A stretch of 64,000 bases of DNA from Psychroflexus salarius (lineage in GTDB: Bacteria; Bacteroidota; Bacteroidia; Flavobacteriales; Flavobacteriaceae). The notes beneath the pieces are model-generated. The model did no database searches and was not told where the DNA came from. It saw only the letters and a program-made list of their open reading frames with translations. The DNA lies in the NCBI RefSeq assembly GCF_900129035.1, contig NZ_FQTW01000002.1:1-64000 (forward strand), written 5' to 3'. A program made the position numbers and the translations under genes. This document shows, one piece after another, positions 1 to 64,000 of the stretch (positions are counted from its first letter, which is position 1; each line of letters begins with the position of its first letter).

Positions 1-78
1 ATCAATGAACTTTAATCTAAATTCTTCGCTTAAACAAACCAAATCAATGACTCGTTTCTGTTTCTGATTTTGCGAGTG

Positions 79-108
79 CAAATGTAAAACTATTTCCTAA
101 CATAACAA
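79..108 (-). promoter_or_regulatory. Strong promoter firing off the left edge
   Basis: Read on the minus strand there is a TTG (108-106), a 19-base spacer and TACATTTG (86-79). This fits the Bacteroidota sigma-A pattern TTG-N17-20-TAnnTTTG. No coding frame with a start follows before base 1, so the transcript has an untranslated leader of at least about 70 nt and its gene lies outside the window. A stable-RNA or ribosomal gene is possible but cannot be shown. Confidence 0.55.
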
Positions 109-238
109 GCTTTTTTAGAAAAAAAATTTTACAGCCCTTACACAAAATCAACCTTAAATACTTTTAAAGAACTTTATTTCCTTGCGGGGCGCAAAACTAC
201 AACCTTTATCCGCAATCACAAAACTTTTTTTAAACGTT

Positions 239-268
239 TTTGAAAGAAATATCAAATCTCTACTTTTG
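239..268 (+). promoter_or_regulatory. Promoter for the 305-930 pair
   Basis: TTG at 240-242, an 18-base spacer and TACTTTTG at 261-268 form a consensus Bacteroidota promoter. Transcription would start near 275, about 30 nt before the ATG at 305. This argues against the longer reading frame that opens with TTG at 182. Confidence 0.6.
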
Positions 269-304
269 CGAACTTATAATCAAGCAATTATAAACAAATT
301 ACTT

Positions 305-649
305 ATGTTTAGCATTTATCTTATTAGTGTCATTTTCATCATTGGAGGTGCATTTCACTTCATAAAGCCTAAAATTTACTTAAGAGTTATGCCTCTTTAT
401 TTACCATACAGGTTATTTTTAATTTATTTGAGTGGTGGATTAGAAATATTAGCAGGTTTATTATTTTATTTTCACAACACTAGAATATTTGGTGGTTATT
501 TAATTATAGGATTATTAAGTATTTTTTTAGTTGTACACGTTAATATGCTAAGAGGTGGAAAACATGCTGCTGGATTACCAATGTGGATCTTAGTGATACG
601 TTTGTTATTACAGTTTATACTTATTTACTGGATTACATATTTAATTTAA
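305..649 (+). CDS. DoxX-like small integral membrane protein
   Basis: The 114-residue product has four hydrophobic segments: about residues 2-16, 30-52, 58-75 and 88-112. It also has the sequence 'FHFIKP' near the first helix and a conserved-looking 'GGKHAAGLPMWILVIRLLLQ' before the last helix. That four-helix plan matches the DoxX/SURF4-like family of membrane proteins. Their role is poorly defined and often linked to redox or thiol homeostasis. The ATG at 305 was chosen because a consensus promoter lies at 239-268 and the upstream extension is not hydrophobic and would begin with TTG. The stop is followed after five bases by the next gene, so the two are probably co-transcribed. Family membership is inferred from topology and composition, not from a catalytic motif. 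Confidence 0.6.
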   Translation: MFSIYLISVIFIIGGAFHFIKPKIYLRVMPLYLPYRLFLIYLSGGLEILAGLLFYFHNTRIFGGYLIIGLLSIFLVVHVNMLRGGKHAAGLPMWILVIRLLLQFILIYWITYLI

Positions 650-654
650 AAATC

Positions 655-930
655 ATGAAAAATTTTAATTTAAGACAAATCGATCGAATTATAGAAATGG
701 CTTGGGAGGATCGCACCCCATTTGAGGCTATTGAGTTTCAATTTGGGGTGACTGAAAAAGAAGTGATTAAAATTATGCAACGTGAAATGAAAGCCTCAAG
801 TTTCAGAATGTGGCGGAAACGTGTTGAAGGGCGAGCAACAAAGCATAGAACACTTAGAAGTTATAAAAAAGGACGTTTTAAGAGTACACGTCAAGGAAAT
901 ATCAATATGAATAAAATTTCGAAGAGATAA
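655..930 (+). CDS. DUF2805 / TIGR03643 family protein
   Basis: This is a 91-residue basic protein. Its sequence 'IDRIIEMAWEDRTPFEAIE' followed by 'FGVTEKEVIKIMQREMK' and 'SFRMWRKRVEGRATKH' is the signature of the DUF2805/TIGR03643 family, which has no established function. The first 50 residues resemble a helix-turn-helix of the kind that recognises DNA, and the tail is rich in Lys and Arg, so nucleic-acid binding is a reasonable inference. The ATG at 655 gives the usual family length; the longer frame from 583 overlaps the upstream membrane gene and was rejected. It lies five bases after that gene and probably shares its promoter. Confidence 0.75.
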   Translation: MKNFNLRQIDRIIEMAWEDRTPFEAIEFQFGVTEKEVIKIMQREMKASSFRMWRKRVEGRATKHRTLRSYKKGRFKSTRQGNINMNKISKR

Positions 931-931
931 T

Positions 932-1714
932 TTAGCCAAATACTTTATTAAGCATAACTGCTAATCTAATTCCACCTTTATTTAGTTGTGATTTCACTAC
1001 ACTAAACCAATCATACATATATTTATAACTTAAATTTTCGTTAGTTTCAGCAGAGTTGTACACTTTTTTAGTTAAACCTCTAGTTTCTTCGACCCAATCT
1101 AATAGGCTTCCTTTTTGAATTTCAGCAACTTGATATTTTGATAGTGAATTCAAGTTGGCAGCTAATTCTGAATAACTCATATTATAACTTCTAATCATTT
1201 CAGTGTCCCAAACTCTATGCATATTTGAATTATTGTAAAACCATTTTACTTTAAAATCATTTGCACCACGATCTTCTTTTTTACCAAAATGAAGTGGTTG
1301 ATGCATATCACCCATTAAATGAACCAACATTTTTAAGTAAAAAACCTTATCAGCTTTTGAAGCCTTTTTATCTTTTAAAATTTTAAGACATTTATTAATA
1401 CCTGTAACAATATCGCCTTTTTTACTTGGTTCAGACTCTAAATAGGTCAAATGAAAATCAACATTTGCATAATGCCAAGGCTTAAATTCGTCGTATTTGT
1501 TATCACTCTTTATTTCATCGGCATAAGTGGAAATTACAGCAAGACTTTGACCCTTTAAAAGTCTATTAATTTTACGTTTTGCTTTTTTAGATAGGTATTG
1601 TTCAGCAACTTTACCAACAACACGATGACCATTTTGTCCCCAATCATTGCTTTTAGAATGTGAACTTGCAAAAACTGAAAAATTTAAAACTAATAGTAAG
1701 GCCAATAACTTCAT
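932..1714 (-). CDS. Secreted S1/P1-type zinc nuclease
   Basis: The 260-residue protein has a signal peptide (about 1-17) and then the ligand pattern of the S1/P1 nuclease family, which binds three zinc ions and cuts single-stranded nucleic acids and 3'-phosphates. Visible candidates are Trp25 and His30 ('DWGQNGHR'), Asp66 ('TYADEI'), His81 ('WHYANVD'), His132, Asp136, His138 and His142 ('HLMGDMHQPLH'), and His166 and Asp170 ('NMHRVWD'). It probably acts in the periplasm or outside the cell to scavenge phosphate or nucleotides. The ATG at 1714 is preferred over the TTG at 1732. A TATATTTG box at 1737-1730 lies just upstream, giving a very short leader. The gene faces the 655-930 gene with one base between them. 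Confidence 0.88.
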   Translation of the reverse strand: MKLLALLLVLNFSVFASSHSKSNDWGQNGHRVVGKVAEQYLSKKAKRKINRLLKGQSLAVISTYADEIKSDNKYDEFKPWHYANVDFHLTYLESEPSKKGDIVTGINKCLKILKDKKASKADKVFYLKMLVHLMGDMHQPLHFGKKEDRGANDFKVKWFYNNSNMHRVWDTEMIRSYNMSYSELAANLNSLSKYQVAEIQKGSLLDWVEETRGLTKKVYNSAETNENLSYKYMYDWFSVVKSQLNKGGIRLAVMLNKVFG

Positions 1715-1786
1715 AAGAGATTTTTTTTGCAAATATAAGTTGTGTAGCTTTACCTTAATATTAATTTTACAGAATAAACAAACTTT

Positions 1787-2698
1787 ATGAGGGCTACTAT
1801 CATTTTCATATTGTCAACGAGTTTTCTTTTTTGCCAAGAAGTGAAAGAAATAGAAATTGATTCTATTATTAAAGGTGATTTAAGCCTTGTAAATTCAAAT
1901 AAAAACAGTCCACTGCTTATCCTAACACAAGGCTCAGGACCAACCAATCGAAACGGAAATCAAGGCATGATGATAAGCAATCACAGTAAATTACTGACTG
2001 ATAGTTTAAAAAATCGTGGAATTAATAGCTTTCGATACGATAAAAGAACAATACATTACATAAACCGGAAAAACATACCGAATAATATAAAATTTAATGA
2101 TTTTGTTTTAGACTTAGTTAATGTCATCAGGTACTTTAAAAAGCATGGCTTTACAAATATTCACTTAATTGGTCACAGTCAAGGCTCCTTAGTAAGTCTT
2201 AAAGCAGCTGAAATTGAGCCAGTTAATTCTGTCATTTCAATTGCTGGTACTTCAAGAACAATCGATTTAGTCTTAACTGAACAAATTACAGCACAATATC
2301 CAAGTTTAAAATCTGCATTAAAGAAAAGTTTTAAAGAGTTAAGAGAAAATGACACTATTTTAAAAGTGAATCCCTTTTTAAAATCTGTTTTCACACCTCA
2401 GAATCAAAAATTTATAAGTAGCTGGGCTAAAGTTGACCCTGCTGAAGTTTTGAAAAAGTTAGATGAAACTTCAATTTTAGTTATTCAGGGAACTAAAGAT
2501 CTTCAGATTCCTGTTGAAGACGCTAAAAAAATTGATAGTATAGCAAAAAATTCTAAATTAGTTGAAATAAAAAATATGAATCACGTATTTAGAATAATTG
2601 AAGGTAATAGAAGTGAAAACTTAGCTTCATATTCTAACCCAAAACAAGCGATTTCTTCTGAAATGGTAAAAGCAATTTCAAGTTTTGTTAGACAATAA
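1787..2698 (+). CDS. Secreted alpha/beta hydrolase
   Basis: This 303-residue protein starts with a short signal peptide ending near Cys16-Gln17. It then shows the alpha/beta-hydrolase layout: the oxyanion/strand segment 'LLILTQGSGPTNRNGNQ', the nucleophile elbow GHSQG with Ser131, an acid in 'QGTKDLQIPVEDA' near residue 238, and the catalytic His266 in 'MNHVFR'. It resembles the periplasmic peptidase/esterase group (YqiA- or S9-like) that carries the 'GSGPTNRNGN' motif. The substrate cannot be told. The gene sits three bases before the HAD hydrolase and is the first gene of a plus-strand run ending at 5504. Confidence 0.8.
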   Translation: MRATIIFILSTSFLFCQEVKEIEIDSIIKGDLSLVNSNKNSPLLILTQGSGPTNRNGNQGMMISNHSKLLTDSLKNRGINSFRYDKRTIHYINRKNIPNNIKFNDFVLDLVNVIRYFKKHGFTNIHLIGHSQGSLVSLKAAEIEPVNSVISIAGTSRTIDLVLTEQITAQYPSLKSALKKSFKELRENDTILKVNPFLKSVFTPQNQKFISSWAKVDPAEVLKKLDETSILVIQGTKDLQIPVEDAKKIDSIAKNSKLVEIKNMNHVFRIIEGNRSENLASYSNPKQAISSEMVKAISSFVRQ

Positions 2699-2701
2699 TT
2701 T

Positions 2702-3505
2702 ATGGACGTAAAATTAATTTTTAGTGATATTGATGGCACTTTATTGAATAAAAATCGAGAGATTTCAACTGAAACTAAATCAGCTGTCAATCGTCTAAGC
2801 CACTTGCCTTTCATTTTAATTTCATCACGAATGCCTTCTGCAATAAATCATTTACAGAAAGTCTTAAATATTGAAGACTTACCGATAATTGCCTACAACG
2901 GTGGATTAATTTTAGACGCTAATACAGTTTTAGAATCAACTGAAATCAGTTTTGAAATTACACAAGAAATTGTAAAAATCAATCAAAACAAGACTCATTT
3001 AAGCCTATATCATCATAACAATTGGTTTGTACCTGAGCTTGATTATTGGTCAAAACGAGAAATTAACAATACCAAAGTCCAACCGAAGGTCCAAAGCTAT
3101 GCTGAAAGTTTAAGCTTTTTAGAAAATAATAACTTTGGGACACACAAAATCATGTGTATGGGCGAAGAAATTAATATCGATAATCTTTACAATTCGCTTT
3201 CCAAAAGATTTTCAAATCAAATTCATTTGTATCGTTCTAAACCAACTTATATTGAAATTGCACCAAAGCAAATTTCAAAATTAAGCGCTATAAAGCTTCT
3301 TATCAATCAGAATTTTAGTAATTTAAGTATTAAACAATGTTTAGCATTTGGTGATAATTACAATGATATTGAAATGCTTAATGGCGTTGGTTACAGCGTT
3401 GCAGTTAATAATGCTAAGCCAGAAGTTAAAAAAATTGCTCAATACATTACTTTAGACGCTAAACAACATGGCGTTGCACATTTTTTAAATAATTACATTA
3501 ATTAA
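2702..3505 (+). CDS. Cof-type HAD-IIB family phosphatase
   Basis: The 267-residue product begins with HAD motif I, 'FSDIDGTLL', where Asp9 would be the nucleophile and Asp11 the acid/base. It has motif II at 'LISSRMP', a Lys in the cap-to-core return 'APKQISKLSAI', and motif IV 'GDNYNDIEML'. The cap between motifs II and III is the alpha/beta C2 type of Cof/YbiV proteins, which dephosphorylate sugar phosphates, FMN or similar small molecules in the cytoplasm. The exact substrate is not deducible. It lies three bases after the hydrolase gene and four bases before the DUF819 gene, so it is part of the same transcription unit. Confidence 0.85.
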   Translation: MDVKLIFSDIDGTLLNKNREISTETKSAVNRLSHLPFILISSRMPSAINHLQKVLNIEDLPIIAYNGGLILDANTVLESTEISFEITQEIVKINQNKTHLSLYHHNNWFVPELDYWSKREINNTKVQPKVQSYAESLSFLENNNFGTHKIMCMGEEINIDNLYNSLSKRFSNQIHLYRSKPTYIEIAPKQISKLSAIKLLINQNFSNLSIKQCLAFGDNYNDIEMLNGVGYSVAVNNAKPEVKKIAQYITLDAKQHGVAHFLNNYIN

Positions 3506-3509
3506 TTAT

Positions 3510-4778
3510 ATGGATCAACAAACTACTTTTTTTAATAATGATGCAATTGTTCTAGGAATTTTAATGCTTAGTATTGCTGCTATTTTTTATACAGCAAGCC
3601 GCAAACAAGGATTTTGGAATAAATTTTATAAGGTTGTACCTGCCCTATTAATGTGTTATCTTCTACCTGCAATTTTTAATTCTTTAGGTATAATAGACGA
3701 TTCAACATCGAAACTTTATCATGTGGCAAGTCGATATTTTTTACCAGCTTCATTGGTTTTAATGACTTTAAGTATTGACTTAAAAGCAATTAAAAATTTA
3801 GGACCTAAAGCTTTAATTATGTTTTTTACAGGAACAATTGGCATTGTTATCGGCGGACCTATTGCCATTCTAATCATTTCTACGTTTTCACCTGAAACAG
3901 TTGGTGGAAATGGTTTTGATGCCATATGGAGAGGCTTATCTACACTAGCCGGAAGCTGGATTGGAGGCGGTGCTAATCAAGCTGCAATGCTTGAAATTTT
4001 TAAATACAACCCAGACAAATACGGTGGTATGGTTTTGGTTGATATTATTGTCGCTAATCTATGGATGGCTATTATTTTACTTGGTATTGGTCGTAAAAAT
4101 CAAATTGACAATTGGCTAAAAGCCGATACTTCAGCAATTGAAAGTTTAAAGCAAAAAGTAATTAAATTTAGCGATAGTGTTTCTAAAAAACCAGACTTAA
4201 AAGATTACATGATTATGTTAGGACTTGCTTTTGGCGCTGTTGGACTAGCACATTGGGGAGCCGATTTTATATCAGGGTTTTTGAGCTCTAACTTTGAAGT
4301 TTTTAATGACAAGTCATCTTCACTTGCCTCATTCACATCAAAATTTTTCTGGATGATTACAATAGCAACAGCTGTAGGCGTCGCCTTATCATTTACCAAA
4401 GCAAAAAATTATGAAGGCGCTGGCGCAAGCAAACTCGGTAGTGTATTTATTTATTTCCTAGTGGCTACTATCGGCATGAAAATGGATTTAGGCATGGTCT
4501 TCGAAAACCCTGGACTTATACTTATAGGTTTAATTTGGATGGCTATTCACGCTGGCTTACTCATCTTGGTCGCCAAGCTAATTAAAGCACCTTACTTCTT
4601 TTTAGCCGTAGGTAGCCAAGCTAATGTTGGTGGCGCTGCATCTGCACCTGTTGTAGCAAGTGCATTTCATCCATCACTTGCTAGCGTTGGTGTATTACTT
4701 GCTGTATTTGGCTATGTTGTAGGAACTTATGCTGCACTAGCTTGTACTTTTTTAATGGAAACTGCTTCAAAATTTTAA
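3510..4778 (+). CDS. DUF819 family membrane protein (YjcL-like)
   Basis: The 422-residue protein is very hydrophobic, with about ten to eleven membrane segments. It carries glycine- and alanine-rich re-entrant-like stretches typical of DUF819: 'LAGSWIGGGANQAAMLE' near residue 150 and 'GSQANVGGAASAPVVASAF' near residue 375. The two stretches sit in the two halves of the protein, which suggests an inverted-repeat transporter fold, but no substrate is established for the family. A soluble loop lies between about residues 200 and 230. It follows the HAD phosphatase by four bases and precedes the lipoprotein gene by nine. Confidence 0.85.
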   Translation: MDQQTTFFNNDAIVLGILMLSIAAIFYTASRKQGFWNKFYKVVPALLMCYLLPAIFNSLGIIDDSTSKLYHVASRYFLPASLVLMTLSIDLKAIKNLGPKALIMFFTGTIGIVIGGPIAILIISTFSPETVGGNGFDAIWRGLSTLAGSWIGGGANQAAMLEIFKYNPDKYGGMVLVDIIVANLWMAIILLGIGRKNQIDNWLKADTSAIESLKQKVIKFSDSVSKKPDLKDYMIMLGLAFGAVGLAHWGADFISGFLSSNFEVFNDKSSSLASFTSKFFWMITIATAVGVALSFTKAKNYEGAGASKLGSVFIYFLVATIGMKMDLGMVFENPGLILIGLIWMAIHAGLLILVAKLIKAPYFFLAVGSQANVGGAASAPVVASAFHPSLASVGVLLAVFGYVVGTYAALACTFLMETASKF

Positions 4779-4787
4779 TTTAAAATA

Positions 4788-5504
4788 ATGAAAAAAATCA
4801 CGATTACTTTAATGACCTTCATCGGAATCTTATCTTGCACGAATCAAGAAAATCAACTTCATGTTAATGGTAAAATTGAAGGCTTAAAAAAGGGTACACT
4901 TTATCTTCAATCATTTCAAGATTCAAGTTTTTATAATCTTGACTCCATAACTTTCAAAGGTTCAGATGAATTTAATCTAAATAGTCAAATTTCTGAACCT
5001 CAAATTTTAGCTCTAAAACTAAATGATAAAAGCAAAGATGAAGATTTTAAACGCTTATATTTCTTTGGAGACCCAAATGAAGCTTATACGGTCAACACAA
5101 CTTTAGATGGCTTTATAGTAAATCAAGAAATTTCAACAAAGTCTGATAACCAGCAAAAACTTGAAGAGTTTAATGCTATGCTTAAACAATTTAACGATGA
5201 AAATTTAAATCTTATTGCTACTAGCTTAGAACAAGAAAACAACAAAACAATAGCCCCTCAAAAACAAGATAGTCTTCAAAAACGCTATAATAACCTATTA
5301 AAACGTAAATATCTTTATACTGTGAACTTTGCCATAAATAATAAAGATTTAGAAGTTGCGCCTTATGTAATGTTAACCGAGGCATATAACGCCAATGTCA
5401 CCTACCTTGATACTGTTTATAAAAGTCTTAAACCTAAGATTCAAAAAAGTAAATACGGCAAACAGCTCAGCGACTTAATAAAAAGTATAAAAAAAGCCGA
5501 CTAA
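4788..5504 (+). CDS. DUF4369-domain lipoprotein
   Basis: This is a 238-residue lipoprotein with the lipobox 'GILSC' (lipidated Cys17). The segment 'VNGKIEGLKKGTLYLQ' after it begins the DUF4369 beta-sandwich found at the N terminus of many Bacteroidota thioredoxin-like lipoproteins. The C-terminal half is helical and charged, and it has no CxxC thioredoxin motif, so this is the sandwich domain without the redox domain. It is probably attached to the periplasmic face of a membrane; function is unknown. It is the last gene of the 1787-5504 run. Its stop codon TAA lies in the loop of the terminator hairpin. Confidence 0.75.
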   Translation: MKKITITLMTFIGILSCTNQENQLHVNGKIEGLKKGTLYLQSFQDSSFYNLDSITFKGSDEFNLNSQISEPQILALKLNDKSKDEDFKRLYFFGDPNEAYTVNTTLDGFIVNQEISTKSDNQQKLEEFNAMLKQFNDENLNLIATSLEQENNKTIAPQKQDSLQKRYNNLLKRKYLYTVNFAINNKDLEVAPYVMLTEAYNANVTYLDTVYKSLKPKIQKSKYGKQLSDLIKSIKKAD

Positions 5505-5520
5505 GTTTGTCGGCTTTTTT
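5491..5520. terminator. Bidirectional intrinsic terminator
   Basis: An 11-bp perfect inverted repeat (AAAAAGCCGAC at 5491-5501 and its complement at 5509-5519) with a 7-base loop is flanked by A and T tracts. It sits between the converging genes ending at 5504 and 5548 and can serve both strands. The stop codon of the plus-strand gene is in the loop. Confidence 0.88.
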
Positions 5521-5547
5521 GTTAGCTGTACTGTAAATCAATTCAGA

Positions 5548-5814
5548 TTAAAGTTTATTTAAACGCTCAATAAATGCATTAAGTTTGGTTTCAATATCAG
5601 ATTTAACAGCTTTAAGATGTTTAGCTCTATGGTCAACATCTTTGCGGTTAATTTCAGAGATAAAATGATCAAAACTATCAATGATATCATCAATCAATTG
5701 CTCAGATTCGGCTTTATCTTCTTTGTTATTAACTTGTTGATGAACTAAAACGGCATCAATTACCTCACCGTAAGTATTATTCAAATCGTTTTTTAAGTCT
5801 CTTATACTTGCCAT
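5548..5814 (-). CDS. Small conserved hypothetical protein
   Basis: The 88-residue product is highly charged and predicted to be almost entirely alpha-helical ('SIRDLKNDLNNTYGEVIDAV', then heptad-like stretches to the end), with no signal peptide and no cysteine. I do not recognise a named family. It looks like a small cytoplasmic helical-bundle or coiled-coil protein of the kind conserved among flavobacteria. A TACTTTTG promoter box lies at 5837-5830, just upstream of the ATG, so it has its own promoter although it follows manA by 30 bases. Confidence 0.6.
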   Translation of the reverse strand: MASIRDLKNDLNNTYGEVIDAVLVHQQVNNKEDKAESEQLIDDIIDSFDHFISEINRKDVDHRAKHLKAVKSDIETKLNAFIERLNKL

Positions 5815-5844
5815 AAATATTTTTTTTGCAAAAGTAAGCTAATT

Positions 5845-6828
5845 TTACATGCTAACCTCTAATAATTTACATTTCATACTACTAAGCTCAATTTGCTTTA
5901 TGCAAGCTGGTATAAAAAGTGTTTCTCCTGAATTAACTTGATATAAAACTGAATTGTAGGTAAAGTTAAACTCGCCTTCAACACACATTAAAACCACAAA
6001 ATTTTTATGATTTGAATAGTCTAATAATTTTAAACCTTCATTTAAGTTTAAAAAATTAGTTTTAAAATACTTACAATGCACAAGTTTTTCGGGGTCGGTT
6101 GAATTTTTATTGTAATCTATTTTATACTTGTAATCTGGTTGAAATTTAATCGCCTCTAAAGCTTCAAAAGTGTGTAAATCACGGGAATTCCCCTGATCAT
6201 CTACTCTATTCCAATCGAAAATACGGTAAGTAATATCTGATGTCTGCTGTATTTCAGCTAAAACAACGCCTTCACCAATAGCATGTACTAAACCAGGTTG
6301 AATAAAAAAGACGTCGCCAGGTTTAACCGGTATTTTTTGAAGGTGTTCTACTAAAGTACCTTTTTCTAAGGCTTCAATATAGTCTTGTCTAGAAAGTTTT
6401 TTTTTAAAATCTACTATAATAAAGGCATCTTTGTCTGTGGCCATAATATACCACATTTCAGTTTTACCAAAGGAGTTATGCTTTTTCTTCGCAATAGTAT
6501 CGTCTGGGTGAAGCTGAACGGATAGGGTTTGCCTAGCATCAATAAATTTAAATAAGATAGGGAATTTATTGCCAAATCGAGATACACAATCTGCCCCTAA
6601 AAATTCTTCAGCTGAAGTTTCAATAAAATCATTGAGACTTGAGCCTTTAAATTTTTGAGGGAAATCTACTTCAGAAACATGACCTTCAACTTGTGATAGT
6701 TCCCAACTTTCTCCTAATTGAGTTGATTGAGACTGTTTGTTATATTGACTTATTAGCTTTTGACCACCCCAAATTTTTTCTTTTAAAATAGGCCTAAATT
6801 TAAGCGGCATCAAATGTGACGACTTCAT
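5845..6828 (-). CDS. manA: Mannose-6-phosphate isomerase, class I
   Basis: The 327-residue enzyme interconverts mannose-6-phosphate and fructose-6-phosphate in the cytoplasm and feeds GDP-sugar and polysaccharide synthesis. The zinc-binding cupin features are visible: Gln and His in 'SVQLHPDD', Glu in 'GKTEMWYIM' and His in 'QPGLVHAIGEG'. The active-site stretch 'QQTSDITYRIFDWNRVD' is typical of the short bacterial type I enzyme of about 320 residues. Its ATG overlaps the end of bcp by four bases, so the two are translationally coupled. Confidence 0.9.
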   Translation of the reverse strand: MKSSHLMPLKFRPILKEKIWGGQKLISQYNKQSQSTQLGESWELSQVEGHVSEVDFPQKFKGSSLNDFIETSAEEFLGADCVSRFGNKFPILFKFIDARQTLSVQLHPDDTIAKKKHNSFGKTEMWYIMATDKDAFIIVDFKKKLSRQDYIEALEKGTLVEHLQKIPVKPGDVFFIQPGLVHAIGEGVVLAEIQQTSDITYRIFDWNRVDDQGNSRDLHTFEALEAIKFQPDYKYKIDYNKNSTDPEKLVHCKYFKTNFLNLNEGLKLLDYSNHKNFVVLMCVEGEFNFTYNSVLYQVNSGETLFIPACIKQIELSSMKCKLLEVSM

Positions 6829-7280
6829 TCTAGATTTTTAATAACTTTCAATGCTTTTTGCATGTGCTTAGAGGCGTCTAAGTTATTAAATTTATATACA
6901 AGTTGTCCGTTTTTATTGAACACAAAGGTTTCTCGGCCTGGAACTAAGCCCAGTAAACTTTTTTTAACACCAAATTTTTTACGAAGTCTACCACTAGCAT
7001 CAGATAAAAGCGTAAAAGGTAGGTTATGCTTTTTAGAAAATTTTTCGTGAGAAGACTGATTATCGCTACTTACACCTATAACTTCAGCACCTAGTTCTTT
7101 AAAGTCTTCATAGCTATCTCTAAAATTACAGGCTTCTTTTGTGCATCCTGGCGTAAAGTTTTTAGGGTAAAAGTAGATTACAAAAGCTTGCTTTCCTTTT
7201 AAACTGTCAATATTAAATTCATTACCGTTTTGGTTTTTTAGTTTAAAATCAGGTATAATATCACCTTTTTCAAGTGCCAT
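6825..7280 (-). CDS. bcp: Thioredoxin-dependent thiol peroxidase (Bcp type)
   Basis: This 151-residue peroxiredoxin of the BCP/PrxQ class reduces hydrogen peroxide and organic hydroperoxides with electrons from thioredoxin. The peroxidatic Cys lies in 'NFTPGCTKEACNFRD' together with the conserved Pro and Thr. A second Cys five residues later is the usual resolving Cys, giving the two-Cys intramolecular form. It has no signal peptide, so it is cytoplasmic. It sits between queD and manA, overlapping manA by four bases. Confidence 0.92.
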   Translation of the reverse strand: MALEKGDIIPDFKLKNQNGNEFNIDSLKGKQAFVIYFYPKNFTPGCTKEACNFRDSYEDFKELGAEVIGVSSDNQSSHEKFSKKHNLPFTLLSDASGRLRKKFGVKKSLLGLVPGRETFVFNKNGQLVYKFNNLDASKHMQKALKVIKNLE

Positions 7281-7284
7281 AAAT

Positions 7285-7695
7285 TTAAGCTTTATAGGTT
7301 ACAAAATTTCTTGGGGTTTCGTAAAGAGTTACTTCTAAATCGAGTGATTGGTCTAAATGTGGCCTTAAATTATTCCAAATAACAACTGAGATATTTTCAG
7401 CAGTAGGATTTAAATTTTTAAAAACATCAACTTGCTCATTTAGATTTTTATGATCAAATTGATCTTCAACTTCAGTTTTAATTAAGTCTTTTAAAACTTT
7501 CATATCAATAACATAGCCTGTTTCTGGGTCAATTTCACCTGTTACTGAAACTATTAGCTCGTAATTATGCCCATGAAAATAAGGATTATTACATTTACCA
7601 AAAACAGCTTCGTTTTGGTCTTCACTCCAATCTTTTCTGTATAATCGGTGAGCGGCGTTAAAATGTGCTTTTCTGTGGACAGTAACTTTAGCCAT
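7285..7695 (-). CDS. queD: 6-carboxytetrahydropterin synthase (QueD/PTPS family)
   Basis: The 136-residue protein has the zinc-binding histidines of the PTPS fold in 'KAHFNAAHRL' and 'YFHGHNYELIV', the catalytic Cys in 'GKCNNPYFHGHNY', and the substrate-holding Glu in 'PTAENISVVIWN'. It converts dihydroneopterin triphosphate to 6-carboxytetrahydropterin, the second step of queuosine synthesis. The companion enzymes queC, queE and queF are not in the window. It lies five bases after idi. A 6-pyruvoyl-tetrahydropterin synthase role cannot be ruled out from sequence alone. Confidence 0.85.
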   Translation of the reverse strand: MAKVTVHRKAHFNAAHRLYRKDWSEDQNEAVFGKCNNPYFHGHNYELIVSVTGEIDPETGYVIDMKVLKDLIKTEVEDQFDHKNLNEQVDVFKNLNPTAENISVVIWNNLRPHLDQSLDLEVTLYETPRNFVTYKA

Positions 7696-7700
7696 AATAT

Positions 7701-8237
7701 TTAGTTTTTAAGTTTCATTTGGTCGTAATGTTTGTCAAAAATTATTTTAAACCATTCTGTATATTGATTTGGATTTTTTTTGATGTCTATTTTAATATCA
7801 TCAAGTTCCATCCATTTCCAGTCATTAACTTCTTCGGGGTTAATATTAGGCGTCTGATTATATCGACCAATTAAAATATAGTCAAATTCATGCTCAGTTA
7901 GACCATTTTCAAATGGCGCCTTGTAAATAAAAGAGATTGTTTCTTCTAAATCTGTTGTAAATCCCATCTCTTCTTGCAACCGACGTTTACCAGCTTGAAT
8001 ATTAGTTTCACCTTGTTGTTGGTGGCTGCAACATGTATTTGTCCATAATCCTGGCGTATGATATTTAGTTAAAGCACGCTGCTGAAGCATTAATTGGTTT
8101 TTATCATTATAAATAAATACCGAGAATGCTCGGTGAAGCAAGGCTTTTTCATGAGCTTCAATTTTTTCCATCAAACCGAGTTCATGGTCGTTTTCATCGA
8201 CGAGGATCACATATTTATTTGCTGAAATGTTAGTCAT
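7701..8237 (-). CDS. idi: Isopentenyl-diphosphate delta-isomerase, type I
   Basis: This 178-residue Nudix-fold enzyme interconverts IPP and DMAPP, the precursors of all isoprenoids including the carotenoids encoded at the other end of this window. The catalytic Cys is in 'GLWTNTCCSHQ', the Nudix-like segment is 'GKRRLQEEMGF', and the conserved 'LTEHEFDYILIG' and metal-binding Glu in 'NPEEVNDWKWM' are present. The length matches the bacterial type I enzyme. It heads the idi-queD-bcp-manA group. Confidence 0.93.
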   Translation of the reverse strand: MTNISANKYVILVDENDHELGLMEKIEAHEKALLHRAFSVFIYNDKNQLMLQQRALTKYHTPGLWTNTCCSHQQQGETNIQAGKRRLQEEMGFTTDLEETISFIYKAPFENGLTEHEFDYILIGRYNQTPNINPEEVNDWKWMELDDIKIDIKKNPNQYTEWFKIIFDKHYDQMKLKN

Positions 8238-8261
8238 ATTACAAGTATATCTACAAATAAA

Positions 8262-8286
8262 AAGCGCTTGAATTTAACAAGCGCTT
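8262..8286 (-). terminator. Terminator of the T9SS cargo operon
   Basis: A 9-bp inverted repeat (AAGCGCTTG at 8262-8270 and CAAGCGCTT at 8278-8286, 7-base loop) lies 30 bases past the stop of the OmpA gene. On the minus strand the stem is followed by a T-rich run. It separates that operon from idi. Confidence 0.75.
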
Positions 8287-8315
8287 ATTTATGAATTATT
8301 TAGTAGTTTATGAAA

Positions 8316-10622
8316 TTAAAATCTTGTTTTTCCTTTTAAACCTACTGTAAAAGCACCTTTAATTCCAGCCTTTCTTACTTTAGTTTTGTAACGGTCGGCT
8401 TCTACTCTAGTTTCGAAAACACCTGAATAATAACGTTTATAACCATCGGAATAAGTATAAAAGTAAACATTTTGAAATTGAGGAAATTTTGGATTCTTCC
8501 CAGGTTGGTAAGCGCCTATTTGTACTGTATAAACTTCAGATGTTGAGTTTTCAAAGTCATAGCCGGAATTATTGAGTCCATTTTTTGGCAAAGACAATTG
8601 ATTAGGCTGATTTTCTTTATTTACAACTCTGCTATACACTTCTGCTCGTATAGATTCTGGAGTTTCGTTTTCATTGAGAATAATAAATTCGGCACGCCGG
8701 TTAAGCGCATGTTCTTCTTCGCTACAATTTACACCGTTAGAACAACGATTAACCAACTGAGTTTCGCCATATCCACGACCAGATATTCTTGTAGAATTAA
8801 TACCTTTAGTAGTGATATAAGCCATGGCAGATTTTGCGCGTTTATTTGATAAGATTTTATTATAAGCATCACCAGCTCGGCTATCAGTATGAGAACGAAT
8901 ATCAATTTTCATGTTAGGATATTGCCTTAGCACAGCAATGACTTTTTGTAACTCAACTTCGGCATCAGGTCTTATTTTAGATTCATCAAGATCGAAATAA
9001 ATAGGATCAAGTTGAAGTAAATCTCTTAAATCATCTCCTTTTGAAGCTTTTGTAACACCAAGTTCACTACCTTTATTTACTTCAAAGTTTTGATTTAATT
9101 CTCCTTCATAATCAGAGCCTGTTTTAACCAAATCTTCAATCGTAGCAAAACCATCTTTAGAAACACGAACTACATAACGTTTATTACATTCAACTTTAAA
9201 TTTATAATTACCTAGATTATCAGTATTAGTTGTCTCTATGAGGTTCAAGTCTTCATCAAACAATTCCACTTTAACTGCATTAATTCCTTCTTCGTTGTTA
9301 GTTGTTGAAATGTAACCGCTTAAATATTGGGTGCAATTTGTTATAAGTTCATCGATTTGATTTAATATATAAATGTCATCTCCACCAATTCCACCATCAC
9401 GATTAGAAGCAAATAAGCCTTGCTTTGTTTTGGTATTTAGATATAAGCTAAAATCATCTTTAGGGCTATTTACAGGTCTACCTACATTAAATACATCACC
9501 AAATGATCCATCTTTTTTTATAACACTTACAAAAACGTCAAGACCACCTAGACCGATATGGCCGTTTGATGAAAAATAAAGTAAATTATCTTCATCGATA
9601 TAAGGAAAGCTTTCTTTAAACTCAGTATTAATTTTATCACCTAAGTTGACGGGATTCGAGTAAGAACCATCGGGATTTATATCAACATAAAAAATATCAG
9701 ACATACCTTTAGTTCCTGGCATATCTGAAGCAAAGTATAATTTGTTTTCATCTGGGTTTAAACATGGATGAGCCACAGAATATTCATCACTATTAAAAGG
9801 CAACTCTACAGGGTCTGACCAAATACCATCTTGGTTTAAAGTAGATTTGTAAAGTTTGAGATAATTATAACCTTTCGCACTTTTACCAAACTTGTTTTTC
9901 GTAAAATTATTTCTTGTGAAATATATCGTTTTTCCATCTTTAGTATAAACTGCTGAGGATTCGTGAAATTTTGAATTTAAAACATCTGGTAATCGAGTTA
10001 CACTTCCTGAAGGTTTTAGAGAATCGTTTAATGAAACTTTGTATAAATCTAGATAAGGCTCATTATTCCATTCATGAATGCGTTGTACTGAAGAGGCTTG
10101 TTTTCGGTTTGAAGCAAATATAAGTAATGTGTCATTAATCACTTTAGGCGCAAAATCAGATAACTCAGAATTTATATTAATGGTATCTAAGTTAAATTTA
10201 CCGGATTGCATTTCAATTAACTCCAAATAATTGGGCTCAACTTTAGTTGATGTTGAATCATCAAAATACAAAGACTCATATTTTAATATTAATGAATCTG
10301 CAACAGCATATTTTTTTTGTGACTTTAAGCTTTGAGCGTATCTAAAAAGGTAGTCCTTATCTTGCTGATTATTTAAGTTAAATAGTTTAGAATACCATTT
10401 TTCAGCATTCTCCAAGTCATTATTAAAATAATATGAGTCTCCTAATTTTTTAAACAAATTTTCAGACTCAAAACCAGCATTGGCGACTTCTAAATAAATT
10501 TTTTGTGCATCTATAAAAGCGTAACTATCAAACATTTTATTGGCTTCTTCCAGTTTTGCTTTTTGTGAAAATCCAGAAAACTGAAAAAAGAGCAGAATGA
10601 TATATAAGTATTTTAATTTCAT
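8316..10622 (-). CDS. PorE-like OmpA-family protein (TPR, beta-propeller, CRD, OmpA, SPOR-like)
   Basis: The 768-residue protein has a signal peptide ending at 'SGFSQ'. It then has TPR-like helices (about 25-120) and a PD40/WD40-like propeller (about 155-430, blades such as 'LLIFASNRKQ', 'TIYFTRNN', 'LYFASDMPG' and 'LLYFSSNGHIGLGGLDVF'). A carboxypeptidase-regulatory fold follows (about 440-515), then an OmpA peptidoglycan-binding domain (about 545-660, with 'IDIRSHTDSRAGDAYN' and 'LNRRAEFII'). A C-terminal segment looks SPOR-like ('YTVQIGAYQPGKNP'). The first four domains are the architecture of PorE, which anchors T9SS parts to peptidoglycan. Three bases separate it from the PorP/SprF gene, so it most likely serves the adjacent giant cargo. 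Confidence 0.85.
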   Translation of the reverse strand: MKLKYLYIILLFFQFSGFSQKAKLEEANKMFDSYAFIDAQKIYLEVANAGFESENLFKKLGDSYYFNNDLENAEKWYSKLFNLNNQQDKDYLFRYAQSLKSQKKYAVADSLILKYESLYFDDSTSTKVEPNYLELIEMQSGKFNLDTININSELSDFAPKVINDTLLIFASNRKQASSVQRIHEWNNEPYLDLYKVSLNDSLKPSGSVTRLPDVLNSKFHESSAVYTKDGKTIYFTRNNFTKNKFGKSAKGYNYLKLYKSTLNQDGIWSDPVELPFNSDEYSVAHPCLNPDENKLYFASDMPGTKGMSDIFYVDINPDGSYSNPVNLGDKINTEFKESFPYIDEDNLLYFSSNGHIGLGGLDVFVSVIKKDGSFGDVFNVGRPVNSPKDDFSLYLNTKTKQGLFASNRDGGIGGDDIYILNQIDELITNCTQYLSGYISTTNNEEGINAVKVELFDEDLNLIETTNTDNLGNYKFKVECNKRYVVRVSKDGFATIEDLVKTGSDYEGELNQNFEVNKGSELGVTKASKGDDLRDLLQLDPIYFDLDESKIRPDAEVELQKVIAVLRQYPNMKIDIRSHTDSRAGDAYNKILSNKRAKSAMAYITTKGINSTRISGRGYGETQLVNRCSNGVNCSEEEHALNRRAEFIILNENETPESIRAEVYSRVVNKENQPNQLSLPKNGLNNSGYDFENSTSEVYTVQIGAYQPGKNPKFPQFQNVYFYTYSDGYKRYYSGVFETRVEADRYKTKVRKAGIKGAFTVGLKGKTRF

Positions 10623-10624
10623 AA

Positions 10625-11575
10625 TTAAAAGAATCTTGGCGTATACATTTTTTTATAACGTTTAAATAGTTCAAATCTTAAGAAAAACTCAATTGAACCA
10701 TCATTATAATTTGAAATATCTGAAATTGAGGAGTCATATGATAAACCTAACAAAATAGAGTCTGAAGCTTGAAAACCAAACAGCCCGCTAAAAGCACTAT
10801 CAAAACGATAGGCCGTACCTAAGGTAAATTTATCGTTAAACAGGAAGTTCGTTGAAACTTCAGCCAATAATGGTGAACCGCTAACATGCCTCAATAAAAC
10901 AGATGGCTTAAATTTTATATTTTGATTAATATCAAGAACTACACCTGATGTAATGTAATAGTGTACACGATCGCGAAGTTCAATATTTTCGTTGGTACTT
11001 CCATCAAAATGATTAGTTCTAAGCAGAGCTGGTGAACTTATGCCAACATAATATACATCATTACTCAACAAAACACCTAAACCAAACTGAGGAGAAATTT
11101 TATTTTCAATATTATTTGCAAAAAGTGGATCTGTGTTATCTTCGATATTAAGCCTATTAAAATCGACATTTAAAAGCCGAGCACCTGCATTCAATCCAAA
11201 TCGAATTTTAGCAAAGCGTGTTAATTGTATTGAATAACTATAAACTGCACTTAAATAAGTATCTGATACAACACCAATTTTATCATTAACTATAGATAAA
11301 CCTAAACCCATTTGTTCATTTTTAAGTGGCGAATGAACTGTTAATGTTTGAGTTTGTGGCGCATCATCAAAACCTAACCACTGAGACCTGTGTAAAAGTG
11401 TGGCACTTAAAACATCTCTTGATCCTGCATAAGCTGGATTAATAGACATTGTATTATACATATATTGTGTAAAGTTTGGATCTTGTTGTGCATTAACCTG
11501 TAACACAAAACTTAACGAAACAAACGAAAAGTATACTAGTTTTAAACTTATATTATTTATTAAGTTATTCAACAT
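10625..11575 (-). CDS. PorP/SprF-family T9SS outer-membrane protein
   Basis: The 316-residue protein has a signal peptide ending near 'LQVNAQ' and then the family's hallmark 'QDPNFTQYMYNTMSINPAYA' with 'LLHRSQWLGFDDAP' downstream. The rest alternates in the manner of a transmembrane beta-barrel and ends in an aromatic residue (Phe). SprF in Flavobacterium is a dedicated secretion partner of the adhesin SprB, and type B CTD cargo proteins usually have such a partner next door. Here it lies 11 bases after the giant type B cargo gene. I infer that it is that protein's dedicated export or attachment factor. Confidence 0.92.
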   Translation of the reverse strand: MLNNLINNISLKLVYFSFVSLSFVLQVNAQQDPNFTQYMYNTMSINPAYAGSRDVLSATLLHRSQWLGFDDAPQTQTLTVHSPLKNEQMGLGLSIVNDKIGVVSDTYLSAVYSYSIQLTRFAKIRFGLNAGARLLNVDFNRLNIEDNTDPLFANNIENKISPQFGLGVLLSNDVYYVGISSPALLRTNHFDGSTNENIELRDRVHYYITSGVVLDINQNIKFKPSVLLRHVSGSPLLAEVSTNFLFNDKFTLGTAYRFDSAFSGLFGFQASDSILLGLSYDSSISDISNYNDGSIEFFLRFELFKRYKKMYTPRFF

Positions 11576-11586
11576 TAATTAATTAA

Positions 11587-14500
11587 TTAATTATTTAAAT
11601 ATAAATAGCCTTTTTGTTTCTTTGTATCGCCTTGGTCATTAACATATTGCAATACATAAAAGTAAACGCCAGGTGGTAATAAATCACCTTTCTGTATTGT
11701 AATAGCTCCATCGCTTTTTCCTTCAAAACGAATTGAAGCATTATTATATCCACTGGCATTATAAACCTCGTTGCCTTGGCGATTAAATATCTGTACCGTA
11801 TTTTGAGGGAAATTGTCTATTCCTTCAATTTTAAAATAATCATTTTTACCATTTCCATCAGCAGATACGGCATTATAGATTATTAAACCATCGTCTATGT
11901 TTTCATTAGTAAAACCATCATTCTCCGTAAATGTATTCACCGCTGGTGGTGCAAATGTTGTGCTTGGGTCTGTACCTTCCGTTTGTACAAATCCTGCAGG
12001 AAAGTCCACATCAGCTTCATCTATGTCTGAAGTTATGTTTCCAGCGGTCACCGTTGCTAACCAATCACCTGAGGCATCGGTAGCTACAGTTTGCTGATTA
12101 CCAAAATCATCCGTTAATTCTACATCGATATTGGCTAAGTCTGGTTCACCTGTATCTTGTGTGCCATTGCCATTGGTGTCTTCGTATAAATGACCATTTA
12201 CCTGAGCGCTTACAGTTTCATCTGGTACAAAAAAGCCATCATTATCTGATAAAATAGTCTGATCTTGTAAGACTGTTGTTGTGCTTGGATCTGTACCTTC
12301 AGTTTGTATCGCTAAGGCTGGAAAATCAGGATCGGCTTCATCTATATCTGAAATCGCATCACCTATTGGTAATTCAATACTCCAATCGCCATTAGCATCA
12401 GTCGTAACAATTGTAATATCACCATTAATATCAGTAATTTCAATATCAATGTTAGCTAAATTCGGTTCGCCTGTATCTTGTGTGCCGTTACCATTGGTAT
12501 CTTCATATAAATGACCCGTTAAAATACCAACTTCTAATACTGTTGGGTCGGTAAAACCATCATTCTCCGTAAATGTATTCACCGCTGGTGGTGCAAATGT
12601 TGTGCTTGGGTCTGTCCCTTCCGTTTGTACAAATCCTGCCGGGAAGTCCACATCAGCTTCATCTATGTCTGAAGTTATGTTTCCGGCGGTCACCGTTGCT
12701 AACCAATCACCTGAGGCATCGGTAGCTACAGTTTGCTGATTACCAAAATCATCCGTTAATTCTACATCGATATTGGCTAAGTCTGGTTCACCTGTATCTT
12801 GTGTGCCATTGCCATTGGTGTCTTCGTATAAATGACCATTTACCTGAGCGCTTACAGTTTCATCTGGTACAAAAAAGCCATCATTATCTGATAAAATAGT
12901 CTGATCTTGTAAGACTGTTGTTGTGCTTGGATCTGTACCTTCAGTTTGTATCGCTAAGGCTGGAAAATCAGGATCGGCTTCATCTATATCTGAAATCGCA
13001 TCACCTATTGGTAATTCAATACTCCAATCGCCATTAGCATCAGTCGTAACAATTGTAATATCACCATTAATATCAGTAATTTCAATATCAATGTTAGCTA
13101 AATTCGGTTCGCCTGTATCTTGTGTGCCGTTACCATTGGTATCTTCATATAGATGACCCGTTAAAATACCAACTTCTAATACTGTTGGATCGGTAAAACC
13201 ATCGTTCTCGGTAAATGTATTCACCGCTGGTGGTGCAAATGTTGTGCTTGGGTCTGTCCCTTCCGTTTGTACAAATCCTACTGGGAAGTCCACATCAGCT
13301 TCATCTATGTCTGAAATTATGTTTCCAGCGGTCACCGTTGCTAACCAATCACCTGAGGCATCGGTAGCTACAGTTTGCTGATTACCAAAATCATCCGTCA
13401 CTTCTACATCGATATTGACTAAGTCTGGTTCGCCGGCATCTTGTGTGCCATTAGCATTGGTGTCTTCGTATAAATGACCATTTACCTGAGCGCTTACAGT
13501 TTCATCTGGTACAAAAAAGCCATCATTATCTGATAAAATGGTTTGATCTTGTAAGACTGTTGTTGTGCTTGGGTCTGTACCTTCAGTTTGTATCGCTAAG
13601 GCTGGAAAATCAAGATCGGCTTCATCTATATCTGAAATCGCATCACCTATTGGTAATTCAATACTCCAATCGCCATTAGCATCAGTCGCAACAATTGTAA
13701 TATCACCATTAATATCAGTAATTTCAATATCAATGTTAGCTAAATTCGGTTCGCCTGTATCTTGTGTGCCGTTGCCATTGGTGTCTTCATATAAATGACC
13801 CGTTAAAATACCAACTTCTAATACTGTTGGGTCGGTAAAACCATCATTCTCCGTAAATGTATTCACCGCTGGTGGTGCAAATGTTGTGCTTGGGTCTGTC
13901 CCTTCCGTTTGTACAAATCCTGCCGGGAAGTCCACATCAGCTTCATCTATGTCTGAAGTTATGTTTCCGGCGGTCACCGTTGCTAACCAATCACCTGAGG
14001 CATCGGTAGCTACAGTTTGCTGATTACCAAAATCATCCGTCACTTCTACATCGATATTGACTAAGTCTGGTTCGCCGGCATCTTGTGTGCCATTAGCATT
14101 GGTGTCTTCGTATAAATGACCATTTACCTGAGCGCTTACAGTTTCATCTGGTACAAAAAAGCCATCATTATCTGATAAAATAGTCTGATCTTGTAAGACT
14201 GTTGTTGTGCTTGGGTCTGTACCTTCAGTTTGTATCGCTAAGACTGGAAAATCAGGATCGGCTTCATCTATATCTGAAATCGCATCACCTATTGGTAATT
14301 CAATACTCCAATCGCCATTAGCATCTGTCGCAACAATTGTAATATCACCATTAATATCAGTAATTTCAATATCAATGTTAGCTAAATTCGGTTCGCCTGT
14401 ATCTTGTGTGCCGTTACCATTGGTATCTTCATATAGATGACCCGTTAAAATACCAACTTCATCGTTAGGTATAATAAAGCCATCAATTTCATTATAGGTC

Positions 14501-17500
14501 TCACCACAAATCGCATCAAAAGTTGAAGGATTAGTACCTTCTAATTGAATTGCACCACTTGGAAAATCAGCATCGGTCTCCACCACTTCTATGGTCGTGC
14601 TGCCTTGTGGCACGCGTAAATCATATTCGCCATTGGCATCCGTGATTAAGGTAGTTTGGAAACCAGACGAAAATGTCACTAAAACATCAACGCCAGGTAT
14701 TCCTGATTCGCCAGTATCTTGTGTGCCATTTGCGTTGGTATCGTTATACACTAATCCGAATATTTCAGCCGATTCGAAAAATCCATTAATATCTGTAATA
14801 ACTTCATCTGGTGCTAAATTTAAAGTTGTCGGGTTTGTCCCTTCAGTTTGAAAAGCGCAATTTGGGAAGTCAGGGTCATTTAGGTCAATCTCTAAGGTTA
14901 CATCACCTGGTGGTAAATCAATCACATAATCACCATTAGCATCAGTTTCGACAACAGTAATATTTCCAAAAGCATCAGTCACAATAACATCTATATTTGG
15001 TAAATCTAATTCCGTTGCATTTTGAAATCCACTTCCATTAGCGTCTAGATATAAATGACCGAATACAGTTGAAGGATTGGTATTTATAAAAAAGCCATCA
15101 TTATCAGACAAAATGCTTTGACTCGCTAAAACGTTTGTAGTTGTAGGATCAGTACCTTCTGTTTGAATTGCATCGAGTGGAAAATCAACGTCAGACTGAT
15201 CGATATCAGAAATGGCAGGACCAATTGGCAACTCTATACTCCAATCACCATTGGCATCAGTCTCAACAATTGTAATATCACCATTAACATCGGTAATTTC
15301 AACATCAATACTAACTAAGTTCGGTTCGCCTGCGTCTTGTGTACCATTGCCATTAGTATCTTCATATAAGTGACCGTTTAAAACACCAACCTCATCATCA
15401 GGAACTATAAAACCATCAACCTCATTATAAGTCTCACCACAAATCGCATCAAAAGTAGTCGGATTGGTGCCTTGGGTTTGTACTGTGCCAGTCGGAAAAT
15501 CAGCATCGGTCTCCACCACTTCTATGGTCGTGCTGCCTTGTGGCACGCGCACATCATATTCACCATTGGCATCAGTAATTATAGTGGTTTGAAATCCAGA
15601 CGAAAAGGTCACCAACACATCTGCGCCGGGAATGCCGGCTTCACCTGCATCTTGTGTACCATTGCCATTGGCATCATTATACACTAATCCAAATATCTCA
15701 GCCGATTCAAAGAATCCATCGATTTCTGAAATTGTTTCATTCGCTACTATCGTTGAGGTTGTTGGATTGGTGCCTTCAGTTTGAAACGCACATTCAGGAA
15801 AATCTGGATCAGTCACATCTATAGTTGAAATTACTGTACCAGCTGGCAATACAACACTCCAATCGCCATTAGCATCGGTTTCAACTGTTTGAATATTACC
15901 AAAGACATCTTCAATAATTACATCTACATTAGGCAAATCAGGTTCGCCTGCGTTCTGAAAACTACTCCCATTTACATCAAGGTAAACATGTCCTTCTAAG
16001 GTGCCTAATTCTTGAAAGCCATCAATTTCATTATAAGTCTCACCGCAAACGGCGTCAAACGTAGTGGGATTGGTGCCTTGGGTTTGTACTGTGCCAGTCG
16101 GAAAATCAGCATCGGTCTCCACCACTTCTATGGTCGTGCTGCCTTGTGGCACGCGCACATCATATTCACCATTGGCATCAGTAATTATAGTGGTTTGAAA
16201 TCCAGACGAAAAGGTCACCAACACATCTGCGCCGGGAATGCCGGCTTCACCTGCATCTTGTGTACCATTGCCATTGGCATCATTATACACTAATCCAAAT
16301 ATCTCAGCCGATTCAAAGAATCCATCGATTTCTGAAATTGTTTCATTCGCTACTATCGTTGAGGTTGTTGGATTGGTGCCTTCAGTTTGAAATGCACATT
16401 CAGGAAAATCTGGATCAGTCACATCTATAGTTGAAATTGCTGTACCAGCTGGCAATACAACACTCCAATCGCCATTAGCATCGGTTTCAACGGTTTGAAT
16501 ATTACCAAAGACATCTTCAATGATCACGTCAACATTAGGCAAATTAGGTTCACCTGCATCCTGAAAACTACTGCCGTTTTCATCAAGGTAAACATGACCT
16601 TCTAAGGTGCCTAATTCTTGAAAGCCATCAATTTCATTATAAGTCTCACCACAAATAGCATCAAAAGTAGTGGGATTGGTGCCTTGGGTTTGTACTGCGC
16701 CAGTCGGAAAATCAGCATCGGTCTCCACCACTTCTATGGTCGTGCTGCCTTGTGGCACGCGCACATCATATTCACCATTGGCATCAGTGATTAAAGTGGT
16801 CTGAAAACCAGATGAAAAGGTCACCAACACATCAGCACCGGGAATGCCAGCTTCACCAGCATCTTGTGTGCCATTGCCATTGGCATCATTATACACTAAT
16901 CCAAATATCTCAGCCGATTCAAAGAATCCATCAATTTCTGAAAAAACATTAGTATTAACAGGAATATTATGAGTTGAAGGATTGGTGCCTTCAGTTTGAA
17001 ATGCACATTGAGGAAAATCTGGATCAGTCACATCTATAGTTACTGTAATATCACCAACAACAACCTGCGCTGACCATTCGCCATTAGCATCGGTTTCAAC
17101 CGTTTGAATATTTCCGAATTGGTCTTCAATAATCACATCAACATTAGGCAAATTGGGTTCGCCAGCATTCTGAAAACCACTACCATTTACATCACTATAA
17201 AGTGAGCCAGAAATTTGCCCAACAAAAGTATAACCATCTTTACCCGTATCAACTAAGGTATTTGCTACAACGGTTGTTACGCTAGGGTCAACACCTTCAG
17301 TTTGAAAAAAACCTACTGGCAAATCAGTCGTGTCTATAAAGACAAGCGCTGAACCTGGAATGACGTCAGCAATCCAATCGCCATTAGCATCGGTTTGAAC
17401 GGTTTGGCCATTATTGTTAGAATTGATAATTAAGACATCAACATTTTGTATTCCTGGTTCGCCTGCGTCTTGAGTCCCATTTCCATTAGTATCTGCATAG

Positions 17501-17640
17501 ACGCGACCGGTTAATTGACCTGTTTCAGCCATTGGTTCTAAGGCTAAGTCGATAAACTTAGTATCTGGTGCCTGTGCAATAGAAGCACACACCGATAAAC
17601 AAGTCAGTATCAACGTTAAAACCAGTGATTTAACTTTCAT
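11587..17640 (-). CDS. Giant repetitive T9SS type B surface protein
   Basis: The 2017-residue protein has a signal peptide (about 1-22). It then has 18 copies of an SdrD-B/Cna-B-like module of about 100-107 residues, each starting with a pattern such as 'GHLYEDTNGNGTQDTGEPNL' and containing 'TDANGDW'. The Asp/Asn-rich 'DxNxNGxxDxGE' loops are typical calcium-binding sites of these beta-sandwich modules. The final 100 residues ('NAVSADGNGKNDYFKIEGI', 'VQIFNRQGNEVY', 'LPPGVYFYVLQY') form the gliding-motility-associated type B sorting domain recognised by the T9SS. The protein should form a long, calcium-stiffened surface stalk, for adhesion or SprB-like gliding. No separate ligand-binding domain is visible. 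Two families of internal DNA repeats are listed separately. Confidence 0.92.
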   Translation of the reverse strand: MKVKSLVLTLILTCLSVCASIAQAPDTKFIDLALEPMAETGQLTGRVYADTNGNGTQDAGEPGIQNVDVLIINSNNNGQTVQTDANGDWIADVIPGSALVFIDTTDLPVGFFQTEGVDPSVTTVVANTLVDTGKDGYTFVGQISGSLYSDVNGSGFQNAGEPNLPNVDVIIEDQFGNIQTVETDANGEWSAQVVVGDITVTIDVTDPDFPQCAFQTEGTNPSTHNIPVNTNVFSEIDGFFESAEIFGLVYNDANGNGTQDAGEAGIPGADVLVTFSSGFQTTLITDANGEYDVRVPQGSTTIEVVETDADFPTGAVQTQGTNPTTFDAICGETYNEIDGFQELGTLEGHVYLDENGSSFQDAGEPNLPNVDVIIEDVFGNIQTVETDANGDWSVVLPAGTAISTIDVTDPDFPECAFQTEGTNPTTSTIVANETISEIDGFFESAEIFGLVYNDANGNGTQDAGEAGIPGADVLVTFSSGFQTTIITDANGEYDVRVPQGSTTIEVVETDADFPTGTVQTQGTNPTTFDAVCGETYNEIDGFQELGTLEGHVYLDVNGSSFQNAGEPDLPNVDVIIEDVFGNIQTVETDANGDWSVVLPAGTVISTIDVTDPDFPECAFQTEGTNPTTSTIVANETISEIDGFFESAEIFGLVYNDANGNGTQDAGEAGIPGADVLVTFSSGFQTTIITDANGEYDVRVPQGSTTIEVVETDADFPTGTVQTQGTNPTTFDAICGETYNEVDGFIVPDDEVGVLNGHLYEDTNGNGTQDAGEPNLVSIDVEITDVNGDITIVETDANGDWSIELPIGPAISDIDQSDVDFPLDAIQTEGTDPTTTNVLASQSILSDNDGFFINTNPSTVFGHLYLDANGSGFQNATELDLPNIDVIVTDAFGNITVVETDANGDYVIDLPPGDVTLEIDLNDPDFPNCAFQTEGTNPTTLNLAPDEVITDINGFFESAEIFGLVYNDTNANGTQDTGESGIPGVDVLVTFSSGFQTTLITDANGEYDLRVPQGSTTIEVVETDADFPSGAIQLEGTNPSTFDAICGETYNEIDGFIIPNDEVGILTGHLYEDTNGNGTQDTGEPNLANIDIEITDINGDITIVATDANGDWSIELPIGDAISDIDEADPDFPVLAIQTEGTDPSTTTVLQDQTILSDNDGFFVPDETVSAQVNGHLYEDTNANGTQDAGEPDLVNIDVEVTDDFGNQQTVATDASGDWLATVTAGNITSDIDEADVDFPAGFVQTEGTDPSTTFAPPAVNTFTENDGFTDPTVLEVGILTGHLYEDTNGNGTQDTGEPNLANIDIEITDINGDITIVATDANGDWSIELPIGDAISDIDEADLDFPALAIQTEGTDPSTTTVLQDQTILSDNDGFFVPDETVSAQVNGHLYEDTNANGTQDAGEPDLVNIDVEVTDDFGNQQTVATDASGDWLATVTAGNIISDIDEADVDFPVGFVQTEGTDPSTTFAPPAVNTFTENDGFTDPTVLEVGILTGHLYEDTNGNGTQDTGEPNLANIDIEITDINGDITIVTTDANGDWSIELPIGDAISDIDEADPDFPALAIQTEGTDPSTTTVLQDQTILSDNDGFFVPDETVSAQVNGHLYEDTNGNGTQDTGEPDLANIDVELTDDFGNQQTVATDASGDWLATVTAGNITSDIDEADVDFPAGFVQTEGTDPSTTFAPPAVNTFTENDGFTDPTVLEVGILTGHLYEDTNGNGTQDTGEPNLANIDIEITDINGDITIVTTDANGDWSIELPIGDAISDIDEADPDFPALAIQTEGTDPSTTTVLQDQTILSDNDGFFVPDETVSAQVNGHLYEDTNGNGTQDTGEPDLANIDVELTDDFGNQQTVATDASGDWLATVTAGNITSDIDEADVDFPAGFVQTEGTDPSTTFAPPAVNTFTENDGFTNENIDDGLIIYNAVSADGNGKNDYFKIEGIDNFPQNTVQIFNRQGNEVYNASGYNNASIRFEGKSDGAITIQKGDLLPPGVYFYVLQYVNDQGDTKKQKGYLYLNN
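11909..14460 (-). repeat. Four tandem 642-bp coding repeats
   Basis: The same sequence recurs with an exact 642-base period: landmarks at 11909, 12551, 13193 and 13835, the fourth unit ending near 14460. Each unit encodes 214 residues, i.e. two SdrD-B modules. The units differ by only a few substitutions: Ala/Val in 'VDFPAGF' versus 'VDFPVGF', and 'DLANIDVELTDD' versus 'DLVNIDVEVTDD'. The two units nearest the C terminus look identical at protein level. Because 642 is divisible by 3, gain or loss of units keeps the frame. Confidence 0.92.
15412..16960 (-). repeat. Second tandem repeat family, 606-bp period
   Basis: Landmark bases recur at 15699, 16305 and 16911, exactly 606 bases apart. Each period encodes 202 residues, again two modules ('FGLVYNDANGNGTQDAGE' followed by 'EGHVYLD'). 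Similarity between units is very high but they differ clearly from the 642-bp family. The gene therefore contains two separate amplifications, with older, more diverged modules between (14461-15411) and before them. Confidence 0.88.
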
Positions 17641-17737
17641 AGATAGTTTTTTAATAATGTAATTGGTTAGATATCACCTTATTAATTAGTGCACTAAAGT
17701 AATATTTTTTTTTAACACGACATTAAATTAGAAAAAT

Positions 17738-17745
17738 TAAATTTG
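17738..17745 (+). promoter_or_regulatory. -7 box upstream of prfC
   Basis: TAAATTTG lies four bases before the ATG of prfC. The box fits the Bacteroidota consensus, but a -33 TTG is not clear and the implied leader is extremely short, so it is a tentative call. Confidence 0.4.
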
Positions 17746-17749
17746 CGGC

Positions 17750-19336
17750 ATGAAATTTATTGAAGAAATTAGCAGAAGACGAACATTTGGAATTATTTCT
17801 CATCCAGATGCAGGTAAAACAACTTTAACCGAAAAGCTACTATTATTTGGCGGTGCTATTCAGGAAGCTGGCGCTGTAAAATCTAATAAAATCAAAAAAG
17901 GCGCTACAAGTGACTTCATGGAAATTGAACGCCAAAGAGGGATTTCTGTGGCGACTTCTGTTTTAGGATTTGACTACAAAAACAATAAAATCAATATATT
18001 AGATACACCAGGTCACAAAGATTTTGCTGAAGATACCTACCGAACTTTAACAGCTGTAGATAGCGTTATTGTTGTCATAGATGTTGCAAAAGGGGTTGAA
18101 GAACAAACTGAAAAATTAGTTGAAGTTTGCCGCATGCGTAATATTCCGATGCTTGTATTTATCAATAAACTTGACCGTGAAGGTAAAGATGCCTTTGAAC
18201 TACTCGATGAAATTGAACAAAAACTCAATCTAAAAGTGACACCTTTAAGTTACCCGATTGGAATGGGTTACGATTTTAAAGGTATTTACAATATCTACGA
18301 ACAAAATGTGAACTTATTTACAGGCGACCCCAAAAAGGATATTGAAGACACCATTGAAGTTAAAGACCTCAACACCGACCAAATCGACCAACTGATTGGT
18401 AGTGATTCTGCCAATCAATTACGCGAAGAACTCGAATTAGCTCAAGGCGTGTATCCTGAATTTAATCAAGATGATTATGTAAAAGGTAAACTACAACCCG
18501 TATTTTTTGGTTCTGCTTTGCATAATTTCGGGGTTCGTGAATTACTCGATTGTTTTGTTGACATTGCACCACCGCCAAGACCAAAATCAAGTGAAGAGCG
18601 TGAAATAAAACCCACTGAAGATAAATTTACTGGCTTTGTGTTTAAAATTCATGCTAATATGGATCCCAAACACCGTGACAGACTTGCTTTTGTTAAAATA
18701 GTTTCTGGAAAGTTTGAACGCAATAAACCTTATCTTCATGTTAGACTAGGCAAAAACTTAAAGTTTTCAAGTCCAAACGCCTTTTTTGCCGAGAAAAAAG
18801 CCATTGTCGACGAAATGTTCCCTGGCGATATTGTCGGTTTACATGACACTGGAAACTTCAAAATTGGCGATACCTTAACTGAAGGTGAACAAATACATTA
18901 CAAAGGCATCCCAAGTTTTTCGCCTGAGCATTTTCGATACATCAACAATGCAGACCCGATGAAATCTAAACAGCTCAACAAAGGCATCGAGCAACTGATG
19001 GATGAAGGTGTCGCACAGCTATTTACACTAGAAATGAACAATCGAAAAATTATTGGAACTGTTGGTGCCCTACAGTACGAAGTTATTCAATACCGATTAG
19101 AACATGAATATGGTGCCAAATGCTCTTATGAAAACATCAACGTTCATAAGGCTTGCTGGGTTGAAGTTGATGATGAAAAAAGCGAAGAATTTCAAGAATT
19201 TAAACGAGTAAAATCTAAATATTTAGCTCACGATAAGCAAGGCCAATTGGTTTTTTTAGCAGATTCGGCTTTTTCTTTACAAATGACTGAACAGAAATAC
19301 CCAAGTATTAAATTTCATATCACATCTGAATTTTAA
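17750..19336 (+). CDS. prfC: Peptide chain release factor 3
   Basis: The 528-residue translational GTPase removes RF1/RF2 from the ribosome after peptide release. GTP-binding motifs are in order: P-loop 'HPDAGKTT' (about 19-26), G2 threonine in 'RQRGISVATSV', G3 'DTPGH' (about 84-88) and G4 'NKLD'. Domain II and the C-terminal EF-G-like part ('RVKSKYLAHDKQGQLVFLA') are complete, and the length equals that of the E. coli protein. It starts with ATG at 17750, divergent from the giant T9SS gene with a 109-base gap. Confidence 0.95.
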   Translation: MKFIEEISRRRTFGIISHPDAGKTTLTEKLLLFGGAIQEAGAVKSNKIKKGATSDFMEIERQRGISVATSVLGFDYKNNKINILDTPGHKDFAEDTYRTLTAVDSVIVVIDVAKGVEEQTEKLVEVCRMRNIPMLVFINKLDREGKDAFELLDEIEQKLNLKVTPLSYPIGMGYDFKGIYNIYEQNVNLFTGDPKKDIEDTIEVKDLNTDQIDQLIGSDSANQLREELELAQGVYPEFNQDDYVKGKLQPVFFGSALHNFGVRELLDCFVDIAPPPRPKSSEEREIKPTEDKFTGFVFKIHANMDPKHRDRLAFVKIVSGKFERNKPYLHVRLGKNLKFSSPNAFFAEKKAIVDEMFPGDIVGLHDTGNFKIGDTLTEGEQIHYKGIPSFSPEHFRYINNADPMKSKQLNKGIEQLMDEGVAQLFTLEMNNRKIIGTVGALQYEVIQYRLEHEYGAKCSYENINVHKACWVEVDDEKSEEFQEFKRVKSKYLAHDKQGQLVFLADSAFSLQMTEQKYPSIKFHITSEF

Positions 19337-19509
19337 GAGCTTATTGTTCTGGAGCCGAGAACCTGCTTTCCGTTTCAATTCCGCAGTATTCAGCAACTAA
19401 AACATCTACGCCACAAGAGCTTCATTAAGTCGCTTTGTGGCTTGTGTTTTTCTAGCTTCAAACTTTACGGGATTTACACTTCAATCAGGGCTAAAAACCT
19501 AATCGAACT
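19337..19509. other. GC-richer non-coding stretch after prfC
   Basis: This spacer has no open frame with gene-like character and is visibly richer in G and C than the neighbouring intergenic DNA. It contains the phrase CCACAAGAGCTTCATTAAG and a partly complementary GCTTTGTGGCTTGTG. It looks like a decayed repeat or mobile-element remnant rather than a promoter region, but I cannot name a family. Confidence 0.3.
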
Positions 19510-19580
19510 TATACCAAATATTCTGTAAAATGAGGTAAAAGAAATTGAATTATAATTGTCTTATTATCATTAAACATTTA
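19510..19580 (-). repeat. Dispersed short repeat, copy 1 (inverted orientation)
   Basis: It begins with ATACCAAAT at 19511-19519. A core of about 33 bases, 19530-19562 (including AAATTGAATTATAATTGTC), reappears as the reverse complement at about 23103-23141 with about one substitution and one indel. It sits in the gap between two convergent genes. See the copies at 23087, 24269 and 28025. Confidence 0.6.
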
Positions 19581-19596
19581 GAATTTCTTCTAAACA

Positions 19597-20577
19597 CTAA
19601 TCAAGGTATCCCATTTTTCTCATCCAATCGTCATTATACATTTTACCAACATAACGGCTGCCATGGTCATGAAATAAAACCACCACCACATCATCTTTTT
19701 TGAAATGTTCCTTCAATTGCAAAAGACCTTTTACTGCTGCACCGGCAGAATTTCCTAAAAACATGCCTTCTTCTTTGGCTAACTTCTGCGTGTAAACGGC
19801 TGCATCTTTATCGGTCACTTTAGTAAAACCATCAATAACTTCAAAACGAACATTTTTTGGCAAAATGTCTTCACCAATGCCTTCAGTTACATAAGAATAA
19901 ATTTCATTTTCATCAAAAATTCCTGTTTCATGATATTTTTTAAAGACCGAACCGTAAGTATCAATTCCCCAAACCTTCACATTCGGGTTTTGCAATTTTA
20001 AATAACTACCAACACCAGAAATGGTACCACCTGTACCAACGCCAACCACAAAATGGGTGACTTTACCATCGGTTTGTTCCCAAATTTCTGGGCCAGTGGT
20101 TTGGTAATGCGCTTTACAGTTAGACGGGTTGTCATATTGGTTAACATACCACGAATTTGGGGTTTCTTCGGCTAGGCGCGCAGAAGTTGAATAATAAGAG
20201 CGTGGATCGTCAGGCGCTACGTCGGTTGGGCAAACATGAACTTCACAACCAACCGCTCGTAAAATATCCATTTTCTCTTTACTTTGCTTATCACTTAAAA
20301 CACAAATAACTTTATAACCCTTTACAATAGCAACCAAAGCTAAACCCATGCCGGTATTACCAGAAGTACCTTCAATAATAGTTCCGCCAGGTTTTAAGCG
20401 ACCATCGGCCTCTGCATCTTCAATCATTTGCAAAGCCATACGGTCTTTTACTGAATTTCCTGGATTAAAGGTTTCGTATTTAGCTAGCACCAAAGCATCA
20501 ATTTCATCTACAATAGAATTCATTTTAACCAATGGTGTGTTACCAATTGTTTCAATAATATTATTTGCGTAATTCAT
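19597..20577 (-). CDS. PLP-dependent cystathionine beta-synthase/cysteine synthase-like enzyme
   Basis: The 326-residue fold-type II PLP enzyme carries the lysine that binds PLP in 'NPGNSVKDRMA', the substrate loop 'GTSGNTGMGLA' and the phosphate cup 'GVGTGGTISGVG'. The end 'DDWMRKMGYL' and the 'GTSGNTGMG' form resemble the catalytic core of cystathionine beta-synthase more than O-acetylserine sulfhydrylase. There is no C-terminal CBS-domain pair, so it would be the unregulated short form. It makes either cystathionine from serine and homocysteine or cysteine from O-acetylserine; sequence alone does not decide. The ATG at 20577 was chosen over the TTG at 20583. Confidence 0.85.
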   Translation of the reverse strand: MNYANNIIETIGNTPLVKMNSIVDEIDALVLAKYETFNPGNSVKDRMALQMIEDAEADGRLKPGGTIIEGTSGNTGMGLALVAIVKGYKVICVLSDKQSKEKMDILRAVGCEVHVCPTDVAPDDPRSYYSTSARLAEETPNSWYVNQYDNPSNCKAHYQTTGPEIWEQTDGKVTHFVVGVGTGGTISGVGSYLKLQNPNVKVWGIDTYGSVFKKYHETGIFDENEIYSYVTEGIGEDILPKNVRFEVIDGFTKVTDKDAAVYTQKLAKEEGMFLGNSAGAAVKGLLQLKEHFKKDDVVVVLFHDHGSRYVGKMYNDDWMRKMGYLD

Positions 20578-20643
20578 AGTCAATTTTTACAACTGCAAAC
20601 TTAAAAATATTCGTTTAGTAAAATGCTATTATTTTGAAAATGC

Positions 20644-21885
20644 TCAATCAAACTTCAAGGCTTTAACCGGCGAAATTTTAGCAACAATATAAGTTGGTAC
20701 AATCAACATCAACAAACATAAAATTAAAGTTCCCAAATTAACACCTATAATATAAGTAGGATTCAATTTTACAGGCACATTAGTTACATAATAAGAGCTA
20801 GCATCTAGCGGCATTAATTGAAAATGTTGCTGTAACAATAGTAAACCTATACCAATAACATTTCCAATCACCAAGCCTTTTAGCATAATAAATACGGCAT
20901 TGTATAAAAACACTTTTCTAATCACCCAATTACTTGCACCAATAGCTTTAAAAACGCCTATCATTTGGCGACGTTCTAAAATAAGCACAAGTAAGGCTGT
21001 AATCATGTTAATACCGGCAACTAATATCATGATAATGAGTATAATTAAGGTATTGATGTCGAATAGTTTTAACCATTCAAATATAGAAGGATACATCGTT
21101 TTAATTGATTTGGCATTTAAGAACGAGCCGATAGACTCATAAATTTTGACAGCCACGTTGTCTATGTTCGAAAAGTCATCTATAAAGACTTCAAACTGAC
21201 CAATTTGGTAATCTTCCCAATTATTAAGCCGTTGAATTTGCCTTAAATCACCAATGACATAAGTCTTATCGAAGTCTTGAAAACCTGAATTATATAGACC
21301 TACAATTTCAAAGCCGACAGGTCTTGGTAATTGTTTGGCGCTATCTTGACGCATAAAATACATCACTAATCGGTCTGAAACCTTCAACTGTAAACGCTTG
21401 GCCAGATATTCAGAAATGATAATCTCATCACTTGCTCTAGTGGAGTTCAACTCAGGAAATTTTCCTTCACTTATAAATTCCTCAAAAGCTGTTAAATTAA
21501 AGAGTGAATCAACACCTTTAAGCACAACGCCTTCAAAATCAGTTTCGGTTCTTATAATTCCCCATTTTGTAGCGGTAGCTTGAATATGGCTAACTTCTGG
21601 CACTTCGCTAAATTGAGGATAAAAGCTTTGTCGACGGTCTATTGGCGTTAGGTTTTCTTTAGAGACATTGCTTGTAAAACTCGTGATCACGACATGCCCA
21701 TTAAAGGCTGCAATTTTTTCGCGAATTTTAGTTTGTAATCCTAAACTTGTACCAAAAGCAATTAGCATCACAATAATGCCGAGTGCGATTGCCGTGATAG
21801 CGATTTTAATAATTGGTCCTGAAACACTACTTTTATAGTCGCTTTTAATCTGGAGGCGTTTCGAAACAAAATAAGGAAAATTCAA
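20644..21885 (-). CDS. LolC/E-type ABC transporter permease (FtsX/MacB family)
   Basis: The 413-residue protein has one N-terminal membrane helix (about 28-50, after 'YFVSKRLQIKSDYKSSVSG'), a large periplasmic domain (about 55-270) and three C-terminal helices (about 275-300, 325-350 and 375-400). This is the topology of LolC/LolE and MacB-like permeases, which extract lipoproteins or drive other envelope work. It has no ATPase domain and no ATPase gene is adjacent. The start is TTG at 21885: the conserved N terminus begins there, and the only in-frame codons upstream reach a stop within five codons. That start overlaps by one base the ATG of the divergent DUF1343 gene. Confidence 0.8.
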   Translation of the reverse strand: MNFPYFVSKRLQIKSDYKSSVSGPIIKIAITAIALGIIVMLIAFGTSLGLQTKIREKIAAFNGHVVITSFTSNVSKENLTPIDRRQSFYPQFSEVPEVSHIQATATKWGIIRTETDFEGVVLKGVDSLFNLTAFEEFISEGKFPELNSTRASDEIIISEYLAKRLQLKVSDRLVMYFMRQDSAKQLPRPVGFEIVGLYNSGFQDFDKTYVIGDLRQIQRLNNWEDYQIGQFEVFIDDFSNIDNVAVKIYESIGSFLNAKSIKTMYPSIFEWLKLFDINTLIILIIMILVAGINMITALLVLILERRQMIGVFKAIGASNWVIRKVFLYNAVFIMLKGLVIGNVIGIGLLLLQQHFQLMPLDASSYYVTNVPVKLNPTYIIGVNLGTLILCLLMLIVPTYIVAKISPVKALKFD

Positions 21886-23087
21886 TGCAATACCGTTTTA
21901 TACAACTGCTCAAAAATACCATTTTATTTTTGGTCTTAACCATAACTTCTTGCCAAGCTCAAACTTCAACAAAACAATCTACCAAAACACCAATTTTAGG
22001 CGCCGAACAAATTGAAAATTATTTACCGCTTATTTCTGGTAAAAACTTGGCGATTGTTGGTAACCAAACCTCTGTTATTCCTCATAAAAACGGCTACACA
22101 CACCTCGTTGACACTTTACTTAGTTACAACCAAAATATCCTAAAGGTATTTGCGCCTGAGCATGGTTTTAGAGGTCAGGCTGATGCGGGTGAAAAAGTTA
22201 AGAACAGTCGAGATGCTCAAACGGGTTTGCCTATTATTTCGCTGTATGGCAATCATAAAAAACCAACGCCAGAAGACCTTGCTGACGTAGACATGGTCAT
22301 TTTTGATATTCAAGATGTTGGCGCAAGATTTTATACTTATATTTCTACCTTGCATTATGTCATGGAAGCTTGTGCGGAGCAAGACATCCCATTACTTATC
22401 CTTGATCGTCCCAACCCCAATGGCCATTATATTGACGGCCCAATTTTAGAAGACCAATTTAAAAGTTTTGTAGGTATGCATCCTGTGCCTGTGGTTCACG
22501 GTTTAAGCATTGGCGAATACGCACAGATGATTAATGGTGAAGCTTGGCTAAACAATGGTGTTAAAACTAAATTGCAGATTATTAAATTGAAGCATTACAA
22601 CAAAGCAGAAGCTTACAAGCTACCTATTAAACCTTCACCCAATTTACCAAACGCAAAAGCCATTAATTTATACCCGAGTTTATGTTTTTTTGAAGGTACC
22701 ACCGTTAATGCTGGTCGTGGCACCAATTTTCAATTTCAAATCTATGGTTCGCCATTTTTAAATCAACAAGTGTATTCTTTTAGTTACACACCGCAACCCA
22801 ATGAAGGCGCAAAACATCCTAAGCATAAAGCAAAACTCTGTTACGGTGAAGATTTAAGAACAAGCGCAGCATTAACTGAACTCAATTTAAACTGGCTTAT
22901 TAAAACATACAAGAACACTAAAAATCAAGATGATTTTTTTAATTCCTTTTTTAATAAGCTGGCAGGAAACTCAAGCTTACAAAAACAGATTAAAGCAGGT
23001 AAAAGTGCCGGTGAAATTAAAAAATCTTGGCAAACAGATTTAAAAACCTACCAACAAATGATTATGCCTTACTTGTTGTATGAATAA
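21885..23087 (+). CDS. DUF1343 lipoprotein, NamZ-like exo-N-acetylmuramidase
   Basis: The 400-residue protein has a lipobox 'TITSC' (Cys23) and the whole DUF1343 region: 'LAIVGNQTSVI', 'VFAPEHGFRGQADAGE', 'VDMVIFDIQDVGARFYTYIS', 'LLILDRPNPNG' and 'PSLCFFEGTTVNAGRGT'. The family includes NamZ (glycosidase family GH171), which removes terminal N-acetylmuramic acid from peptidoglycan fragments. The conserved Glu in 'APEHGFRG' and 'SLCFFEGT' are candidate catalytic or binding residues. It is probably periplasmic and membrane-anchored, working in cell-wall recycling. A dispersed repeat begins right at its stop codon. Confidence 0.85.
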   Translation: MQYRFIQLLKNTILFLVLTITSCQAQTSTKQSTKTPILGAEQIENYLPLISGKNLAIVGNQTSVIPHKNGYTHLVDTLLSYNQNILKVFAPEHGFRGQADAGEKVKNSRDAQTGLPIISLYGNHKKPTPEDLADVDMVIFDIQDVGARFYTYISTLHYVMEACAEQDIPLLILDRPNPNGHYIDGPILEDQFKSFVGMHPVPVVHGLSIGEYAQMINGEAWLNNGVKTKLQIIKLKHYNKAEAYKLPIKPSPNLPNAKAINLYPSLCFFEGTTVNAGRGTNFQFQIYGSPFLNQQVYSFSYTPQPNEGAKHPKHKAKLCYGEDLRTSAALTELNLNWLIKTYKNTKNQDDFFNSFFNKLAGNSSLQKQIKAGKSAGEIKKSWQTDLKTYQQMIMPYLLYE

Positions 23088-23159
23088 TACCAAATCTTCT
23101 AAAAAGTAAGACAATTATAATTCAATTTCTTTTTATCTCATCTTATAGGTATTTAGTAT
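23087..23159. repeat. Dispersed short repeat, copy 2 (MITE-like)
   Basis: A 73-base element ends in ATACCAAAT (23087-23095) and ATTTAGTAT (23151-23159), an inverted terminal repeat matching at 8 of 9 positions. Its interior matches, in the opposite orientation, the copy at 19510-19580. It begins at the stop codon of the DUF1343 gene. Confidence 0.6.
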
Positions 23160-23274
23160 AACACTATACGGAATCATTTAAGAAATAATTTAAGTATTTA
23201 TTATTTTTTATCCTTTAAGTATATGTATTTTATTTTTTTTACATATCTTTAGCATAAATTTAATAACTAATCTT

Positions 23275-23523
23275 ATGAAAAAAACAATTCAACAATTCAA
23301 CAATTCAACAATTCAACAGATTGATTACTTTAAATTTAGTTGGATTTGGCTCTGTTTAATCATGCTGCCCATCAATATTTTAGCACAAGAGGCCCAATCC
23401 TTTTATGTGGTAGAAAAGCAAAATGAGACGGTTAACCTTAACAACTATGCACCTGGATATTATATTGTTACGCTAGTTTGTGACGGGCAAATCATCAATT
23501 CTAAACACCTCATAAAAAACTAA
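23275..23523 (+). CDS. Small protein with T9SS-type-A-like tail
   Basis: This encodes 82 residues: a Gln/Asn-rich start, a hydrophobic signal-like helix (about 21-36, ending 'INILAQ') and a short tail 'LNNYAPGYYIVTLVCDGQ' ending in 'SKHLIKN'. The tail is what the last strands of a T9SS type A sorting domain look like ('GxYxVxLxxxGxxxxKxLxKx'). It may therefore be a remnant of a larger cargo gene with its middle deleted, or a real mini-cargo. The codons directly after ATG are made of an 8-base microsatellite, so the frame can switch. It lies four bases before a real type A cargo gene and may be co-transcribed with it. Confidence 0.5.
   Translation: MKKTIQQFNNSTIQQIDYFKFSWIWLCLIMLPINILAQEAQSFYVVEKQNETVNLNNYAPGYYIVTLVCDGQIINSKHLIKN
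23285..23318. repeat. 8-bp microsatellite at a start codon
   Basis: The unit CAATTCAA occurs four times without interruption (23285-23316), plus CA, beginning four codons into the 23275 gene. As 8 is not a multiple of 3, adding or losing one unit changes the reading frame. Confidence 0.9.
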
Positions 23524-23527
23524 TCAT

Positions 23528-24262
23528 ATGAAAACCTTAATATACATCAGCCTTATTTTAATCAGCGGCATAAGTGTTGCTCAAAATGAAATTTTAACAG
23601 AACACGAATGGGAATTAGAATATATAGAGTTAAATGGCGAAACCTTTTATCAACCAAATAATGAAGAGTCTAATACCAGTATTACTTTAGAAATTGGCGA
23701 ATCAGCTATTATTCCAGGTCAGCCAGATCAGATTCTTCAAGTCCACAATTTAATATGTGGTGAACTTAGTTGTGTTTCTGTTGATTTCACAAGCGACAAT
23801 ATGTTTACTAGTTTAGGTTGTGGATTTACACTTGAAGGCTGTAGCGTTGAGGAAAATAATGTATTTCAGTCTAATTATATGATGGTTTATGAAAATTTAA
23901 TGGGCGGTAGCGAATTAAACCCTTTCAACTATACATTCACCACAGAAAATGACATTATATCTTTAACCATTACCAACTCGCTTGGCGATTCTGCTACGTA
24001 TTCAGCTACGACCTTAAGCAATAGAGATTATGAGGGCAATACGTTTTCTATCTTTCCCAATCCAGTAACCAGTAAGTTGCGTATTAGAAGTCAACAAACC
24101 ATTCAACATATTGAGATTTTTGACCTCAACGGAAAACAAATTATAAATGTCGATTACCAAGAAAATCAAGCCATTAATGTAAGTAATTTAAATAGTGGTC
24201 TGTATTTAGTAAAAATAAAAACTAAAAATGGCTTTGTTACTAAGAAGTTGTTGAAGAAGTAA
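23528..24262 (+). CDS. T9SS type A cargo protein
   Basis: The 244-residue protein has a signal peptide (ending 'SGISVAQ'). A central domain has four cysteines in 'LICGELSCVSVDF' and 'LGCGFTLEGCSVEE', which suggests two disulfides. A C-terminal type A sorting domain starts at 'FSIFPNPVTSKLRI' (about 175), followed by 'IEIFDLNGKQI' and 'NLNSGLYLVKIKTKNGFVTK'. The T9SS should export it and attach it to the surface or release it. The central domain resembles the beta-barrel-type 'lipocalin-like/META' N-terminal units seen in flavobacterial cargo, but I cannot assign a function. A broken duplicate lies 0.2-1.7 kb downstream. Confidence 0.85.
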   Translation: MKTLIYISLILISGISVAQNEILTEHEWELEYIELNGETFYQPNNEESNTSITLEIGESAIIPGQPDQILQVHNLICGELSCVSVDFTSDNMFTSLGCGFTLEGCSVEENNVFQSNYMMVYENLMGGSELNPFNYTFTTENDIISLTITNSLGDSATYSATTLSNRDYEGNTFSIFPNPVTSKLRIRSQQTIQHIEIFDLNGKQIINVDYQENQAINVSNLNSGLYLVKIKTKNGFVTKKLLKK

Positions 24263-24268
24263 AGTATA

Positions 24269-24430
24269 ATACCATTTAGGCATTAAATTAACTGGAATAA
24301 ATCGCCCTTTTTCACTTTTTATTTCACTTGAAAAATAGACCGTAGCTAAGGCTATGCTCGATTTTTAAAGTTCATAAAAAGCTAAAAATCATCAATTTCT
24401 TTCCCAGCAAATTCAAAACATAAATGGTAT
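24269..24430. repeat. MITE-like hairpin element
   Basis: A 162-base element is bounded by a perfect 10-base inverted repeat: ATACCATTTA (24269-24278) and TAAATGGTAT (24421-24430). The interior folds back on itself: CTTTTTATTTCACTTGAAAA on one side is partly complementary to the TTTTAAAGTTCATAAAAAGC side, around GTAGCTAAGGCTATG. There is no reading frame. It sits exactly between the intact cargo gene and its broken duplicate, and the duplicated segment starts three bases after its right end. Confidence 0.7.
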
Positions 24431-24432
24431 AA

Positions 24433-24560
24433 AACACCTCATAAAAAACTAATCATATGAAAACCTTAATATACATCAGCCTTATTTAAATCACCAGTAT
24501 AAGTGTTGCTCAAAATGAAATTTTAAAAGAACATGAATGATAATTAGAATATGTAGAGTT
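24433..24560 (+). pseudogene. 5' fragment of a duplicated T9SS cargo gene
   Basis: These bases repeat 23508-23635 almost exactly: the end of the 23275 gene, the spacer, the ATG (24457) and the first 30 or so codons of the 23528 cargo gene. Here the eleventh codon is a stop (TAA at 24487) and another stop follows. The similarity ends near 24560, just where the toxin-antitoxin segment begins. The 3' half of the same gene resumes at about 25443. Confidence 0.85.
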
Positions 24561-24598
24561 GACAAAAATGTAAAACTGAAATTATTAGTACTATAGTT

Positions 24599-24606
24599 TA
24601 AATTTG
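24599..24606 (+). promoter_or_regulatory. -7 box of the toxin-antitoxin pair
   Basis: TAAATTTG lies 23 bases before the antitoxin ATG, the right distance for its promoter. A TTGAC at 24559-24563 is too far upstream to be its partner. Confidence 0.45.
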
Positions 24607-24629
24607 TAAATTGCATTAAAATTAGGAAA

Positions 24630-24875
24630 ATGGGCAGCTTAACAATTTCAAATAAAATATTAGATCGGTATTTTGGTTATCTAAAAAACCTTGACAATAC
24701 AACTAAAAAGAATTTAATAATAAAGTTGACAAAATCTTTAGAAATAAAACCTAAAAAAGAAATTGATCTAAAATCTCTATTTGGAGCTTGGGATGATGAA
24801 AGAAATTCAGATGAAATAATTTCTGATATACGAAGTTCAAGAGTTGATAAAACTAACACCATTTCTTTCGAATGA
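24630..24875 (+). CDS. Antitoxin of a VapBC-type pair
   Basis: The 81-residue, strongly helical protein ends in 'LKSLFGAWDDERNSDEIISD', 'IRSSR' and a short tail. The 'LFGAWDDERSxEEIIxxIRxSR' style of C terminus is typical of small antitoxins encoded directly before PIN-domain toxins, where this part wraps around the toxin. The N-terminal 50 residues would form the dimerisation or DNA-binding part. No AbrB-type or ribbon-helix-helix motif is obvious. The stop overlaps the toxin start by four bases (ATGA). The role is inferred from that arrangement. Confidence 0.75.
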   Translation: MGSLTISNKILDRYFGYLKNLDNTTKKNLIIKLTKSLEIKPKKEIDLKSLFGAWDDERNSDEIISDIRSSRVDKTNTISFE

Positions 24876-25270
24876 AATATTTGATTGATACGAATGTTTG
24901 TATTCACTTTTTTAGAGGGAAATTTAGTTTAATTGATAGTTTTGAGACAGTAAAACTTAGTAATTGCGCAGTTTCTGAAATTACATTAGCTGAATTAATC
25001 TTTGGTGCAGAAAATAGCTCAAATCCGAAGAAAAATTATAAACTCATAGACAAATTTACTGAACGAACTAAAATCTTACCTATTTACAATGCTATAGGTA
25101 TTTACGCTAAGGAAAAAGTAAGATTGAGAAAAAAAGGTGAGATGATAAGTGATTTTGATTTGCTTATTGGATCAACCGCTATTTCTAATGATTTAATTAT
25201 GGTTACTGAAAATGTAAAGGAATTTAAGCGAATAAATGGTATTCGTATTGAAAACTGGGTTAACCGATAA
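24872..25270 (+). CDS. vapC: VapC-like PIN-domain toxin
   Basis: The 132-residue PIN ribonuclease has the acidic quartet of the fold: Asp6 in 'YLIDTNVCI', Glu in 'SEITLAELIFG', Asp in 'ISDFDLLIGSTAI' and the last acidic position in 'MVTENVKEFKRI', where Asn replaces the more common Asp of 'TxDxxF'. VapC toxins cleave tRNA or rRNA when free of antitoxin. It is coupled to the antitoxin by a four-base overlap. The pair forms an island between the two halves of a broken T9SS cargo gene, which indicates recent arrival. Confidence 0.88.
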   Translation: MKYLIDTNVCIHFFRGKFSLIDSFETVKLSNCAVSEITLAELIFGAENSSNPKKNYKLIDKFTERTKILPIYNAIGIYAKEKVRLRKKGEMISDFDLLIGSTAISNDLIMVTENVKEFKRINGIRIENWVNR

Positions 25271-25442
25271 AAAACACTTTTGACAACAAAGCATAACAAA
25301 AATGGCGAGATTTAGTGATGAAACGAGAGTTTTGTATATTTATTTAAAATTAAAACATTAACCTGGCCTTGCCAGCAGGCAGATCGGTAAATTTGCCCAT
25401 TTCAAGCCGCCGCTATTGCTATACAAGACCGTTTAACTGTGG

Positions 25443-25920
25443 TCTTGTTGATTTCACAAGTGACACTATGTTTACTATATTAGGTTGTGGACTTATACTT
25501 GCTGACTGTGGAATTGAGGAAAATAATGTATTTCAGTCTAATTATATGATGGTTTATAATAGCGAAGTATTAAACCCTTTCAACTATACATTCACCACAG
25601 AAAATGACATTATATCTTTAACCATTACCAACTCGCTTGGCGATTCTGCTACGTATTCAGCTACGACTCTAGGGAATAGCACGCAAGATCAAATTTCGTT
25701 TATAATTTATCCTAACCCAGCCACAAACTTAGTTTACTTTAAAGACAGCAAAATCAAAATACAAAACTTTAAAATTTTTAATGTTAATGGCCAACAAGTT
25801 TTACAATCTGCTTTTAATCCCGCTACAGGAATTAATGTGAGTCACTTAGCTAAAGGCATTTATTTTATAAAAGTTGATACAAAAGACGGGAGCTTAATGA
25901 AAAAGTTTATCAAAAACTAA
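25443..25920 (+). pseudogene. 3' fragment of the duplicated T9SS cargo gene
   Basis: From about 25443 the reading frame encodes 'VDFTSDTMFTILGCG' and continues through the same central domain and type A sorting domain as residues 82-244 of the 23528 protein. Identity is very high in 'NPFNYTFTTENDIISLTI' and drops in the sorting domain ('ISFIIYPNPATNLVYF'). The frame stays open to TAA at 25918-25920. The upstream codons (25369-25442) do not match the gene and have no signal peptide, so no exported product is expected. About 140 bases of the gene, between the two fragments, are missing. Confidence 0.85.
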
Positions 25921-25944
25921 AGATAAATTAAGCACAAAATCTAA

Positions 25945-25982
25945 AAAAACCTGCACAGTTTTAAAATTGTGCAGGTTTTTTA
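25945..25982. terminator. Bidirectional intrinsic terminator
   Basis: A 13-bp inverted repeat (AAAAACCTGCACA at 25945-25957 and its complement at 25968-25980, 10-base loop) is flanked by A and T runs. It lies between the converging cargo fragment and the OsmC gene. Confidence 0.88.
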
Positions 25983-26037
25983 TTCTTGAATAAAAGGTAG
26001 GACGGCAATTCGAAAATTGAAGCCGTTGCTTAATCAG

Positions 26038-26463
26038 TTAAGCATCTATTAATTCACCATTCAATTTTACTTGATAGTTAATTTCAACACTTGCCTCAAG
26101 CATTTTAGACACACTACAATAGGAGTCGAATGAGAGTTTAACCGCTCTTAAAGCTTTATTTTCAGGAACATCACCTTCAATTTTTACGAGTAAATCTATA
26201 CTTTCAAACACTTTTGGAACAGTGTCTTTTCTATGGCCTTCAACTTCAACCTGTAAATCATCTATGGTGAGTTGTTGCTTTTCAAGAATATGCACAATAT
26301 CAATACTACTACAGCTCGCAATACTCATCAAAATTAATTCCATTGGGCTAGCCGCTTTTGGGTTCTCGGCAGTAGAATTATACATCTCGACTTCATGACC
26401 TAAACTGTTTTTGGCTTTAAAATGGACGCTTGAATTGACTTGTTTCTTGAGTTGTATTTTCAT
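26038..26463 (-). CDS. OsmC/YhfA-family protein
   Basis: The 141-residue OsmC-fold protein has the two conserved redox cysteines in 'LMSIASCSSIDIV' (Cys about 53) and 'DSYCSVSKML' (Cys about 119). The first is followed by a long helix, as in the OsmC/Ohr superfamily. Members reduce organic hydroperoxides as dimers in the cytoplasm. The arrangement 'ASPMELILMSIASCSSID' and the length are closer to the YhfA-like branch, whose substrate is unknown, than to true Ohr. It has no close partner gene: metK starts on the other strand 206 bases away. Confidence 0.85.
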   Translation of the reverse strand: MKIQLKKQVNSSVHFKAKNSLGHEVEMYNSTAENPKAASPMELILMSIASCSSIDIVHILEKQQLTIDDLQVEVEGHRKDTVPKVFESIDLLVKIEGDVPENKALRAVKLSFDSYCSVSKMLEASVEINYQVKLNGELIDA

Positions 26464-26549
26464 TTTAATTTTTGTTACAAATTAAGTGAAAATGCAGCAG
26501 TTGACATCCTAAATATACGTTAAGCCTCATTTTTGAATTAATTAATTTT

Positions 26550-26557
26550 TATATTTG
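26550..26557 (+). promoter_or_regulatory. Promoter -7 box of metK
   Basis: TATATTTG places the transcription start at about 26562, exactly at the first base-paired positions of the riboswitch. A TTTTG at 26531-26535 may act as the -33 element, although the 14-base spacing is short. Confidence 0.55.
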
Positions 26558-26559
26558 CA

Positions 26560-26622
26560 TCGAGGAAAGATTTGAACTGCTTGCAACCTCTAAAAATGCT
26601 AAACTCAGTACGCTTTTAGATG
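26560..26622 (+). ncRNA. SAM-sensing riboswitch (SAM-I-like, Bacteroidota form)
   Basis: The metK leader contains GAGGAAAGATTTGAACTG, then GCTTGCAACCTC, then AAAAATGCTAAA. The GCAACC and TGCTAA blocks are the conserved core of the SAM-I (S-box) aptamer. GAGG (26562-26565) pairs with CCTC (26587-26590). The rest follows the compact form found upstream of methionine genes in flavobacteria. No terminator hairpin with a T run follows, so control is more likely at translation. TTGTTTT (26632-26638) and AAAACAA (26656-26662) next to the start codon could pair. Repression of SAM synthetase by its product is the expected logic. Confidence 0.75.
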
Positions 26623-26669
26623 TGCCATCAGTTGTTTTGTCTCTCCTTTTCATTAAAAAACAAATTGTT

Positions 26670-27923
26670 ATGGCTTATTTATTTACCTCAGAAAGTGTTT
26701 CAGAAGGACATCCCGATAAAATTGCAGACCAAATTAGCGATGCACTACTCGATTATTTTTTAGCGTTTGATGAAAACTCGAAAGTGGCTTGTGAAACTTT
26801 AGTAACCACAGGTCAGGTTGTTTTGGCTGGCGAAGTGCGTAGTAATACTTATCTTGATGTGCAACAAGTGGCGCGTGATGTTATTAACGATATTGGTTAT
26901 ACCAAAGGCGACTATAAATTTAGTGGCGATTCTTGCGGTGTTATTTCGTTAATTCATGAACAATCTCAAGAAATTTATCAAGGTGTTGATAAAACTGACA
27001 AAGAAAACCAAGGTGCTGGCGACCAAGGTATGATGTTTGGCTACGCCACCAACGAAACCGAAAGCTATATGCCATTGGCATTAGACATATCTCACAAAAT
27101 TTTAATCGAATTGGCTAAACTACGTCGTGAAGGGAAAGAGTTAACTTATTTACGACCAGATGCTAAAGCGCAAGTGACCATTGAATACAGTGATGATCAT
27201 AAACCGATGCGAATTGACACGATTGTAATTTCTACACAACACGACCAATTTGATACCGATGATTCTAAAATGCTGGAACAAATTAAAACCGATATGCAAA
27301 AGGTCTTAATGCCACGAGTTAAAGCTTTATTTAGTGAAGAAATTCAAGCTTTGTTTAATGATGAAATTACCTACCACATTAACCCAACCGGCAAATTTGT
27401 CATTGGTGGACCACATGGCGACTCTGGTTTAACCGGACGTAAAATTATAGTTGACACTTATGGTGGTAAAGGCGCACATGGCGGCGGCGCATTTTCAGGA
27501 AAAGACCCTAGCAAAGTAGACCGTTCGGCGGCATATGCATCGCGACATATTGCTAAAAATATGGTGGCTGCTGGTATTGCTGATGAAGTTTTAGTGCAAG
27601 TTTCGTACGCCATTGGCGTGAGCAAACCGACATCAATTACCGTTAATACTACCAACAAACATATTGACGTAACTGATGGCGAAATTGCTAAAAAAATTAG
27701 TCAGATTTTTGACATGCGTCCTGGTATGATCGAAAAACGACTTAAACTAAGAAACCCGATTTACAGAGAAACTTCAGCTTATGGCCACATGGGTAAATCG
27801 CCTAAAACTGAAACTAAAGTTTATAAATCTAATTATTCAGGTGAAGTAAAAAAAGAAGTTGAGTTGTTTACTTGGGAAAAACTGGATTACGTTAACCAAT
27901 TAAAGGAAGCTTTTGGTATTTAA
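26670..27923 (+). CDS. metK: S-adenosylmethionine synthetase
   Basis: The 417-residue enzyme makes S-adenosylmethionine from methionine and ATP. Signature stretches are '[16 protein letters not shown]' near the N terminus, '[12 protein letters not shown]' (about 120), the P-loop-like '[20 protein letters not shown]' (about 250) and '[19 protein letters not shown]'. The ATG at 26670 gives the universal N terminus '[16 protein letters not shown]'; the frame open from 26622 lies inside the leader RNA. It stands alone behind a SAM riboswitch and its own promoter. Confidence 0.96.
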
Positions 27924-28024
27924 AGTTTAGATAAGCTGAAGCATATAAAGCTTTTTTACATTTAGAGCAATATTGATTTGAACTTGTTGTCACCAATTGA
28001 TTAATAAGTTTGAAATAGGTAATA

Positions 28025-28095
28025 ATACCAAATCTCCTATAAAATAAGATAAATAAATAGTTTCTAATTGCCTTTCTCTTCGTTAAAAAAATAGA
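28025..28095. repeat. Dispersed short repeat, copy 4
   Basis: It starts with ATACCAAAT (28025-28033), continues CTCCTATAAAATAAGATAAA, similar to the 23087 copy, and ends with AAAAATAGACTTAATGCTAA, similar to the middle of the 24269 element. It lies between the converging metK and receptor genes. No right-hand terminal repeat is clear. Confidence 0.45.
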
Positions 28096-28102
28096 CTTAA
28101 TG

Positions 28103-30787
28103 CTAAAGCTTATAACTGATACTTAATAAAAACGTGCGTGGTTGTATAAAAGTTCTGCGGTCTATGGCTGTAAATTCTGATAACGAATTTTCACGTCTAA
28201 AATCGATATCAAACAAATTTGTAGCACTTAACTCAAAAGCCCACGGAGACGACTCTTTATTGTAGTATAATGAAGCATCAGCGAGCTCAAAACGGTTGCT
28301 ATTATTAGTGGTATTGTTTTTAAAATATGTGTAGTTGTAATTGAAATTGAAAATAAAATCGGTCCAAAAATCATATTCAAGCTCAAGGTCTGGTGACCAG
28401 CGTGTAAATTTGTTTTTAAGGTTAGTAGAATTAAGTTCACTAAAACTATGGCGCATGTTAAGCGTCAAGTTAGGTAAATCATCAAAACGGGTTCGAACAC
28501 GAACATTATAGGCGTATGAATTAGATTGATAATCGATGACTGATTGATTAATAATCCTGGAGTAGTTAGACCAATTGGCATTACCACTTAGGCTAAAACT
28601 AAAGTCAGGAATACGCTTAGTTATATTTCCAGATAATAAAAAGCGTTCTTCTGGCAAGTCGGTAAAAATACTGGTAACCACTTGGTCGATGCCTTCAATT
28701 TCAGTTTGGTTTCTAATACTTGATTCGCGGTAATTATAATTAGCACTTAAATTATAATTAAGCCCTTTAAACAGGCTAAAACTTGAATAAAACAAACGTA
28801 AACTGTTATAAATTTGGTTTTCTAAATTAGCGTTACCTTGGTAAAGTTGATTAAAATTTGTAAGTCTTAAGCGGTTTGCAAAATTATTAACATTACTGAA
28901 GTTAGAACGTCTATTGTACTCAAGCTTCAGTTTTTCTGAATTATTAAATTCATATTCTACAAAGAGCTCTGGCAACCAGACGCCTTGAGTTTTATTGGCG
29001 ATTTCGGTTTGGTATTGTTGCGCTTTCCAGTCGAATAGCTGATAAACAATTCCTGGACGTAAAACTAATTTTCCGATTTGAGTTTTATATTGAAACCCTG
29101 CGTAAGGCGTGCTTAAACTGAAGTCTAATCGGTTATTGAAGTTGGCATTTTGAAAACTTTGACGATTGCCGTTGTTTAAAATTTGCTCATCTAAGGTATT
29201 ATAATCAGATTGAAATAAACGAAAACCCGCTTTAGGGTAAACATGATGAAAATCGGCCAACACCCAATAATGCTTAGCGTTTAACTTGACTGAATTTAAA
29301 CGGTTATAAACATCTTGATTGAGGTTATAAGTTTCATCTTCATTAACCAACGGAATTAAATCGCTAAAAATAGCCTGATTAAAATCCCACAAACGATTGG
29401 TGTTTTGCTCCTTATGGCTTAAAGTAGCTTCTACTTTTGTGGTATGTTTATATGAAAACTGCTTATTAAGATTAAACACCTGAGAAACTTCAACTTGGTC
29501 TGGCTTTGCTAAAGTATTAACAAACTCAGTACTGTTGTTGATAGTGGAGTTCAAATTGGTTAATTGATTACCTTCATTATATTTCACTGTGGTATTAGCG
29601 CGTAAATCGATGGTATTAATATCACTGTAACGCAACTTAATTTTGTTAATACTAAAAAGCAAACGCTGCTGCGTAGTGAGGTCTCTAAACTCGTTGGCTT
29701 GATTACCGGTTTGGTAGGCAATGTCTTGCTGATTGAGCTGATCTTGCTTGCTTTTGTTAAAAATACTGTAAGCATCGAGATTGGTTTTAGCACCTAAGCG
29801 TTGTGAAATACTTCCTGCCACAAAATCGTTTTTATTGTAAACGAAATCTGTATTTTGAAGAAATTGTGCAAAATCGTCTCGGTACAAGCTAAAATAAGCC
29901 GACGGATCTTCTAGGCTTAGGCCAATGCCGCCTTCAAAATCGATATAATCTTGAACGGTAAAGGATTTTTGCCCGATGTTATTAACATCAGCAATGACGT
30001 TAATAGCGGTGTTTGGGCTATAATAAAAGAGTTTAGGATGAAACAGAAAGCGGTCTTCTACACCACCACCAGCTTGAATATCGCCAAAAGCAAACTTCTT
30101 TTTACCTTCTTTAAGTTTAATGTTTAATGCCAGTTGGTCGCTATCTTCCAGGCCTTTTAAAAAAGCTACATCGCTGTAATTATCTAAAGCTTCAACCTCG
30201 TCGACAGCATCGGCAGGAATGTTGTTGACGCCTAATTTTTCATCACCCGTAAAAAAAGTTTTACCATCGACCATAAGTTTGGTAACAGGTTTTCCGTTAA
30301 CGGTAACATTACCAGCCTTATCGACCTCTAGGCCAGGCAATTTTTTTAAAATATCACGCAGTTTACGTTCTTCGCCGGTTTTAAATTGGTCGGTGCGGTA
30401 AGTAATGGTATCTTCTTTAACCACGACAGCCATTTCTTGTTGGATAATGACTTCTTCTAAGCTGGTAGTGCTGGGCTGCATTTGGTAGTTTTTTTCAAGA
30501 TCGGCTGAAAGCTGAATGGTATCGTTAACTTTTTTAAAGCCCAAATGGGTAATCTCGATTAAATAAGACGTGCTATCGGCTAAATTGAGCTTGTATTGGC
30601 CTTTGGTACTGCTAATGCTAAAGGTAATACCCGCATCAGGATTATTTAAAGGAGAAGCTATCACGTTAGTATTGGGTAAAGCTTGCTGTAAACTATCGGT
30701 AATTTGACCTGTGAGTTGGTGAGATTGGGCTAAACTGAGTTGAAAACTAAGAAATAAACAAAAGAATAGGAGATTGGTTTTTGGCAT
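28103..30787 (-). CDS. TonB-receptor-like outer-membrane beta-barrel protein
   Basis: The 894-residue protein has a signal peptide (ending 'QLSLAQ'), a carboxypeptidase-regulatory-like domain (about 24-105, 'LTGQITDSLQQALPNTNVIA'), a plug-like domain (about 125-225, 'RKLRDILKKLPGLEVDKAGN' and 'KLMVDGKTFFTGD') and a C-terminal barrel of about 650 residues ending in 'FLLSISYKL'. The TonB box is not clear, so energy coupling is uncertain. This barrel type is often found beside GLPGLI proteins. Here it is the last gene of the unit that begins with a secreted peptide (31809) and a GLPGLI gene (31506). I infer that it moves, receives or displays a partner of these small proteins. Confidence 0.85.
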   Translation of the reverse strand: MPKTNLLFFCLFLSFQLSLAQSHQLTGQITDSLQQALPNTNVIASPLNNPDAGITFSISSTKGQYKLNLADSTSYLIEITHLGFKKVNDTIQLSADLEKNYQMQPSTTSLEEVIIQQEMAVVVKEDTITYRTDQFKTGEERKLRDILKKLPGLEVDKAGNVTVNGKPVTKLMVDGKTFFTGDEKLGVNNIPADAVDEVEALDNYSDVAFLKGLEDSDQLALNIKLKEGKKKFAFGDIQAGGGVEDRFLFHPKLFYYSPNTAINVIADVNNIGQKSFTVQDYIDFEGGIGLSLEDPSAYFSLYRDDFAQFLQNTDFVYNKNDFVAGSISQRLGAKTNLDAYSIFNKSKQDQLNQQDIAYQTGNQANEFRDLTTQQRLLFSINKIKLRYSDINTIDLRANTTVKYNEGNQLTNLNSTINNSTEFVNTLAKPDQVEVSQVFNLNKQFSYKHTTKVEATLSHKEQNTNRLWDFNQAIFSDLIPLVNEDETYNLNQDVYNRLNSVKLNAKHYWVLADFHHVYPKAGFRLFQSDYNTLDEQILNNGNRQSFQNANFNNRLDFSLSTPYAGFQYKTQIGKLVLRPGIVYQLFDWKAQQYQTEIANKTQGVWLPELFVEYEFNNSEKLKLEYNRRSNFSNVNNFANRLRLTNFNQLYQGNANLENQIYNSLRLFYSSFSLFKGLNYNLSANYNYRESSIRNQTEIEGIDQVVTSIFTDLPEERFLLSGNITKRIPDFSFSLSGNANWSNYSRIINQSVIDYQSNSYAYNVRVRTRFDDLPNLTLNMRHSFSELNSTNLKNKFTRWSPDLELEYDFWTDFIFNFNYNYTYFKNNTTNNSNRFELADASLYYNKESSPWAFELSATNLFDIDFRRENSLSEFTAIDRRTFIQPRTFLLSISYKL

Positions 30788-30795
30788 TGAGTTAT

Positions 30796-31506
30796 TTAGG
30801 GTTTTTGAAATAATGCATTAGCTGCTTTAGATACTGTTTTTTGGTAGGCTTCAAAACTGATAATCTCTTGATTTTTAGGCATAAGCTTTATAGCTTCGGT
30901 TGTTGGTTCGATAGACTTTAGCTGAATTATAATCGTCTCGTTAATAACTACTTTAACCACCAGACCTGGTAACCCAATATATTTTTTAGGACCGATATTT
31001 AATGGTATATCTTTGGTGTACCAAAGTTTAACATTATCATCTTTATTTTCGGCTAGATAGCATTTATAACCATTGATTAAAACAGGTTGATTATTAATTA
31101 GTTTAAAATCTTTGGGTTGAAATTTAACATAAAATGTTTTTGAGTTTATACTTTTTTTAAAAACATAATTATCATTTTTTAAGTCTATGTAGTAAAATTC
31201 AGACTTTTGAAATAATAGGTTATTTATGTTTCGTAAAATCTCACTAGTAGCATCAGTAGATAAAGTCTTTTTTTTGTAACTGAAGGCTTTGCTAGAATTA
31301 GCAATAATAAAAAAATCTATTGGACGTGAATTTTCAAGCATTTTTTTAAAATAGGAAGCACTAGATTTTAGATTATTATTCTCGTTAAGACGTTTATACA
31401 ATACATCTTTATCTTGAGAGATGCTATAAGTAATTTTATAGTTTTGTGCTTGATTGAAATTTACACAAAACATAAATAAAATCACTAAAAAAAGTTTTTC
31501 TTTCAT
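30796..31506 (-). CDS. GLPGLI family protein G1
   Basis: The 236-residue secreted protein has a signal peptide ending 'NFNQAQ'. The diagnostic parts of the GLPGLI family (TIGR01200/PF09697, function unknown) are all there: 'INGYKCYLAE' (Cys149), 'LWYTKDIPLNIGP' and 'KYIGLPGLVVKV' (motif at 178-182). The start is ATG at 31506, because the ten extra codons from 31536 would precede a complete signal peptide. It lies 57 bases after peptide P1 and eight bases before the receptor gene, so it links the peptide with the outer-membrane protein. Confidence 0.88.
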   Translation of the reverse strand: MKEKLFLVILFMFCVNFNQAQNYKITYSISQDKDVLYKRLNENNNLKSSASYFKKMLENSRPIDFFIIANSSKAFSYKKKTLSTDATSEILRNINNLLFQKSEFYYIDLKNDNYVFKKSINSKTFYVKFQPKDFKLINNQPVLINGYKCYLAENKDDNVKLWYTKDIPLNIGPKKYIGLPGLVVKVVINETIIIQLKSIEPTTEAIKLMPKNQEIISFEAYQKTVSKAANALFQKP

Positions 31507-31563
31507 AATAACAAAGTAATAATGGTGCTCAAGCATAATAACTTAAGAACCATAAATTTAAGA

Positions 31564-31809
31564 TTAATCTGCTAAACAACTTTCATAAACTGCATTATGA
31601 TAAGCAACATACAGGTCGTTGTTTTCGCTGCTGCCAGAAGCTTCTTCACCGAATACAAAATGTGCAAAATGATAAGTTGCTAATCTTGCTTGACGATTAC
31701 AATCTGTTGGGTTGCCTTCTTCCTGAATAGTGGCTTGTTTTGAAGTTGAAAAACTACTTAAACTTAAGGTCATCGCACTTAAAGCGATGATAGATAATAC
31801 TTTTTTCAT
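31564..31809 (-). CDS. Small secreted Cys-bracketed peptide P1
   Basis: The 81-residue precursor starts with the signal peptide 'MKKVLSIIALSAMTLSLSSF', shared nearly unchanged by P2, P4 and P5. A short acidic linker leads to 'TDC', then 40 residues and a second Cys in 'YESCLAD'. The span between the cysteines is predicted as two helices. One disulfide would close it into a helical hairpin. No family is recognised. It is the first gene of the unit P1-G1-receptor and lies downstream of repeat copy A. Confidence 0.75.
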   Translation of the reverse strand: MKKVLSIIALSAMTLSLSSFSTSKQATIQEEGNPTDCNRQARLATYHFAHFVFGEEASGSSENNDLYVAYHNAVYESCLAD

Positions 31810-31881
31810 GGTATTATATTTTAAAAATTAAATGTCAGTTTTTCATCATAACGGATGGTGTTTTCAGCACAAAGGCTGTAA

Positions 31882-31908
31882 TTGGCTTCATGAAAATTCT
31901 TATCTTTG
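31882..31908 (+). promoter_or_regulatory. Divergent promoter of small RNA A
   Basis: TTG at 31882-31884, a 16-base gap and TATCTTTG at 31901-31908 form the best promoter in the repeat. It points away from the P1 gene. The same sequence is kept in copies B and C. Confidence 0.7.
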
Positions 31909-31913
31909 CATTG

Positions 31914-31985
31914 CAAGCGAGATGTGATTTTTCATGTCTTAAATTGGCGGAACGCTTTTCATCCCGAAAAGCGTTTCCTTTTTTT
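31914..31985 (+). ncRNA. Candidate small RNA, copy A
   Basis: About 70 bases lie between the promoter's expected start and an intrinsic terminator: stem AACGCTTTT/AAAAGCGTT (31951-31959 and 31967-31975), loop CATCCCG, then a 7-T run (31979-31985). There is no reading frame of note (the ATG is followed at once by TGA). The unit is repeated three times with the stem preserved. Function is unknown; it could act on the divergent peptide operons, but I see no clear complementarity. Confidence 0.6.
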
Positions 31986-32350
31986 AAAAATTAGAAGAAC
32001 GCATTTGTTTTTATTTAACTATTTGATGTAAAGCTAAAAAAAACAACAATATAAGCTTAATTCTAAATGTTAAATTTTATATTCTTTTCAAAATAAGTTT
32101 AATTATTTACAATATAAATAATTTATTAAGGTCTTTTCTGTTGGTTTGATATTTTTACATGCTTTTGTAGATGTTTTAATTTGAATGTTATAATGACTTC
32201 AATAGAACTCACATTAAGGTATAACTAACAATAAATATAAGAAAGAGGAAGTTTTTCATTTATGTAATTTATCGGTGTAAGGATTGGCTTAAATATTCCT
32301 TTCTTGTCATACTTTTATTGACATTAGGAAATTCAATTTTATGTTTTTTG

Positions 32351-33061
32351 TTACTTGATATCTTGAAGTAGTAGGTTATTTTTTTTCAATTCTTTACTAT
32401 ATTCACTTTCAGTCAAAAACCTGTAATCGTTTTTTTCAATAATTGGTTTGCCTTCCTTTTTTCTTTTAATGTTTGTTGCTAAATAGGTAATTAAACCGTT
32501 TTTGACCTCAGCCTTTAAAATTAAACCTGGCAAATTATTAAACGTGTATGGACCATAAGGAAAAGGGATTTTTTTTGTGAACCACGCATATATTTTTCCT
32601 TTTTGATTAAGAATTAGTTCAGCTTTATAGCAAGTAAAACCTAAAATCTCTTCTGTTTCGTTTAAGATTTTCCACTTATTTTTATAGATAACATTAGTTT
32701 TACTAAGCAAAGTAGAAGTATAATAAGTTCTTTTTTTCATATTATCAAAATAGTAAATTGACTCTCCTCCAGCGTGTCCCTCAAAATAATTAAATTTTGG
32801 TTTAGCATCGCTTCGTAGTTGTTCTCGAACAGCATATTTAGCAGCCTTAGCGTTAAAAACCAGCTTAGATTGGACTTCTTTAAAGGTCTCAGCTTGTTTG
32901 GAAATGAAAAATTTTGTGCTTTTATCTTTCATAGTTTTAAGAGATTTATTCAAAATCTCATTGTCTAGCTGTAAGATATAATCAACCTCATAAACACCAT
33001 TAGTTTGAGCATAAGAAAAGTAGCAAAATATTAAGCTTATAAATAATATTAATTTCTTCAT
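32351..33061 (-). CDS. GLPGLI family protein G2 (no peptide partner)
   Basis: The 236-residue protein has a signal peptide ending 'YFSYAQ' and the family core 'ILGFTCYKAEL', 'AWFTKKIPFPYGP' and 'FNNLPGLILKAEV', so the first Gly of the motif is Asn. It lies 11 bases after G3 with no room for a peptide gene between, and it is the last gene of the P4-to-G2 transcription unit. No terminator is evident after it. Function is unknown, as for the family. Confidence 0.85.
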   Translation of the reverse strand: MKKLILFISLIFCYFSYAQTNGVYEVDYILQLDNEILNKSLKTMKDKSTKFFISKQAETFKEVQSKLVFNAKAAKYAVREQLRSDAKPKFNYFEGHAGGESIYYFDNMKKRTYYTSTLLSKTNVIYKNKWKILNETEEILGFTCYKAELILNQKGKIYAWFTKKIPFPYGPYTFNNLPGLILKAEVKNGLITYLATNIKRKKEGKPIIEKNDYRFLTESEYSKELKKNNLLLQDIK

Positions 33062-33072
33062 ATCTAAAACTA

Positions 33073-33804
33073 TTATTTTTTTGAAGGATCAAACCCAAAA
33101 CGCTTCATTTTATTTTTTACTAGTTTCAAAAATTCGTCTTCTGTATAATACTGTTCTACTTTAGGCTGCTTGATTGTTTTAATGGAATTAAAACTTATTT
33201 TCTTCGCTTCTAAGTAGCGATGCCGGTCTTGATAGGCTAAAATCAACCCTGGCAAGCCATTATAATACATCGGTCCTGAATTAATGTTAATTTTTGGAGA
33301 AAACCATACCTTAATATTTTTCTTAATACCATCTGCTGAAAAACTAGCTGTGGCTAAATAACATTTATAGCCTAAAATTGTTTTAATCTTTTGATTATCA
33401 ATACGCCAATTAAATTTTTTGAAATGGTCTTTGATAACTATACCTGAAAAGGATCTACTGTGTAAAAATTTATAATAGTACTCATCTTGTTGATTTTGAT
33501 AATACACCGTACTGGCATCGGCATGTAATTGAAGGCTAGGTAATAATCCAGGATTTAAATCACTATCCATTATGGGTTTTGTTTTAAATCTTGAAAGGCC
33601 TTGATTAACGATGAGTTGATAGGTTATTCGGTCTTCATAAGGTTTTAAACTTTTAACAATAGATTTTACAAATTCTGCATTTGGAGCCTGACTTTTAATT
33701 GGCTTCAAAGTTAAAGAATAGTTAACCTCAATTGCATTAGTTTGCCCCACCATTGTGGTGAGGCTTACTAAGCAAAACATAAAAGTGATTATTATAAACT
33801 TCAT
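33073..33804 (-). CDS. GLPGLI family protein G3 (no peptide partner)
   Basis: The 243-residue protein has a signal peptide ending 'TTMVGQ' and the core 'ILGYKCYLATA', 'VWFSPKININSGP' and 'YNGLPGLILAYQ'. The intergenic distance to G4 is only 19 bases, so like G2 it has no peptide gene of its own. It may be a duplicate of a neighbouring GLPGLI gene that lost its peptide, or may share one. Its C terminus 'MKRFGFDPSKK' is basic. Confidence 0.85.
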   Translation of the reverse strand: MKFIIITFMFCLVSLTTMVGQTNAIEVNYSLTLKPIKSQAPNAEFVKSIVKSLKPYEDRITYQLIVNQGLSRFKTKPIMDSDLNPGLLPSLQLHADASTVYYQNQQDEYYYKFLHSRSFSGIVIKDHFKKFNWRIDNQKIKTILGYKCYLATASFSADGIKKNIKVWFSPKININSGPMYYNGLPGLILAYQDRHRYLEAKKISFNSIKTIKQPKVEQYYTEDEFLKLVKNKMKRFGFDPSKK

Positions 33805-33823
33805 TGTTAGTTAGTTTAAGTTT

Positions 33824-34516
33824 TTAGCGTGATAATTTTCTATAATCCTCGATCTTAATTGATTCGCCTTTAGTTGGTTTTTGTATATTCTGGTCGTTAA
33901 CTCGTTTAATTTTAGTTGACTCTAATACAAATCCAAAGTTCCATTTATATTCTAACCTTAAAATTAAACCAGGCAGCCCTCTAAACCCAATCGGGCCAAA
34001 CGGTAGGTTAAGTTTTGGAGTAAACCAAGCAACAATCTCTCGCTTTTGATTTTGATTAGTACCGTCACCTTCATTATATCTTAATACTGCTTTTTTGCAT
34101 TTAAAACCAAGTATCTCTTGAGTCATATTTGTAATATGCCAAGATAAGTCAGAAAAAGCAGATTCAATTTTATAAAGTTTTCCGAAAGCATTTTTTTGAG
34201 TAATAAAAATATTGTTAGGTTGATTTCCATAATAAATTGCATCTGCTTTAGCAAAACCTAAAATCATTTTGAATAATTCAGGGTTAGAAGCATCATTAAT
34301 CATTGACTGATTATACTGATATGAAGATTCACCGGCGTTTGCCTTTAATACAAAGTCTAAAGTTGGTAATACCTGTTTTGCTTTCAAAGCCAGTTTGCCG
34401 TAAAACGACTTATTAGATGGTGCTTTTTGATAATTAGTCTTATATGCATAAGTCACTTCAACACCTTGCTGTGCAAGGCATTGAAGTGATATTAAAAATA
34501 TGATTACAAATCGCAT
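33824..34516 (-). CDS. GLPGLI family protein G4 (partner of P2)
   Basis: The 230-residue protein has a signal peptide ending 'LQCLAQ' and the core 'ILGFKCKKAVL', 'AWFTPKLNLPFGP' and 'FRGLPGLILRLEY'. Between the core Cys and the WF motif there is a charged insertion ('NEGDGTNQNQKRE'). The start ATG lies one base after the stop of the P2 gene, so translation of the two is coupled. It is followed by the partnerless G3 and G2. Confidence 0.87.
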   Translation of the reverse strand: MRFVIIFLISLQCLAQQGVEVTYAYKTNYQKAPSNKSFYGKLALKAKQVLPTLDFVLKANAGESSYQYNQSMINDASNPELFKMILGFAKADAIYYGNQPNNIFITQKNAFGKLYKIESAFSDLSWHITNMTQEILGFKCKKAVLRYNEGDGTNQNQKREIVAWFTPKLNLPFGPIGFRGLPGLILRLEYKWNFGFVLESTKIKRVNDQNIQKPTKGESIKIEDYRKLSR

Positions 34517-34517
34517 G

Positions 34518-34754
34518 TTAAAACTTTATCATTAATAACATATAATCTATTCCTGAATCACAAGCTGTATAAACAAAGTTGGTCACACTATAAACTTCAC
34601 TTGGGGATGCTCCCATTTCTTCTGCATTAGAGCCGGCTTCCCATGCTTCAGACATACAGTCTCTTTCTTGAGAGTCATCAGCACTGCTACTATTAAAACT
34701 ACTTAAACTTAAGGTCATCGCACTTAAAGCGATGATAGAACATACTTTTTTCAT
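34518..34754 (-). CDS. Small secreted Cys-bracketed peptide P2
   Basis: This 78-residue precursor has the common signal peptide ('MKKVCSIIALSAMTLSLSSF'). The mature part begins with an acidic stretch and 'RDC', then exactly 31 residues with a central 'GASPSE' turn, then Cys in 'YTACDSG', and a hydrophobic tail 'DYMLLMIKF' not seen in the other peptides. Only the signal-peptide part resembles the 490-bp repeat; the upstream DNA is different. It sits one base before G4. Confidence 0.72.
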   Translation of the reverse strand: MKKVCSIIALSAMTLSLSSFNSSSADDSQERDCMSEAWEAGSNAEEMGASPSEVYSVTNFVYTACDSGIDYMLLMIKF

Positions 34755-34807
34755 GGTATAATTTAGGTGTGGTTAAATATACTATAAACTTCAATTAACT
34801 GTAAACA

Positions 34808-35533
34808 CTACATCTTATCTCTGTAATTTTCTTGAATAGCTTTTATTGACTCCTCGTAAGTTGTTAACGATTGATTTTTTCTTAATTGTATTACTTGAAC
34901 TGTTTCATCAGTTTGCTCGATTTTTGCTGCTTTAATTTGTGCCGTGCTATGTTTTAATTCAAGAACAGCTCCAGGTAAGTCTCCAAAAACACTTGGGCTC
35001 GCTTTGAAATTTAATTCAGGACTAAACCAAACATAATTGGGTATAAAGACGCTTTTATTAAATTGTTTTTTGGTTTTTAAATCCGGTACAGCCTTAAAGC
35101 ATTTATAGCCTTCAATTATTTTAGTTTCTTTAGTGATTTGCCATGTTAAATACTTATCATTTATCACTTTAACCAGTTTGTCAGGATTAACTACGTTTTT
35201 GGCTAAACTTATGGCCTCATTATAATATATAGGATAAATAGGACTCACCGCAACTTTGGTTGATAATACATCATCAAACCTGAAGTTATCGCTTAACATT
35301 TGTTGGTTAAAACTTGCGTAATAGCGTTTACCGTCTGAAACAAGTATTAACCGTAAAGTTTTACTGATTTGTTGCTGTTTTTTAAGTCCCTCTTCAAAAT
35401 ATTGTTTTATGTATGCTTCTGTTTCCTCAGGATACTCAAGTTTATCAAATTTGAATTGATAAGTAATTTTATAGTTTTGCGCAATGCTAATATTTAAGCA
35501 CAATAAACATAGAATAGACAGAAAGATTTTCAT
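34808..35533 (-). CDS. GLPGLI family protein G5 (partner of P3)
   Basis: The 241-residue protein has a signal peptide ending 'NISIAQ' and the core 'IEGYKCFKAVP', 'VWFSPELNFKASP' and 'FGDLPGAVLELKH'. The variant 'DLPGA' with 'KASP' before it, in place of GLPGL with GP, is shared only with G6, so the two form a subtype. It follows P3 by 58 bases. The space contains GCCCACTAAAAAAAGTCTAGTAGGC, a hairpin-like sequence that could be an attenuator between peptide and partner. Confidence 0.85.
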   Translation of the reverse strand: MKIFLSILCLLCLNISIAQNYKITYQFKFDKLEYPEETEAYIKQYFEEGLKKQQQISKTLRLILVSDGKRYYASFNQQMLSDNFRFDDVLSTKVAVSPIYPIYYNEAISLAKNVVNPDKLVKVINDKYLTWQITKETKIIEGYKCFKAVPDLKTKKQFNKSVFIPNYVWFSPELNFKASPSVFGDLPGAVLELKHSTAQIKAAKIEQTDETVQVIQLRKNQSLTTYEESIKAIQENYRDKM

Positions 35534-35542
35534 TGTTAAAAA

Positions 35543-35577
35543 ATTGATAAGCCCACTAAAAAAAGTCTAGTAGGCTT
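35543..35577 (-). promoter_or_regulatory. Hairpin between peptide P3 and G5
   Basis: In the 58-base gap, AAGCCCACTA (35550-35559) can pair with TAGTAGGCTT (35569-35578, one bulge), with an A-rich loop. Neither side is followed by a long T run, so a processing or stability element or weak attenuator is more likely than a full terminator. Confidence 0.4.
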
Positions 35578-35591
35578 AAGTTAATTATACT

Positions 35592-35810
35592 TTACTCACC
35601 TATGTTTGGTGCTGTAATTTGACCAGTTGAGTTGTCAAGGTTACAAGAACTTCTCCATCTACTCGACCTAATAAATGCCTGAGCTGGTGTAGCGCCTTGA
35701 TAAATAGCGAAATCATAAATTCTAGAGGCTTCAGCTTCGCAATCTCTATCTTGTTCTACTGCGTTAAAGTTAAAGCTTATAAATGCTGTAATAATTAATA
35801 ATGTTTTCAT
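35592..35810 (-). CDS. Small secreted Cys-bracketed peptide P3
   Basis: The 72-residue precursor has a different, shorter signal peptide ('MKTLLIITAFISFNFNA'). Then 'EQDRDC', 31 residues with 'YDFAIYQGATPAQ' in the middle, and Cys in 'WRSSCNLDN'. The C-x31-C spacing equals that of P2 and P4, and 'YDFAI' plus 'GA' is shared with P4, although between the Cys residues it is otherwise different and more basic ('FIRSSRWR'). The ATG lies two bases past the stop of G6. Confidence 0.72.
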   Translation of the reverse strand: MKTLLIITAFISFNFNAVEQDRDCEAEASRIYDFAIYQGATPAQAFIRSSRWRSSCNLDNSTGQITAPNIGE

Positions 35811-35812
35811 GG

Positions 35813-36571
35813 TTATCGTTTTATTTTTGATTTTATTTTTTTGTAATGGGCTTTCATAAGTTTTTTAAACTGCTTGTAATTAACTATTTTGTAAGTATCT
35901 AAAGGCTCAAATTCTAAATTCTTTGTCACCTCTTTCACCGAAATAGCACGAATTGTTGCTCTACTTGTTTTATATTCAAGTATAGCACCAGGTAAATCAG
36001 CAAATACGGCTGGTGAAGCCCTGAAATTAAGAACTGGAGCAAACCAAACTTCTTCAGGAATGTATCCATTAGTTATAGACCGGCCAAGACCTTTTTTAAG
36101 TTTAGGCCTAGCTTTATAGCACATTTTGCCCAAAATGATTTTTTTATCTTTAGTAATTTCCCAATCAAAATAAGCTTGAGACTTCGAAGCTACTACAAGA
36201 CTATCTAAAATAATAGAATATCCATAAGCAGTTGAATTGTGATAATCTATTTTAGCAAATGCCGAAATATCTTTCATAGCAAACATTAAATCGTTTTGTG
36301 TTAACCCATCGATTGGCATTAACCTATTAAAGCGCAATTGGTAAGAATTTTCTTGAGGCTTAGCTATAACCTTAATCTTAAGCGCATCTGACATTAAAGC
36401 ATTTTTTTTATTAATTTGATTAATAAATGCTTGCTGTGCTGCACTCAGATTATTTTTACTATCACTAGCGCCTTTATAGGGTTTTAAATCTGCCTTATAG
36501 ATTAACTCATAGTTTTGGCTGCAGGTTATTTGAACAAATGCTAAAACTAAAATAATTACATAATACTTCAT
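35813..36571 (-). CDS. GLPGLI family protein G6 (partner of P4)
   Basis: The 252-residue protein has a signal peptide ending 'QITCSQ' and the core 'ILGKMCYKARP', 'VWFAPVLNFRASP' and 'FADLPGAILEYK'. It shares the 'DLPGA' subtype with G5, as their peptides P4 and P3 share 'YDFAI'. A Cys just before the mature end of the signal ('ITCSQ') could also be a lipobox-like site, but the +1 context is poor. It begins one base after the P4 stop and ends two bases before P3. Confidence 0.86.
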   Translation of the reverse strand: MKYYVIILVLAFVQITCSQNYELIYKADLKPYKGASDSKNNLSAAQQAFINQINKKNALMSDALKIKVIAKPQENSYQLRFNRLMPIDGLTQNDLMFAMKDISAFAKIDYHNSTAYGYSIILDSLVVASKSQAYFDWEITKDKKIILGKMCYKARPKLKKGLGRSITNGYIPEEVWFAPVLNFRASPAVFADLPGAILEYKTSRATIRAISVKEVTKNLEFEPLDTYKIVNYKQFKKLMKAHYKKIKSKIKR

Positions 36572-36572
36572 A

Positions 36573-36833
36573 TTACCTGAATGGTGCAGCTGCTATTATC
36601 GCATTTAAAAAATCTGATCTACCTCCATCGATTACGCAATCAGCCCAATATTGACCTGCTTGATATTCAGCAACATCTTCACTAGCTCCGTTGGAAATTG
36701 CAAAGTCATATAATTCATTGTAAGATTCATCACAATCTTCTTGAGCTACAATTTGATTTGTCGTGTGAGTATTAAAACTACTTAAAATTAAGGTCATCAC
36801 ACTTAAAGCGATGATAGATAATACTTTTTTCAT
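36573..36833 (-). CDS. Small secreted Cys-bracketed peptide P4
   Basis: This 86-residue precursor has the common signal peptide (with 'SVMTLILSSF'), an extended linker, 'QEDC', 31 residues containing 'YDFAISNGASEDV', Cys in 'YWADCVIDGG' and a tail 'FLNAIIAAAPFR'. The start is ATG at 36833: an in-frame upstream ATG at 36914 exists but that extension is interrupted in repeat copy A, so it is not conserved. It is the first gene of the longest unit (P4-G6-P3-G5-P2-G4-G3-G2). Confidence 0.75.
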   Translation of the reverse strand: MKKVLSIIALSVMTLILSSFNTHTTNQIVAQEDCDESYNELYDFAISNGASEDVAEYQAGQYWADCVIDGGRSDFLNAIIAAAPFR

Positions 36834-37252
36834 GGTATTATATTTTAAAAAATTTAAAGTCAGTTTTTCATCATAACGGATGGTTTTCAGCACTAAGTCT
36901 GTAATTGGCTTCATGAAAATTCTTATCTTTGCATTGCAAGCGAGATGTGATTTTTCATGTCTTAAACTGGCGGAGCGCTTTTCATCCCGAAAAGCGTTTC
37001 CTTTTTTTAAAAATTAGAAGAACGCATTTGTGTTTTATTTAACTATTTGATATAAAACTAAAAAAAAACAATATGAGCTTATTTTTAAATGTTAAATTTT
37101 GTATTTCATTGAAAATAAGCATAATTGTTTACAATATTTATAATTTATTAGGGTCTTTTATGTTGGTTTGATATTTTTATGTGCCTTTGTTAATGTTTTA
37201 ATTTGAATGTTATAAATGACTTCAATAGAACCCACTTTAAGGTATAACTAAG
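36772..37252. repeat. Roughly 490-bp direct repeat, copy B
   Basis: This has the same block structure as copy A: signal-peptide codons of P4, 5' region, small-RNA unit, AT-rich arm ending AAGGTATAACTA. It diverges from A and C inside the P4 signal-peptide region and after 37252. The remaining 70 bases to the stop of G7 hold nothing recognisable. Confidence 0.9.
36905..37008 (+). ncRNA. Candidate small RNA, copy B, with promoter
   Basis: The promoter is TTG (36905-36907) and TATCTTTG (36924-36931); the RNA would span about 36938-37008. Relative to copy A the terminator stem has an A-to-G change on the left arm (36975), turning an A-T pair into a G-T pair, so pairing is kept. The loop CATCCCG and the T run (37002-37008) are unchanged. 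Confidence 0.6.
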
Positions 37253-37321
37253 AATAAAAATAAATGGGCTTTGGCATAGGTTAAGATTAGAAAAATAAGT
37301 TTAAAAATTTGATGAATTAAA

Positions 37322-38014
37322 TTACTGTCTTATTCTATCCATAAATGCAGCATATTGTTTACGGGCAAACTCTTCATCTGTTAACTTTATTCCTTTATCT
37401 AAATCTATTTTTAGAGCTTTGTTCGAACTTTTGTGTTTTATCTTTTTAGCTATAATATAAAAGCTGCCGCGCTGAGATTCCAAAACAAGCCCTGGCAGCC
37501 CACCAAAATCTGCAGGACCAAATGGCAAAGGTATTTTTGGTGTAAACCACACAATAGCCTTTAGTGTTCTATCCTTTTTTAGAACATAATTATACTCTTT
37601 TCGAGTGCCTAAAGCTTTGTAGCACTTGTAACCTAATATTTGTTTGGTTTCTTTAAGGATTTCCCAATTCCAATTAGATTTACTTTTATCAATCAGATAT
37701 CGTTTACCATCTTGCTCAGTAATCAATATATTAGTTTTGTCTTGACTATTTTTATAATATACACCTTTAATGTTTGCCATAGAAATGAGTCTTCTATTTT
37801 TAACTTGCTGATCTAAGCCTAAACGCTTAATTTTTTTAAAAATAGATTGCTTATGGTCAAAAACAAGCGTGTAACTTAAGTTAGCAATCTGTTTTGGCGA
37901 ATGTTTGGACTCATCATCCGCTAATTTAAACGCACTAATATATTCAACCTTTGTTATATCTTGAGCATATAGCTTTGCAGCTACTAAAAGCAAGAATATT
38001 ATTTTTAATTTCAT
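37322..38014 (-). CDS. GLPGLI family protein G7 (partner of P5)
   Basis: The 230-residue protein has a signal peptide ending 'AAKLYAQ' and the core 'ILGYKCYKALG', 'VWFTPKIPLPFGP' and 'FGGLPGLVLES'. It belongs with G1-G4 in the classic GLPGL(I/V) subtype. It follows P5 by 60 bases. That gap contains AGTGCTGTAG and CTACAACACTT (38031-38060), an inverted repeat similar in position to the hairpin between P3 and G5. P5 and G7 form the shortest unit. Confidence 0.87.
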   Translation of the reverse strand: MKLKIIFLLLVAAKLYAQDITKVEYISAFKLADDESKHSPKQIANLSYTLVFDHKQSIFKKIKRLGLDQQVKNRRLISMANIKGVYYKNSQDKTNILITEQDGKRYLIDKSKSNWNWEILKETKQILGYKCYKALGTRKEYNYVLKKDRTLKAIVWFTPKIPLPFGPADFGGLPGLVLESQRGSFYIIAKKIKHKSSNKALKIDLDKGIKLTDEEFARKQYAAFMDRIRQ

Positions 38015-38027
38015 ATCGTGACTTTAA

Positions 38028-38060
38028 ACAAAGTGCTGTAGAAAATAACTCTACAACACT
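38028..38060 (-). promoter_or_regulatory. Hairpin between peptide P5 and G7
   Basis: AAAGTGCTGTAGA (38030-38042) pairs imperfectly with CTCTACAACACTTTT (38050-38064) around a short AT loop. It occupies the same place as the P3-G5 hairpin and could set the ratio of peptide to GLPGLI protein by partial termination or RNA protection. Confidence 0.4.
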
Positions 38061-38074
38061 TTTAAATTAACCTA

Positions 38075-38320
38075 TTACATAAAAACTGGATCTAAAACTT
38101 CACCATCATCCATACAAGAATCATAGTAAAATAATAAACCATCTAAATAAGCGCCTCTATCTCTAATAAAACCGTACATTTCTTGCTCGTCAACCATTGC
38201 GGCCATTGCGTAATCTAAACAATCACCTTCTGCTTCAATAGCGGCTTGTTTTGAAGTTGAAAAACTACTTAAACTTAAGGTCATCGCACTTAAAGCGATG
38301 ATAGATAATACTTTTTTCAT
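38075..38320 (-). CDS. Small secreted Cys-bracketed peptide P5
   Basis: The 81-residue precursor's first 27 residues ('MKKVLSIIALSAMTLSLSSF' plus 'STSKQA') equal those of P1, and the DNA is near identical there. The mature part is then unrelated: 'EGDC', 34 residues with two Met-rich helices ('DYAMAAMVDEQEMYGF'), Cys in 'YYDSCMDDG' and an acidic tail. The abrupt change from identical to unrelated sequence marks the edge of repeat copy C. It is the first gene of the P5-G7 unit. Confidence 0.75.
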   Translation of the reverse strand: MKKVLSIIALSAMTLSLSSFSTSKQAAIEAEGDCLDYAMAAMVDEQEMYGFIRDRGAYLDGLLFYYDSCMDDGEVLDPVFM

Positions 38321-38730
38321 GGTATTATATTTTAAAAAATTTAAAGTCAGTTTTTCATCATAACGGATGGTTTTCAACACAAAGACTGTAATTGGCTTCA
38401 TGAAAATTCTTATCTTTGCAATGCAAGCGAGATGTGATTTTTCATGTCTTAAACTGGCGGAGCGCTTTTCATCCCGAAAAGCGTTTCCTTTTTTTAAAAA
38501 TTAGAAGAACGCATTTTTTTTTTATTATATCCTCAAATTAAAAAACAACAATATGAGCTTATTTTTAAATGTTAAATTTTGTATTTCATTGAAAATAAGC
38601 ATAATTTTTTACAATATTTATAATTTATTAGGGTCTTTTATGTTGGTTTGATATTTTTATGTGCTTTTGTTAATGTTTTAATTTTAATGTTATAATGACT
38701 TCAATAGAACTCACATTAAGGTATAACTAA
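38243..38730. repeat. Roughly 490-bp direct repeat, copy C
   Basis: This is the most upstream copy. It runs from inside the P5 coding region to AAGGTATAACTA at 38719-38730 and is slightly shorter than A and B because of a deletion after the small-RNA terminator. It must contain the promoter of the P5-G7 unit, because a terminator for the gene beyond it lies at 38757-38790. Confidence 0.9.
38392..38495 (+). ncRNA. Candidate small RNA, copy C, with promoter
   Basis: The promoter is TTG (38392-38394) and TATCTTTG (38411-38418); the RNA would span about 38425-38495. It is nearly identical to copy B, including the G-T pair in the stem, loop CATCCCG and T run at 38489-38495. Confidence 0.6.
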
Positions 38731-38756
38731 ATGTCTCAAAACAACAATTGATTACA

Positions 38757-38790
38757 AAAAAAGCCAAATCTTTTAAAATTTGGCTTTTTT
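38757..38790 (-). terminator. Intrinsic terminator after the 38823 gene
   Basis: A 13-bp inverted repeat (AAAAAAGCCAAAT at 38757-38769 and its complement at 38778-38790, 8-base loop) is flanked by A and T runs. It insulates the peptide array from the lipoprotein gene upstream. Confidence 0.88.
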
Positions 38791-38822
38791 GTTTCAAACT
38801 AAGGTTTATACTTTAAAGCTAA

Positions 38823-39347
38823 TCATCGCACGCGATCAACAAGCGAAGGTGTTCCACAGATTAGAGTCGACATGGGTCCAGTTCTTGTTACCGAAAAGGT
38901 CTCGCCTGGTTTAATTTCATTAGCAAGTTCTGCAGCTCTTTTCTTTGTACAACTTTTTGTGAAGACACCTGAACATGAAGCATACTCAGTCAATCCTTCT
39001 GGACATGACCTACTTTTTGATAAATCTTCTGGTGGTGTATGTACGCTTTGTTTAACAACAAGCTTGTTATCAGTGTAACTAATTAACCACTTTACATTTC
39101 CAACTTCATTTGGCTTAGCAAATAAATCTTTACTAAACATGTAAGCATCTAATTTATTAAGAAGTTGATTAGTGACTTCTTTTTTTGTTCCTTCAAATGT
39201 AAATTCTTCATTCAAAAAGTCAAACTCTAATTCCGTAAAATCTAAAATTTGATTTTCTTCAGATTCATTTAAATTGTCTTGTGTACAGCTTGTTATAAGT
39301 AAGCCCACAAACAAAGTCAAAACTAATTTTAATTTAAAAACTTTCAT
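38823..39347 (-). CDS. Lipoprotein of unknown function with Cys-rich end
   Basis: The 174-residue protein has a lipobox 'LLITSC' (Cys21), an acidic middle part, and a C-terminal half with five cysteines ('SRSCPEGLTEYASCSGVFT', 'KSCTKK' and 'STLICGTP'). I do not recognise a family. The cysteines suggest a disulfide-stabilised extracellular domain. It stands alone between a terminator (38757-38790) and a 488-base gap, and just upstream of the peptide/GLPGLI array; whether it belongs functionally to the array is unknown. Confidence 0.6.
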   Translation of the reverse strand: MKVFKLKLVLTLFVGLLITSCTQDNLNESEENQILDFTELEFDFLNEEFTFEGTKKEVTNQLLNKLDAYMFSKDLFAKPNEVGNVKWLISYTDNKLVVKQSVHTPPEDLSKSRSCPEGLTEYASCSGVFTKSCTKKRAAELANEIKPGETFSVTRTGPMSTLICGTPSLVDRVR

Positions 39348-39386
39348 CTTTTAATTAATTATAAATTCAACATAATGGGGAATCAT

Positions 39387-39411
39387 CTGTGCCAATGCAC
39401 AGTAAAGTTAT
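39387..39411 (-). promoter_or_regulatory. Putative promoter with dyad for the 38823 gene
   Basis: On the minus strand TAACTTTA (39411-39404) resembles the -7 box. Directly downstream is a perfect dyad CTGTGC-CAAT-GCACAG (39387-39402), which could be an operator or a 5' hairpin, 40 bases before the ATG. Confidence 0.35.
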
Positions 39412-39787
39412 AAAAACAATTCTATTTTTTATAAAATGAATTATTTAACATTTTCAATAATAATAATAATAATAATAATTAAGTTATAAGGCCTAAAAAC
39501 AAAAATTAACATTTAACAACTTCAATACTAGCACTTGGCTAATATTATTTATGATGTACATTAAACAAAATACATTAATACAAGAAGTTATTAAGACCAG
39601 TATCTAACTTAACAGGCGTTTAATAATTATAAACCTAAAACCTTCAATCGCTTGATCAAAGCTAATTGACGAAATCTACAGATATTTCAATATTGATTTT
39701 AAACCTTAAAAACAACAACTCAAACAACATAATACTTCAAAAAAATAGTTAGCTTATTTAAATAAAAAATCAAATCATTCCATAAAA
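39412..39787. other. AT-rich gap with (TAA)n microsatellite
   Basis: There is no gene-like frame. A trinucleotide run (TAA/ATA, about 7-8 units) occupies about 39457-39479. The rest is AT-rich with no clear hairpin. The right end leads into the promoter of the kynurenine operon. Confidence 0.6.
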
Positions 39788-39834
39788 TTTGTGTAGGCCT
39801 TTCACTTCAATTATATTTACGAAAACATTTTCGT
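39788..39834 (+). promoter_or_regulatory. Promoter and palindrome of the kynurenine operon
   Basis: TTTG (39788-39791), a 20-base spacer and TATATTTA (39812-39819) resemble a Bacteroidota promoter. The palindrome CGAAAACATTTTCG (39820-39833) follows at the expected transcription start, two bases before the ATG. Its place suits a repressor site controlling kynurenine use. Confidence 0.45.
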
Positions 39835-39835
39835 T

Positions 39836-40543
39836 ATGCAGAAACTTATGCTTTTAGTGACCTTGGTTGGTTGTTTGATGGCCTGCCAAAATCAGCCTAC
39901 ATCAGATCAATCTACTAAAGAAAGTTCAGAACAAAAGCAAGCCTTAAATTCAGCTAAAAAAGAGCCAAAAACAGTACTTGACTCGATTGCTATGGCGCAT
40001 GGTTTAGCAAAATGGAACGCTGCTAAAAAGCTCACATACACCTTCAACGTTGATCGTGGCGACAATCATTTTGAGCGTTCTTGGACTTGGCAACCTCAAA
40101 CGCATCAAGTTAGCATAACAACAAAAGACACCACAATCACTTACAATCATAAAAAAGTAAGCGAAGCATTAAAACCTACTGACCAAGCCTTTATTAACGA
40201 TAAATATTGGTTGCTATTTCCTTTTCAATTAGTTTGGGACTCAGGCCTTTCTTTTAAGGATTTAGGGTCAACTAAAGCCCCAATCTCAGGGCAAAACTAC
40301 CGAACAATCGAGCTTAACTATAACGCCAGCAACGGCTATACACCAGGCGATACTTATGTAGTTTATATTGACCAAAACTACCAACTCAAAGAATGGAGTT
40401 ATATCCCTAACGGAAGCGAAACGCCAAGCCTATCAACAACTTGGGAAGATGATGTAGACTTAAATGGAATTAAAATTTCTAAAATGCATCAAAATCAAGA
40501 CCAAAGCTTTCAACTTTATTTTACAGATATAAGCATCGATTAA
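39836..40543 (+). CDS. Lipoprotein heading the kynurenine operon
   Basis: The 235-residue lipoprotein has the lipobox 'CLMAC' (Cys17) and a Ser/Gln/Lys-rich linker. The folded part starts at 'DSIAMAHGLAKWNAAKKLTY' and is rich in beta strands ('FERSWTWQPQTHQVSI', 'YWLLFPFQLVWD' and 'TYVVYIDQNYQL'). It resembles the uncharacterised flavobacterial lipoproteins of the DUF6503 type, a tentative assignment. The next gene, kynU, starts directly after its stop, so it is certainly co-transcribed, but a role in kynurenine use is not established. Confidence 0.6.
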   Translation: MQKLMLLVTLVGCLMACQNQPTSDQSTKESSEQKQALNSAKKEPKTVLDSIAMAHGLAKWNAAKKLTYTFNVDRGDNHFERSWTWQPQTHQVSITTKDTTITYNHKKVSEALKPTDQAFINDKYWLLFPFQLVWDSGLSFKDLGSTKAPISGQNYRTIELNYNASNGYTPGDTYVVYIDQNYQLKEWSYIPNGSETPSLSTTWEDDVDLNGIKISKMHQNQDQSFQLYFTDISID

Positions 40544-41809
40544 ATGAATTACAACACAACTGAAGCCTTTGCGCAAGAACTCGACCAAAAAGACCCGCTG
40601 AAGGAATTTAGAAACGAATTTTTATTCCCTAAAAACCAAGACGGCAAACCTCAACTTTACCTCTGTGGTAATTCGTTAGGTCTACAACCCCAACAAACCG
40701 CCAATTATATTCAGAAAGAATTACAAGATTGGGCTAATTATGGCGTAAACGGTCACACTGAAGCCGAACATGCCTGGATGCCCTACCACGAGTTTTTAAG
40801 CGAATCTATGGCCAAAATTGTTGGCGCCAAACCGCACGAAGTTATCGTTATGAATACACTAACGGTTAATTTGCACCTCATGATGGTTTCATTTTACGAG
40901 CCTAAAGGAAAGCGGAACAAAATTATAATCGAAGCTGATGCTTTTCCCTCTGATAAATATGCCGTAGAGTCTCAACTGAAGTTTCATAACATCGATCCTG
41001 CTGAAGGCTTGTTACTATGGAAACCAAGACCAGGCGAATATACTTGCCGCACGGAAGATTTAGAACAATTACTTGAGACACACAAAGATGAAGTCGCCTT
41101 AGTCATGATTGGTAGCACCAATTATTACACTGGCCAAGCTTTTAACCTTAAAGCTATTACCAAACTCGGACATAAACATGGTGCAAAAGTGGGATTTGAT
41201 TTAGCACATGGTGCAGGAAACATTCAACCCGATTTACATAACACCAATGCAGATTTTGCTGTGTGGTGTACTTATAAATACCTTAATTCCGGACCTGGAA
41301 GTTTAGGCGGTTGTTTTGTACACGAACGTCACGCTAATTCACCTAAACTTAAACGTTTTGTGGGTTGGTGGGGACACGACAAAAGCACCCGATTTAATAT
41401 GCGAAAAGATTTTAAACCAATGCCAGGTGCCGAAGGTTGGCAACTCAGTAATCCGCCAATTCTATCAATGGCGGCTATTCGTGCATCTCTAGATGTGTTT
41501 GAGCGAGCAGGATTTGATAATTTACGTCAAAAATCAAAACAACTCACGGGCTATTTAGCCTATTTGGTTGAGGAGCTTAACAATCCTAATATTAGAATTA
41601 TCACGCCAAGCCATCCCGATGAGCGTGGTTGTCAACTCTCGTTTCAAATTAAAGGCGCTAATAAATCGGTCTTTGATGCTTTAAGCAAAGCTAATGTGGT
41701 GGCCGACTGGCGCGAACCTGATGTCATTAGAATTGCACCAACACCATTGTATAACTCCTATACCGATGTTTATACCTTTATACAACGCTTAAAACAAGTT
41801 TTAGCATGA
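40544..41809 (+). CDS. kynU: Kynureninase
   Basis: This 421-residue PLP enzyme of fold type I cleaves kynurenine or 3-hydroxykynurenine to (hydroxy)anthranilate and alanine. The family sequence 'YLCGNSLGLQP' is near the N terminus, 'EADAFPSDKYA' and 'GFDLAHGAGN' are in the middle, and the lysine that binds PLP is in 'WCTYKYLNSGPGS'. Length and order match bacterial and eukaryotic kynureninases. It starts immediately after the lipoprotein stop, and its end overlaps kmo by four bases. Confidence 0.95.
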   Translation: MNYNTTEAFAQELDQKDPLKEFRNEFLFPKNQDGKPQLYLCGNSLGLQPQQTANYIQKELQDWANYGVNGHTEAEHAWMPYHEFLSESMAKIVGAKPHEVIVMNTLTVNLHLMMVSFYEPKGKRNKIIIEADAFPSDKYAVESQLKFHNIDPAEGLLLWKPRPGEYTCRTEDLEQLLETHKDEVALVMIGSTNYYTGQAFNLKAITKLGHKHGAKVGFDLAHGAGNIQPDLHNTNADFAVWCTYKYLNSGPGSLGGCFVHERHANSPKLKRFVGWWGHDKSTRFNMRKDFKPMPGAEGWQLSNPPILSMAAIRASLDVFERAGFDNLRQKSKQLTGYLAYLVEELNNPNIRIITPSHPDERGCQLSFQIKGANKSVFDALSKANVVADWREPDVIRIAPTPLYNSYTDVYTFIQRLKQVLA

Positions 41810-43194
41810 GTAAAACCGAACATATTTTAATTATTGGAGCTGGCCTTTGCGGCTCGATGTTAGCCTTGCGCTTAGCACAACACCAATACAATATTACCTT
41901 AGTTGAAAAGCGCCCAGACCTACGCCAAGCTAAACTTTCGGCGGGTCGCTCTATAAACCTTGCCTTTTCAAACCGTGGTCTTAAAGCCTTTAAACGGGTT
42001 GGTCTTGAAGATCGCGTAAAAGCGCTTTGCATCCCAATGCATGGCAGAATGCTTCATGATCAAAACAGCAAGACCAAACTCTCTAAATACAGCGGTCGCG
42101 ATGGCGAATATATTAACTCTATTTCTCGGCCAGGGCTTAATGCTTTATTGCTAGACGAACTTGAAAATTATCCTAATGTCAATGTAAAGTTCGAAATGGC
42201 ATGTCACGAAGTGAACCTTGAACAGACCTCTGCTGAGTTTGAGTTAGCTAATGGATCTTCACAAAGCCTAGAAGCCGATTATATATTTGGAACCGATGGC
42301 GCTGGTTCGGCAGTTCGTAAAGCCATGCAAGCAAAACGAGACTTCTTATTTAGTCATTCGCAAGACTTTTTAACCCATGGTTATAAAGAATTAAGTTTTC
42401 CACCCACTAAAGATGGTGATTATGCCACTGAGCCTAACGCCTTACATATTTGGCCAAGAGGCGAAAATATGATAATCGCTTTACCTAATCAAGATAAAAG
42501 TTTTACGGTAACCTTGTTTTTAGCTTATGAAGGTGGTCGAGATAATTTCAATAATCTAACCACTCCTGAAGCGGTAAGTGATTATTTTAAACGCGAATAT
42601 CCCGATGCTTTCGAATTGATGCCGCGATTAACTGAAGAGTTTTTTGAAAACCCAACAGCTCCACTTGGGACGGTTCGTTGTAATCCTTGGACTTATCACA
42701 ACTGTTTAATTATGGGCGATGCCGCACATGCCATTGTGCCATTTTATGGTCAAGGTATGAATGCTTCGTTTGAAGACGTTGTCGAGTTTGACGATTGTCT
42801 AGAAGCGACTAATTTTGACTTAAAAGCGAGCTTAGAACAATTCAGCCGTTCGCGTAAAGCCAACGCTGATGCTATTGCAGATCTTGCTTTAGACAATTTT
42901 CACGAAATGAAGGCACATACGGCACAAGAATTATTTCAACAAAAACGTGAAATAGAGTTGGCATTAGAAGAAGAATTTCCTCAACAATACTTTTCTAAAT
43001 ACAGCTTAGTCACCTTTCAAGAACAAGTGCCTTATAAAACAGCTATGGATCGAGGTCGCGCACAAGATCAAGCTATATTGAGCTTATTAAAACATCAAAA
43101 ATTACATCAAAAACAAACCCGTGAGGAGCAATTGCACCTTATTCGGAATTTCACCGAGCAAATTTTAAAAGGTGAATACATTATAAATTCATAA
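41806..43194 (+). CDS. kmo: Kynurenine 3-monooxygenase
   Basis: The 462-residue FAD-dependent hydroxylase makes 3-hydroxykynurenine with NADPH and oxygen. The dinucleotide motif 'IIGAGLCGSMLALRL' begins the protein. 'GRSINLAFSNRGLKAF' and 'RFGxxMH'-like 'PMHGRMLHD' follow, and the second FAD motif is 'CLIMGDAAHAIVPFYGQGMN'. There is a C-terminal helical region but no clear membrane anchor of the eukaryotic type. The four-base overlap with kynU fits the order of use: kmo product is the kynU substrate. Confidence 0.95.
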   Translation: MSKTEHILIIGAGLCGSMLALRLAQHQYNITLVEKRPDLRQAKLSAGRSINLAFSNRGLKAFKRVGLEDRVKALCIPMHGRMLHDQNSKTKLSKYSGRDGEYINSISRPGLNALLLDELENYPNVNVKFEMACHEVNLEQTSAEFELANGSSQSLEADYIFGTDGAGSAVRKAMQAKRDFLFSHSQDFLTHGYKELSFPPTKDGDYATEPNALHIWPRGENMIIALPNQDKSFTVTLFLAYEGGRDNFNNLTTPEAVSDYFKREYPDAFELMPRLTEEFFENPTAPLGTVRCNPWTYHNCLIMGDAAHAIVPFYGQGMNASFEDVVEFDDCLEATNFDLKASLEQFSRSRKANADAIADLALDNFHEMKAHTAQELFQQKREIELALEEEFPQQYFSKYSLVTFQEQVPYKTAMDRGRAQDQAILSLLKHQKLHQKQTREEQLHLIRNFTEQILKGEYIINS

Positions 43195-43197
43195 GTT

Positions 43198-43611
43198 ATG
43201 GGAAGATTAGTAGACGGTAAAGCTAAACCAAGAGGTGCGTATCCACATGTGAAGCGTGTGGGCGATTTTATTTTTGTATCAGGCACCAGTTCACGCCGAA
43301 AGGATAATAGCTTTGCAGGTGTGGAACAAGTAGACGATATGGGCAGCGTAGCCATTGATATTAAAGCACAAACCAAAGCAGTTTTAGAAAATATAGAAGA
43401 TTACCTTGCTACCGAGGGTGCAAGTCTTGATGATGTTGTTGATGTGACTACCTTTTTAGTCAATATGAATGATTTTGCAGGATATAATGAAGTGTATGCT
43501 CAATTTTTTAAACCTGAAACCGGCCCAACACGAACGACTGTAGCCGTACACCAATTACCGCATCCGCATTTAGTGATCGAAATTAAAGTGATGGCTTACA
43601 AACCTATTTAA
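43198..43611 (+). CDS. RidA-family 2-aminomuconate deaminase
   Basis: The 137-residue RidA/YjgF-fold protein has the family's '[11 protein letters not shown]', '[14 protein letters not shown]' and '[20 protein letters not shown]' stretches. The Arg of the active site is in 'GPTRTTVAV'. A tail of aromatic and charged residues 'EIKVMAYKP' matches 2-aminomuconate deaminases rather than general RidA. The enzyme would hydrolyse 2-aminomuconate to 4-oxalocrotonate and ammonia in the kynurenine-to-pyruvate route. Its position between kmo and the semialdehyde dehydrogenase supports that job. Confidence 0.82.
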
Positions 43612-43617
43612 AGTAAT

Positions 43618-45066
43618 ATGAAAAAGGTTTTACATTTTATCAATGGCACGTATACGGCATCGTTAAATGAAGATGAAATTGCTAATATTAATCCGTCTTC
43701 AGGTGATGTTTATGCACATATTACTCGTGGAAACGCCAAAGATGTAGACTTAGCCTTTACCGCAGCAAAAGAAGCCTTTCCGAAATGGTCTAACACACCC
43801 GTTCAAGAACGTTCTCGTATTTTAAATCGTTTAGCAGACTTAATTGAAGCTAACTTAGAAGATTTAGCCAAAGCAGAAGCCATTGATAATGGAAAACCCC
43901 TAAGCTTAGCCAGCCAAGTTGATATTCCAAGAGCTGCTGCTAATTTTCGGTTTTTTGCCCAAGCCATTACCCAGTTTTCAACCGAAGCGCATGAAAGCCA
44001 AGGTTTACATACCGTCAATTTTACTTTACGGCAGCCACACGGCGTTGTCGGTTGCATTTCTCCGTGGAATTTACCACTTTATTTATTCACCTGGAAAATC
44101 GCACCAGCATTAGCCGCTGGAAATACGGTACTAGCTAAACCGAGCGAAGTGACGCCAATGACCGCTTATTTGTTAGGCGAACTTTGCAACCAAGCAGGTT
44201 TACCAAAAGGCGTACTTAATATTTTACAAGGCTATGGGCATGAAGTTGGACAAGCCATTATTGCGCACCCACTAATCAAAGCCATTAGTTTTACAGGTGG
44301 CACTACCACAGGACAACACATTGCCAAAACAGCAGCACCCTTATTTAAAAAATTATCATTAGAACTTGGTGGTAAAAATCCTAATCTAATTTTTGCTGAT
44401 TGTGATTATGAGCAAATGCTGAAAACTACGGTACGTTCATCCTTTGCCAATCAAGGGCAAATTTGTTTATGTGGGAGTCGTATTTTAGTTGAAGCCTCGA
44501 TCTACAAAAAGTTTAAACAGGATTTTATAAAGCAAACCAAAGCCTTAAAAATTGGGCATCCGTTAGACAAACACACCCAAGTTGGCGCCTTAGTTTCTAA
44601 ACAACATCTAGAAAAAATTGAAGCCTACGTGAACATTGCTAAAGCCGAAGGTGGCACGATTCTCTGTGGTGGAAAGCGTCACCAAAATCCTGACTACCCT
44701 AAAGGTTTTTATTTTGAACCTACCATTATAGAAGTACAAAGCAACCAGTGCCGTATTAACCAAGAAGAAATATTTGGCCCTATAGTTAGCCTCATGCCAT
44801 TTAAAGATGAAGCTGAAGCTTTAGCGCTTGCAAACGATAGTAAATACGGTTTATCAGCAAGTGTGTGGACGTCTAATTTAGACCGATCAATGCGCCTTAG
44901 CCAACAACTCCAAACTGGAATAGTTTGGGTTAATACTTGGCTAAACCGTGATTTAAGAACGCCCTTTGGCGGCACTAAGCAAAGTGGTCTTGGTCGTGAA
45001 GGCGGACTTGAAGCTTTGCGATTTTTCACCGAACCAAAAAACGTATGTATCACTTACAAGCCTTAA
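43618..45066 (+). CDS. 2-aminomuconate 6-semialdehyde dehydrogenase
   Basis: The 482-residue NAD-dependent aldehyde dehydrogenase has the catalytic Cys in 'FANQGQICLCGSRILV', the general-base Glu in 'LSLELGGKNPN' and the NAD-binding 'SFTGGTTTGQHIA'. The 'GQICLCGSR' context is typical of aminomuconate/hydroxymuconate semialdehyde dehydrogenases. It oxidises 2-aminomuconate semialdehyde to 2-aminomuconate, the substrate of the RidA-type enzyme encoded just before. Specificity is judged from context and the active-site sequence. Confidence 0.87.
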   Translation: MKKVLHFINGTYTASLNEDEIANINPSSGDVYAHITRGNAKDVDLAFTAAKEAFPKWSNTPVQERSRILNRLADLIEANLEDLAKAEAIDNGKPLSLASQVDIPRAAANFRFFAQAITQFSTEAHESQGLHTVNFTLRQPHGVVGCISPWNLPLYLFTWKIAPALAAGNTVLAKPSEVTPMTAYLLGELCNQAGLPKGVLNILQGYGHEVGQAIIAHPLIKAISFTGGTTTGQHIAKTAAPLFKKLSLELGGKNPNLIFADCDYEQMLKTTVRSSFANQGQICLCGSRILVEASIYKKFKQDFIKQTKALKIGHPLDKHTQVGALVSKQHLEKIEAYVNIAKAEGGTILCGGKRHQNPDYPKGFYFEPTIIEVQSNQCRINQEEIFGPIVSLMPFKDEAEALALANDSKYGLSASVWTSNLDRSMRLSQQLQTGIVWVNTWLNRDLRTPFGGTKQSGLGREGGLEALRFFTEPKNVCITYKP

Positions 45067-45069
45067 TTT

Positions 45070-45855
45070 ATGACACTAAATTTTTCAGATAAAAATGCCC
45101 TAATTTGTGGCAGCACAGCTGGTATTGGCAAAGCCATTGCTTTACAATTGGCCAACGCCGGTGCTTCTATTACCCTTGTAGCTCGAAATGAAGCAAAACT
45201 TAAAGCAACACAAGCTGAATTGCCTCAAGAACAGCATCAAAACCATGACTATATCGTCGCAAATTTTGAACAGCCCGAAGAACTTAGAGCAAAACTTGAA
45301 ACAGCTTCATCTCAAAAAAACTATCACATCTTACTCAACAATACTGGCGGACCCAAAGGTGGTTTAATTCATGAAGCAAAAACTGAAGAATTCACAACAG
45401 CCTTTAAAATGCATTTGGTGTGTAATCAAATTTTAGTGCAAGCCTTATTACCAGGAATGAAAGCAGAAGGCTTTGGACGAATTTTGAATATTATTTCAAC
45501 TTCGGTTAAACAACCAATCGATGGCCTTGGTGTGAGCAATACAATTCGTGGTGCTGTTGCTAATTGGAGTAAAACCCTAGCCAACGAACTTGGTTCTTAT
45601 GGGATAACCGTCAATAATGTCTTACCTGGTTTTACCGCAACCGGTCGCCTAGATGGTATTATTGCCAATGCAGCAAACAAAAGAAGCAGTACTGAAGAAG
45701 AAGCCGCTAACTTCATGAAATCGATTGTCCCTGCTAAACGCTTTGCAACACCAGAAGAAGTGGCTCATGCCGCTGTATTTTTAGCTTCAGAACAAGCGGC
45801 CTACATCAACGGTATTAACTTACCCGTAGATGGTGGTAGAACTAAATCACTTTAA
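45070..45855 (+). CDS. Atypical SDR-family protein
   Basis: The 261-residue Rossmann protein has the cofactor motif 'CGSTAGIGKAIA' and 'LLNNTGGPKGG'. The normal catalytic Ser...Tyr-x3-Lys is not present: after 'IISTSVKQPIDGLG' the positions of Tyr and Lys read Ser and Arg ('VSNTIRGAVANW'). It ends with the usual 'AAYINGINLPVDGGR'. Members of this altered branch exist in bacteria, but their reactions are not established. It is inside the kynurenine operon between AMSDH and ACMSD, so it may act on a pathway intermediate or help another enzyme. Confidence 0.8.
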   Translation: MTLNFSDKNALICGSTAGIGKAIALQLANAGASITLVARNEAKLKATQAELPQEQHQNHDYIVANFEQPEELRAKLETASSQKNYHILLNNTGGPKGGLIHEAKTEEFTTAFKMHLVCNQILVQALLPGMKAEGFGRILNIISTSVKQPIDGLGVSNTIRGAVANWSKTLANELGSYGITVNNVLPGFTATGRLDGIIANAANKRSSTEEEAANFMKSIVPAKRFATPEEVAHAAVFLASEQAAYINGINLPVDGGRTKSL

Positions 45856-45864
45856 GCCATTTAT

Positions 45865-46947
45865 ATGAAACGAAAGCTACGTATTAACGGTCATTCACAC
45901 CTCTTACCTTACCCTCATGAAATTCCAGATTTCATGAAGAAAAAAGAAATTTTTTGGGTAGATGATGATAAGAAATTCATGTTACAAAAAGGTTGGAAAC
46001 GCCCAGTGACTGACTCTAGTTTTTTCTTAAATGAAAAGCTAGAATGGATGGAACGCTACAATATTGATCATGCGGTGGTTTTAAACCTTTCGCAACTTTA
46101 TGGTAATGGCTTACGAGTTGAAGAAATGAAGCAAGCTTTACGGTTTCAAAATGATTTTAATGCTCGCGTACAACACAATCACCCTGATAAGTTTACCTGT
46201 GGCTTTGTGGTACATCCAGGTTTTGTTCGTGGTGCACTATGGGAAATTGAACGCTGTGTAGAAGAATTAGATTTAAAGCTGTTATGCTTACCTACACATT
46301 ATATGGATAGTATTGGTACATGGCGCTGTATTTTTGATGAAGAAAATGAACCCATTTTTGAACTTGCTGATAAATATAACTTGGCGGTAGAAGTACATCC
46401 TTACGATGGTGAAAAGTTTATAAAACTTGAAAATACGTCTTGGCGATTTCACTTAATTTGGATGTTAGCTCAATGTGCTGATGCTTATCACTTTTTAACC
46501 TTAAACGGTTATCCTGAAAAGTATAAAAATATGCGGGTTTGTTTTGCTCATGGTGGGCAATTGGCACAAATTAATTTAGGACGCCGTATTCAGGGATTTG
46601 ATGGACGTCCCGACTTATTTGAAGGGAAAACCCATCCCCGAAAATCGGTAGGACATAAAAACATCTTTTTTGACACCTTGGTGCATGATACAAGATCCTT
46701 AAAACTACTGCTAGAAAATCAAAAAAGTTCTCAAATTCTAACTGGTTTAGACGACCCTTATCCGTTAGGCGAAATGGAAAGTGAACCACAATCGTCTTAC
46801 CCTGGAAAAATACTTGACTTAGCTTTAGATGAGCAGATTATCAATACCCAAGAGCGTGATGAAATTTGGCATGATAATGTGCTGCAATGGTTATTTGGTG
46901 ATGATGAAAAACGAAAACAAGAGTTGGTCAATAAAATTTTAGGCTAA
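45865..46947 (+). CDS. ACMSD-like amidohydrolase decarboxylase
   Basis: The 360-residue TIM-barrel metal enzyme has HxH in 'INGHSHLLP', metal-site histidines in 'VEVHPYD' and 'CFAHGG', and the Asp in 'LTGLDDPYPLGE'. These are the zinc ligands of 2-amino-3-carboxymuconate 6-semialdehyde decarboxylase, which turns ACMS into the substrate of the dehydrogenase encoded upstream. The sequence also has long acidic inserts, so it may be a family branch. The oxygenase that makes ACMS (3-hydroxyanthranilate dioxygenase) is not in the window. Confidence 0.87.
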   Translation: MKRKLRINGHSHLLPYPHEIPDFMKKKEIFWVDDDKKFMLQKGWKRPVTDSSFFLNEKLEWMERYNIDHAVVLNLSQLYGNGLRVEEMKQALRFQNDFNARVQHNHPDKFTCGFVVHPGFVRGALWEIERCVEELDLKLLCLPTHYMDSIGTWRCIFDEENEPIFELADKYNLAVEVHPYDGEKFIKLENTSWRFHLIWMLAQCADAYHFLTLNGYPEKYKNMRVCFAHGGQLAQINLGRRIQGFDGRPDLFEGKTHPRKSVGHKNIFFDTLVHDTRSLKLLLENQKSSQILTGLDDPYPLGEMESEPQSSYPGKILDLALDEQIINTQERDEIWHDNVLQWLFGDDEKRKQELVNKILG

Positions 46948-47589
46948 ATGGATTTTATTACAAATACGCTTCAAGATTACGTTGAAGAACATACGGAAGA
47001 CGAACCTCAACTGCTAGCTGAATTAACGCGTGAAACCTGGCAAAAAATATTACAACCTCGCATGTTATCAGGACATTTTCAAGGGCGATTGTTAAGCTTG
47101 ATCTCCAAATTGATTAAACCAAAAACTATTCTTGAAATTGGTACCTATACAGGCTATTCGGCTTTAAGTTTGGCTGAAGGCTTAGGTGAAGATGGTGTTT
47201 TACATACCATAGATCGGAATGAAGAATTATATGATTTTCAACGGAAATACTTCAACCGTAGTGCGTATGCCAAACAGATCATTCAACATATTGGAGATGC
47301 TCAACATATTATCCCACAGTTAGAAACCAACTTTGATTTAGTGTTCATTGATGCCGACAAATCCAGTTATAGTCTTTATTTTGATTTGATTATTGATCAA
47401 TTAGATTCAGGTGGATTAATCTTATCAGACAATGTCTTATGGAGTGGCAAAGTGGTTGAAGATTTAGACCCTAAGGATAAAGATACCAAAGCCCTACTGG
47501 CTTACAACAGAAAACTAAAAGAAGATCCTCGTGTAGAAACGATTGTATTACCTATACGTGATGGCTTGACGTTATCTAGAAAAATCTAG
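46948..47589 (+). CDS. Class I SAM-dependent O-methyltransferase
   Basis: This 213-residue COMT-type protein has the SAM site 'ILEIGTYTGYSALSLAEGL', the metal-binding Asp in 'LVFIDADKSSYSLY' and the next metal site 'ILSDNVLWSGKV'. Such enzymes methylate catechol-like or carboxyl oxygens with Mg2+. The ATG directly follows the ACMSD stop without a gap, so it is translationally coupled and part of the kynurenine operon. Its substrate may be an o-hydroxy-aromatic compound such as 3-hydroxyanthranilate or 3-hydroxykynurenine; that is a guess from place and family. Confidence 0.87.
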   Translation: MDFITNTLQDYVEEHTEDEPQLLAELTRETWQKILQPRMLSGHFQGRLLSLISKLIKPKTILEIGTYTGYSALSLAEGLGEDGVLHTIDRNEELYDFQRKYFNRSAYAKQIIQHIGDAQHIIPQLETNFDLVFIDADKSSYSLYFDLIIDQLDSGGLILSDNVLWSGKVVEDLDPKDKDTKALLAYNRKLKEDPRVETIVLPIRDGLTLSRKI

Positions 47590-47637
47590 GAATCCTAACA
47601 AGTTGACCACCATGAAGATTAGGTTTAAAGCAAAGCC

Positions 47638-48186
47638 TTATTTAAGACATAGACCATATAACCTATAACTAAGATTCCCCATCAACACCCCAAAGCAAGC
47701 GCCTACTATAATATCGCTAGGATAATGTACACCTACAAATAATCGGCTAGTAGAAAACAGAAACGGCCAAATAAATATTAAACCTATTCTAGAATAACGA
47801 CTTCTCAGTAACAAGTAAATGAAAATACTTGCTGCAAATGAAGTTGAAGCATGACCTGAAAAAAAAGAGTAATGTTGCGGCTCAAAAATAATGTTGGCTT
47901 GCTCTGCAATATGTTGAACACTATTTGGCCGTGGTCTTGATATCAGGTGTTTAACACTTCTTGTTATAAGATGTGTAATAATAACAGTTGTGCCAAGTGC
48001 CAATAATTGGTAAATACCAGTTCTTAGTTTTTGTTTATAAAACAACAGTACTATAACTGCAATATACAATGGAAGCCAGTTGAGAGGCTGAGTCACTAAA
48101 AGCCAAAAGGCATCGGTAATCGGTGTATTAAATTGATTGATCCATAAGAAAAGAGCTTCATCAAGCTGGGATACCTCAACTTGCAT
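47638..48186 (-). CDS. PAP2-family membrane phosphatase
   Basis: The 182-residue membrane protein has about five helices and the three PAP2 motifs: 'KHLISRPRP', 'SFFSGHAS' (catalytic His) and 'RLFVGVHYPSDIIVG' (nucleophilic His). It acts outside the inner membrane on lipid phosphates such as undecaprenyl pyrophosphate or phosphatidylglycerol phosphate. Its start overlaps the tatA stop by one base. The order tatA-PAP2 on one transcript is seen in other flavobacteria. Confidence 0.88.
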   Translation of the reverse strand: MQVEVSQLDEALFLWINQFNTPITDAFWLLVTQPLNWLPLYIAVIVLLFYKQKLRTGIYQLLALGTTVIITHLITRSVKHLISRPRPNSVQHIAEQANIIFEPQHYSFFSGHASTSFAASIFIYLLLRSRYSRIGLIFIWPFLFSTSRLFVGVHYPSDIIVGACFGVLMGNLSYRLYGLCLK

Positions 48187-48509
48187 TAAAAGCGCCGTTT
48201 AATAGGTCCAGTAAGATTTTCGAATTCTTCTTTAGCCTTATTTACACCTTCTTCAATTTTACCTTTGTGTTGATTAAGTTGAGATTTGGTTTCTTCTAAA
48301 TCTTTTTTTAAGTCGACTTTAATATCTTCGACGTCTGTCTGTTTAGTGATTTCGTATTTAATTTCGTCGGTAGCATTACGGAATGACTTCATAGTTTTAC
48401 CTAAAAAACGCGCTATTTCAGGTACTTTATCGGCTCCAAATACCATGAGTAGAATAAACAATATAAATGCAATTTCAGCACCACTAATAAAAAACACAGT
48501 TCTCATCAT
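48186..48509 (-). CDS. tatA: Sec-independent translocase subunit TatA/B
   Basis: The 107-residue protein has one membrane helix (about 8-24), a Gly/Pro-bearing hinge ('FGADKVPEIARFLGKTMKSF') and a long charged amphipathic part. This is the plan of TatA/TatB/TatE. It is a pore-forming part of the twin-arginine exporter for folded proteins. The second Met (48506) is an equally good start. A TATATTTG promoter box lies at 48521-48514, just upstream. Confidence 0.9.
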   Translation of the reverse strand: MMRTVFFISGAEIAFILFILLMVFGADKVPEIARFLGKTMKSFRNATDEIKYEITKQTDVEDIKVDLKKDLEETKSQLNQHKGKIEEGVNKAKEEFENLTGPIKRRF

Positions 48510-48513
48510 AATG

Positions 48514-48521
48514 CAAATATA
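48514..48521 (-). promoter_or_regulatory. -7 box of the tatA unit
   Basis: TATATTTG read on the minus strand, four bases upstream of the tatA ATG. It lies immediately downstream of the terminator at 48539-48567. A -33 TTG is not obvious. Confidence 0.4.
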
Positions 48522-48538
48522 CAGAAGTTAGCATAAAA

Positions 48539-48567
48539 AAACCGACTATATTTTAGATAGTCGGTTT
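48539..48567 (-). terminator. Terminator of the M1 peptidase operon
   Basis: An 11-bp inverted repeat (AAACCGACTAT at 48539-48549, complement at 48557-48567, 7-base loop) lies 23 bases after the peptidase stop and is followed on the minus strand by T7. Confidence 0.88.
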
Positions 48568-48589
48568 AGAAAGTTTATGAGAATATGAG

Positions 48590-50914
48590 TTAGTTATTCT
48601 CTTTAAATTTATCAAATTCAGATTTTTCATCTTCAGATGTAGGCCAGACATTATTAGTGGTATCAACATCAGCTGTTTCTAAGTTAGGATCAACAAGTAT
48701 TTCTGTAATTTGTTTTTCCGATAAAATTGCCTTTGTTACACTCTTATCATTTTTTCGCCATACTTGAACTGGATAACGCTTCATTTCAGTTGAACCATCC
48801 GCATAAGTGAATTTAACTATGATTGGCATTACTAAACCACCTGGTTTATTAAAAGTAACTTCATAAACATAATTAGGCATTTCCATGGCATTAATTTCAG
48901 CTTGTGAAAAATTATCCATCAAATATTGGTTAAGTTTAGGTGCATTTTTAAGCGGATCGCCTGATAAATCTATTTCTTCAGCTTCTTCAGAAGAAGTGTC
49001 TAATAAATAGACCGCGTCTTTGGTACGTTCATTTTCAGCAGGATTTGTAATCCCATAACGCGCTAAAAGAGCTTTTCCTTCTTCGGTTGGTGTGTTGGTT
49101 AAAACGTAAGATTTAACATCTTCAACCCCAATATCCACATAATCTGTGGTGTAAAACCAGCCTCTCCAAAACCAATCTAGTTCTACAGCAGAAGCATCTT
49201 CCATCGTTCTGAAGAAATCTTCTGGTGTTGGGTGTTTAAACATCCAACGTTGAGCGAAAGTTTTAAAAGAGTAATCGAATAAATCATGCCCCATAATAGT
49301 CTCTCTTAAGATGTTAAGAGCTGTTGCAGGCTTTCCGTAGGCATTGTTTCCAAGTTGATAAACTTGTTCTGGGTTAGTCATGATCGGTGAAATGTAGTCC
49401 TGATTACCTTTCATGTAATTAACAATTTTACTCGGCTCACCTCGACGACTTGGGTATTTATCTAGAGTTCCATTATTAGATTCAAGAATTTCTGGATACT
49501 CTTTAGCAAATTCTTGTTCTGATAAGTATTGCATAAAGGTATTAAGACCTTCATCCATCCAACCCCATTGACGCTCATCAGAATTAACAATCATCGGGAA
49601 GAAATTGTGACCAACTTCGTGGATAATAACACTTACCATACCATATTTTGCACGATCTGTGATGGTGCCATCTGGATTAGGACGACCATAATTCCAGCAA
49701 ATCATTGGATATTCCATCCCTTGGCTTTTGGCATGAACCGAAATTGCTTTGTGGTATGGATACTTAAATGTAAAGTTACTGTAAGTTTTTAATGTACTTG
49801 CCACAGCGCGAGTTGACCAATCTTCCCATAAAGGATTACCTTCTTTAGGGTAAAGCGAAACCGCCATCACGTCTTTATCGCCAACTTTTACAGCCATCAT
49901 ATCCCAAATAAACTTTCTTGAAGTTGCAAACCCAAAGTCACGAACATTTTCGGCTTTAAACTCCCATGTTTTGGTTTGGTCTGAAAAACCTTTTTCTGCT
50001 TCGATGGCTTCATCTTCGGTAACTATTACGACAGGTTCATTATAAGATGTTTTAGCTTTTTCAAAACGGTCTAACATTTTATCTGAAAATACTTCTTTAC
50101 GATTTTGTAATTCTCCTGTGGCATCTAAAATATGATCGGCTGGAACAGTTATATTAACCTCGTAATTACCGAATGGTAAAGCAAACTCTCCACTACCCCA
50201 AAATTGATAATTTTGCCAGCCTTCTTTATCATTATAAACCGCCATTCGTGGAAAAAACTGTGCTATGACATAGGCACGATTACCATCTTCCGGGAAAAAT
50301 TCATAGCCTGAACGTCCGCCATCATTAACGTGATCATTGATGTTATAATTCCACTTGATTGAAAATTCAAATGAATCACCAGACTCTAATGGTTCTGATA
50401 AGTTGATACGCATCATAGTGTAATTAATGGTATGTGACAATGCTTGACCATCATGCGTAACCGATTCAATATTAAAACCGCCATCAAAGCCTTCTGTCAT
50501 ATGTGAGTTAACAAAACCACTTGGTGTTGTTATTGGTGCAAAACCACTACCATTTTTTTTACCAGCTGGACTATCTTTTTGGCGAATGTTTTGGTCTAAT
50601 TGTACCCAAAGATATTCTAAATCGTCTGGAGAGTTGTTAGTGTAGGTAATGGTTTCTTGACCGTAAAGTTTAGTATTTTTATCGTCAAGTATGATATCCA
50701 TCTCATAATCTGCACGGTTTTGGTAATATCTATAGCCAGGAGCACCAGCTGCATTTCTATAAACATTTGGTGTAGCAAACTCATCGTAGAGTTGTCTAAA
50801 CTTATTTTGATTGGTGTGACCTTCTTCTTTTTCAGTTTCTTTTTCTTGAGCAAATGTGAATCCGCTAACGAAGAGAGTAAACATTAAAAAGTAGAGTAAT
50901 GATTGCTTTTGCAT
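48590..50914 (-). CDS. M1-family zinc metallopeptidase
   Basis: The 774-residue secreted aminopeptidase-like protein has a signal peptide ending 'FTFAQ'. The zinc site is 'VSVIIHEVGHNFFPMIVNSD' (HEVGH) with the third ligand Glu in 'WGWMDEGLNTFMQYL', 18 residues later as required. The exopeptidase motif GxMEN of classic M1 reads here 'GMEYPMICW', so substrate handling may differ. The C-terminal 170 residues form a beta-rich domain. It is the last gene of an operon with three regulatory-like proteins and DUF6702, and probably digests peptides in the periplasm. Confidence 0.9.
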   Translation of the reverse strand: MQKQSLLYFLMFTLFVSGFTFAQEKETEKEEGHTNQNKFRQLYDEFATPNVYRNAAGAPGYRYYQNRADYEMDIILDDKNTKLYGQETITYTNNSPDDLEYLWVQLDQNIRQKDSPAGKKNGSGFAPITTPSGFVNSHMTEGFDGGFNIESVTHDGQALSHTINYTMMRINLSEPLESGDSFEFSIKWNYNINDHVNDGGRSGYEFFPEDGNRAYVIAQFFPRMAVYNDKEGWQNYQFWGSGEFALPFGNYEVNITVPADHILDATGELQNRKEVFSDKMLDRFEKAKTSYNEPVVIVTEDEAIEAEKGFSDQTKTWEFKAENVRDFGFATSRKFIWDMMAVKVGDKDVMAVSLYPKEGNPLWEDWSTRAVASTLKTYSNFTFKYPYHKAISVHAKSQGMEYPMICWNYGRPNPDGTITDRAKYGMVSVIIHEVGHNFFPMIVNSDERQWGWMDEGLNTFMQYLSEQEFAKEYPEILESNNGTLDKYPSRRGEPSKIVNYMKGNQDYISPIMTNPEQVYQLGNNAYGKPATALNILRETIMGHDLFDYSFKTFAQRWMFKHPTPEDFFRTMEDASAVELDWFWRGWFYTTDYVDIGVEDVKSYVLTNTPTEEGKALLARYGITNPAENERTKDAVYLLDTSSEEAEEIDLSGDPLKNAPKLNQYLMDNFSQAEINAMEMPNYVYEVTFNKPGGLVMPIIVKFTYADGSTEMKRYPVQVWRKNDKSVTKAILSEKQITEILVDPNLETADVDTTNNVWPTSEDEKSEFDKFKENN

Positions 50915-50920
50915 GATCTA

Positions 50921-51418
50921 TTAATTTAAATGTAGTGTTTTAGTTTCTAAATCTTTTTCTAAAATAAAACTTTGCCTAAAGTTTTGGGCTGTAAAATGAA
51001 TTAAATTTTTTTGTGTCTTAAACAAATCTATTAAAATTTCATCTTTGATTGTAATTTTTGAAAATGGTTTAATGTCATTAATTTCTATAAATAGAAACAC
51101 CATATCATCTTTATATTTAAAACCAAGATAGTTGAGTTTTGTAGATTTACCATCAACTTCAACTGAGAACTTTTGATTTATGTAACGTTCGATGTATGTT
51201 TCGGTTTCTTCGATTTCATTGCCTTCAATTAAAACAAAAGGTTTTTGGTAGCGTTTTTTGAGTACATTTTCAAAATCGTCTACAAACACACGAGAAATAA
51301 TTTGAATACTATTTTGGTCTTCAATGTAGTCAACATCTGTAACACTTAAGTAGTACTCGTGTTTTGAGGCTGAAAAACTCATTAGAAAACTTAAAATAAA
51401 AGCTAAGTTGATGTTCAT
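50921..51418 (-). CDS. DUF6702 family secreted protein
   Basis: The 165-residue protein has a signal peptide (about 1-18). Its mature N terminus 'KHEYYLSVTDVDYIEDQNSI' followed by 'QIISRVFVDDFENVLKKRY' is the signature of DUF6702. Members are found next to M1 peptidases in many flavobacteria; their function is not known. It overlaps the upstream gene by four bases and precedes the M1 gene by six, so the partnership is probably functional. Confidence 0.8.
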   Translation of the reverse strand: MNINLAFILSFLMSFSASKHEYYLSVTDVDYIEDQNSIQIISRVFVDDFENVLKKRYQKPFVLIEGNEIEETETYIERYINQKFSVEVDGKSTKLNYLGFKYKDDMVFLFIEINDIKPFSKITIKDEILIDLFKTQKNLIHFTAQNFRQSFILEKDLETKTLHLN

Positions 51419-52176
51419 TGATTAAACTTTAGGCGTTTATAGTTTTTTGCTTTTTCTTGAATTGAATCATAAACAGCCAATTTATTGTTTCGAAGTGTTT
51501 TAAGTAAACTTAAATCTTCGGCACAATAATACAGAAAATCTTCAACATAAAGCGAATCAATTTCTAAACTCTCAACAAGGTATTTTTGTGTGAAATAGCC
51601 TTTTAGTTTAGCTTGACGTCTAGATATGATATTATTCTGCCTTAATCGCTTTAATTCGGCTAAATCACCATTTAAGGCCATAATGATATAATCTAAAGGG
51701 ATTGAAGTTGCCGGACCAATGCTAAACCGGCTTACACGCTTAAGTTCACGTTGAGGATAACTTAAACGCCGCGGTTTACTAAAACCTGTTATGCTTTTTT
51801 GATTAAAAGTGGTGTTTTTAATTTGTTGAGCATCTTTTTCTATGAATCCCGTTAAATCATATTGACTTAATACGACTTCTGGCAATTGATTAATTTCAAT
51901 TTTTAAAGGAATTTCAACGACTTGATGAAAATCGGATGCTTTGATAATTCGGTAAGCAAACTCATGCTTTATTGATAAAAAAACCACACTATCATTCACT
52001 TCAGCCGGAATACTAAATCGACCATTTTTTCTTGTAGTTGTGCCTTGCTTGTTACTAATATTAACAATATTGATTTGGTAATTATCTAATGAATCAGCTA
52101 TAATTTCACCTTCAAAAATTTGTGCATAATTGAAGCCAAAACTTAAAAATAAGAGCAAGCCAACACATTTATTCAT
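51415..52176 (-). CDS. Carboxypeptidase-regulatory-like protein, paralogue 3
   Basis: The 253-residue protein has a signal peptide (to about 18) and a CarboxypepD_reg-like beta-sandwich (about 19-100, 'FEGEIIADSLDNYQI' and 'QGTTTRKNGRFSIPAEVNDS'). A segment 'LPEVVLSQYDLTGFIEKD' follows, then a helical C-terminal half. The beginning resembles the N terminus of TonB receptors, without plug or barrel. It overlaps paralogue 2 by eight bases. The first 100 residues are nearly identical to those of paralogue 2, the rest is not. Confidence 0.8.
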   Translation of the reverse strand: MNKCVGLLLFLSFGFNYAQIFEGEIIADSLDNYQINIVNISNKQGTTTRKNGRFSIPAEVNDSVVFLSIKHEFAYRIIKASDFHQVVEIPLKIEINQLPEVVLSQYDLTGFIEKDAQQIKNTTFNQKSITGFSKPRRLSYPQRELKRVSRFSIGPATSIPLDYIIMALNGDLAELKRLRQNNIISRRQAKLKGYFTQKYLVESLEIDSLYVEDFLYYCAEDLSLLKTLRNNKLAVYDSIQEKAKNYKRLKFNQ

Positions 52177-52933
52177 TAGACTGCTTTAAGTTATATTTAC
52201 TTTTCCTGTAGGGCACTACTTTTGCTTTTATAGCTTCAATAATTTTAAGACGGTCTTTTTGTCTTACTAAATTCAGCAATTGTGAGTCCTCAGCACAGAA
52301 GTAGGCAAAATCATCTTTATACATCAAGTCTAATTTAAAAAAATTGACCATTAATGAGTCGGTAATAAATGGCAAGACCATTTGTTGATTTCTTTGCTGT
52401 TTGGCATACTTTATGCGACGTTTTAATGATGCCATTTGACCGTTAAATTGCATAATCATTAAAGCTAAAGGTCCAGATGTTTGCACGGCATATAACTGAC
52501 GCTGTACAGGAGTTAAACGTCGCGGTTTACTAAATCCAAATCTAGCTTTTTGATCTATATATTCAACTTCGACTTGGCTGATATCTTTAGCTACATCTCC
52601 AGTTAAGTCGTACGGATTTAACACCACTTCTGGGAGTTCGTTAATTTCAATTTTTAAAGGAACTTCAACCACTTGGTTAAAATCTGATGCTTTTATAATA
52701 CGGTAGGCAAATTCATGTTTTACTGATGAAAAAACCACACTATCATTAACTTCAGCCGGAATTCTAAATCGGCCATTTTTTCGTGTGGTCGTCCCTTGCT
52801 TATTGGTAATGTTAACAATGTTAATTTGGTAATTGTCAAGTGAATCGGCTATGATTTTACCTTCAAAATAATTTTGAGCAAAACAAATGCTTAATCCTAG
52901 TAAGCAAAAAATGGCTAGCAAAGAGACTTTCAA
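52169..52933 (-). CDS. Carboxypeptidase-regulatory-like protein, paralogue 2
   Basis: The 254-residue protein has a signal peptide ending 'ICFAQ', the same regulatory-like domain as paralogue 3 and the linker 'LPEVVLNPYDLTGDVAKDIS'. A helical C-terminal half contains 'FSKPRRLTPVQRQLYAVQ'. The motif 'FSKPRRL(T/S)xxQR' is shared with paralogue 3. It is probably periplasmic or outer-membrane associated. It starts three bases after paralogue 1 and lies in the same operon as the M1 peptidase. Confidence 0.8.
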   Translation of the reverse strand: MKVSLLAIFCLLGLSICFAQNYFEGKIIADSLDNYQINIVNITNKQGTTTRKNGRFRIPAEVNDSVVFSSVKHEFAYRIIKASDFNQVVEVPLKIEINELPEVVLNPYDLTGDVAKDISQVEVEYIDQKARFGFSKPRRLTPVQRQLYAVQTSGPLALMIMQFNGQMASLKRRIKYAKQQRNQQMVLPFITDSLMVNFFKLDLMYKDDFAYFCAEDSQLLNLVRQKDRLKIIEAIKAKVVPYRKSKYNLKQSNE

Positions 52934-52936
52934 CTA

Positions 52937-53698
52937 TTATCCTTTTTTAAATTGCTCGGCTTTTACAAGTAAAAATCGAATTAAATCAAGTTCGTTATCC
53001 TTCTTTAATAAATTTTCGGTCAAACCATTATTTTCAACAAAGTTGATAAATGCATTAATATTTTCTGGGTTTATGTTAAGCTGTTGTTTAAAAAACTCAT
53101 CTTGAAAGATACCGCGAAGTTGTTTTTGAGTTCTTGTTTTGGGTTGCTTAGAAGCCAAATCTTCTTTAAAAATAGCTCTAAACATATTAGCAACATTTAA
53201 CCCATTTTTTATAAACCTTACTTCTGTAGGGCTTTCTTGCACGGTAATTGGCACGTAATTAGGATTATTAGCCTCGTAACTTTGCATAATTTCTCTTGTA
53301 TCACTAAGGCGCGGATTAACATCAACTAAATTAATTTTTTCTAAATCAACTTCAATATTACCATTTAAGTCATAAGGTGTTACCACAACTTCTTCAAGCT
53401 CATTCACGCCAACATTAATCGTGATAATCATTTGCTTAGAGTTTATAATTCCACGATCTACAACAACACTAAAGTCCTGATATTGAACGGCTTTAAATTC
53501 AATTTTATCATCCAGACCTACCGCTAATTTAAAACTTCCGTCTGCATTGGTTATGGTGCCATATCCTGTAGTACTGTTGAGAACTTCAATTAAAGAAGCT
53601 TGCTCATTTTTTGGAACAATAACTTTACCTTCAATTGAAATCCTGTTTTGCGCAACAACGCTAAAACCAATTAAAAAAAATAATAATATTTTATTCAT
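52937..53698 (-). CDS. Carboxypeptidase-regulatory-like protein, paralogue 1
   Basis: The 253-residue protein has a signal peptide ending 'SVVAQ' and a regulatory-like domain ('ISIEGKVIVPKNEQASLIEV' and 'GYGTITNADGSFKL'). The linker is 'LEEVVVTPYDLNGNIEVDLE' and the C-terminal half is helical. It is the most diverged of the three. It heads the five-gene operon that ends with the M1 peptidase at 48590. No promoter with a full consensus is evident in the 104-base gap to the divergent pepE. Confidence 0.8.
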   Translation of the reverse strand: MNKILLFFLIGFSVVAQNRISIEGKVIVPKNEQASLIEVLNSTTGYGTITNADGSFKLAVGLDDKIEFKAVQYQDFSVVVDRGIINSKQMIITINVGVNELEEVVVTPYDLNGNIEVDLEKINLVDVNPRLSDTREIMQSYEANNPNYVPITVQESPTEVRFIKNGLNVANMFRAIFKEDLASKQPKTRTQKQLRGIFQDEFFKQQLNINPENINAFINFVENNGLTENLLKKDNELDLIRFLLVKAEQFKKG

Positions 53699-53802
53699 GA
53701 TGTAAGTTTATTTAAAAGTATTAAATGTCTATTAAAATACTGAAATTTATAGGCATAAACTTTTGTTAAGCTGTCGACAATGCTAAATTTACACTAAAAA
53801 AG

Positions 53803-54504
53803 ATGAACTGCATTATTGCAAGCACTTCAACTATTCATGGCTCTAATTACCTTGAATATTTAAAACCAAAGTTAATTGATTTCTTCAAGCAAAAATCAAA
53901 ACTTGTATTTATTCCTTTTGCAAGACCAAGTGGAATAAGTCATGACGAATATACCACAAAAGTAAAACAAGCTTTAGGTGATGTGTTCACTGAAATAAAA
54001 GGTTTACATGAGTTTAAGCATCCCATTGAAGCCATTACCCAAGCTGAAGCCATTTTTACAGGTGGTGGCAACACCTTTTTGTTAGTTAAAGAACTACATC
54101 AAAAAGGTTTAATGGAGCCTTTGGCTAATGCTATACGAAAAGGTACAAATTACTTAGGAACTTCAGCTGGCAGTAACATTTGTGGACCAAATATGAAAAC
54201 GACTAACGATATGCCCATAGTTTATCCGCCAAGCTTTGAAACACTGGGCTTACTTAACTTCAACATCAACGCTCACTATTTAGACCCAGATCCAAATTCT
54301 ACCCATAAAGGTGAAACTCGCGAAACACGTCTTAAAGAGTTTCTTACACAAAACAAACAATCTGTAGTTGGCTTACGCGAAGGCGCTTACTTAGAAACTA
54401 AAGATCAAAAAATTACATTAAAAGGTAACTTAAGCGCACGTATTTTTGAAGTTGATAAATTGCCTTATGAATTACAGCCTGAACAAACTTTAAATTACTT
54501 GTAA
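53803..54504 (+). CDS. pepE: Dipeptidase E (S51 family)
   Basis: The 233-residue serine peptidase cleaves N-terminal Asp-Xaa dipeptides in the cytoplasm. The nucleophile Ser is in 'YLGTSAGSNICGPN', the His in 'FNINAHYLDPDPN', and 'FTGGGNTFLLVKEL' is the conserved glycine-rich loop. Length and motif order match the family. Its stop overlaps the glsA start (TAATG), so the two are coupled and together release and deaminate amino acids. Confidence 0.9.
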   Translation: MNCIIASTSTIHGSNYLEYLKPKLIDFFKQKSKLVFIPFARPSGISHDEYTTKVKQALGDVFTEIKGLHEFKHPIEAITQAEAIFTGGGNTFLLVKELHQKGLMEPLANAIRKGTNYLGTSAGSNICGPNMKTTNDMPIVYPPSFETLGLLNFNINAHYLDPDPNSTHKGETRETRLKEFLTQNKQSVVGLREGAYLETKDQKITLKGNLSARIFEVDKLPYELQPEQTLNYL

Positions 54505-55418
54505 TGGATTTTCAAAATCTGCTGAATATCATATACAAAGATTGTAAAAGTGCTTCAACTGAAGGTAAAGTTGCTAATTACATTCCAGAGTTAGCAAAAA
54601 TAAATCCCAATAAATTCGGAATGGCTCTAATAACAAAAGATGAAAGCCTTTACAGTGTTGGCGATTCTGCTGAAGCTTTTTCTATACAGAGTATTGTAAA
54701 AGTAATAAGTTTGTGTATAGCTAAAGAATATCTTGGTAAAGACTTGTGGAAGCGTGTTTCTGTAGAGCCTAGCGGCACGCCATTTAATTCGCTAACAGAA
54801 CTTGAACGCGAGAATGGCATCCCTAGAAATCCGTTTATTAACGCTGGTGCTTTAGTTGTAACAGACGTTCTAATTGATATCTTAGAACATCCTAAACAAG
54901 ACTTTTTAAAGTTTGTACGTCGATTAACCAAAGACAATAGCATTAACTACAACGCTGAAGTTGCCAAAAGCGAACAAAAACACGGTTACCGCAACACAGC
55001 TTTAATCAACTATATGAAAGCTTTAGGTAATATTAATAACTCACCAGTTGAAGTTTTAGATTTGTATTATCACATGTGTGCAATTGAAATGAACTGTGAA
55101 CAACTCGCCAAAACCTTTTTGGTATTTGCCAATCAAGGTCGCCTTGCAAATTCTGATGAGGAAGTTATTTCTGCTAAAAGCGTAAAACGAATTAACGCTA
55201 TTATGCAGACCTGTGGCTTTTATGATGAAGCTGGAGAGTTTGCATACAAAGTTGGTTTGCCTGGTAAAAGCGGTGTAGGTGGCGGTATTGTGGCCGTACA
55301 TCCTAATGCATATTCAGTAGCGGTTTGGAGTCCTAAACTTAATCAAAAAGGAAATTCACAATTAGGAATTTCTGCCTTAGAAAGTTTAACGACTTTATCA
55401 GGCTTGTCAGTTTTTTAA
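54504..55418 (+). CDS. glsA: Glutaminase A
   Basis: The 304-residue enzyme hydrolyses glutamine to glutamate and ammonia. It is a serine-dependent, beta-lactamase-fold glutaminase: the SxxK motif is in 'FSIQSIVKVISL', 'NPFINAGALVVTD' and 'YMKALGNINNSP' are conserved blocks, and 'GLPGKSGVGGGIVAVHPN' is the C-terminal substrate loop. The start codon overlaps the pepE stop. Confidence 0.94.
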   Translation: MDFQNLLNIIYKDCKSASTEGKVANYIPELAKINPNKFGMALITKDESLYSVGDSAEAFSIQSIVKVISLCIAKEYLGKDLWKRVSVEPSGTPFNSLTELERENGIPRNPFINAGALVVTDVLIDILEHPKQDFLKFVRRLTKDNSINYNAEVAKSEQKHGYRNTALINYMKALGNINNSPVEVLDLYYHMCAIEMNCEQLAKTFLVFANQGRLANSDEEVISAKSVKRINAIMQTCGFYDEAGEFAYKVGLPGKSGVGGGIVAVHPNAYSVAVWSPKLNQKGNSQLGISALESLTTLSGLSVF

Positions 55419-55496
55419 ACCAAAGTGTTAAGAGGCTAATAAGTCAAGCCAATTTTTAAAATATTAGTTTAATTTCGCAATTTTAAAACAAATTTT

Positions 55497-56045
55497 ATGA
55501 GCAATAAACCTAATAAAGTTCAAGATTTAATAGACAATAAATTTTTAGAAGAACGCAAAGTGTTTTTAAACGGTCAAGTTGATGGCAAAAGTGCTAAACA
55601 CCTTATAGACCGTCTACTCTATTTAGATCTTCTAGAAACTAAGGATATTCAACTATACATTAATAGTCCAGGTGGTTATGTAACAGATGGTTTTGCTATT
55701 TACGATACCATAACTTCGCTTAAAAGTGATGTTTCAACCATTTGTTCTGGATTAGCTGCTTCAATGGGTTCAATCTTACTTTCGGTTGGTGCAAAAGGAA
55801 AACGTTACATTCAACCGCATGCTAAAGTCATGATTCACCAACCTTTGGGCGGCGCTCAAGGACAAGCTTCAAATATTGAAATACAAGCACGTGAAATTTT
55901 AAAAACTAAAGAGTTAAGTGCTCAAATCTTAGCTGATAATTGTGGCCAAGATTTTGATAAAGTCATGAAAGATTTTAGCCGTGATTATTGGATGGATGCT
56001 CAAGAGTCTCTAGATTACGGTATTGTTGATGGCATTTTAGAATAA
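55497..56045 (+). CDS. clpP: ClpP-family serine protease
   Basis: The 182-residue protein has the ClpP triad: Ser in 'SGLAASMGSILLS' (about 92), His in 'KVMIHQPLGGAQG' (about 117) and Asp in 'FSRDYWMDAQESLDYGIVD' (about 166). It is shorter at the N terminus than standard ClpP (about 195-225) and lacks the usual axial-loop region, like second ClpP copies of some bacteria. No clpX or trigger-factor gene is adjacent. I infer that it is a paralogue, not the only ClpP. Confidence 0.85.
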   Translation: MSNKPNKVQDLIDNKFLEERKVFLNGQVDGKSAKHLIDRLLYLDLLETKDIQLYINSPGGYVTDGFAIYDTITSLKSDVSTICSGLAASMGSILLSVGAKGKRYIQPHAKVMIHQPLGGAQGQASNIEIQAREILKTKELSAQILADNCGQDFDKVMKDFSRDYWMDAQESLDYGIVDGILE

Positions 56046-56049
56046 TTCT

Positions 56050-56484
56050 ATGAAAATCTTACCCATTTCTGCTAAAGAATGTTTGCCACTAAGGCAAGAA
56101 GTTTTAAGAAATGGGAAAGATTTTAGCTTTTGTAAATTTAAAGGGGACACCTTAAACAACGCCTGTCACCTAGGTGCCTTTAAACAACAAAACTTAGTTG
56201 GTATTGTTAGTTTATTTGAAACTAAACTAACTCACTTTAAAACCGCTTCGCAATATCAATTGCGAGGTATGGCAATTAGCCCGAAATTTCAAAATCATGG
56301 CATAGGTAAAAGCCTATTAATAGCGGCTGAAAATTGGCTTATTAAAAAACAAATTGAATTAGTTTGGTGCAATGCTAGAACTTCAGCGCTTGATTTCTAC
56401 AAAAAGCAGCATTACCAAAGCTTAGGTGAAGAGTTCCAGATTGAAGGTGTTGGACCACATTTTAAACTTTACAAATTTCTTTAA
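56050..56484 (+). CDS. GNAT-family N-acetyltransferase
   Basis: The 144-residue protein shows the acetyl-CoA-binding motif A: 'QYQLRGMAISPKFQNHGIGK' followed by 'SLLIAAENW'. It also has the C-terminal 'WCNARTSALDFYKKQHYQSL' of motif B. The substrate is unknown. It lies four bases after clpP and two bases before the VanY-like gene, so it shares their transcript. Confidence 0.85.
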   Translation: MKILPISAKECLPLRQEVLRNGKDFSFCKFKGDTLNNACHLGAFKQQNLVGIVSLFETKLTHFKTASQYQLRGMAISPKFQNHGIGKSLLIAAENWLIKKQIELVWCNARTSALDFYKKQHYQSLGEEFQIEGVGPHFKLYKFL

Positions 56485-56486
56485 TT

Positions 56487-57212
56487 GTGAAGCGATCAAG
56501 ATTTTTACAACTCACAGGCTTTGCATCAGCTGTAATAGTAAATCCCTTGTTATTTCAACAAGACACAAATGCTACAATAAATCAATTATTGGGCTTAAAT
56601 CAATCTCATTTAAATGCTCAAAAGACTTTAGAAAATCAAACTTACATCGCCTACTTAAAACTAAAAGATGCGGCTAAAAAAGATGGCATCGATTTAAAAA
56701 TTGTTTCAGGTTACAGGAGTTTTCAGGATCAAAAGCGCATTTTTGAAACCAAATTTAAACGCAACAAATCTAATGGCTTATCTGACGCTGAAAATATCAA
56801 AAACATTATTAATTACTCTACAATACCAGGAACGTCAAGACATCATTGGGGTACAGATTTTGACATTATTGACGCTAAGGTAAAACAGCCAAAAGGTGAC
56901 CTATTACTTGAAGAACATTATCATGGCAATGGTGTTTATTGCAAATTATTTGAATGGATGCAAAAACATGCCTCTAGCTATGGGTTTAAATTAGTCTACA
57001 CCAATAATTTTCATCGCAAAGGCTTCAAATATGAGCCTTGGCACTACTCATATCAACCAGTAGCGAAAACTTATTTTTCAATACAGCAATCAAAAGAGTT
57101 CAAATCAAAATGGAATCAGCTTCAATTTGAAGGTAAAAATAGTATGACATCAAAAATTCTAAATAATTATTTTAAAGAACATCTTGGTCACATTAATCCG
57201 TCTTTAAAATAA
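56487..57212 (+). CDS. VanY-like D-alanyl-D-alanine carboxypeptidase
   Basis: The 241-residue M15-family zinc peptidase has the zinc ligands His and Asp in 'PGTSRHHWGTDFDI', the second His in 'FKYEPWHYSY' (with Glu as base) and 'IVSGYRSFQDQKRIFE' before them. It trims peptidoglycan peptides. The start is GTG at 56487, giving 'KRSRFLQLTGFASAVIVNPL', an exported signal that resembles but does not fully match a twin-arginine signal. It is the third gene of the clpP-GNAT-VanY unit. Confidence 0.87.
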   Translation: MKRSRFLQLTGFASAVIVNPLLFQQDTNATINQLLGLNQSHLNAQKTLENQTYIAYLKLKDAAKKDGIDLKIVSGYRSFQDQKRIFETKFKRNKSNGLSDAENIKNIINYSTIPGTSRHHWGTDFDIIDAKVKQPKGDLLLEEHYHGNGVYCKLFEWMQKHASSYGFKLVYTNNFHRKGFKYEPWHYSYQPVAKTYFSIQQSKEFKSKWNQLQFEGKNSMTSKILNNYFKEHLGHINPSLK

Positions 57213-57261
57213 AGCTTCATTTTCTTTTATTATTCATATTTTAGCACAAAAGAAACAAACC

Positions 57262-58785
57262 ATGGATAAAAAAGTCATTTTAACCATTCTTGATGGTTGG
57301 GGCATTGCCAAAAACAAATCGGTTTCGGCCGTAGATGTTGCCAAAACGCCTTGCATGGATAAGCTGTATAAAACCTACGCTAATGCAACTTTACGCACAG
57401 ACGGACTCAATGTTGGCTTACCTGAAGGCCAAATGGGAAACTCTGAAGTTGGCCATATGAATCTTGGCGCTGGACGTATTGTTTACCAAGACCTTGTAAA
57501 AATAAATAGGGCTGTTGAAAAAGATACACTTAAAGATGAGCCTGTTTTAGCACAAGCTTTTAACTATGCCATAGAAAATAACAAATCGGTTCACTTTTTA
57601 GGTTTGGTAAGTGACGGTGGCGTGCATTCTCACATCAAACACCTTGAAGGCCTTGTAAAAGCTGCAAATGACGCTGGTGTTCCAGAAAGTTTTATTCATG
57701 CCTTTACAGATGGTCGCGATGTTGACCCAAATTCAGGTAAAGATTTTATTAAATCGATTGAAGATTTCACTAAAAACTACAAAACTAAACTCTCTAGTAT
57801 TATAGGAAGATATTATGCGATGGATCGTGACAAGCGTTGGGAACGCGTTGCTAAAGCCTATAATTTAATTGTTAATGCTAAAGCTGAAGTCAGCACTACA
57901 AACCCAGTTGAAGCCATTGAACAAAGTTATAATAGTAGCATCACAGACGAATTCATTGAACCTATAAAAATCGACTTAAAAGATTCTACCAATAACGGCC
58001 AAATTCAAAAAGGTGATGTCGTTATTTTTTTTAATTTTAGAACTGATCGCGGCCGACAATTAACGCAAGCACTAAGTCAAGAAGATTTTAAAGACGTTGG
58101 GATGTCTCATTTACCTTTGTATTTTGTGACCATGACACAATACGACGATACCTTTGAAAACATTAATGTGGTCTATAAAAAAGAACATCTAAAAGCAACT
58201 TTAGGTGAAGTCTTGGAGTATACTGGTAAATCTCAAATTCGCGCTGCTGAAACCGAAAAATATCCACATGTTACCTTTTTCTTTTCTGGCGGCCGCGAAA
58301 CACCATTCAGAGATGAAAAACGCATTATGGTGAACTCACCAAAAGTAGCCACATATGATTTAAAACCTGAAATGAGCGCATTTGAATTACGGGATAAATT
58401 AGTGCCTGAAATTGAAAATGAAACAGCTGATTTTATGTGCATTAATTTTGCCAACCCAGATATGGTAGGCCACACAGGCGATTTTAATGCGGCTGTAAAA
58501 GCTTGCGAAACAGTTGATACTTGTTTACAAACATTGATTGATGCTGCAGAAAAAAACAACTATAGTGTAATTGTGATTGCCGATCACGGTAACAGCGAAA
58601 CCATGAAAAATGAAGATGGTTCACCAAATACAGCTCATACAATTAATCCTGTGCCATTTATTTTGGTTGATAAAGACATAAAATCTGTTAAAGATGGTAT
58701 TTTAGGTGATATTGCACCGACAATACTCGATTTAATGGGCATCAAACAACCAGATTTAATGACACAAAAATCCTTAATCTCATGA
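57262..58785 (+). CDS. gpmI: Cofactor-independent phosphoglycerate mutase
   Basis: The 507-residue manganese enzyme interconverts 3- and 2-phosphoglycerate in glycolysis. Asp in 'LTILDGWGI', Ser in 'GQMGNSEVGHMNLGAGR' (the phosphoserine), 'SDGGVHSHIKHLEGL' and 'HAFTDGRDVDPNSG' are conserved. The C-terminal metal sites 'NPDMVGHTGDF' and 'IADHGNSETM' are also present. The length is standard. It overlaps the thioredoxin-like gene by four bases (ATGA). Confidence 0.95.
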   Translation: MDKKVILTILDGWGIAKNKSVSAVDVAKTPCMDKLYKTYANATLRTDGLNVGLPEGQMGNSEVGHMNLGAGRIVYQDLVKINRAVEKDTLKDEPVLAQAFNYAIENNKSVHFLGLVSDGGVHSHIKHLEGLVKAANDAGVPESFIHAFTDGRDVDPNSGKDFIKSIEDFTKNYKTKLSSIIGRYYAMDRDKRWERVAKAYNLIVNAKAEVSTTNPVEAIEQSYNSSITDEFIEPIKIDLKDSTNNGQIQKGDVVIFFNFRTDRGRQLTQALSQEDFKDVGMSHLPLYFVTMTQYDDTFENINVVYKKEHLKATLGEVLEYTGKSQIRAAETEKYPHVTFFFSGGRETPFRDEKRIMVNSPKVATYDLKPEMSAFELRDKLVPEIENETADFMCINFANPDMVGHTGDFNAAVKACETVDTCLQTLIDAAEKNNYSVIVIADHGNSETMKNEDGSPNTAHTINPVPFILVDKDIKSVKDGILGDIAPTILDLMGIKQPDLMTQKSLIS

Positions 58786-59315
58786 AAAATATCATCAAAA
58801 TTTTACTCGTACTAATTGTTTCGGTAACTTCAACTGTAAACGAATTACAAGCCCAAAATTATGAAATCATGTTAGGCGAATTCAGTTTAGAAGAATTAAA
58901 AGCAACAAAAAATTCGACTTGGTTTCTAAAAGAATATAAAGCCTACAACCCAAATAATCGTATTTTAAATCAAATTACTTCACTCGAAAATCTAGAAGAT
59001 TTAAACATTGAAATTTATTTAGGCACTTGGTGTCCAGATAGCCGACGTGAACTACCTAGATTAGTTAAAATTTTAGATTTAATCAATTTTGACAAAGATC
59101 AGTTAACAATGATTGGCGTTACAAGAAGTAAAAAAGTACCTGAAATTACTAAAGAAAAAGCCAAGCAACTAAATATCATAAATGTTCCAACCATCATAGT
59201 TTACAAAGATGGTAAAGAATTGAACCGTTTTGTTGAGTTTGCAGTAGAAACACTTGAAAAAGATTTGTTTAAAATTATGGCCGAACGTGACTACAAACAC
59301 AGCTACGACTTTTAA
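58782..59315 (+). CDS. Thioredoxin-like protein with single-Cys CPDS site
   Basis: The 177-residue protein has a hydrophobic N-terminal segment (1-24), so it is exported or membrane-tethered, and a thioredoxin fold whose active site reads 'YLGTWCPDSRREL', i.e. CPDS with one Cys. The cis-proline is in 'NVPTIIVYKDGKE'. A monothiol site suggests glutathionylation-like, chaperone or binding work, not dithiol reduction. It is coupled to gpmI by a four-base overlap and precedes the HAD gene by nine bases. Confidence 0.85.
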   Translation: MKNIIKILLVLIVSVTSTVNELQAQNYEIMLGEFSLEELKATKNSTWFLKEYKAYNPNNRILNQITSLENLEDLNIEIYLGTWCPDSRRELPRLVKILDLINFDKDQLTMIGVTRSKKVPEITKEKAKQLNIINVPTIIVYKDGKELNRFVEFAVETLEKDLFKIMAERDYKHSYDF

Positions 59316-59324
59316 TAACTAACT

Positions 59325-59747
59325 ATGATTTCACAAAAAAAGCCAATTATTGCCGTAGATTTTGACGGTACTATTGTAGAAAATAAATATCCTGGCATTG
59401 GTGAACCGATGCTGTTTGCATTTGAAACACTAAAAAAATTACAAGAAACAGGTCACATTTTAATATTATGGACCTACCGAAGCGGCAAAAGCCTTGAGGA
59501 AGCGGTCAACTTTTGTAAAGAAAATGGCATCGAGTTTTATGCTATTAACAGAAGTTATCCAGAAGAAGAATTTTCTGAAGAAATTAGTCGCAAAATACAA
59601 GCTGATATTTTTATTGATGATCGAAATATTGGCGGATTTTATGGTTGGGGAAATGTATATCGCGAATTAATCGGTGAAGATGATACATTTAAAAATAAAC
59701 CAACAAAAAAGTCGAAAAAAGGACTGTTTAACAAACTTTTTAAATAA
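59325..59747 (+). CDS. BT0820-like HAD hydrolase
   Basis: The 140-residue protein starts with motif I 'IIAVDFDGTIVENKYPGIG' (Asp12 nucleophile, Asp14). It has 'LILWTYRSGKSLEEAV' as motif II and 'ADIFIDDRNIGGFYGWG' as the acidic motif. This compact, cap-less form without a large cap domain is known from Bacteroides BT0820. The substrate is unknown. The tail is Lys-rich. It is between the thioredoxin-like gene and map and probably co-transcribed. Confidence 0.83.
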   Translation: MISQKKPIIAVDFDGTIVENKYPGIGEPMLFAFETLKKLQETGHILILWTYRSGKSLEEAVNFCKENGIEFYAINRSYPEEEFSEEISRKIQADIFIDDRNIGGFYGWGNVYRELIGEDDTFKNKPTKKSKKGLFNKLFK

Positions 59748-59753
59748 CAATTA

Positions 59754-60557
59754 ATGATTATCCCTAAATCTGAAGAAGAAATTGAGTTAATGCGTGAAAG
59801 TGCCCTTGTTGTTTCTAAAACATTAGGCATGATTGCCAAAGAAGTAAAACCAGGTGTTACCACGTTAGAACTTGACAAAAAAGCAGAAGAATTTATAAGA
59901 GATCATGGTGCAATCCCTGGATTTTTGGGTTTATATGATTTTCCAAATACACTTTGCATGAGTCCAAATGCCCAAGTTGTGCATGGTATTCCTAACAATA
60001 AAGCTTTAGAAGAAGGTGATATCATTTCTATAGATTGTGGCGCCATTAAAAATAATTTTTATGGAGACCATGCTTACACTTTTGAAGTTGGAGAGGTTAG
60101 CAAAGAAGTAAAACAACTTCTTGAGGTAACAAAAGCATCCTTATACAAAGGGATTGAGCAATTTAAACAAGGTAACCGTATTGGTGACGTCGGTTTTGCT
60201 ATTCAAAAACATGCTGAAAAACATGGCTATGGTGTTGTTCGAGAACTCGTAGGTCATGGTATAGGTAAAACAATGCATGAAGATCCGGAAATGCCAAACT
60301 ACGGCAAGCGTGGTCGTGGAAAACGTTTTGTTGAAGGTATGACGGTTGCCATAGAACCAATGATTAATTTAGGCACCAAACGTGTAAAACAACTCCCTGA
60401 TGGTTGGACCATTTTAACAGCCGACATGAAACCAAGTGCCCACTTTGAACATGATGTGGCTTTAGTTAATGGAGAACCAAAATTATTATCAACTTTTGAT
60501 TACATATATGAAGCTTTAGGGATTACTTCAAATGAAGAAAACCAATTTAAATTCTAA
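59754..60557 (+). CDS. map: Type I methionine aminopeptidase
   Basis: The 267-residue metal enzyme removes N-terminal Met from nascent proteins. Metal ligands are the Asp in 'IISIDCGAI', the Asp in 'FYGDHAYTFEVG', the His in 'LVGHGIGKTMHEDPEMPNYG', the Glu in 'VAIEPMIN' and the Glu in 'HFEHDVALV'. The substrate-binding His is in 'AQVVHGIPN'. It is the last gene of the run that starts at gpmI. Confidence 0.95.
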   Translation: MIIPKSEEEIELMRESALVVSKTLGMIAKEVKPGVTTLELDKKAEEFIRDHGAIPGFLGLYDFPNTLCMSPNAQVVHGIPNNKALEEGDIISIDCGAIKNNFYGDHAYTFEVGEVSKEVKQLLEVTKASLYKGIEQFKQGNRIGDVGFAIQKHAEKHGYGVVRELVGHGIGKTMHEDPEMPNYGKRGRGKRFVEGMTVAIEPMINLGTKRVKQLPDGWTILTADMKPSAHFEHDVALVNGEPKLLSTFDYIYEALGITSNEENQFKF

Positions 60558-60646
60558 TTTTCATATAATTAATAAAATATTTTTACTACTCCTTATAACA
60601 CTTCACTATCAACATTTTAATTCATAATCTAAGGGCTGAATCGCTA

Positions 60647-60662
60647 GTTAACAAATGTTAAC
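60647..60662. promoter_or_regulatory. Inverted-repeat operator candidate upstream of the carotenoid genes
   Basis: GTTAACAAATGTTAAC is an inverted repeat of GTTAAC with a 4-base spacer. Its heptamer TTAACAA recurs as TTGTTAA at 60727-60733, close to the start codon of the MerR regulator. Two related sites flanking the promoter fit autoregulation by a MerR-like dimer. Confidence 0.5.
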
Positions 60663-60715
60663 ATTTATGTTTAATTTTTAACGCGGTCTTTTAAACAAAA
60701 TAAGATTCTATTCTA

Positions 60716-60733
60716 TATTTTTGGTTTTGTTAA
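60716..60733 (+). promoter_or_regulatory. -7 box and second operator-like heptamer of the carotenoid operon
   Basis: TATTTTTG (60716-60723) is a Bacteroidota -7 box 18 bases upstream of the ATG at 60742. TTGTTAA at 60727-60733 overlaps the expected transcription start. Binding there would block initiation. Confidence 0.45.
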
Positions 60734-60741
60734 ACTTCATT

Positions 60742-61641
60742 ATGGGAAATATAAAACAAAACTTCAGTATCAAGGATTTAGAATCTTTAAGTGGAATAAA
60801 AGCACACACCATCAGAATGTGGGAAAAACGTTATGGTGTACTGAAACCAAAACGAACTGACTCTAACATTAGAACTTATGATGTAAGTGGCCTACAAAAA
60901 ATCTTAAACATCACATTTTTGAATGAAAACGGTTATAAAATTTCTCGGATTTCAAAAATGACAGATGATGAGATTAATAATTTAGTTAAAAACATTACCA
61001 CTAGTAAAAGTAATATGAATCGTGCTTTAAAATCATTTAAAGTAGCGATGATGAATTTTGACCAAGCTTTATTCTTAAAAACTTACGATAATTTGCTTGA
61101 ATCAAAAACTTTTGGAGAAATCTATAATGATGTTTTTATACCGTTGTTGCAAGAAATAGGATTTTTATGGCAGGCAGAGACGATTACTCCAGCGCATGAA
61201 CAGTTTATTTCAACTTTAATTAAGCAAAAACTATTTATCAATATTGAGAAACTTCAATTTGAAGAACCTTCGAAAACCGATAAAGTTTTTGTTCTATTTT
61301 TACCTGAAGAAGAAATTCATGACATTGGACTATTTTACACCAATTATGAACTGCTTTTGCACGGTTATAAAGTTATATTTCTCGGTCAAAGTCTTCCGAT
61401 GGATGATTTAACTTATTTATCTCAGCTTTTTGATAAAACTGTTTTTGTAAGTTATTTAACAGTGAAGCCAGAAAATATTGAAGATTATATAACTACTTTT
61501 AACAAAAAAGTTATTGCGGAAAGCAATGCCGAATACTGGTTGTTAGGAAGAAAATCAATTGAATTAATAGAAAGTAATTTCGAATTACCTCAACAAATTA
61601 AAAGTTTTAAAACCTTAAACGACCTAACATTAAATTTATAA
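60742..61641 (+). CDS. MerR-type regulator with B12-binding domain (CarH/LitR-like)
   Basis: The 299-residue regulator has an N-terminal MerR helix-turn-helix ('FSIKDLESLSGIKAHTIRMW', then 'EKRYGVLKPKRTDSNIRTYD'), a helical linker domain (about 85-170) and a Rossmann-like cobalamin-binding domain with the lower-ligand motif 'EIHDIGLFYTNYELLLHG'. CarH-like proteins repress carotenoid genes in the dark and release DNA in light through adenosylcobalamin. The W-x9-EH signature of photoreceptors reads here 'WQAETITPAHEQFIS', i.e. Glu-Gln in place of Glu-His, so light sensing may be altered. The start is ATG at 60742. crtI follows after one base. Confidence 0.87.
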   Translation: MGNIKQNFSIKDLESLSGIKAHTIRMWEKRYGVLKPKRTDSNIRTYDVSGLQKILNITFLNENGYKISRISKMTDDEINNLVKNITTSKSNMNRALKSFKVAMMNFDQALFLKTYDNLLESKTFGEIYNDVFIPLLQEIGFLWQAETITPAHEQFISTLIKQKLFINIEKLQFEEPSKTDKVFVLFLPEEEIHDIGLFYTNYELLLHGYKVIFLGQSLPMDDLTYLSQLFDKTVFVSYLTVKPENIEDYITTFNKKVIAESNAEYWLLGRKSIELIESNFELPQQIKSFKTLNDLTLNL

Positions 61642-61642
61642 T

Positions 61643-63103
61643 ATGAGTAAAAAAATTTCAATCATAGGTTCTGGTTTTTCATCGCTTTCAGCTGCTTGCT
61701 ATTTAGCTAAAGCTGGATTTGAGGTAGAAATCTTCGAAAAAAATGATAACATTGGCGGTCGCGCAAGACAATTCAAAGCTGAAGGCTTTACCTTTGATAT
61801 GGGTCCGTCTTGGTACTGGATGCCAGATGTGTTTGAACGCTTTTTCGCTGATTTTAATAAAAAACCTTCAGATTATTATTCACTTGACAAACTCGATCCA
61901 GGTTATCAGGTTGTGTTTGGAGAAGACGAGCATATCAAAATAGGTGATAATCTAGAAAAGATTTATAAAGTTTTTGACGAAGAGGAAAAGCATGGCGCTA
62001 GTAAATTAATGAAATTTATAAGTAATGCTCAAGAAAATTATGACATTGCCATTAAGGATTTAGTCTACAAGCCTGGTGTTTCAGCATTAGAATTAGTAAC
62101 ACCAAAAACTATAAAAAAACTTGGCGCCTTTTTTAGTACAGTAGATAAAGATGTTGAAAAAGCTTTTAAAAGTGATAAACTGAAACAAGTTTTAAAATTT
62201 CCTGTTTTGTTTCTAGGCGCGAAACCAAGTGAAACGCCTTCATTCTATAATTTTATGAATTATGCAGATTTTGGTTTAGGGACTTGGCATCCTAAAGGCG
62301 GTTTTTTTGAAGTAATCAAGGCAATGAAAAACCTAGCAGAATCACTTGGTGTAAAAGTTAATACTAGTTCTAATATTACTAAGATTGGCGTTAATGGTAA
62401 CAGTGTTTCGCATTTAGAAGTTGATGGAGCACCAATTAATTGCGATATTGTTTTATCAGGTGCAGACTATCATCATACCGAAACATTATTAGAGCAAAAA
62501 CACAGACAGTATTCTGAAGAATATTGGGATAAAAAAGTATTTGCGCCTTCCTCTTTATTATTTTATATTGGTTTTGATAAAAAAATTAAAAATGTAGAAC
62601 ATCACAATCTATATTTTGATGTAGATTTTAATCAACATGCCCATAGCATTTACACAAAACCTAAGTGGCCTAAAGAACCATTATTCTATGCCAATTTTAC
62701 GTCTAAAACCGACCCAAACACAGCCCCAGATGGTTGTGAAAACGGTTTCTTCTTGGTCCCAATCGCACCTGGCTTAGAAGATACGGAAAGTTTAAGAAAG
62801 CAATACTTTGATATTGTCATGTCAAGGTTTGAAAAGTTAACCAAACAAAATGTTAGAGACCATATCATCTTCAAAAGAACATATTGTGTAGATGATTTTA
62901 AAGAAGACTATAATTCTTACAAAGGTAATGCTTATGGTATGGCAAACACTTTATTACAAACAGCCTTCTTAAGACCAAAACTAAAAAGCAAAAAAGTAAA
63001 TAATCTTTATTTTACTGGGCAATTAACTGTTCCTGGACCAGGCGTACCACCAGCATTAATCTCAGGTAAGTTGGTTGCACAACTTATTGAAAAAAATTTA
63101 TAA
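61643..63103 (+). CDS. crtI: Phytoene desaturase
   Basis: The 486-residue FAD enzyme converts phytoene to lycopene. It begins with the FAD motif 'IIGSGFSSLSAACYLAKAGF' and 'IGGRARQFKAEGFTFDMGPS', and ends with the carotenoid-desaturase signature 'NLYFTGQLTVPGPGVPPALI'. The membrane-association and substrate regions are of the usual length. It is the second gene in the regulator-crtI-crtB-crtZ run. Confidence 0.95.
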   Translation: MSKKISIIGSGFSSLSAACYLAKAGFEVEIFEKNDNIGGRARQFKAEGFTFDMGPSWYWMPDVFERFFADFNKKPSDYYSLDKLDPGYQVVFGEDEHIKIGDNLEKIYKVFDEEEKHGASKLMKFISNAQENYDIAIKDLVYKPGVSALELVTPKTIKKLGAFFSTVDKDVEKAFKSDKLKQVLKFPVLFLGAKPSETPSFYNFMNYADFGLGTWHPKGGFFEVIKAMKNLAESLGVKVNTSSNITKIGVNGNSVSHLEVDGAPINCDIVLSGADYHHTETLLEQKHRQYSEEYWDKKVFAPSSLLFYIGFDKKIKNVEHHNLYFDVDFNQHAHSIYTKPKWPKEPLFYANFTSKTDPNTAPDGCENGFFLVPIAPGLEDTESLRKQYFDIVMSRFEKLTKQNVRDHIIFKRTYCVDDFKEDYNSYKGNAYGMANTLLQTAFLRPKLKSKKVNNLYFTGQLTVPGPGVPPALISGKLVAQLIEKNL

Positions 63104-63106
63104 GCT

Positions 63107-63946
63107 ATGAAATCAATTTTTGACAATGTTGCCAGAGATTGTAGTAAGATTGTTACCAAATCTTACAGCACCTCATTTTCTTCAGCAACAAAACTACTAG
63201 CACCATCAATTAGGCAAGATATTTATAACATATATGGCTTTGTTAGATTTGCAGATGAGATAGTTGACACTTTCCATGATTACGACAAGCAGAAATTATT
63301 TGATAAATTTAAGGCTGAAATGTATGAAGCGATTGAATACAAAATAAGTTTAAACCCAATTCTAAATGCATTTCAAGAGACTGTTCATAAATATAATATT
63401 CCGGCTGAACTTTATGAAGCATTTATGGATAGCATGGAAAAAGATTTATTTAAAAGTGAATATTTAACCAAAGAAGAGTACGAAGCCTACATTTATGGCT
63501 CTGCTGATGTTGTTGGATTAATGTGTTTAAAAGTCTTTGTGAAAGGTAATCAAGATGAATATGAAGCTTTAAAGCATGATGCAATGAAATTAGGATCTGC
63601 TTTTCAAAAAGTCAACTTTTTAAGAGATTTAAAGGCTGACTGCGAAGAGCTTGAGCGTTCTTATTTTCCAAATGCTAACCTAAATTGCTTAGATGAAGCC
63701 ACAAAAAACGATATTATTAACGAGATTGAAGCTGATTTTAAAGCTGGTTTACGCGGAATTATTAAGTTGCCTGTTGAAGCAAAATTAGGTGTATACACTG
63801 CGTACATATATTATTTAAAACTCCTTCAGAAGTTAAAAAATACACCTTCATTAGAAATCAAAAAGAAAAGAATCCGAGTACCAGATTATCAAAAAGCAAG
63901 CCTGCTTGCCCAATCTTATTTATCTTGTAGACTAAATTTAATATAA
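63107..63946 (+). CDS. crtB: Phytoene synthase
   Basis: The 279-residue enzyme joins two geranylgeranyl diphosphates to phytoene. It has the two Asp-rich metal motifs in 'FVRFADEIVDTFHDYDKQ' and 'NFLRDLKADCEELERSYFPN', and 'YSTSFSSATKLLAPSIRQDI' at the N terminus, all typical of squalene/phytoene synthases. Context with crtI makes phytoene the product. Its stop overlaps the next start (TAATG). Confidence 0.94.
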   Translation: MKSIFDNVARDCSKIVTKSYSTSFSSATKLLAPSIRQDIYNIYGFVRFADEIVDTFHDYDKQKLFDKFKAEMYEAIEYKISLNPILNAFQETVHKYNIPAELYEAFMDSMEKDLFKSEYLTKEEYEAYIYGSADVVGLMCLKVFVKGNQDEYEALKHDAMKLGSAFQKVNFLRDLKADCEELERSYFPNANLNCLDEATKNDIINEIEADFKAGLRGIIKLPVEAKLGVYTAYIYYLKLLQKLKNTPSLEIKKKRIRVPDYQKASLLAQSYLSCRLNLI

Positions 63947-64000
63947 TGAATATAGTATTATGGCTAATTATCTTTTTAGCTACCTTCAGCGCGATGGAAT
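63946..64000 (+). CDS. crtZ: Start of a probable beta-carotene hydroxylase (cut by window end)
   Basis: Only 18 codons are inside the window: ATG overlaps the crtB stop by one base and the product begins 'NIVLWLIIFLATFSAME'. A hydrophobic helix with Met-Glu near position 17 is how flavobacterial CrtZ-type hydroxylases begin, and the gene order crtI-crtB-crtZ is common. The assignment depends mainly on context. Confidence 0.55.
   Translation, partial: MNIVLWLIIFLATFSAME

What the first reader, a model, noticed from the sequence alone, without database searches (positions are those of the whole stretch)
28103..38401. Array of paired small secreted peptides and GLPGLI proteins with an outer-membrane receptor
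Five genes for tiny secreted peptides (P1-P5, 72-86 aa) are each followed directly by a GLPGLI-family gene: P5-G7, P4-G6, P3-G5, P2-G4 and P1-G1. Two extra GLPGLI genes (G3, G2) and a TonB-receptor-like barrel complete the set. Some pairs have a gap of only one base, so they are translationally coupled. The peptides share a signal sequence and a Cys bracket but have unlike mature parts. A constant export part, a variable active part and a dedicated neighbour is the organisation of toxin/immunity pairs, pheromone/receptor pairs or chaperone/cargo pairs. GLPGLI proteins have no known function, so peptide handling would be new.
Basis: partly seen in the sequence, partly recalled or inferred. Interest (0 to 1): 0.87.

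Follow-up and report, generated by a model that had tools for sequence, protein, structure and literature searches.

The report
Matched secreted peptide and GLPGLI pairs
In the bacterium Psychroflexus, small secreted peptides and their GLPGLI neighbour proteins evolve and are swapped as matched pairs, much as toxin and antidote genes do, which gives a testable idea of what the widespread but unexplained GLPGLI proteins are for.

Summary
Five secreted peptides (P) each precede a GLPGLI gene (G), with two extra G genes and one receptor-like barrel. The genus is Psychroflexus. Three P genes share a ~200-nt structured leader, matched in 18 of 27 genus genomes at E<=0.1; 32 of 50 strong copies start a short Cys peptide. 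In 37 distinct P-G pairs, mature-P similarity tracks the adjacent G (r 0.72, 0/5000 permutations), not the nearest other G (r 0.09). In a sister species the P2-G4 stretch is replaced by another P-G pair, the break lying just after shared signal-peptide DNA. Solo G genes, G2 and G3 included, nest among paired ones. All 23 P-G gaps of 35-110 nt measured hold a hairpin, against 2 of 16 control gaps. Across the order, 12 of 56 G against 1 of 120 other genes follow such a peptide. G folds like the PNGase F-II bowl; weaker matches include RseB and LolA. Best reading: a toxin/immunity-type module. No toxicity or binding is shown; one clearly discordant pair exists (G 0.97, P 0.02).

The parts
38075..38320 (-). 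P5, secreted 2-Cys peptide (81 aa)
   Evidence: ORF (from its inner ATG); leader ends at this ATG
37322..38014 (-). G7, GLPGLI protein
   Evidence: TIGR01200 134 bits
36573..36833 (-). P4, secreted 2-Cys peptide (86 aa)
   Evidence: pair conserved in L114
35813..36571 (-). G6, divergent GLPGLI protein (DLPGA)
   Evidence: 1-nt gap to P4; profile hit (the profile was built with it); below Pfam cut-offs
35592..35810 (-). P3, secreted 2-Cys peptide (72 aa), different signal sequence
   Evidence: pair conserved in L094 and L114
34808..35533 (-). G5, GLPGLI protein
   Evidence: PF22252 41 bits
34518..34754 (-). P2, secreted 2-Cys peptide (78 aa)
   Evidence: helical hairpin model of the mature part
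33824..34516 (-). G4, GLPGLI protein
   Evidence: TIGR01200 131 bits; 1-nt gap to P2
33073..33804 (-). G3, solo GLPGLI protein
   Evidence: PF09697 37 bits; sister of paired L108_9463
32351..33061 (-). G2, solo GLPGLI protein
   Evidence: TIGR01200 128 bits; sister of paired L017_6305 in the same genome
31564..31809 (-). P1, secreted 2-Cys peptide (81 aa)
   Evidence: ORF; leader ends at its ATG
30796..31506 (-). G1, GLPGLI protein (upstream ATG at 31536 also possible)
   Evidence: TIGR01200 95 bits; modelled fold
28103..30787 (-). TonB-receptor-like outer-membrane barrel, 894 aa
   Evidence: CarbopepD_reg_2 32.1 (cut-off 32.2), Plug 17.2 (cut-off 23.9); the same kind of gene ends other loci
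38321..38526 (-). structured leader of P5
   Evidence: R1 match 210.7 bits (one of the six copies the model was built from)
36834..37039 (-). structured leader of P4
   Evidence: R1 match 210.5 bits (model copy)
31810..32016 (-). structured leader of P1
   Evidence: R1 match 214.6 bits (model copy)
38015..38074 (-). hairpin in the P5-G7 gap
   Evidence: E -17.9, z -5.0
35534..35591 (-). hairpin in the P3-G5 gap, terminator-like
   Evidence: E -16.4, z -4.3;
31507..31563 (-). hairpin in the P1-G1 gap
   Evidence: E -12.9, z -3.0
32227..32371 (-). relic: 3' end of another GLPGLI gene plus the start of a barrel signal peptide
   Evidence: 85% to L094 4158-4011, the end of G' and start of the barrel gene in the sister species

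Best explanation
This is an array of cassettes, each with a secreted peptide (P) and its own specific periplasmic partner (G). They behave like toxin and immunity genes and share one outer-membrane barrel. Proposed working: the leader RNA controls P production; P passes the inner membrane by its signal peptide and folds into a two-helix hairpin closed by one disulfide; the gap hairpin keeps P made in excess of G; G, a half-barrel protein, binds only its cognate P in the periplasm and so protects the producer or escorts P; the barrel is the shared gate for its passage across the outer membrane. Cassettes are exchanged by recombination through the shared leader and signal-peptide DNA. Old G genes stay behind as solo genes, as in immunity gene arrays. 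Shown: gene pairs, leader, gap hairpins, one-to-one covariation, exchange of a P-G stretch, solo G nested among paired G, modelled folds. Inferred: binding, periplasmic site, disulfide, P in excess, passage through the barrel, and that P harms competitors.
For: Mature P and its own G covary (r 0.72 in 37 pairs, 0/5000; with 35 pairs, partial r 0.72 given the signal peptide against 0.14 for signal peptide given P; nearest non-partner G r 0.09 in 29). All 17 comparisons with P similarity >=0.22 have G similarity >=0.30, above the 95th percentile 0.21. In the sister species P2-G4-G3-G2-P1-G1 is replaced by P'-G'; homology stops just after the shared signal-peptide DNA, the barrel gene stays 93% identical, and a relic of a G'-like gene remains in the window. 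Solo G: at least 15 label changes forced on the tree; G2 and G3 are sisters of paired G. Three broken P beside an intact G. Gap hairpins 23 of 23 against 2 of 16 controls, 8 of 9 gaps picked from other genera. Leader covariation. Mature P acidic in 42 of 43, >=2 Cys in 42 of 43. PMC5361080 (abstract) describes the same history for V. cholerae immunity arrays.
Against: No toxicity, binding or export is shown. One clear discordant pair: L098_1087 and L102_13705 have nearly the same G (0.97) with unrelated P (0.02); L103 and L101 have G 0.99 with P only 0.46. 17 of 35 P have no recognisable relative in the set, and their best P match says little about G. In L124 an intact P stands before the barrel with no G. 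Several small solo-G clades recur across genomes, so some G may not need P. The GLPGLI class with the highest PF09697 scores, about 290 aa, mostly precedes a barrel with no peptide, and 44 of 56 order-wide G have no detected peptide, so the family is not only a P partner. Mature P shows only weak purifying selection (pooled pN/pS 0.70 from six pairs, the discordant one included). Z to RseB and LolA is middling. The joined model gives no interface evidence (pTM 0.64; no coordinates or PAE were available).
Confidence: 0.5

Rival explanations
1. Cargo and dedicated carrier: G is a LolA-like periplasmic carrier that keeps one P soluble and hands it to the barrel for display or release. P is not a toxin but, for example, a surface factor, inhibitor or scavenger.
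For: G folds like the PNGF-II bowl, with RseB/MucB and LolA among the further matches; G and barrel genes are adjacent in many loci; P and G covary.
Against: Solo G genes, broken P beside intact G and displacement scars are hard to explain if G only carries P; the barrel does not change when P-G is replaced.
Confidence: 0.25
2. Peptide signal and co-receptor: P is a pheromone, G its specific periplasmic receptor, the barrel the uptake gate; solo G genes eavesdrop on neighbours.
For: Specific pairing, a shared gate and solo partners.
Against: No obvious regulator among the ORFs of the locus, judged by eye; the barrel's N-terminal domain is CarboxypepD_reg-like and no signalling domain appeared in the Pfam scans.
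Confidence: 0.1
3. P and G covary only because neighbouring genes travel together; they do not interact.
For: Tight linkage and frequent recombination; one G kept with a swapped P.
Against: The signal peptide, physically joined to mature P, hardly tracks G once P is accounted for (partial r 0.14), and the nearest non-partner G does not track P (r 0.09). The gap hairpin recurs without sequence conservation.
Confidence: 0.12
4. The upstream element is an antisense small RNA that ends at the first hairpin, not a leader of the P transcript. (This concerns the element only and can be true beside any of the other readings.)
For: The hairpin followed by a T run reads as a terminator on the opposite strand at all three window copies; an unguided alifold consensus of 40 elements is stronger on that strand (-12.07 against -1.18).
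Against: G-U far exceeds A-C on the P strand in helices 1, 3, 4 and 6, though that model was built on the P strand; TAnnTTYG occurs in 12 of 43 flanks on the P strand (shuffled mean 6.7) against 2 on the other, 10 of the 12 at -44 to -16 (which was given 44 of the 50 elements); the element usually ends at the P start codon.
Confidence: 0.2

Closest known systems
T6SS effector-immunity arrays of Vibrio cholerae (PMC5361080, abstract read)
   Same: Paired genes exchanged as units; old effectors displaced; immunity genes retained as solo arrays 3' of the pairs.
   Different: No T6SS genes seen in the locus; P are small signal-peptide peptides; G has a half-barrel fold; a structured leader and gap hairpins are part of the unit; no toxicity is known here.
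Bacteroidetocins, class IIf (PMC6671954, passages read)
   Same: Small secreted Cys peptides of Bacteroidota.
   Different: Those have a 15-16 aa double-glycine leader, four Cys, an ABC transporter and a thiol oxidoreductase, are somewhat basic, and no immunity protein was found. P have Sec-like signals, mostly two Cys, are acidic and have a dedicated partner gene.
GLPGLI family (TIGR01200 / PF09697)
   Same: G1, G2, G4 and G7 pass the TIGR01200 cut-off.
   Different: No function or peptide partner is given in the papers found.
PNGase F-II N-terminal bowl domain (4r4z, 7zgn)
   Same: Closest fold and sequence match (Z about 15; E 4e-9 for 4r4z and 9e-5 for 7zgn).
   Different: There it is part of a longer glycan-cutting enzyme; G stands alone.
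RseB/MucB and LolA periplasmic proteins
   Same: Half-barrel fold at Z about 6.4-8.6; members bind anti-sigma peptides or lipoproteins (recalled).
   Different: 2-14% identity; no sequence kinship shown; VioE and ependymin-related proteins match equally well or better (Z 8.5-9.6).

Membership tests
GLPGLI (TIGR01200) | score over curated cut-off 50 | tested here: met
   G1 95.1, G2 128.1, G4 130.7, G7 134.2; G3, G5, G6 not run on this model
Porph_ging (PF09697) | score over 25 bits | tested here: inconclusive
   G1-G4 over; G5 23.1 and G6 14 under; G7 over, 34.8 bits
Toxin-immunity system | adjacent specific pair that covaries and is exchanged as a unit | tested here: met
   one clear discordant pair
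Toxin-immunity system | solo immunity genes related to paired ones | tested here: met
   23 changes of the paired/solo label, 15 forced, 27.7 when shuffled
Toxin-immunity system | peptide is toxic and partner protects | not testable with these tools
   needs experiment
Bacteroidetocin | double-glycine leader of 15-16 aa | tested here: not met
   window P carry hydrophobic signal sequences of about 20 aa (P3 about 15), judged by eye
Bacteroidetocin | linked ABC transporter/peptidase and thiol oxidoreductase | tested here: inconclusive
   none apparent by eye among the ORFs of the locus; flanking ORFs were not searched against families
TonB-dependent receptor | Plug domain over cut-off | tested here: inconclusive
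   Plug 16-21 bits against 23.9 in the six barrels scanned; CarbopepD_reg_2 over cut-off in three of them; PF14905 over cut-off in L131 only
LolA/RseB fold | half-barrel fold | tested here: inconclusive
   Z about 6.4-8.6 over about 120-145 residues
Known Rfam leader or riboswitch | match at gathering score | tested here: not met
   only SAM-II at 26556 in the window; best match to the L018 element 31.7 bits against 45

The most novel reading that the evidence does not exclude
GLPGLI proteins are a large set of peptide-specific LolA-type carriers that hand cognate secreted peptides to a TonB-type barrel used as an exit gate: an undescribed outer-membrane peptide secretion and competition system of Flavobacteriales, in Psychroflexus under a structured RNA leader.
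Probability: 0.2. Interest if true: 0.95.

Novelty: new variant of a known kind. Interest (0 to 1): 0.82.

Why it matters
PF09697 matches occur in 26 of 59 genomes sampled from the order (Flavobacteriales), up to 23 in one genome, and no function was found in the papers searched. A specific small secreted partner turns an open question into a binding test. If P are toxins, this is a new bacteriocin and immunity repertoire in Bacteroidota, with a shared RNA leader as a marker to find more members in the genus.

Tried and rejected
Searching 299 family genomes (own included) with the upstream DNA gave only short matches, under 95 bases, outside the own genome. With the RNA model the only match outside the genus at E<=0.01 was weak (E 0.006). 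Rfam with a relaxed threshold gave only terminator-like chance matches, mostly on the opposite strand. PADLOC found nothing for P1, P2, G1, G4 or the barrel. The AF2 chain joining P1 to G1 folds both parts but says nothing on their interface. An unguided alifold alignment of 40 elements was poor on the P strand. Helix 2 of model R1 is probably wrong (GU 17, AC 23). My first covariation tests removed near-identical G and so hid the discordant pair; I repeated the test removing a pair only if both P and G were alike; the non-partner and partial tests were not repeated on that set. Before the counts I dropped by hand five ORFs that stood upstream of G but were spurious, chimeric or too far (listed, and one in L100). 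Signal peptides were judged by a simple hydropathy rule in my scripts, not by a trained predictor. P loss is not strictly one-way: three broken P beside an intact G, one intact P without G, and one more whose G lacks a normal ATG start. The control gaps are those between a G and the next gene, 16 in all.
Full report
WHAT IS THERE. On the minus strand at 28103-38320 lie, in the direction of transcription, leader-P5-G7, leader-P4-G6-P3-G5-P2-G4-G3-G2, and leader-P1-G1-barrel. Four of the five P share a signal sequence at DNA level; P3 has another one. All five have two Cys in the mature part, and 35 of 43 P collected from the genus have exactly two, 25-40 residues apart. About 400 nt upstream of P1, P4 and P5 are 89-91% identical.

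MORE LOCI IN THE SAME GENOME. The upstream element also occurs three times elsewhere in the genome. It precedes P6 followed by two GLPGLI genes and a barrel (L017), a 245-aa lipoprotein just before that locus, and in L018 a small lipoprotein and a Gly-rich 178-aa protein followed by GLPGLI and barrel. L019 has two Cys-rich secreted peptides, GLPGLI and barrel. L021 has GLPGLI and barrel with no peptide, and L020 a GLPGLI gene alone on a short contig.

THE LEADER. A covariance model of six copies from the own genome finds matches in 18 of 27 Psychroflexus genomes at E<=0.1, own genome included. Outside the genus one weak match was seen among 299 family genomes. Across 50 matches at E<=1e-3, 89.1% of cells pair against 81.2% in shuffles, and 20 pairs show double changes against 11.6 (0 of 500 shuffles as high); sliding the partners drops pairing to 45-56%. 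That alignment was fitted to the model, which favours it. Of the 50 elements, 32 start a secreted Cys ORF of 55-99 aa within -2 to +12 nt of the element's end, 9 start a lipoprotein or longer secreted protein, one starts like a P but is cut by the contig end, and 8 have no such ORF, two of these being broken P. GLPGLI is the next gene in 30 of the 32. The strand is most likely that of P, but the first hairpin reads as a terminator on the other strand, and an unguided consensus is stronger there, so an antisense RNA is not excluded.

P AND G COVARY ONE TO ONE. From 42 regions of the genus I took 86 GLPGLI ORFs and 43 adjacent P-G pairs. Removing only pairs whose P and G are both near-identical leaves 37. 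Mature-P and G similarity correlate at r 0.72 (0 of 5000 permutations as high). In the set of 35 pairs with unlike G, the partial correlation given the signal peptide is 0.72, and that of signal peptide with G given P is 0.14; across genomes only r is 0.76; with the nearest non-partner G of the same locus r is 0.09 against 0.73 for the partner (29 pairs). Nearest neighbours agree in 16 of 35 against a permuted mean of 1.0, maximum 9. The signal rests on the 18 of 35 P that have a recognisable relative: their G rank first or second each time; the other 17 give scattered ranks. The same P type and G type occur with unlike signal peptides (L017 and L121; L097 and L120; window P3 and L114). One clear discordance exists (L098_1087 and L102_13705), and a weaker one (L103 and L101).

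PAIRS ARE EXCHANGED. The sister species (G315, L094) has the same site between metK and kynureninase (gene names by eye). DNA is 95% identical from the P4 upstream region to the P2 signal sequence, then similarity stops in the mature part of P2; P2-G4-G3-G2-P1-G1 is replaced by P'-G' whose relatives are the L112 pair; the barrel resumes at 93% from about its mature start. Window 32371-32227 matches the end of G' and the start of the sister's barrel gene at 85%. I read this as the scar of two successive cassette insertions. P5-G7 is absent from the sister, and its P4 is broken by a stop in the signal sequence.

SOLO G. On a tree of 83 G (those of 200 aa or more), the paired/solo label needs 23 changes, at least 15 forced by well-supported branches, against 27.7 when shuffled. 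G2 is sister to the G paired with P6, and G3 to the G paired in L108, both at 100/100. Some small clades are solo throughout. This matches the abstract of PMC5361080 on V. cholerae immunity arrays.

GAP HAIRPINS. All 23 distinct P-G gaps of 35-110 nt measured hold a strong hairpin of unlike sequence (mean z -5.1, all <=-2), against 2 of 16 gaps between a G and the next gene (mean z -0.33). Of nine such gaps that I picked from other genera, eight have one. As in many bacteriocin operons (recalled), this may hold G expression below P.

BEYOND THE GENUS. In 40 regions chosen by PF09697 in the order (Flavobacteriales), a small secreted Cys ORF lies within 110 nt upstream of 12 of 56 GLPGLI genes against 1 of 120 other genes: 6 of 30 against 0 of 55 in the same family, 6 of 26 against 1 of 65 in other families. 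The roughly 290-aa class with strong PF09697 scores mostly lacks a peptide and stands before a barrel.

FOLDS. The G1 part of the joined model (pLDDT mostly above 90) matches the PNGase F-II bowl domain at Z about 15. Then follow an uncharacterised Thermus protein (9.9), VioE (9.1-9.6), ependymin-related proteins (8.5-9.0), RseB/MucB (7.2-8.6) and LolA (6.4-8.1). The PNGF-II link is also seen by sequence (E 4e-9). Mature P2 is modelled as a two-helix hairpin, helices at 13-26 and 31-47, pLDDT about 90 there, with Cys at 13 and 45. Mature P are acidic in 42 of 43.

MECHANISM. Specific pairing, exchange as units, retained solo partners and displacement scars are what toxin/immunity modules show; the half-barrel fold suggests that G acts by binding P in the periplasm. 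The barrel is kept when P-G changes, so I take it as a shared gate and not the specific receptor. Toxicity, binding, P excess and the direction of transport are inferred. I put toxin/immunity at about 0.5 and dedicated carrier at 0.25.

LITERATURE. In the open PMC library three papers name GLPGLI. In two I read passages: they list GLPGLI genes among regulated genes of Riemerella and Porphyromonas without function; the third I saw only in the listing. A search for the family accessions found none. Searches combining flavobacteria, bacteriocin and immunity terms, Psychroflexus and bacteriocin, and Chryseobacterium and secreted peptide showed nothing on this pairing in their listings. Subscription papers and preprints were not searched as such. 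Bacteroidetocins differ in leader, charge, export genes and lack of an immunity protein (passages of PMC6671954).

Noticed in passing
window 38823-39347 (-): Lipoprotein of 174 aa with a Cys-rich C-terminus just upstream of the P5 leader; by eye similar in build to leader-controlled lipoproteins in L017, L111 and L113.
   Followed up: partly
L018 6430-7395 (-): Leader followed by a 58-aa lipoprotein, a 178-aa protein with a Gly-rich hydrophobic C-terminal half (bacteriocin-like by eye; weak PADLOC match LeoBC, E 9e-5) and a 56-aa membrane protein, then GLPGLI and barrel; L091 has a related-looking arrangement.
   Followed up: partly
window 26556-26612 (+): SAM-II riboswitch before an ORF that reads by eye as S-adenosylmethionine synthetase.
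   Followed up: no
window 8316-17640 (-): A 2017-aa repeat protein followed by ORFs that look by eye like a PorP/SprF-like and an OmpA-like protein, as for a gliding or type IX secretion adhesin.
   Followed up: no
window 31770-31790, 34715-34735, 36794-36814, 38281-38301 (-): A hairpin inside the signal-peptide coding DNA of P1, P2, P4 and P5; RNA structure may add to the DNA conservation there.
   Followed up: no
L102 11540-12200 (+): A chimeric remnant whose start reads like a GLPGLI protein and whose end reads like a P peptide, followed by another G fragment: a likely recombination scar.
   Followed up: partly
window 51415-53698 (-): Three tandem secreted-looking proteins of about 253 aa that look paralogous by eye.
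   Followed up: no
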